From positions 1 through 18,623 of the forward strand of contig JAATFK010000304.1 of assembly GCA_015655225.1 (NCBI GenBank): DNA of 18,623 nucleotides, given 5' to 3'. Each line of letters begins with the position of its first letter. The stretch's first letter is position 1. Below the pieces are notes generated by a model. That model made no database searches. It saw nothing but the letters and a program-made list of their open reading frames with translations, and was not told where the DNA came from. This document shows, piece by piece, positions 1 to 18,623 of the stretch. Origin of the DNA: Solirubrobacterales bacterium (GTDB taxonomy: Bacteria > Actinomycetota > Thermoleophilia > Solirubrobacterales > Solirubrobacteraceae). The translations under genes were made by a program, and so were the position numbers.

Positions 1-233
1 GCAGCGCGGCGGCGAGCGCCTCGACCTCCTCGCGCGCTTCGCCCCAGCCGGCGACGACGAGCGTCGGCGTCGCGATCCGCTCGAGCGCCTCCAGCGGCGT
101 GTCGACCGAGCTGTCGAGCATGTGCAGCAGCGCCACCGGGTCGCCGTCGATCCGCTGCAGGTGCTGCTCCACTCTCCACTCCGGCGTGCCGGGCGCGAAG
201 CTGCCGAGCCCCTCCAGCACGCGGCGGAAGCGC
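1..233 (-). pseudogene. C-terminal fragment of an alpha/beta hydrolase (paralogue of the adjacent gene)
   Basis: Read on the minus strand this stretch encodes a piece of an alpha/beta hydrolase that includes PEWRVEQHLQRIDGDPVALL and VVAGWGEAREEVEALAAAL. It aligns without gaps to plus-strand bases 626-855 of the neighbouring hydrolase; a hand count gives about 25 differences in 230 bases, roughly 89% identity, so it is a diverged paralogue and not an exact fold-back copy. The reading frame loses homology at about 231-236, and an in-frame TAG lies just upstream of that (plus about 252-254), so the N-terminal half, with the oxyanion and nucleophile motifs, is missing. The gene continues past the left edge of the window, where the catalytic His should lie. 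It is head to head with the next gene, which is also cut at its 5' end. This is either a natural rearrangement between paralogues or an assembly join. Confidence 0.75.
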
Positions 234-953
234 GCGCCGCTCGCCTACCGCGAGCTGGGGGAGGGGAGGCCGCTCGTGCTGCTGCACGGCTACTTCTCGA
301 ACGCGGTCGAGGACTGGATCCGCCCCGGCCACGCGGAGCTGCTGGCGGCGACCGGCCGGCGCGTCGTGATGCTGGACCTGCGCGGCCACGGGATGAGCGG
401 CACGCCGCACGCCGCGGCCGCCTACCCGCCGGCCGTGCCGGCCGACGACGGCTTCGCGCTGATCGAGCGGCTGGAGCTGACCGACTACGACCTCGGCGGC
501 TACTCGCTCGGGGCGCGCACGACCGTGCGGATGCTCGCGCGCGGCGCCGCGCCGGGACGCGCGATCGTCGCGGGGATCGATCTGAACGGGATCCTCCACA
601 CCTCCGGGCGAGAGCGAAGCGCGCACTTCCGCCACGTGCTCACGAACCTCGGCAGCTTCGCGCCCGGCACGCCCGAGTGGAGAGTCGAGCGCCACCTGCG
701 GCGGATCGACGGCGACCCGGTGGCGCTGCTCCACATGCTCGACAGCTCCGTCGACACGCCGGCCGAGGCGCTCGCTCAGATCGCGACGCCGACGCTCGTC
801 GTCGCCGGCTGGGGCGACGCGCGTGAGGAGGTCGAGGCGCTCGCCGAGGCGCTACCGGCCGGCCGTCACGCGGTCGTGCCCGGCAACCACACGACCGCGG
901 TGATGGCGCCGGAGCTGGGCACGGCGATCGCGGACTTCCTGGGCGCGCCGTGA
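234..953 (+). CDS. Alpha/beta-fold hydrolase, native 5' end lost at an inversion junction
   Basis: Probable esterase- or peroxidase-like alpha/beta hydrolase; the substrate cannot be told. Family homology starts abruptly at APLAYRELGEGRPL (base 234). Then follow LLHGYF (oxyanion region), DLRGHGMSG, the nucleophile elbow GYSLGA with Ser codon 504-506, a candidate acid Asp in WGDAREE (816-818) and the catalytic His in GNHTTA (888-890), so the catalytic core is complete. The usual short N-terminus and its start codon are absent. The frame stays open upstream to an ATG at 99, but that stretch is the antisense of the inverted paralogue fragment and encodes nothing like a hydrolase N-terminus. Expression from a native promoter is doubtful. 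The stop overlaps the next start as GTGA, so the two genes look translationally coupled. The hydrolase assignment is firm; integrity of the 5' end is not. Confidence 0.75.
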   Translation, partial: APLAYRELGEGRPLVLLHGYFSNAVEDWIRPGHAELLAATGRRVVMLDLRGHGMSGTPHAAAAYPPAVPADDGFALIERLELTDYDLGGYSLGARTTVRMLARGAAPGRAIVAGIDLNGILHTSGRERSAHFRHVLTNLGSFAPGTPEWRVERHLRRIDGDPVALLHMLDSSVDTPAEALAQIATPTLVVAGWGDAREEVEALAEALPAGRHAVVPGNHTTAVMAPELGTAIADFLGAP

Positions 954-1384
954 CCGGCTCCGTGGGGTCCGCCGACCTCGTCGCGCTGCTGACCGGCCGC
1001 TGGTCGATCGAGCGCTCGCTGCTCGACCGGCGCGACGGGACGGCGGGCGCGTTCACGGGCGTGGCGACCTTCAGCCCCGAGGCGGACGGCCTGCTGTGGG
1101 ACGAGGAGGGACGGCTGCGCTTCGGGGCGTTCGAGGGCCCGGCGACGCGCCGGCTGCGGGTCCGCCGCGACCCCGGCGGCTGGACGGTCCTGTTCGAGGA
1201 CGGGAGCCTCTTCCACCCGCTCGACCTCGGCAGCGGTGGGGCCGCGGTCGAGCACCCCTGCGGCCCCGACGTCTACGCCGGCGCCTACGACCTGCGCGAC
1301 CGGGACCGGCTCGACGTGCGGTGGGACGTGACCGGCCCGCGCAAGGACCAGGAGATCCGGAGCGTGTACCGGCGGATCGTCTGA
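950..1384 (+). CDS. DUF6314 family protein
   Basis: Small soluble protein of 144 aa with a beta-rich pattern. It shows GRWSIERSLLDR near the N-terminus, FTGVATFSPEADGLLWDEEG, LFHPLDLGSG, and a C-terminal signature of HPCGPDVYAGAYDL followed by WDVTGPRKDQEIRSVYRR. I recognise this arrangement as the DUF6314 family, whose biochemical role is not established. The start is the GTG at 950, which overlaps the TGA of the upstream hydrolase (GTGA), the usual sign of translational coupling. No signal peptide or membrane segment is visible, so it should be cytoplasmic. The family call rests on remembered motif order and not on a search. Confidence 0.7.
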   Translation: MTGSVGSADLVALLTGRWSIERSLLDRRDGTAGAFTGVATFSPEADGLLWDEEGRLRFGAFEGPATRRLRVRRDPGGWTVLFEDGSLFHPLDLGSGGAAVEHPCGPDVYAGAYDLRDRDRLDVRWDVTGPRKDQEIRSVYRRIV

Positions 1385-1430
1385 CCTCGCGGGCTGGCGC
1401 ATCCGCGCTCGACCTGCTTGGATGCGGCCG

Positions 1431-3278
1431 ATGAGGGGGCACGGGGGAGTCGGGGTCGTCACGCTGCTGCTCGCGGCCGGCCTCGCGACGGCCGCGCCCG
1501 CGACGCTGGCGGCGTCCACGACGCGCGGGTCCGCACCGGCGGCGGCCGCGACGCTCGCGACCCCCGCGTCCGCTCCGGCCGCACCCGTGTCCGCTCCGGC
1601 CGCACCCGTGTCCGCCGTCTACCCCGTCCCCGGCAACGGCGTCGCCGACTGCCTGCGCGCCGCCGGACCCGGGCGGCTCAGCCTGCTCGGGAGGGACGCC
1701 GCCGGCACCCTCGGCGGCGCCGACCTGATCGCCGCCGACCCGGCCGCTCCGCCGCTCGCCTCGACCGGCGTCCCCTTCCTCGGCGCGTCCGGCGCCTGTC
1801 CCGAGGTCGGCGCGTCCCCGCAGGCGTCGCCGCTGCCGACCGCCGTCGTCCGGCACGGACGCGGCCTGCGCGCCTGGTTCACGCTGCGGGTGGCGGCGCC
1901 CGGCGCCCCGCCCGTCACGCTCGCCGGCTCGCCGCGCGCGCCCGTGCGCACGGCGGCCGTCGCGAGCAACGCGAGCGGCGCGGCGGTGGTCGTGTGGGAG
2001 GAGGACTCGACGCCGCGCGTCTTCTCCGACGCGAGCGACCGGCTGCTGCTCGCGCGGCGCCCCGCCGCCGGCCAGCCGTTCTCGCCGCCGCGGGTGCTCG
2101 ACCGCGGGCTCGCGGACCTCCCCGCCCCGCCCGCCATCGGGATCGACGCGCGCGGGAACGCGACCGTCGCCTGGCTGCGCGGGGGCGGCCCCGACGGTTC
2201 CGTCATCGTCGTCCGCTCACGGCCGGACGGCTCGCTCGGGCCCGACCAGCAGCTCGGGAGCGACGTGCACGACGAGCCATCCCTGGCGGTCGCGCCGGGC
2301 GGCGACGCGCTCGTCGCGTTCGTCGACGGCATCAGCGTGGATGCGTTCGAGCGTCCCGCGTCGGCTTCGCGCTTCGCCCGCCTCGCGGTGCCGTCCGGCG
2401 ACGGCGACCTCGATCAGACGGCGGTCGCGCTCGCCGACGACGGCGGCGCGGTGGTCGCGACGCGCTGGAACGCGACGCTGTCGGCGTCGGTGCGTCCTCC
2501 CGGCGGGGCGTTCGGCCCGATGCGCCGGCTCGCCGGGCCGCCCCAGGCGGCGTTCGACGAGTCGATCGAGTTCTTCGTCTCGGGCGCGACCGGACCGCAC
2601 CCGCCTCCCGACGACACCGGGCGCGCGCTGCACGCGGCGATCGGGAGCGACGGCTCGATCCTCCTCACGGCCGTCGAGCCCTCGACTGCCGGCGCCGCGG
2701 CGGTCGCGGTCGTCGCCCGCGGCTCGCTGACGGGCGGATTCACCAAGCCGCGACGGGTCGGCAGCCCGTGCCGCCCGGTCGCCGGCGCGACGCCGTTCGC
2801 GCTCGCCGCCGGCGGCCTCGGGCTCGCCTGGATCGACGACGCCCACGCGCTCTCGAACGACCTCTTCGACTCCGCGCTCGGCGGTGGCACGCTGCACGTG
2901 ACGGCCGGCGCGCTCCCCGCCGCGCGCCGCGCCGCCGCGCCGCTGGATCCGGGGCTGCGGGCGCGCGTCGCCGGTCCGCGCACGCTGCGCGGCGGCCAGC
3001 CGCTGCTCGTCCGCGTCCGCTGCACGCGAGGGCCGTGCGACGTGCGCGCGAGCGCGCTGGAGGAGGTCCGCTCCGAGCTTGCCCACAGAGCCGACGCCAC
3101 GCCGATCGAGGTCTCGCGGACGCTTCCGCGCGACCGCGTCGCGACGATCGCGCTGCGGCCCGACCGCAAGCTCACCGTGGCGCTGCCGCTGCAGCGGGTC
3201 GGCGTGATCGCCTGCACGCCCGACGGCCCGCGCGCCGCCAGCCTCACGCTGCGCCCGCGCCTGCGCGCCGCGACGTAG
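1431..3278 (+). CDS. Secreted protein with beta-propeller-like repeats, function unknown
   Basis: Protein of about 615 aa beginning with a signal peptide: a charged start (MRGHGG), the hydrophobic run VGVVTLLLAAGLATAAPA and an Ala-rich cleavage zone. A low-complexity Ala/Pro linker follows. The body has recurring strand-loop-strand units in which a short hydrophobic stretch ends in a Trp or Phe motif, such as AAVVVWEED, ATVAWLRGG, ALVAFVDG and GLGLAWIDD. These resemble blades of the sialidase/propeller-like exported proteins common in soil actinobacteria. The C-terminal 120 residues form a different beta-type region with three Cys (RVRCTRGPCDVRA, GVIACTPDG). There are no catalytic motifs I can name. 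ATG 1431 is chosen because TTGGAT at 1418-1423 sits 7 nt before it, as in the leaderless genes around; an in-frame ATG at 1422 is possible. Confidence 0.7.
   Translation: MRGHGGVGVVTLLLAAGLATAAPATLAASTTRGSAPAAAATLATPASAPAAPVSAPAAPVSAVYPVPGNGVADCLRAAGPGRLSLLGRDAAGTLGGADLIAADPAAPPLASTGVPFLGASGACPEVGASPQASPLPTAVVRHGRGLRAWFTLRVAAPGAPPVTLAGSPRAPVRTAAVASNASGAAVVVWEEDSTPRVFSDASDRLLLARRPAAGQPFSPPRVLDRGLADLPAPPAIGIDARGNATVAWLRGGGPDGSVIVVRSRPDGSLGPDQQLGSDVHDEPSLAVAPGGDALVAFVDGISVDAFERPASASRFARLAVPSGDGDLDQTAVALADDGGAVVATRWNATLSASVRPPGGAFGPMRRLAGPPQAAFDESIEFFVSGATGPHPPPDDTGRALHAAIGSDGSILLTAVEPSTAGAAAVAVVARGSLTGGFTKPRRVGSPCRPVAGATPFALAAGGLGLAWIDDAHALSNDLFDSALGGGTLHVTAGALPAARRAAAPLDPGLRARVAGPRTLRGGQPLLVRVRCTRGPCDVRASALEEVRSELAHRADATPIEVSRTLPRDRVATIALRPDRKLTVALPLQRVGVIACTPDGPRAASLTLRPRLRAAT
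1569..1610 (+). repeat. Tandem 21-bp repeat in the signal-peptide linker of the secreted protein
   Basis: Two identical 21-bp units (1569-1589 and 1590-1610) followed by a partial third. They encode SAPAAPV twice in the Ala/Pro linker between signal peptide and folded domain. The exact identity suggests a recent slippage or duplication event; the unit keeps the reading frame. Confidence 0.8.
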
Positions 3279-3322
3279 GAGGACTGGCTCAACCGACAGC
3301 AGCCGCCGCGACGACCCGCCGT

Positions 3323-3328
3323 TAGGCT
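3323..3328 (+). promoter_or_regulatory. Extended -10 (TAGGCT) for a leaderless SDR transcript
   Basis: TAGGCT lies 6 nt before ATG 3335, with no Shine-Dalgarno sequence in between. This places the predicted transcription start at or next to the A of the start codon. No convincing -35 is visible. Confidence 0.5.
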
Positions 3329-3334
3329 CGCCCC

Positions 3335-4285
3335 ATGTCTGATGAGCTGCGCTTCGACGACCAGGTCGTGATCCTCACCGGCGCCGGACGCGGCCTGGGC
3401 CGCGCCCACGCCCGCTACCTCGCCGCGCGCGGCGCGCGCGTCGTCGTCAACGACCTCGGGACCGGGATGGACGGCAGCGGCGCCGACCTCACGCTCGCCC
3501 AAGCGGGCGTCGACGAGATCGTCGCCGACGGCGGCCAGGCCGTCGCCAACGGCGACAGCGTCACGACGACCGAGGGCGCCGAGGCGATCGTCGCGACCGC
3601 GCTCGACAGCTTCGGCCGCGTCGACGCCGTCATCAACAACGCCGGCATCATCACGTACGACCCCTTCCCCGAGCTGACCCTCGACCGGCTCATGACCCAC
3701 CTCGGGATCCACGTCGCCGGCACCTTCAACGTGACGAGAGCGGCCTGGCCGCGGATGGTCGAGCAGGGCTACGGCCGCGTCGTGACGATGACCTCCGCCG
3801 GCCTCTTCGGCTCCGCGCCGATGCTCGCCTACTCGACCTGCAAGGGCGCGCTCGTCTCGATGACGCGCGCCCTCGCGGACGCCGGCAGAGACCACGGCAT
3901 CAAGGTCAACGGCGTCGCCCCGGTCGCCGAGACGCGGATGGTCAGCGACGCGACGCTGCGGGCGCGCGTCGGGCTCCCGCCGGCCGAGGAGACCGCCGCG
4001 CCCGACCCCGAGCGTGCGCCCGAGAAGGTCTCGCCGATGGTCGCGCTGCTCGCCTCGGCCGCCTGCCCGGTCAGCGGCGAGATCCTCAGCTCCGGGCTCG
4101 GGCGCCTGGCGCGGATCTTCGTCGCCGAGTCGGAGGGCTTCGTCGAGCGCGGCCTCGGCCCCGAGCAGCTGCTCGAGCGCTGGGACGCGATCATGGCGCC
4201 CGGCGCCTACACCGAGCCGGCGAGCACGGCCGAGTACGTCGCCCGCCGCGAGGCGCAGGTCGCGGACTACCTCAGTACTCGCTGA
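3335..4285 (+). CDS. Short-chain dehydrogenase/reductase, HSD17B4 (multifunctional enzyme 2)-like
   Basis: NAD(P)-dependent oxidoreductase of 316 aa with a classical SDR Rossmann fold. The cofactor motif is TGAGRGLG (residues 15-22), with VVVNDLGTG after the second strand and NNAG at 101-104. The catalytic set is Ser154, Tyr166 and Lys170 (YSTCK). The GRGLGRAHA motif and the insertion after VVVNDLG are typical of the 3-hydroxyacyl-CoA dehydrogenase part of multifunctional enzyme 2, so a role in (R)-3-hydroxyacyl-CoA or steroid side-chain metabolism is plausible but inferred. The C-terminal ~70 residues extend past the SDR core, as in that group. A leaderless start at ATG 3335 is favoured by TAGGCT. 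The 3' end overlaps the convergent MFS gene by 14 bp. Confidence 0.85.
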   Translation: MSDELRFDDQVVILTGAGRGLGRAHARYLAARGARVVVNDLGTGMDGSGADLTLAQAGVDEIVADGGQAVANGDSVTTTEGAEAIVATALDSFGRVDAVINNAGIITYDPFPELTLDRLMTHLGIHVAGTFNVTRAAWPRMVEQGYGRVVTMTSAGLFGSAPMLAYSTCKGALVSMTRALADAGRDHGIKVNGVAPVAETRMVSDATLRARVGLPPAEETAAPDPERAPEKVSPMVALLASAACPVSGEILSSGLGRLARIFVAESEGFVERGLGPEQLLERWDAIMAPGAYTEPASTAEYVARREAQVADYLSTR

Positions 4286-5699
4286 CCTCGACGTTCCCGG
4301 CCGCGACCTCCAGCATCTCCTCCGACAGCGGCTCCTCCTTCATCAGGAGCGCGAGCGCGAGCGCGACCGCCATGAACGGGACGGTCCAGAGGAAGACCGT
4401 CTGGAAGCCGTGGACGCTCGTCCCGTGCGCGGCCAGGATCGCTCCGAAGAGCGCCGCCCCGAACGCGCCGCCGACCGTCTTGAAGAAGTTGAGCGCCCCG
4501 GTCGCGACCCCCAGGAAACGGTAGGCGACCGCGTTCTGTCCCGCCAGCACGGCGACCTGGACGAAGAAGCCGAGCCCGGCCCCGACGACCACCAGCAGCC
4601 CGCCGAGCAGCGGCAGCGGCGTGCCCGCGGTGACGCGACTGATCAGCAGCATCCCTCCGCCCGCGAGCACCGCCCCGATGATCGGGAAGGCCTTGTAGCG
4701 GCCGGTCTTCGAGACGACCCCGCCGGAGACGGCGGTCGCCGCGATCAGTCCCACCAGCAGCGGGATCAGGAACAGGCCGGCGCGGAACGCGCTCTCGTGG
4801 TGCACGTCCTCCATGAACAGCGGGACGTAGAGCATCGCCGCGAACAGCACGACGGTCGAGAGGAAGAAGAGCGCCGAGGAGATCGAGAAGACCGAGCTGC
4901 GGAAGAGGTGCAGCGGGGTGATCGGCTCGGCCGCGCGGCGCTCGACCAGCAGGTAGCCGGCGAGCGTGACGAGCGCGGCCGCGAGCAGCCCGAGGATCAC
5001 CCCCGAGCCCCAGCCGTAGCGGTCCCCGCCCCAGACCGTGACGAGCAGCGCGGCGGTCGTGAAGAGCGTGACGAGCACGCCGCCGGCGACGTCGACCGAG
5101 CGCTCGCCGTGGTGGACCGGCAGCTTCAGCTTGGCGGCTATCACGACGAGCGCGACGAGTCCGATCGGCAGGTTGACGAAGAAGATCCAGCGCCACGACA
5201 GCTGGTCCACGAAGAGGCCGCCGAGCAGCGGCCCGGCGATGATCGCGAGCGTCGCCACGACCCCCAGGTATGCCTGGTACTTCGCGCGCTGGCGGGCCGG
5301 GATCAGGTCGCCGGTGATCGCCTGCACGAGCGAGCTGAGTCCGCCACCGCCGATTCCCTGCAGCGCCCGGAACGCGATCAGCATCCCCATCGAGCGGGAG
5401 AGGCCCGACAGCAGCGAGCCGAGCAGGAAGATCGCGACCGACAGCTGGAAGATCCGCTTGCGGCCGTAGAGGTCGCCGAGCTTGCCGAAGATCAGCGTCG
5501 TGACGGCGCTCGTGAGCAGATAGGCCGTCGCGATCCAGGAGGCGTCGGCGTGGCTGTGCAGCGAGTCGCCGATCCCGTCGATCGCGGTCGCGACGATCGT
5601 CTGGTCGAGCGTCGCGATGAACAGCACGAGCATCAGCGGGATCAGCAGGACCATGATCGCGCGGTTCGTGGGCGGGGTGGTCGTGGCGGTGGTCGTCAT
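4272..5699 (-). CDS. DHA2-family MFS drug exporter (EmrB/QacA type)
   Basis: Integral membrane proton-coupled exporter of 475 aa with about 14 hydrophobic segments, the DHA2 layout. It shows the early LDQTIVATA motif (from residue 31) after helix 1, motif A as GKLGDLYGRKR (72-82), a motif-C-like AGPLLGGLF in helix 5 and SWRWIFFVNLPIG before helix 6, all hallmarks of EmrB/QacA transporters. Substrates are likely hydrophobic or cationic toxic compounds, but none can be named. The gene is divergent from a TetR gene, and the 68-bp gap carries a near-consensus promoter and a palindromic operator, so repression with ligand-induced release is expected. The ATG at 5699 is 8 nt after the -10, so the mRNA is probably leaderless. 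The 3' end overlaps the convergent SDR. Confidence 0.93.
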   Translation of the reverse strand: MTTTATTTPPTNRAIMVLLIPLMLVLFIATLDQTIVATAIDGIGDSLHSHADASWIATAYLLTSAVTTLIFGKLGDLYGRKRIFQLSVAIFLLGSLLSGLSRSMGMLIAFRALQGIGGGGLSSLVQAITGDLIPARQRAKYQAYLGVVATLAIIAGPLLGGLFVDQLSWRWIFFVNLPIGLVALVVIAAKLKLPVHHGERSVDVAGGVLVTLFTTAALLVTVWGGDRYGWGSGVILGLLAAALVTLAGYLLVERRAAEPITPLHLFRSSVFSISSALFFLSTVVLFAAMLYVPLFMEDVHHESAFRAGLFLIPLLVGLIAATAVSGGVVSKTGRYKAFPIIGAVLAGGGMLLISRVTAGTPLPLLGGLLVVVGAGLGFFVQVAVLAGQNAVAYRFLGVATGALNFFKTVGGAFGAALFGAILAAHGTSVHGFQTVFLWTVPFMAVALALALLMKEEPLSEEMLEVAAGNVEVSEY

Positions 5700-5705
5700 G
5701 AACAG

Positions 5706-5735
5706 AAAGGTTAGTCACTTACTTTTTCATGTCAA
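5706..5735 (-). promoter_or_regulatory. MFS-gene promoter with overlapping TetR-type operator
   Basis: On the minus strand TTGACA (plus 5730-5735) is separated by 16 bp from TAACCT (plus 5708-5713), and the exporter ATG follows 8 nt later. An odd-centred imperfect palindrome, AAAGGTTAGTCACTTACTTT at 5706-5725 with its last T at 5726, is centred on C5716 and matches at 8 of 10 half-site positions; its core GTnAGTCACTnAC is symmetric. It covers the -10 and part of the spacer, so binding would block RNA polymerase. This is the most AT-rich stretch in the window. The adjacent TetR protein is the obvious binder (inference). Confidence 0.75.
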
Positions 5736-5754
5736 ACACATTTGTGCCCGCATG

Positions 5755-5760
5755 TAAGAT
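5755..5760 (+). promoter_or_regulatory. -10 element (TAAGAT) of the tetR gene
   Basis: TAAGAT ends 7 nt before ATG 5768, again a leaderless arrangement. It decides the start in favour of 5768 over the in-frame ATG at 5729, which lies in the exporter's promoter. Confidence 0.5.
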
Positions 5761-5767
5761 GTGGCGC

Positions 5768-6379
5768 ATGCCCGAGCCCACCACTACGCCCGCGCTGGGG
5801 CTGCGCGAGCGCAAGAAGCTGGCGACCCGCCAGGCGCTGCTCGACGCCGCCGAGCGGCTGTTCGAGGCGCGCGGCTACGACCAGGTGACGGTCGCCGAGA
5901 TCGCCGACGCGGCCGATGTCTCGGTCAAGACGCTCTTCACCTACTTCGCCTCCAAGGAGGACCTTGCGTTCGGGGCCGAGCACGAGCTGCGCGACGACCT
6001 CGTGCGCGCGATCGTCGGCCGTGACCCGGGGGCCTCGGTGATCGCCGCGACCGCCGCCGAGCTGCGCCGGCAGGCGAGAGCGAGCGCCCCCGGCGAGGTC
6101 GACGGCGTCGAGGGCTGGCACCGCGCGATCGGCGACAGCCCCGCGCTGCGCTCGCGGCTGCGGCGCATGTGGTCCGACTACGAGGACGCCGTCACGGAGG
6201 CGTTCGCCGCCAGCACGCCGGGGCTCGACGCGCCATCCGCGCGGCTGCTCGCGATGCGGGTGATCGCGCTCGTGCGCTCGCTCACGACCCCCGAGGTGCG
6301 CGAGCTGGTCGGCGCGAGCCGCGACCCGGTGCGCGCGCTGCGGCGCTGGATCGACCGGGCGGCGGCGCAGCTGGAGTGA
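5768..6379 (+). CDS. TetR/AcrR-family transcriptional repressor of the exporter
   Basis: DNA-binding regulator of 203 aa. The N-terminal helix-turn-helix domain runs from RKKLATRQALLDAAERLFEA through VTVAEIADAADVSVKTLFTYFASKEDL, the standard TetR signature with TLFTYFASK in the recognition and following helices. The C-terminal helical ligand domain is variable and shows no known ligand motif. It is divergent from the DHA2 exporter, and the shared intergenic palindrome is the expected operator, so it most likely represses the exporter until the drug or ligand binds. The start at 5768 is supported by TAAGAT seven nt upstream. The TGA stop faces the convergent oxidoreductase gene 36 nt away. Confidence 0.88.
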   Translation: MPEPTTTPALGLRERKKLATRQALLDAAERLFEARGYDQVTVAEIADAADVSVKTLFTYFASKEDLAFGAEHELRDDLVRAIVGRDPGASVIAATAAELRRQARASAPGEVDGVEGWHRAIGDSPALRSRLRRMWSDYEDAVTEAFAASTPGLDAPSARLLAMRVIALVRSLTTPEVRELVGASRDPVRALRRWIDRAAAQLE

Positions 6380-6418
6380 GCGCTCGTGGCGCGGCGGCGC
6401 GGCGCGGGGGCGCGCTCA
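6377..6418. terminator. Possible bidirectional hairpin between tetR and the oxidoreductase gene
   Basis: TGAGCGC (6377-6383) and GCGCTCA (6412-6418) are perfect inverted repeats 28 nt apart, each containing the stop codon of one of the two convergent genes. There is no T-run, and the loop is long and GC-rich, so terminator function is only a possibility. Confidence 0.25.
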
Positions 6419-7303
6419 GGTCTGGAGGTCGAGGATCGCGTCGGCGAGCCACGCGACCTCGTCCTCCCACGACGCGACCGGCGCGGCGGGGCGCACGACG
6501 AACTTCGACAGCCCCGCCTCGACGTGGGCGAGCAGCAGCTCGCGCAGCGCGGGCGCGCCGACCGGCAGCAGCGCGAGCGGGTCGACCTCGGGCCGCTGCG
6601 TCCGCAGCCGCTCCAGCGCGGCGTCCGGCGGCGGGGTGCGCGCGTAGGCGATGGAGAGGCCGAAGTGCTCGTGGTCGACCTCGCGCGCGGCGGCCGCCGC
6701 GGCGGCCTGGATCCGCTCGCGGGCGAGCAGCGCCTCGGCGGGCGTGACGGCGGCGCCGAGCCAGCCGTCGGCGATCCGCCCGACGCGGTCGAGCGCCTTC
6801 GGCCCACGGCCGCCGAGCCACACCTCCAGCGGCTCCTGCAGCGGCCGGGTGGCCGGGGCGATCGAGGGGAACGACCACCGCGGCGAGTGGTGCTCGACCG
6901 TCTCGCCGGCCCACCACGCGCGCGCCAGCAGGAGCGCCTCCTCCAGCACCGCACCGCGCGCCGCGCCGTCGAGCCCGAGCGCCTCGCGCTCGCCCGGCTG
7001 GTCGATCCCGGGGACGAAGCTGAGCAGCAGACGGCCCCCGCTGAGGCGGTCGAGCTGCGCCAGCTCCTTCGCCAGCAGGAAGGGGTTGCGCCCGAGCGGG
7101 ACGACGTTCGCGCCGAGTCTCAGCCGCGTCGTGCGGCCCGCCAGCAGGGCGAGCGCGAGGAGCGGGTCGACGGTTGGGGCAAGCGGCAGGTCGGAGAGCC
7201 AGACGCCGTCGAAGCCGCTCGCCTCGAGGGCGTCGGCGAAATCGTCGAGCGCGACGCGGTCGAGCCGCCCGGCGTCGGGAGCGACCGCAAAGCGGACTTT
7301 CAT
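6416..7303 (-). CDS. LLM-class F420- or flavin-dependent oxidoreductase
   Basis: Luciferase-like monooxygenase-fold TIM barrel of 295 aa. N-terminal MKVRFAVAPDAG is followed by ALEASGFDGVWLSD, TTRLRLGANVVPLGRNPFLLAKELAQLDRLSGGRLLLSFVPG, and EVWLGGRGPKALDRVGRIADGWLG near residue 190. These are the conserved blocks of the LLM family, in which actinobacterial members often use coenzyme F420. Whether F420 or FMN is used cannot be decided from motifs alone. The substrate is unknown. A GGAG sequence ends 8 nt before the ATG at 7303, a reasonable ribosome-binding site. It is divergent from the MaoC-type gene with 39 nt between the starts, and convergent with tetR. Confidence 0.88.
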   Translation of the reverse strand: MKVRFAVAPDAGRLDRVALDDFADALEASGFDGVWLSDLPLAPTVDPLLALALLAGRTTRLRLGANVVPLGRNPFLLAKELAQLDRLSGGRLLLSFVPGIDQPGEREALGLDGAARGAVLEEALLLARAWWAGETVEHHSPRWSFPSIAPATRPLQEPLEVWLGGRGPKALDRVGRIADGWLGAAVTPAEALLARERIQAAAAAAAREVDHEHFGLSIAYARTPPPDAALERLRTQRPEVDPLALLPVGAPALRELLLAHVEAGLSKFVVRPAAPVASWEDEVAWLADAILDLQT

Positions 7304-7330
7304 CGGAAGGGCTCCACGGGCTCATCCTGG

Positions 7331-7336
7331 CATAGT
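7331..7336 (+). promoter_or_regulatory. -10-like CATAGT before the MaoC-type gene
   Basis: CATAGT lies 6 nt before GTG 7343. Its complement, ACTATG, faces the divergent oxidoreductase gene, so the two promoters probably overlap in the 39-bp gap. Confidence 0.4.
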
Positions 7337-7342
7337 CCGCCC

Positions 7343-7804
7343 GTGCTCTACGCGGAGGATCTCATCGTCGGCCAGACCTTCGCGCTCGGCTCCATGGAGG
7401 TGACGGCGGAGGAGATCGTCGCGTTCGCGCGCCAGTGGGATCCGCTGCCGATGCACACCGACCCGGAGGCGGCGGCGCGCGGCCACTTCGGCGGGCTGAT
7501 CGCGAGCGGCCTGCACACGATGGGCGTGGCGATCCGGCTGACGGTCGAGGCGCTGGTCGGCGATCTCGCGGTCGTCGCCGGCCGGGAGATACGGACGCTG
7601 CGGCTGCACAGACCCGTGCGGCCCGGGACGGTCCTGACGGGCTCGGTCGAGGTGACCGAGCAGCGGCTGCGCGACGACGGCCGCGGCGTCGTCGTCTGGG
7701 CGACCGAGCTGCACGACGGCGCCGGCGACCGCGTCCTCTCGCTCGTGACCGAGACGGTCGTCTTCCGGCGCGGGGCCGACGCGCCGGCCCGGCCGGCCAG
7801 CTAG
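7343..7804 (+). CDS. MaoC-like hotdog-fold dehydratase/hydratase
   Basis: Protein of 153 aa in the MaoC/(R)-specific enoyl-CoA hydratase superfamily. The hydratase signature is near-complete: FARQWDPLPMHTDPEAA followed by FGGLIASGLHTMG, with Asp33 and His38 as the expected catalytic dyad. Likely reaction: reversible hydration of a 2-enoyl-CoA or a similar thioester; the substrate chain is unknown. The GTG start at 7343 is chosen because family homology (LYAEDLIVGQTF) begins there and CATAGT sits just before it. The frame is open far upstream, but that sequence is the antisense of the oxidoreductase. The stop TAG shares the palindrome CTAG with the stop of the convergent phosphatase. Confidence 0.87.
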   Translation: MLYAEDLIVGQTFALGSMEVTAEEIVAFARQWDPLPMHTDPEAAARGHFGGLIASGLHTMGVAIRLTVEALVGDLAVVAGREIRTLRLHRPVRPGTVLTGSVEVTEQRLRDDGRGVVVWATELHDGAGDRVLSLVTETVVFRRGADAPARPAS

Positions 7805-8478
7805 CGGAAGGTGACGAGTCCCTCGGGGTCGCCGAGCAGGTGGGCGTGCTCGTTGAAGGCGAGGAGCGTCATGCCGCTGCGCCCGACGGCGATCGTCGAG
7901 AAGGCGGCGTTCACGACCACGCGATGCAGGGGCACGAAGCTCTGGGGCGCGCCGATCAGCGCCGCGCAGGCCGCCGCGAGCACGCCGCCGGAGGTGCAGA
8001 CGAGCGCCGTCTCGCCGCGCCCGAGGGTCGCGCCGAGCTCGTGCAGCGCGGCCTGGACGCGGGCCTGGAAGCCCGGCCACGTCTCGCGCGTCGCGCTCGC
8101 GTCGCCGGCGCGCATCCACGCGCCGAGGGTCGTGTCGAGGAGCTGCTGGAAGTCGTGGGAGGAGAGCGTCGGCGCCCCGTCGGGGTCGGCGTGGAGCCGT
8201 GCCGACGCGGCCGAGTGGACGGTGAGGATGTCGTCGCTGTCGTACTCGTTCCAGCGGGCGTCCAGCTCCACCTCCCGCTCGACGACGGCGGCGATCGGGG
8301 CGGCCGTGTCGCGCTGGCGCACGAGCGTCCCGCTCACGAGCCGGTCGATCCGCGTCCCCCGCCGGCGCAGCTCCTCAGCGGTCGCCGCCGCCTGCACGTG
8401 CCCGCGCTCGGAGAGCACGTCGTAGTCGGCCGCACCGAGCGACGCCTGGGCGTGGCGGAGGAGGAGGATCGACGGCAT
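7801..8478 (-). CDS. Histidine phosphatase family protein (branch 1)
   Basis: Phosphoglycerate-mutase-like phosphatase of 225 aa. The catalytic motif LLRHAQAS gives Arg8 and His9 as phosphate ligand and phospho-acceptor. SGTLVRQRDTA supplies the usual S-x-L-x-R-x-x-x-T helix, and ARWNEYDSDD holds the acidic proton-donor region. The second conserved His, normally in a [TS]HGG loop, is replaced here: the segment reads ALVCTSGGVLAA. This variant occurs in a subset of the superfamily and may lower or redirect activity. The substrate is unknown. The gene starts at ATG 8478 with GATACT on the minus strand 9 nt upstream, and it overlaps the convergent MaoC gene at CTAG by 4 bp. Confidence 0.85.
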   Translation of the reverse strand: MPSILLLRHAQASLGAADYDVLSERGHVQAAATAEELRRRGTRIDRLVSGTLVRQRDTAAPIAAVVEREVELDARWNEYDSDDILTVHSAASARLHADPDGAPTLSSHDFQQLLDTTLGAWMRAGDASATRETWPGFQARVQAALHELGATLGRGETALVCTSGGVLAAACAALIGAPQSFVPLHRVVVNAAFSTIAVGRSGMTLLAFNEHAHLLGDPEGLVTFR

Positions 8479-8533
8479 CGGCGGGGGAGTATCGCGATCC
8501 GCTCGCGCCGACGGAGCCGTGGCGCGCGGGCGC

Positions 8534-8539
8534 TAGCCT
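8534..8539 (+). promoter_or_regulatory. -10 element (TAGCCT) of the small membrane-protein gene
   Basis: TAGCCT lies 8 nt before GTG 8548; no Shine-Dalgarno sequence is present, consistent with a leaderless or near-leaderless mRNA. Confidence 0.45.
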
Positions 8540-8547
8540 GACGGTGC

Positions 8548-8898
8548 GTGAGGCTGGAGGCGACGAGGCACCGCGACATGCTGCTGATGCTGCTCGTGCT
8601 GGAGGCGGTCCTCGGGACGATCGCGGTCGTGGCCGCGATCATCGTCGAGCGCGCCTGCACCGGCCTCAGCGTCCCCGAGCCGGGGACGCCGCGCGCCGGC
8701 TACTGCGCCGCGCTGCCACCGCACGCGGCCGCCTGGCCGCTGCTGATCGGCGTGCCGTGCCTGCTCGCGCTCGTCGCCGTGCCGGCGCTCTGGCACCGCG
8801 GTCGCCTGCTGTTCGCGACCTCCGTCGCGCTCTGCCTGCTCCCGATCGCGAACGTCGCGGTCGTCGGCCTGCTGCCCGCCTACCAGGCGTGGTCCTAG
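8548..8898 (+). CDS. Small membrane protein, three predicted helices
   Basis: Protein of 116 aa that I do not recognise. Hydrophobicity shows three membrane segments: about residues 11-34 (MLLMLLVLEAVLGTIAVVAA), 62-81 (WPLLIGVPCLLALVAVPALW) and 88-110 (LFATSVALCLLPIANVAVVG). A 25-residue loop between the first two carries two Cys (about 38 and 54) that could form a disulfide if extracytoplasmic. There is no signal peptide and there are no enzymatic motifs. The GTG start at 8548 is preferred because of TAGCCT upstream. It ends in a CTAG shared with the convergent split-barrel protein. It is divergent from the histidine phosphatase with 69 nt between the starts. Confidence 0.7.
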   Translation: MRLEATRHRDMLLMLLVLEAVLGTIAVVAAIIVERACTGLSVPEPGTPRAGYCAALPPHAAAWPLLIGVPCLLALVAVPALWHRGRLLFATSVALCLLPIANVAVVGLLPAYQAWS

Positions 8899-9332
8899 GC
8901 GGCCCGCTCCTGACGGAAGCCGCCCTCGGCGCCGGCGCCCTCGACGAGGTCGACGTCGATCGCCAGCGCGATGCCTCTGCGGTCGGGGTCCTGACCCCGC
9001 TCGGCCTCGATCATGCCGGCGTAGACGGCGTCGTTCAGCTCCGGCGCGACGCGGATGCGGCCGCGGATCGAGAGGTACGCCGGCCCCGGCGTCGTCCCCG
9101 AGTAGTAGAGCAGCGACACCTCGCGGGGCGTCTGCGCGGCAAGCGCCAGTCCCTTGTCCGGCGTGCGCGCCCAGAGGCCGAGCGTGTCGGCCGAGAGCAC
9201 CTGAAGGCTGCCGCGGAAGGAGAGCGCCGGCGCGCCGTCGTCGGTCACGTAGCCGAGGACGAGCGTCGCGCCGTGCTCGGCCGCTCCGTTGATCGCGAGG
9301 GCGATGTCGCCGGTGAGGTCCAGGTCTGCCAT
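8895..9332 (-). CDS. Pyridoxamine 5'-phosphate oxidase-like flavin-binding split-barrel protein
   Basis: Protein of 145 aa with the split-barrel pattern of the PNPOx-like family: LVLGYVTDDGAPALSFRGSLQVLSADTLGLWART, the phosphate-contacting segment DKGLALAAQTPREVSLLYYSG, then AYLSIRGRIRV. Members bind FMN or F420 and act as oxidoreductases or cofactor-binding proteins; true pyridoxine biosynthesis is unlikely for so short and divergent a member. ATG 9332 is supported by AAGGAG ending 7 nt upstream. Unlike most neighbours it appears to have a leader, but no clear promoter is visible in the 128 nt between it and the haemoglobin gene. It overlaps the convergent membrane-protein gene at CTAG by 4 bp. 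Confidence 0.8.
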   Translation of the reverse strand: MADLDLTGDIALAINGAAEHGATLVLGYVTDDGAPALSFRGSLQVLSADTLGLWARTPDKGLALAAQTPREVSLLYYSGTTPGPAYLSIRGRIRVAPELNDAVYAGMIEAERGQDPDRRGIALAIDVDLVEGAGAEGGFRQERAA

Positions 9333-9460
9333 GGAAGTGCTCCTTGTCGTCGGTCGAACCGTCGCCCCCCATCCTCGCGGATTGGCGCGCGGGCAGGGCT
9401 GACGGTCAGGCTCGCAGCTCGATCCCGAGCCGTACCGGCCTGTGGGCAAGCGGGAGGCGC

Positions 9461-9931
9461 TCAGCCCTCGCGCGGGCCGTGCCGCGTCAGCGCGAGGCCG
9501 GGCGCGGGCGTCGCGCCCGGGTCGCCGCGCGCGCCCGCCGTCGGCAGCGTCCCCAGCCGACTGTGGAACGCCCGCGCGACGCGCTGCGCGTGGGCCTTCG
9601 CCAGCTCCGCGCGCTCGCCCGCGAACAGCTCGTCGACGGTCCCCGTCCAGAGCGCGAGCCAGCGCTCGAAGTGGCCCGCTCTCAGCGGGACGCGGGCGTT
9701 CAAAGCGACGTGCGGGGCGAAGGCGCCGCCGCGATAGGTCCCCGCGCCGAGCAGGATCGTCTCCCAGAAGGACGCGATCTCGGGGACGTGCGCCTCCAGG
9801 TCGAGCTTCGCGACGTCCGTGAACAGCCAGCCGATCACCGGGTCGACGAGCGCGCGGCCGTAGAAGGCGCGCACGAGCCGCTCGCAGTCGTCGCGGTCCT
9901 CGATGTCGTGGCGGTCGCCGACGGCGATCAT
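9461..9931 (-). CDS. Group III truncated haemoglobin
   Basis: Small haem protein of 156 aa. The order of conserved blocks fits group III truncated globins: DIEDRDDCERLVRAFYGRAL in the A/B helices, IGWLF, AHVPEIASFWETILLGAGTY in the E helix region, FAPHVAL with His74 as the likely proximal haem ligand (F8), and RAGHFERWLALWTGTVDELF with Trp91 at the expected G8 position. The C-terminal ~25 residues (after SRLGTL) are a Gly/Pro-rich tail outside the fold. Such globins are linked to oxygen, nitric oxide or peroxide chemistry; which applies here is unknown. The ATG at 9931 is 82 nt from the divergent ArsR-fusion start, so the two share one control region. Confidence 0.85.
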   Translation of the reverse strand: MIAVGDRHDIEDRDDCERLVRAFYGRALVDPVIGWLFTDVAKLDLEAHVPEIASFWETILLGAGTYRGGAFAPHVALNARVPLRAGHFERWLALWTGTVDELFAGERAELAKAHAQRVARAFHSRLGTLPTAGARGDPGATPAPGLALTRHGPREG

Positions 9932-9984
9932 CGCCCTGATGATGGCAGCGTCGCGGCGCCAGCCCCCGGGCCGGCGGTGGACAG

Positions 9985-10007
9985 GTGACTATATGGTCAC
10001 GTATGCT
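9985..10007 (+). promoter_or_regulatory. ArsR-type palindromic operator and -10 of the fusion gene
   Basis: GTGAC-TATATG-GTCAC (9985-10000) is a palindrome with one mismatched inner pair and an ATAT centre. TATGCT (10002-10007) follows immediately as a -10, 6 nt before ATG 10014. The palindrome would lie between -35 and -10, so bound dimer would block polymerase; autoregulation by the ArsR domain is the natural reading. It could also affect the divergent haemoglobin gene. Confidence 0.65.
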
Positions 10008-10013
10008 CCGCCG

Positions 10014-10775
10014 ATGGACGACGTCTTCAAAGCTCTCGCCGACCCGACCCGCCGCGGCCTGCTCGACGAGCTGTTCCGCCAGGACGGCCAGACGCTGAGC
10101 GCGCTGGAGCGGCGGCTCCCGATGTCGCGCTTCGGCGTGATGAAGCACCTCAGAGTGCTGGAGGACGCGGGCCTCGTCGTGACCCGCAGACGGGGGCGCG
10201 AGAAGCTCCACTTCCTGAACGTCGTCCCGATCCGGCTCGTCCACGACCGCTGGGTGAGCAAGTACGCCGAGCCGTGGGCGGCGACGCTCACGGACCTCAA
10301 GCGAAGCATCGAGGAGACCACCATGGAGCGCGTGTTCGAGATCTACATCAAGACGACGCCCGAGCGGCTGTGGGAGGCGATCACCGACCCCGAGCTGCGC
10401 AGCCGCTACTCGTTCGGCGTCGGCGTCGCCTCCGACTGGACGCCCGGGTCGGAGTACGAGGCGCGGCACGTGCGCACGTCGCAGCTGATCAGCCAGGGCG
10501 AGAACCTCGAGGTCGACCCGCCACGCCGGCTGGTCCAGAGCTTCGCCGCCCGGTGGAGCGACGACGTCAGAGCCGAGGGCACCTCGCGCGTCACCTGGGA
10601 GATCGAGCCGATCGGCGACTCCTGCCGGCTGCTCGTGACCCACGATCAGCTGCGCGAGGGTGCGAACGCACAGCTCTACGGCGGCTGGCCGATGATCCTC
10701 TCCGGCCTCAAGACGTTGCTGGAGACGGGCGAGCGGCTGACGACGCCGGGCTCTCAGTACGAGAGCGGCTGGTAG
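10014..10775 (+). CDS. ArsR-family HTH / SRPBCC (AHSA1) fusion regulator
   Basis: Two-domain protein of 253 aa. Residues 1-100 are an ArsR winged helix (MDDVFKALADPTRRGLLDEL, LPMSRFGVMKHLRVLEDAGLV, TRRRGREKLHFL). It lacks the Cys metal-box of arsenic sensors, so metal sensing is unlikely. From residue 104 (MERVFEIYIKTTPERLWEAIT) to the end is an AHSA1-type START/Bet v1-like (SRPBCC) domain with a hydrophobic ligand cavity. In many genomes these are two adjacent genes; here they are one frame, so the ligand domain may directly control DNA binding. ATG 10014 is chosen because TATGCT is 6 nt upstream and the family N-terminus matches; an in-frame ATG at 9993 falls inside the operator. Confidence 0.87.
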   Translation: MDDVFKALADPTRRGLLDELFRQDGQTLSALERRLPMSRFGVMKHLRVLEDAGLVVTRRRGREKLHFLNVVPIRLVHDRWVSKYAEPWAATLTDLKRSIEETTMERVFEIYIKTTPERLWEAITDPELRSRYSFGVGVASDWTPGSEYEARHVRTSQLISQGENLEVDPPRRLVQSFAARWSDDVRAEGTSRVTWEIEPIGDSCRLLVTHDQLREGANAQLYGGWPMILSGLKTLLETGERLTTPGSQYESGW

Positions 10776-10790
10776 GCGCGGCGCGCGGCG

Positions 10791-11375
10791 TCAGCGCGCG
10801 GCGGTGGCGGCGTCCACGAGGGCGGCCGCGACCGCGCGCGCGGTCGTCGCCGCGGTCGGGTCGTGGTCGAGGTCGGCCGTGACCGAGGCGCCGTCGTAGA
10901 GCAGCACGAGCTGGTCGGCGAGCTGCTCGGGCGCGGCCGCTCCGGCGGCGCTCGCGAGCTGCACGAACAGCGCGCGGACCCAGGCGCGGGAGTCCTCCAC
11001 GACCCCCTTGACGGCGCTGCCCGAGGGTGCCTCGGCGCTCGCCTTCACGAGCGCGCAGCCGTGGAAGCCGGGCTCGGCGAACAGCTCGCCCTGCGCGTCG
11101 AAGACCGTCAGCAGGCGCTCGCGGGGGGACAGGTCGGCGGTCGCGAGCCGCTCGGAGAGGCGCGCCTCCCAGGCCGCGTGGCGCCGCTCGAGGTAGACGC
11201 GGATCAGCTCGTCCTTGCTGCCGAAGGCGTTGTAGAGCGACGCCTTCGCGACGCCGGCGCGCTCGATCACGCGGTCGATCCCGACCGTGCGGACGCCCTC
11301 CTCGTAGAACAGCTCGTCGGCCGCCGCCAGCAGGCGCTCGCGGGCGGAGGCTCTCGGTGGGCTCTGCGTGGACAT
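10791..11375 (-). CDS. TetR-family regulator of the divergent SDR gene
   Basis: Regulator of 194 aa. The N-terminal HTH reads RERLLAAADELFYEEGVRTVGIDRVIERAGVAKASLYNAFGSKDELI, a classic TetR DNA-binding domain. The ligand domain includes FHGCALVKASAEAP, a pattern typical of the branch that controls small oxidoreductase or efflux genes. Start ATG 11375: TACGGT on the minus strand (plus 11382-11387) lies 6 nt upstream, and in-frame ATG codons further upstream fall within the operator region. The 85-bp gap to the divergent SDR holds two copies of a palindromic site, so repression of both genes is likely. The stop is 15 nt from the convergent ArsR-fusion stop. Confidence 0.87.
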   Translation of the reverse strand: MSTQSPPRASARERLLAAADELFYEEGVRTVGIDRVIERAGVAKASLYNAFGSKDELIRVYLERRHAAWEARLSERLATADLSPRERLLTVFDAQGELFAEPGFHGCALVKASAEAPSGSAVKGVVEDSRAWVRALFVQLASAAGAAAPEQLADQLVLLYDGASVTADLDHDPTAATTARAVAAALVDAATAAR

Positions 11376-11378
11376 GGC

Positions 11379-11408
11379 TTGACCGTACCAGACCGATCTG
11401 TCTATAGT
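11379..11408 (+). promoter_or_regulatory. SigA-type promoter of the SDR gene
   Basis: TTGACC (11379-11384), an 18-bp spacer and TATAGT (11403-11408) form a near-consensus vegetative promoter. Transcription would start near 11415, leaving a leader of about 45 nt that carries the second operator and a GGAG ribosome-binding site ending 6 nt before ATG 11461. Confidence 0.65.
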
Positions 11409-11433
11409 GACCGACACCAGACAGACCTGTCTG
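11389..11433. promoter_or_regulatory. Two palindromic TetR operator copies between tetR and the SDR gene
   Basis: O2 is CAGACAG-AC-CTGTCTG (11418-11433), a perfect 7-bp inverted repeat. O1 is CAGACCG-AT-CTGTCTA (11389-11404), the same site with two mismatched half-positions. Their centres are 29 bp apart, near three helical turns. O1 overlaps the spacer and first bases of the SDR -10; O2 lies just after the predicted start of transcription. Confidence 0.75.
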
Positions 11434-11460
11434 TTCATTTCAGCAGAGATGGAGCCTTTC

Positions 11461-12201
11461 ATGACCGCCACTCAGCACCACGACCTCCAGGGCGAGCGCG
11501 CGCTCGTGACCGGCGCGACCTCCGGCATCGGCCGCGCGATCGCCCTCCAGCTCGCCCGCGAGGGCGCCGAGGTGATCGTCCACGGCCGTGACGAGGCGCG
11601 GGGCGCCGAGGTCGTCGCCGAGATCGAGGCGGCCGGCGGGACGGCGCGCTTCGTCGCCGCCGACCTCGGCGACGCCGACGACGTCGTGCGGCTGGCGCGG
11701 GAGGCCGGCGCGGTCGACGTCCTCGTCAACAACGGCGGCTTCTCGATCTTCGCGCCGACCGCCGAGATCGCCGTCGACCGCTTCGACGCGATGTTCGCCA
11801 GCAACGTCCGCGCCCCGTTCCAGCTGGTCGGCGCGCTCGCGCCCGGGATGGCCGCGCGCGGGCACGGCAGCATCATCAGCACCAGCTCGATGGCAGCGAC
11901 CGTCGGCCTCGTCGGCGGCGGTGCCTACGGCGCGACGAAGGCGGCGCTCTCGCTGCTGACGCGCTCCTGGGCGGCCGAGTTCAGCCCCGCCGGCGTGCGC
12001 GTCAACGCGATCGCCCCCGGTCCCGTCTACACCAGCTCGCAGCCGCGCGAGCTGTACGACCAGCTCGGCGCCACGACGCCGATGAACCGCGCCGCCGAGC
12101 CGACCGAGATCGCCGAGCTGGTCGCGTTCCTCGCCTCCCCGCGGGCGTCGTACATGACCGGGGCGGTCGTCGCGGTCGACGGCGGCCGCACGGCTGTGTA
12201 G
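11461..12201 (+). CDS. Classical SDR-family oxidoreductase
   Basis: NAD(P)-dependent short-chain dehydrogenase of 246 aa, the usual size. Motifs: TGATSGIG (17-24) for the cofactor, HGRDEARG after strand 2 (an Arg that favours NADP(H)), AADLGDADD, NNGG at 90-93 (the common variant of NNAG), catalytic Ser143, Tyr156 and Lys160 (YGATK), and a C-terminal SYMTGAVVAVDGG. Overall it resembles 3-oxoacyl-ACP reductase-like enzymes, but being a lone gene under a dedicated TetR regulator it more likely acts on a xenobiotic or secondary metabolite (inference). The start at ATG 11461 is supported by GGAG 6 nt upstream. It converges on the PIN gene with 1 nt between the stops. Confidence 0.9.
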   Translation: MTATQHHDLQGERALVTGATSGIGRAIALQLAREGAEVIVHGRDEARGAEVVAEIEAAGGTARFVAADLGDADDVVRLAREAGAVDVLVNNGGFSIFAPTAEIAVDRFDAMFASNVRAPFQLVGALAPGMAARGHGSIISTSSMAATVGLVGGGAYGATKAALSLLTRSWAAEFSPAGVRVNAIAPGPVYTSSQPRELYDQLGATTPMNRAAEPTEIAELVAFLASPRASYMTGAVVAVDGGRTAV

Positions 12202-12202
12202 C

Positions 12203-12637
12203 TCAGTCCCGGAGGGCGAGGATGCGCGGCCGCAGGTCGGTCGCCCAGCGCCACAGGGTGAGGTGCGGGAGCGCCACGGCGGCGGCGTCGCGCAGGTCGC
12301 GGTCCTCGGTCGCGAGGGGGACGCCCTGGGCGGCGGCGGTCACGGCGACCCGCGCGTCCTCCTCGCTGACGCCCCGGCTGTCGAGCAGCAGGTCGAGGGC
12401 GGTCGCGAGGCGGTGATCCCGCTCGTCGGGCGGCGGGACCACCAGCACGCGCACGCGCTGCAGCCGGCGGCGGTGCTCGCGGTCCGGAGTGGCGGCGATC
12501 TCGGCGATCGTCTCGGTCGCCGCCCGCAGCTCGAGCCAGCGGGCGGAGGTGAGCCGGTCGACCTCGGCCAGCAGCTCCGGCTCGGCCGCGATCAGGTCGA
12601 AGACCATCGCGTCGATCAGGCAGCGGAGAGCGTCCAC
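12203..12637 (-). CDS. PIN-domain-like protein, orphan
   Basis: Protein of 144 aa with the layout of a PIN-domain RNase: CLIDAMVFD near the N-terminus (Asp9), ETIAEIA in the middle (Glu43/Glu46), and SEEDARVAVTAAAQGVPLATEDRDLRDA near the C-terminus (Asp94, Asp112, Asp114). These acidic residues would bind Mg or Mn for cleavage. PIN proteins are often VapC toxins, but no antitoxin-sized gene is adjacent, so a toxin role is unproven. A GTG at 12637 is chosen because homology begins there; a longer reading from ATG 12796 would add a Ser/Arg/Pro-rich tail antisense to the next gene and its promoter. The first strand, LIDAMVFD, departs from the usual VDTNVL form. Confidence 0.65.
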   Translation of the reverse strand: MDALRCLIDAMVFDLIAAEPELLAEVDRLTSARWLELRAATETIAEIAATPDREHRRRLQRVRVLVVPPPDERDHRLATALDLLLDSRGVSEEDARVAVTAAAQGVPLATEDRDLRDAAAVALPHLTLWRWATDLRPRILALRD

Positions 12638-12683
12638 CGGCCCAGGGAACCACAGCGGCGCCCGGCGGTGCGGCGCGGTGGGC

Positions 12684-12712
12684 GGGAAGGAGCGGGGCCC
12701 GCGCGGCGTCCT
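12684..12712 (+). promoter_or_regulatory. ECF-sigma-like promoter copy 1 (GGGAAGGA-N12-CGGCGTCCT)
   Basis: GGGAAGGA (12684-12691), 12 nt, then CGGCGTCCT (12704-12712). The same two blocks at the same spacing recur before the cupredoxin gene at 13248. GGAA as -35 and CGTC as -10 is the general shape of ECF-sigma promoters. Transcription would start near 12718, 30 nt before ATG 12748. Confidence 0.6.
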
Positions 12713-12747
12713 GGAGGTGACGCCTTCCCCGACCCGAGAGGATCCCG

Positions 12748-13212
12748 ATGTCCCTGACGTCCTCCGCCGCAGCCCGCACGAACGGCTCGGCGCCACCGGC
12801 GACCGCCGCCGTCGCCCCGCCCGCCGTCACGACCGCCAACCAGCTGCTGCTGGCGCGCGGCGTGACCGTCGTCGGCCTCGCCGGGGTCGGGCTCGTCCAC
12901 GTGCTCGACAGCGTGGACACGTTCCACGAGACACGCTGGCTCTTCTGGCTCTACATGGCGCTGGTGGTCGGCTCGGTGCTCGTCGCCGGTCTCGTCCTCC
13001 AGGGTCATCGCTCGGCGTGGGCGCTCGTCGCGCTGGTCGCGCTGGCGCCGCTCGTCGGCTACGTCGTCAGCCGCACGGTCGGGCTGCCGGGTGACAGCGA
13101 CGACAAGGGCAACTGGACCGAGCCGCTCGGCCTCGCGTCGCTGTGGATCGAGGTCGGGTTGCTCGCGGTCGCCGGCTGGGCCGTCGCGCTGACCGCGCGG
13201 CGCGGCCGCTGA
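12748..13212 (+). CDS. Four-helix membrane protein, cupredoxin-linked, function unknown
   Basis: Integral membrane protein of 154 aa. About 30 polar Ala/Thr/Pro-rich residues precede four hydrophobic segments: roughly 35-52 (LLARGVTVVGLAGVGLVHVL), 64-84 (WLFWLYMALVVGSVLVAGLVL), 88-108 (WALVALVALAPLVGYVVS) and 130-150 (ASLWIEVGLLAVAGWAVAL). Between helices 3 and 4 is a conserved-looking loop, TVGLPGDSDDKGNWTEPLG, and helix 1 carries HVLDSVDTFHE with two His. I know of similar unnamed proteins in actinobacteria but no function. AGAGGA ends 5 nt before ATG 12748. The upstream promoter element is identical to that of the cupredoxin gene 104 nt downstream, so joint expression and a shared copper or redox role is the working inference. 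Confidence 0.75.
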   Translation: MSLTSSAAARTNGSAPPATAAVAPPAVTTANQLLLARGVTVVGLAGVGLVHVLDSVDTFHETRWLFWLYMALVVGSVLVAGLVLQGHRSAWALVALVALAPLVGYVVSRTVGLPGDSDDKGNWTEPLGLASLWIEVGLLAVAGWAVALTARRGR

Positions 13213-13247
13213 CGCCGCGCGTCCGCCGCACCCGCCGAAACGGCTCT

Positions 13248-13276
13248 GGGAAGGAATCGCACCGACCCGGCGTCCT
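13248..13276 (+). promoter_or_regulatory. ECF-sigma-like promoter copy 2 (GGGAAGGA-N12-CGGCGTCCT)
   Basis: GGGAAGGA (13248-13255), 12 unrelated nt, CGGCGTCCT (13268-13276): all 17 fixed bases and the spacing equal copy 1. Transcription would begin near 13282, giving a leader of about 35 nt with a perfect GGAGGT (13305-13310). Confidence 0.6.
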
Positions 13277-13316
13277 CGCTCCCGACAGTCACTTTCCCAT
13301 CACCGGAGGTTCCACC

Positions 13317-13724
13317 TTGTTCGCTTCCCGCAGTCGTCGTCTCGTCCTCTCCGTCCTCGCGGCCGCGATGCTGGTGCTCGCCGCCGCCGTCCCGGCGCTC
13401 GCCGCCAGCTCCGCCAGCTAGACGCTCAGCAACTTCAAGATCACCGGCACGTCGAGCGCGAAGGCCGGCAGCGTGACCTTCAAGGTCAAGAACAGCGCCT
13501 CGATCGAGCACGAGCTGGTCGTCATCAAGACGAACACCCCCGCCGCCAAGCTGAAGGTCAAGAACGGCGAGGCCAGCGAGGCCGGCAGCGTCGGCGAGGT
13601 CGAGCTGGGCGGCGGCTCGTCGAAGACGCTCAAGCTGAACCTGAAGAAGGGTCACTACGTGCTGATCTGCAACGTCAAGGGTCACTACATGGCCGGCATG
13701 CACAAGGACTTCACCGTCAAGTAG
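13317..13724 (+). pseudogene. Secreted cupredoxin (type I copper protein) interrupted by one in-frame amber codon
   Basis: The frame starts at TTG 13317, exactly 6 nt after a perfect GGAGGT, and encodes a signal peptide (FASRSRRLVLSVLAAAMLVL, then AAAVPALAASSAS). TAG follows at 13419-13421 (codon 35), and the same frame continues without a gap as TLSNFKITGTSSAKAGSVTF to a TAG at 13722. The downstream part is an intact cupredoxin: His65 in SIEHEL, then Cys118, His123 and Met128 in LICNVKGHYMAGM, the full type I copper ligand set. A Tyr (TAC/TAT) is the residue expected before TLSNF, so one base change explains the stop. Without readthrough only a 34-residue signal peptide is made; re-initiation (for example GTG 13473) would lack the export signal. 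Sequencing error, recent pseudogenisation and suppression all remain possible. Confidence 0.85.
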
Positions 13725-13779
13725 TCGTACGCCGCACCGCCAGCCCGCCGGGTCCGCGACGATGCGGTCGCGCCCGGCG

Positions 13780-13805
13780 CGCTCGGCGGGGGCGAGCGCC
13801 GAGCG
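13780..13805 (+). terminator. GC-rich hairpin after the cupredoxin gene
   Basis: CGCTCGGCG (13780-13788) and CGCCGAGCG (13797-13805) form a perfect 9-bp stem with an 8-nt loop, 56 nt after the cupredoxin stop. No T-run follows, so it would be an actinobacterial-style I-shaped terminator at best. Confidence 0.4.
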
Positions 13806-13825
13806 GCGCGACTGGACGGCGGGAG

Positions 13826-13831
13826 TAGGTT
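13826..13831 (+). promoter_or_regulatory. -10 element (TAGGTT) of the CheB-domain gene
   Basis: TAGGTT is 6 nt before GTG 13838. The purine-rich GGAGGG in between touches the start codon and is too close to act as a ribosome-binding site, so the mRNA is probably leaderless. Confidence 0.5.
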
Positions 13832-13837
13832 GGAGGG

Positions 13838-14440
13838 GTGAGCACGGATCCGCCGGCCGACGGCCCCGCACCCCAGCTTCCGGTGGTCGCGCTCGTCGCC
13901 TCGGCGGGTGGGATCGCCGCCGTCTCGCACGTCCTCGGCCAGCTGCCGGCGGGGCTGCCCGCCGCCGTCGTCGTCCTGATCCACCAGGAGCCCGACCGCG
14001 TCGGCACGCTCGTCGAGCTGCTCGCGAACCGCTCGGCGCTGCCGGTTTCGGCGGCGACGCACGGCGGGGCGCTGCGCTCCGGGCAGGTCGTCGTCGCGCC
14101 CGCCGGCTCCCACCTGCTCGTCACGCCCGGGCCCGCGACCGCGCTTGTCGTCTCCGGGGTGGCGCCCCCCAGCCGCCCGTCGGCGGACCTGCTGCTGACG
14201 ACGCTCGCGATCGCCGCCGGCCCGCGCGCGACCGCCGTCGTGCTGTCGGGCGGCGGACACGACGGCGCGACCGGCGCGACCGCCGTCCACGTCTTCGGCG
14301 GGACCGTCGTCGCGACCGACGAGGCGACCTCCAGCTCGTTCTCGATGCCGCTCGCGACGATCGAGCGCGACGGCGCGATCGACCACGTCGTCGCGCTCGA
14401 CGAGGTCGCCCCGCTGCTCGCCGAGCTCGTCGCGGTCTGA
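13838..14440 (+). CDS. Stand-alone CheB-type methylesterase domain protein
   Basis: Protein of 200 aa matching the catalytic domain of the chemotaxis methylesterase CheB. The catalytic triad is visible: Ser22 in ALVASAGG, His49 in VVLIHQEP, and Asp142 in LSGGGHDGATGA. The loop GQVVVAPAGSHLLV and the end motif DEATSSSFSMPLATI also match (compare SAFGMP in the family). The N-terminal receiver domain of a regular CheB (about 350 aa) is absent, so there is no phosphorylation control. No chemoreceptor, CheA or CheR gene is in the window. Such free-standing domains are common in Actinobacteria and may deamidate or demethylate another target. The GTG start at 13838 follows TAGGTT. It is convergent with the DUF6328 gene, with 8 nt between the stops. 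Confidence 0.88.
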   Translation: MSTDPPADGPAPQLPVVALVASAGGIAAVSHVLGQLPAGLPAAVVVLIHQEPDRVGTLVELLANRSALPVSAATHGGALRSGQVVVAPAGSHLLVTPGPATALVVSGVAPPSRPSADLLLTTLAIAAGPRATAVVLSGGGHDGATGATAVHVFGGTVVATDEATSSSFSMPLATIERDGAIDHVVALDEVAPLLAELVAV

Positions 14441-14444
14441 TCGA

Positions 14445-14461
14445 ACGCTCAGTGCGAGCGT
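14445..14461. terminator. Short hairpin between convergent CheB-domain and DUF6328 genes
   Basis: ACGCTC (14445-14450) and GAGCGT (14456-14461) form a perfect 6-bp stem with a 5-nt loop at the junction. There is no T-run; weak evidence for bidirectional termination. Confidence 0.3.
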
Positions 14462-14928
14462 CTCCCCATCAGCCGGCGTGAGAGCGCGAGGCCGAACCAG
14501 AACCAGCCGAACGCCGCCGCCGCGAGCGCGGTCGCGACCACCGCGGTCGACTCCTTGAAGAGGAAGTCGGTCACGAGCAGCACCGCGCACGTCATCGCGA
14601 GCGCCAGCGCGACGAGCCCCGCGAGCGCCATCCGCGTCGCCGTGTGGATCAGCTGCGGCTTGTCGCGGTGGCGGAACATGATCCGGTGATAGGCGGTCGG
14701 CGCGATGAACAGCGCCGAGGCGAACGCGGAGCAGAGCAGCGTCACGAGGTAGAGGTCCTTCTGGAAGTCCGTCACCTGCCCGAAGCGCTGGTTGAACGGC
14801 ACCGCCAGCAGGAACCCGAACAGCAGCTGGACGCCCGGCATCGCCACCCGCAGCTCCTGCAGCAGCTCGCCCAGCTGGCGGTCGAGCTGCTCCTGCTCGC
14901 CCTCGACCTCGTCGGATGGCGTCTTCAT
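14449..14928 (-). CDS. DUF6328 family membrane protein
   Basis: Membrane protein of 159 aa. An acidic N-terminus (DEVEGEQEQLDRQLGELLQE) leads to LRVAMPGVQLLFGFLLAVPFNQRF and helix 1, then YLVTLLCSAFASALFIAPTAYHRIMFR (helix 2 with the conserved APTAYHR), helix 3 (MALAGLVALALAMTCAVLLV) and helix 4 (VVATALAAAAFGWFWFGLAL). I recognise this as the DUF6328 family, whose function is unknown; the LNR/ELRV..PGVQ block and the HR after helix 2 are its hallmarks. AGGAG ends 8 nt before ATG 14928, a good ribosome-binding site. It is divergent from the crcB pair with a 58-nt gap, and convergent with the CheB-domain gene. Confidence 0.82.
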   Translation of the reverse strand: MKTPSDEVEGEQEQLDRQLGELLQELRVAMPGVQLLFGFLLAVPFNQRFGQVTDFQKDLYLVTLLCSAFASALFIAPTAYHRIMFRHRDKPQLIHTATRMALAGLVALALAMTCAVLLVTDFLFKESTAVVATALAAAAFGWFWFGLALSRRLMGRRSH

Positions 14929-14986
14929 GGAGGGGACTCCTACCCCGATCGCGCCGGTCCGGCGCGCCGTCTAGCGTTCGCTCGCG

Positions 14987-15400
14987 ATGGCTGCCCGGAC
15001 GACCCGCTTCGACCGCCGCGAGCTGGCGGCGATCTTCGTCGGCGGCTTCGCCGGCGCGGTCGCGCGGGCGGAGCTGGCGACGATCCAGTCGTCCGGCGCG
15101 GGCGCCTGGCCCTGGGGGACCTTCGCGGTGAACGTCGCGGGCGCGCTCCTGCTCGGCTGGGTCGCGACGCGCCTCGCCGAGCACGTGCCGCCGCGCGCCT
15201 ACCACCGGCCGCTGCTCGGGACCGGCTTCTGCGGCGCGCTGACGACCTTCTCGACGTTCCAGCTGGAGCTGCTGCGGATGCTCGACGGCCACCACGCCGG
15301 GCTGGCGGTCGCGTACGCCGCCGCGAGCATCGCCGGCGGCCTGCTGGCGGTCGCCGCCGGGTCCGCGCTCGCCCGCCAGCCGCGCGCGGTGGCGCCGTGA
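14987..15400 (+). CDS. crcB: Fluoride-specific ion channel CrcB/Fluc, subunit 1
   Basis: Fluoride exporter subunit of 137 aa with four membrane helices. Motifs: FVGGFAGAVARAEL in helix 1, WPWGTFAVNVAGALLLGW in helix 2 (the conserved G-T-f-x-x-N), and GTGFCGALTTFSTFQLELL in helix 3, where TTFSTF lines the fluoride pore and binds the central sodium. The channel lowers cytoplasmic fluoride. It is the first of two overlapping crcB genes (GTGA), and paired genes usually encode subunits of opposite topology that form an antiparallel heterodimer. TAGCGT at 14972-14977 is 9 nt before ATG 14987, leaving no room for a crcB fluoride riboswitch in a transcript starting there. The 20-residue N-terminal charged stretch is slightly longer than usual. 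Confidence 0.92.
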   Translation: MAARTTRFDRRELAAIFVGGFAGAVARAELATIQSSGAGAWPWGTFAVNVAGALLLGWVATRLAEHVPPRAYHRPLLGTGFCGALTTFSTFQLELLRMLDGHHAGLAVAYAAASIAGGLLAVAAGSALARQPRAVAP

Positions 15401-15762
15401 CGCTGCCGGTCGTGCTCGCCATCGGGCTGATCGGCGGCCTCGGCTCGCTCGCCCGCTTCCTGCTCGACGCGGCCGTCGCCGCGCGTGTCGGGCGGGCGTT
15501 CCCGTGGGGGACGCTGACGATCAACCTGTCCGGCTCGTTCGTGCTCGGGCTGCTGACCGGCCTCGCACTGCGAGGCGACGCGCGCCTGATCGTCGCGACC
15601 GGCCTGATCGGCTCCTTCACGACGTTCTCGACCTGGATGCTCGACAGCGTCCTGCTGCGGCGCTCGGGGATGGTGCGGCTCGCGGCGCTCAACGTCGCCG
15701 GCAGCATGCTGCTGGGTTTTGGCGCGGTCGCGCTCGGGAGAGCGATCGGGACCGCGTTCTAG
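15397..15762 (+). CDS. crcB: Fluoride-specific ion channel CrcB/Fluc, subunit 2
   Basis: Second Fluc subunit, 121 aa and four helices. AIGLIGGLGSLARFLLD is helix 1, FPWGTLTINLSGSFVLGLL helix 2 with the conserved Asn, and GLIGSFTTFSTWMLDSVLL helix 3 with TTFSTW, then a final helix AALNVAGSMLLGFGAVALG. The GTG start at 15397 overlaps the stop of the first copy (GTGA), so the two are translated together, which suits a 1:1 heterodimer. Arg and Lys placement differs between the copies (many at the N-terminus of copy 1, few in copy 2), in keeping with opposite membrane orientation (inference). The stop is 9 nt from the convergent hydrolase stop. Confidence 0.92.
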   Translation: MTLPVVLAIGLIGGLGSLARFLLDAAVAARVGRAFPWGTLTINLSGSFVLGLLTGLALRGDARLIVATGLIGSFTTFSTWMLDSVLLRRSGMVRLAALNVAGSMLLGFGAVALGRAIGTAF

Positions 15763-15771
15763 GCGCGCCGC

Positions 15772-16566
15772 CTACGCCGCCGGCGCTGTGGGCGCGAGCG
15801 TGCGGGAGCTGCCGGCGAGCAGCACGCGCGTGACGAGCGCGGGGTCGTCCCACATCGGGACGTGGCCGCAGTCGGGCAGCGTCAGCGTCTCGACGTGCGG
15901 GGCGCGCAGCGGCGCCGGGCGCAGCAGCCGGTCGCGCTCGCCCCATGCGACCGTGACCGGCAGGTCGAGCCGCTCGGCGCCGGTGAAGAACGAGCTGCGC
16001 ATCGCGAAGCTGGTCGCCTCGTAGGCGGTCGCGCGGGCGTAGGAGCTGACCATGCGGCGGGCGGCCTCGGCGGGGACGCGCTCCGGGTGGGCGACGAAGT
16101 TCGCGAGCGCGAGCCGCCGCAGGCTCTCGCTCTGGAGCAGCAGCGGGAGCGCCGGGGCGAGCGCTCTCGCCGCCAGTCGCGCGGGGCTCTGCGTCGGGCC
16201 GGTCGCGCGCGTCAGCGGTCGGCCCCAGAGGCCGGCGGGGCAGATGCAGGTGACCGTGTGGGCGCGGTTCGCCTTCGCCAGCTCGAGTGCGACCCAGCCG
16301 CCGAGCGAGTTGCCGGCGACGTGGACGCGGTCGAGCCCAAGCTCGTCGAGCAGCGTCGCGACGGCGCCGGCGAGCGCGGCGGGCGTCGGGTCGACGCCGT
16401 CGGGCAGGGGCGGCGAGTGGCCGAAGCCGGGCAGGTCGAGCGCGATCAGGTCGCGGCCGGAGGCGAGCCGGTCGATCACCGGCTCCCAGACGCACAGCTC
16501 ACTCCCGATCCCGTGGATCAGGATCAGCGGCTCGCCCGTGCCGGTGCGGATGAAGTTCAGCGCCAT
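15772..16566 (-). CDS. Alpha/beta-fold hydrolase
   Basis: Soluble hydrolase of 264 aa. Motifs in order: LILIHGIGSELCVWEP (oxyanion hole), LIALDLPGFGHSPPL, the nucleophile elbow AGNSLGGWVALELA with the catalytic Ser, a helical cap region (residues about 120-190), WGERDRLL for the acid Asp and CGHVPMWDDP for the catalytic His. All three catalytic residues are present, so it should be an active esterase, lipase or C-C hydrolase; the substrate is unknown. GAAGGG lies 5 nt before ATG 16566 as a weak ribosome-binding site. Upstream, the inverted repeat TGTGTC-N5-GACACA at 16622-16638 is a candidate operator. It converges on crcB, 9 nt between stops. Confidence 0.88.
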   Translation of the reverse strand: MALNFIRTGTGEPLILIHGIGSELCVWEPVIDRLASGRDLIALDLPGFGHSPPLPDGVDPTPAALAGAVATLLDELGLDRVHVAGNSLGGWVALELAKANRAHTVTCICPAGLWGRPLTRATGPTQSPARLAARALAPALPLLLQSESLRRLALANFVAHPERVPAEAARRMVSSYARATAYEATSFAMRSSFFTGAERLDLPVTVAWGERDRLLRPAPLRAPHVETLTLPDCGHVPMWDDPALVTRVLLAGSSRTLAPTAPAA

Positions 16567-16621
16567 CGCAGCCCTTCTACGGACGCGCGCGGCGGGCGGA
16601 TGACCGATGTGAGGCGTTCTC

Positions 16622-16638
16622 TGTGTCCTCTAGACACA
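16622..16638. promoter_or_regulatory. Inverted repeat TGTGTC-N5-GACACA upstream of the hydrolase
   Basis: Perfect 6-bp half-sites with a 5-bp spacer (ctcta) in the 111-bp gap between two minus-strand genes, 56 nt before the hydrolase start. The local sequence is less GC-rich than its surroundings. It is a candidate repressor site; no regulator gene is adjacent. Confidence 0.4.
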
Positions 16639-16677
16639 TAGATTGCCTCAGGTCGCGGGGAGGCGGTGCGGCGCGCG

Positions 16678-16944
16678 CTACTGCAGGCCCTCGCGCGCTT
16701 CGCGCACGAGCGTGACGGCCTCGGGGAAGACGACGGCCATGACGCTGCGGATCTGCTGCGCCTGCTCCTCCGTCGTGCCCTGGATGTTGACGCGGTTGAC
16801 CGCCGCCACCGTCAGCTCGACGGCCAGCTTGATCGCGTTGTCGGCCCAGGCGAGCTTCTGCGCTCCCTGCATCGAATCCGCGAACTCAGCCATTCTGCGC
16901 TGAAGCTCGTCCGGATCGCCGAAGAGTCCTCCAAAACCTTCCAT
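16678..16944 (-). CDS. Small helical protein of unknown function
   Basis: Protein of 88 aa that I do not recognise. It begins MEGFGGLFGDPDELQRRM, continues as amphipathic helix (AEFADSMQGAQKLAWADNAIKLAVELTVAAVNRV), then NIQGTTEEQAQQIRSVMAVVFPEAVTLVREAREGLQ. There are no Cys and only one Trp, and there is neither signal peptide nor membrane helix, so a small cytoplasmic, probably oligomeric, helical protein is likely. The Gly/Phe-rich start followed by a Gln/Met helix recalls YbaB-type nucleoid proteins, but the rest does not match. The start ATG 16944 is preferred because TACCAT (plus 16952-16957) is 7 nt upstream; an in-frame ATG at 16953 lies inside that -10. It is divergent from the next hydrolase with 46 nt between the starts. 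Confidence 0.65.
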   Translation of the reverse strand: MEGFGGLFGDPDELQRRMAEFADSMQGAQKLAWADNAIKLAVELTVAAVNRVNIQGTTEEQAQQIRSVMAVVFPEAVTLVREAREGLQ

Positions 16945-16951
16945 GCACCCC

Positions 16952-16982
16952 ATGGTAGCCACTGGCGAGCAGCGGCTACGCT
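16952..16982. promoter_or_regulatory. Divergent back-to-back -10 elements
   Basis: Minus-strand TACCAT (plus 16952-16957) lies 7 nt before ATG 16944, and plus-strand TACGCT (16977-16982) lies 8 nt before ATG 16991. Only 19 bp separate the two hexamers, so the -35 regions must overlap and the two promoters probably compete. Confidence 0.45.
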
Positions 16983-16990
16983 GCGGCGCG

Positions 16991-17728
16991 ATGACCGTCA
17001 CGATCGAAGGCGCCGGAGTCGACCTCGCGTGCGAGGTGGAGGGCGACGGCACGCCCGTCCTGCTGGTCCACGGGATCGCCGCCGGCGCCCGCACCTCGGC
17101 GGGGCTCGCGGCCGCACTCGCCGTCGCCGGCGACGCCCGGGTCGTGCGCTACGACCGCCGTGGCTACGGGGCGAGCGGCGCGCCCGAGCCGTACGAGCGC
17201 ACGACCGTCGCCGAGCAGGCCCAGGATGCCCGCGCCGTGCTGGCGGCCTTCGCGGACGGGGAGCCGGCGGTCGCCTGCGGGACCGACTTCGGCGCGCTCG
17301 TCGTGCTCGACCTCCTCGTCCACAGCCCCGGGCTGCTGCGCGGGGCGGTGCTCGTCGCGCCGCCGCTGCACCAGTTCTCGCTCGACGCGACCGAGGCGCT
17401 CTCGCGCGAGCGCGCGGCGCTCGAAGGGGTCCTGCGCGAGGGCGGACCGGAGGCGGCGGTCGCGGTGCTGGCGCCGGATGCCGACGCGGCCGCGCGGTCC
17501 GACCACCGCGCCGTCTTCGCCGACTACGGCGGGCTCGCGAGCTGGCCCGTCACGCGCGGCGAGCTGCGCGCGGTCGCCGTGCCGGTGCACGTGCTGAGCG
17601 CCCCCGACGCGCCCGCGCACCTGCGCGAGGAGGCCGACGCGCTCGTGCGCCTGCTGCCGCGGGGCCGAGCGGTCGAGAGCACCGACCCGCTGGCGTCGCT
17701 GCGCGAGCTGCTGGCGAGCAGCGACTGA
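16991..17728 (+). CDS. Alpha/beta-fold hydrolase with Asp nucleophile position and no clear catalytic His
   Basis: Protein of 245 aa with an alpha/beta-hydrolase fold: VLLVHGIAAG at the oxyanion strand, VVRYDRRGYGASG, then the elbow VACGTDFGALVVLDLL, where Asp99 takes the nucleophile place. Asp nucleophiles occur in haloalkane dehalogenases and epoxide hydrolases. VHVLSAPDAPAHL would hold the acid residue. At the C-terminus, where GH-x-P is expected, the sequence is GRAVESTDPLASLREL with no His, so the usual catalysis looks impaired. The cap region is short (about residues 125-190). It may be a degenerate or non-catalytic member. Start ATG 16991 is supported by TACGCT upstream and the family N-terminus. 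Confidence 0.8.
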   Translation: MTVTIEGAGVDLACEVEGDGTPVLLVHGIAAGARTSAGLAAALAVAGDARVVRYDRRGYGASGAPEPYERTTVAEQAQDARAVLAAFADGEPAVACGTDFGALVVLDLLVHSPGLLRGAVLVAPPLHQFSLDATEALSRERAALEGVLREGGPEAAVAVLAPDADAAARSDHRAVFADYGGLASWPVTRGELRAVAVPVHVLSAPDAPAHLREEADALVRLLPRGRAVESTDPLASLRELLASSD

Positions 17729-17807
17729 GGCGCCCGACCACCGCCGCCCGAGCCCGATCTGGCTCGTGGCCCGCCGAGTCCCACCGCGCGGCCGGGGTGC
17801 CCGCGAC

Positions 17808-18623
17808 TCAGGTCCGCAGCGCCTCGACCTCGTACTCGAGGAACCCCCCGAGCGCATCGAGGAACGCCCCCGCCTCGAACGCCGTCGCCGGACTCAAGAC
17901 CCCGACCCGGTCGTAGCCCGCCGCCGTCATCAGCGCGGCGCCATGGACGGCGGTCGCCGCCGTCAGGCCGTAGACGTCGGTGCCGCGCACGACGCCGCTG
18001 CGGCTGCGCCCGTCCTCGCCGTGCGCGACCGCGACGACCGTGTAGCGCGCCCCGCGCCGGCGCTCCTCCGACGGTCCCTCGGGGATCCGCCCGAGCGCCG
18101 GCTCCAGCAGCGCCTTCAGCGGCGAGCGCAGCGCCAGCCCGAGCGCCGGCGTCAGCAGCCCGACGAACGGGGCCAAACGGTCGTCGCCGGCGAGCGTCTC
18201 GACCGTGATCAGCGTCGTCACCTTCCGCGTGCGCACGTGGTGGGGGACGGTCAGCACCTCGCCCGACGGGTAGCGCATCACCGGCCGCGACCCGTCCGGG
18301 GCGGGGAAGGGGAAGCGGCCGCGCGGCACCCGCAGGGGAGCCGTGCGCCACCCGCCGTCCTCGTAGACGATCGTCCCCTCGCCGGCCATCCCGAGCGCGC
18401 TGCGCGTCGTCCCCCGCGTCGGCTGGATCCCCTTCGTGGCGTAGGCGATCACCAGCTCCCGCAACGGCTCGACGCCCTCCGCGACGAGCCGCGCGAGCAG
18501 GTCGCCGGGCACGTAGTCGAAGCCCATCGCCGGCACGAGCGCGACGCCGGCCTCGCGCGCGGGCTCGTCCCAGCGGTGGCGCAGCCGGTTCATCCAGCCC
18601 TGCTCGCCGCTCGTGTCGACGTA
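17808..18623 (-). CDS. Saccharopine dehydrogenase-like / trans-acting enoyl reductase family protein (N-terminus beyond the window)
   Basis: C-terminal 271 residues of a larger protein; family members are usually about 390-420 aa, so the Rossmann N-terminal part lies beyond the right edge. The visible part opens with YVDTSGEQGWMNRL, the strand after the cofactor site, then GVALVPAMGFDYVPGDLLARLV, a well-known block of this family, and AYATKGIQPTRGTTRSALG. The C-terminal domain includes RYPSGEVLTVPHHV, YTVVAVAHGEDG and GTDVYGLTAATAVHGAALM, ending in FLEYEVEALRT. Related actinobacterial proteins include the mycobacterial trans-acting enoyl reductase for polyketide lipids; lysine metabolism is unlikely. 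The true start cannot be seen. It is convergent with the hydrolase at 16991, 79 nt between stops. Confidence 0.85.
   Translation of the reverse strand, partial: YVDTSGEQGWMNRLRHRWDEPAREAGVALVPAMGFDYVPGDLLARLVAEGVEPLRELVIAYATKGIQPTRGTTRSALGMAGEGTIVYEDGGWRTAPLRVPRGRFPFPAPDGSRPVMRYPSGEVLTVPHHVRTRKVTTLITVETLAGDDRLAPFVGLLTPALGLALRSPLKALLEPALGRIPEGPSEERRRGARYTVVAVAHGEDGRSRSGVVRGTDVYGLTAATAVHGAALMTAAGYDRVGVLSPATAFEAGAFLDALGGFLEYEVEALRT

Follow-up and report, generated by a model that had tools for sequence, protein, structure and literature searches.

In E. coli (RpoE-RseA-RseB), P. aeruginosa (AlgU-MucA-MucB) and M. tuberculosis (SigE and SigH), ECF sigma factors are paired with a membrane anti-sigma factor. 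We analysed an 18,623-nt stretch of DNA, hereafter the window, from Solirubrobacterales bacterium (Solirubrobacteraceae; GCA_015655225.1, contig JAATFK010000304.1, forward strand 1-18,623), in which a two-block element occurs before two neighbouring genes. The system to which we assign this element resembles those of the RpoE, AlgU, SigE and SigH type in its two-domain sigma factor (Sigma70_r2 and Sigma70_r4_2), in a following gene for a protein whose N-terminus is predicted to be helical and which also has a hydrophobic helix and an outer domain, and in GGAA-type and CGTC-type boxes located before genes that mostly encode exported proteins. In contrast to RpoE-RseA-RseB and AlgU-MucA-MucB, a domain like the C-terminal one of RseB/MucB appears to be fused to the anti-sigma factor itself; and unlike in RpoE-type systems, the motif precedes the anti-sigma gene and not the sigma gene, and PF03640 proteins and cupredoxins make up the candidate targets.

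The -35 block found here contains GGGAAGG, whereas PMC8103513 names an AAC-type block as the ECF hallmark; the same paper gives positive autoregulation as predicted for about 55% of ECF sigma factors. The Streptomyces coelicolor sigma-E regulon (PMC6767563) is similar in being that of an actinobacterial ECF sigma factor, in including envelope genes and in a one-nucleotide variation of the promoter spacer (16 or 17 bp in Streptomyces), but its target genes are others, and the NCBIfam SigE models match the sigma factor described below far under their cut-offs.

The two elements and their neighbouring genes

The pattern GGGAAGGA-N12-CGGCGTCCT was present at 12684-12712 and 13248-13276 on the positive strand, alike at 17 of 17 fixed positions and different in the 12-nt spacers, just as the initial annotation had described it; the flanks of the copies differ as well. 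No match appeared in 200 dinucleotide shuffles of the window, and a scan of the window at up to three mismatches gave no third copy. Copy 1 is intergenic between a weakly PIN-like gene of the negative strand and the gene of a 154-aa protein, and copy 2 between the latter and a cupredoxin gene (Table 1). The distance from CGTCCT to the start codon was 35 nt for copy 1 (ATG 12748) and 40 nt for copy 2 (TTG 13317), with Shine-Dalgarno-like stretches seen by eye, which agrees with the 35-40 nt and the Shine-Dalgarno sequences first reported. Likewise, the window was said to be without a sigma factor gene, and its contig (C417) had no Sigma70_r4_2 match at E <= 0.001.

Table 1 Positions of the elements, the adjacent genes and the candidate sigma locus
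Feature	Position	Strand	Basis
-35-type block GGGAAGGA, copy 1	12684..12691	+	motif search; GGAAG invariant in 30 curated sites
-10-type block CGGCGTCCT, copy 1	12704..12712	+	motif search; GTC invariant in 30 curated sites
Candidate transcription start, copy 1	12719..12721	+	inferred from five sites with the start codon 8-10 nt past CGTC
Shine-Dalgarno-like GAGAGGA	12736..12742	+	by eye
-35-type block GGGAAGGA, copy 2	13248..13255	+	motif search
-10-type block CGGCGTCCT, copy 2	13268..13276	+	motif search
Candidate transcription start, copy 2	13283..13285	+	inferred from start codons of the curated sites
Shine-Dalgarno GGAGG	13305..13309	+	by eye
Divergent gene, weak PIN-domain match below cut-off	12203..12637	-	start 12637 chosen by the analyst
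154-aa protein gene, hydrophobic segments (initial annotation: four-helix membrane protein)	12748..13212	+	ORF
Cupredoxin gene with signal peptide, in-frame TAG 13419-13421	13317..13724	+	ORF, Pfam
Candidate ECF sigma gene	L140:1714-2271		contig C252, own genome
Candidate anti-sigma, membrane-protein gene directly after the sigma gene	L140:2268-3110		contig C252

The 154-aa protein had no Pfam or NCBIfam match, and the protein itself was found in none of the six genus-mates searched at E <= 1e-4. The identification of the second gene as a cupredoxin stands as far as its domains are concerned, since the part downstream of the TAG matches SoxE and Copper-bind; its frame, on the other hand, is broken directly past the signal peptide, the remainder being intact and conserved. 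Gene decay, an assembly error or an unusual reading may be the cause. A cupredoxin relative in another genome (L217, G035; 61% identical) also carries an in-frame TAG, at another position. Further along, the window encodes a CheB methylesterase domain protein (13838-14440, Pfam) and adjacent small membrane proteins (14987-15400 and a frame ending at 15762), which we take to resemble a CrcB fluoride-channel pair.

A comparison of the regions upstream of orthologous genes, proposed earlier as a check, did not favour the element: at 13 loci with relatives of the 154-aa protein and 29 with relatives of the cupredoxin (three further cupredoxin matches lay outside those scanned) there was no upstream motif within two mismatches except in L234, where it falls inside a reading frame and not upstream. 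Distant relatives (28-62% identity) are numerous among them, so that orthology is uncertain. Co-control of the 154-aa protein and cupredoxin genes, as claimed at the outset, therefore rests on their own two sites.

Recurrence of the motif before genes

In its own genome (3.9 Mb, 77% complete) the 17-base motif had three exact matches and the reversed control none; the third precedes a lipoprotein gene (L003) with a thioredoxin-like match below cut-off, here called the redoxin-like lipoprotein, and a one-mismatch match precedes the gene of a PF03640 secreted protein (L004). A refined pattern, GGAAG-N14/15-GGCGTCYT, drawn up with part of these sites already known, gave six exact matches, all six before genes, against one for the reversed control. 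Besides the two in the window they comprise L003, L004 and a pair on contig C252; the genes they precede thus encode, apart from the window proteins, the redoxin-like lipoprotein, a second cupredoxin and two secreted proteins of the PF03640 family. These sites, together with the recurrence at PF03640 genes described below, uphold the proposal that the motif marks a small regulon. The genome scan at one to three mismatches that had been suggested for finding its members was swamped by background: at up to three mismatches there were 100 matches versus 36 in controls, with contexts seen only for nine two-mismatch loci, and loose scans are for these reasons uninformative. The flanks of the nine looked coding by eye except at L013, where the site overlaps a gene end in the listed ORFs.

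Two scans of genus genomes were set aside: seven genomes at up to one mismatch gave 67 matches versus 25 in controls, and the refined pattern gave 15 versus 11 in six genus-mates, for which it is thus too loose. An exact 15-base match on contig C647 shares bases with the end of a response-regulator gene, the next ATG being 88 nt downstream, and was kept out of the regulon. L013 also carries, at about 1565-1590, the palindrome-like sequence TTAGGGGACCCTAA, which precedes a presumed transglutaminase-like gene and lies upstream of the gene of a presumed DtxR-like regulator; it looks like a metal-regulator box.

A 15-base form, GGGAAGGA-Nx-CGGCGTC, was searched for exact matches in 151 genomes with spacers N11, N12 and N14, target labels being given by eye with Pfam run on examples. 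N12 had 30 matches (five in the own genome), N11 had 13 and N14 four, versus six, two and none in the reversed controls. By eye, the 25 N12 matches outside the own genome were promoter-like in 15 cases, within genes in seven and ambiguous in three; the promoter-like ones preceded genes for PF03640 proteins (6), cupredoxin-like proteins (4), a CHRD protein (1) and repeat-rich secreted proteins (2), an ECF-like gene (1), or lay at a sigma/anti-sigma junction (1). Nine N11 matches were judged promoter-like and four not, the former belonging to cupredoxin-like proteins (4), a relative of the L003 lipoprotein, a PF03640 protein, a ferritin-like protein, a small secreted protein and a sigma-divergent site (one each); none of the four N14 matches was promoter-like. 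The labels repeat-rich and ferritin-like are our assumption.

The relation was also examined starting from the genes. PF03640 was searched by family in 61 genomes and found in 34, and in the 60 genes collected with a profile from one member the 400 nt upstream of the domain were scanned, upstream stretches under 200 nt being excluded. The motif was present in 14, 22 and 28 of them at up to one, two and three mismatches, versus 0, 0 and 2 for the reversed and likewise 0, 0 and 2 for the reverse-complement control.

In a curated set of 30 hand-picked motif sites, the distance from CGTC to the start codon was 34-61 nt in 24, 19 nt in one and 8-10 nt in five. If the promoters and starts are right, transcription of those five genes would begin at about the start codon, and this position points to the place where a -10 box would put a transcription start. 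The spacer counts and the six own-genome matches show a -35 and a -10 box separated by a nearly constant distance and preceding genes, the arrangement of an ECF-type promoter, and support reading the pair as real ECF-type promoters.

A candidate sigma factor and its putative membrane partner

On contig C252 a PF03640 lipoprotein gene and an ECF sigma gene are divergent; downstream of the sigma gene come a membrane-protein gene and two cupredoxin-type genes, one above the Pfam cut-off and one under. The lipoprotein gene has the motif at one mismatch of 15 with a spacer of 11; weaker sites are found before the membrane-protein gene (three mismatches) and the two cupredoxin genes (two and four). 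The 171-aa orthologue of the sigma factor in G002 has Sigma70_r2 and Sigma70_r4_2 above cut-off, the domains that define the ECF family, TIGR02937 (sigma70-ECF) is also above cut-off, and the nearest solved sequences are SigH and SigE of M. tuberculosis. Orthologues occurred in at least 35 of 91 genomes (E <= 1e-20; in the larger genomes part of the candidates were scored).

An adjacent gene for the cognate anti-sigma factor is an older hallmark of the ECF family, and the membrane-protein gene may be such a neighbour. For its protein, the candidate anti-sigma factor, a helical N-terminus, a hydrophobic helix and an RseB-like outer domain are predicted, of which the first may correspond to the sigma-binding part of a class I anti-sigma domain; it had no Pfam match, and the NCBIfam antisigma match was far under cut-off. 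Across L246, L247, L250, L251, L253 and L257 a single Cys of the outer domain is invariant, as is an FP pair, and these may form a redox or ligand site.

In a scan of the surroundings of 30 sigma genes (53 kb, both strands, up to two mismatches) the motif recurred, the reversed control giving none. Among the 25 loci that were parsed (up to three mismatches), it was at the gene divergent to the sigma gene in 10 and, with the orientation of the sigma gene, at the sigma/anti-sigma junction in 11, with one reversed-control match in each position; there was none at the junction on the opposite strand, and none within 250 nt upstream of the sigma gene on its own strand, so that a site fit for positive autoregulation, an older and non-defining ECF hallmark, was seen at 0 of 25 loci. 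In the five unparsed loci (up to two mismatches) the motif was divergent once and at the junction twice, and no site lay close upstream of the sigma gene. Over all 30 loci, at up to two mismatches, the sole same-strand upstream site of a sigma gene was at -497 (L188); L247 has one two-mismatch site at -131 upstream of the sigma gene.

Of the 35 genomes that have the sigma factor 17 showed exact N11 or N12 matches, versus 8 of the 56 that lack it (p 0.0005); where PF03640 genes are present, the motif occurred in 14 of the 22 genomes that have the sigma factor versus 1 of the 12 that lack it (p 0.002), both tests counting related genomes as independent. Named genomes, among the matches listed, provided 15 sigma loci (46-67% identity; Thermoleophilia or MAGs labelled Actinomycetes), a set that overlaps the other sigma loci: nine had the motif and six, including Svornostia abyssi and Solirubrobacter soli, did not, with no match of the reversed control.

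G001, in which no orthologue of this sigma factor was detected, encodes from L041:165 an ECF-like protein whose long tail is rich in Ser, Gly, His and Thr; an exact copy of the motif stands 39 nt before the ATG of this gene (L041/L169). As a cognate sigma factor it was put aside and kept as a rival, its best own-genome match among the fetched loci being 35% identical.

Assignment of the probable promoters and proposed regulation

The initial annotation had suggested ECF-type promoters. By comparison of sequences this is supported through the motif and its spacing, the refined-pattern sites before genes, the recurrence in the gene-first search, the leaderless-type starts and the tie to the sigma locus, and we consider it probable that both elements are promoters for one alternative, stress-type sigma factor of the ECF type, the likeliest being that of C252. 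An ECF-type promoter belonging to another sigma factor of the own genome, or common to several, is unlikely. The own genome does have 37 Sigma70_r4_2-type matches at E <= 0.001 (some not sigma factors), the sole exact N12 match of G001 precedes a different ECF-like gene, and in Streptomyces most tested sigma-E promoters are only partly sigma-E-dependent, according to PMC6767563. Nevertheless, sites of the motif are concentrated around sigma genes of the C252 type and co-occur with this sigma factor among PF03640-bearing genomes, while other-ECF loci, among the matches listed, rarely have the motif (3 of 65, reversed control 3), a contrast favoured by their lower G+C content (57 vs 72%).

Still less probable is that the element is the operator of a DNA-binding regulator. 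Such a protein could likewise account for a conserved site of two blocks that precedes genes, but the blocks are neither inverted nor direct repeats of each other, their spacing may be 11 or 12 nt, the start codon of five genes lies at the distance past the second block expected of a -10 box, and the recurrence at sigma/anti-sigma loci would be left unexplained. Chance likeness or a recent duplication of the intergenic stretch, to which a separation of just 0.56 kb lends some colour, is hardly credible given the different spacers and flanks, the empty shuffles and the recurrence in other genomes and gene families, the shuffles and the gene-first result contradicting this reading.

For the C252 sigma factor as regulator we propose the following scheme. 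Its promoters would consist of a -35 block GGGAAGGA, 11-12 nt and a -10 block CGGCGTC, the next two bases being mostly (T/C)T, and the transcript would begin some 8-10 nt past CGTC. The anti-sigma factor would keep the sigma factor at the membrane until a signal sensed by the RseB-like outer domain frees it; once free, it would transcribe genes of exported proteins (PF03640 proteins, cupredoxins and the redoxin-like lipoprotein) and, in the own genome, that of the 154-aa protein. Since the motif is at the sigma/anti-sigma junction and not before the sigma gene, feedback would run via the anti-sigma factor. Copper or redox stress as the signal is a guess from the target proteins.

A literature search, partly by title and start of abstract, returned nothing on ECF sigma factors in Thermoleophilia, including Conexibacter and Solirubrobacter, and no paper joining an ECF sigma factor with Lipoprotein_15 or a sigma factor with COG4315. 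We tentatively suggest, as a possibility falling somewhat short of probable, a so far undescribed Solirubrobacterales system of copper/redox defence in which a one-protein sensor, a fusion of anti-sigma domain, membrane helix and RseB-like outer domain, controls an ECF sigma factor; the latter would activate not its own gene but that of the anti-sigma factor, whose promoter would lie where the sigma gene ends. If true, the extracytoplasmic copper/redox defence by PF03640 proteins and cupredoxins would have a built-in negative-feedback switch; and such feedback, if the junction promoter is real, would be unlike the self-activating operon given as an ECF hallmark in PMC8103513. A short repeat pair thus leads, in a soil actinobacterium, to a testable regulon with a promoter sequence, a candidate sigma factor, a candidate sensor and target genes, and the PF03640 proteins, annotated as secreted repeat of unknown function, gain a regulatory context that links them with cupredoxins and a redoxin-like lipoprotein.
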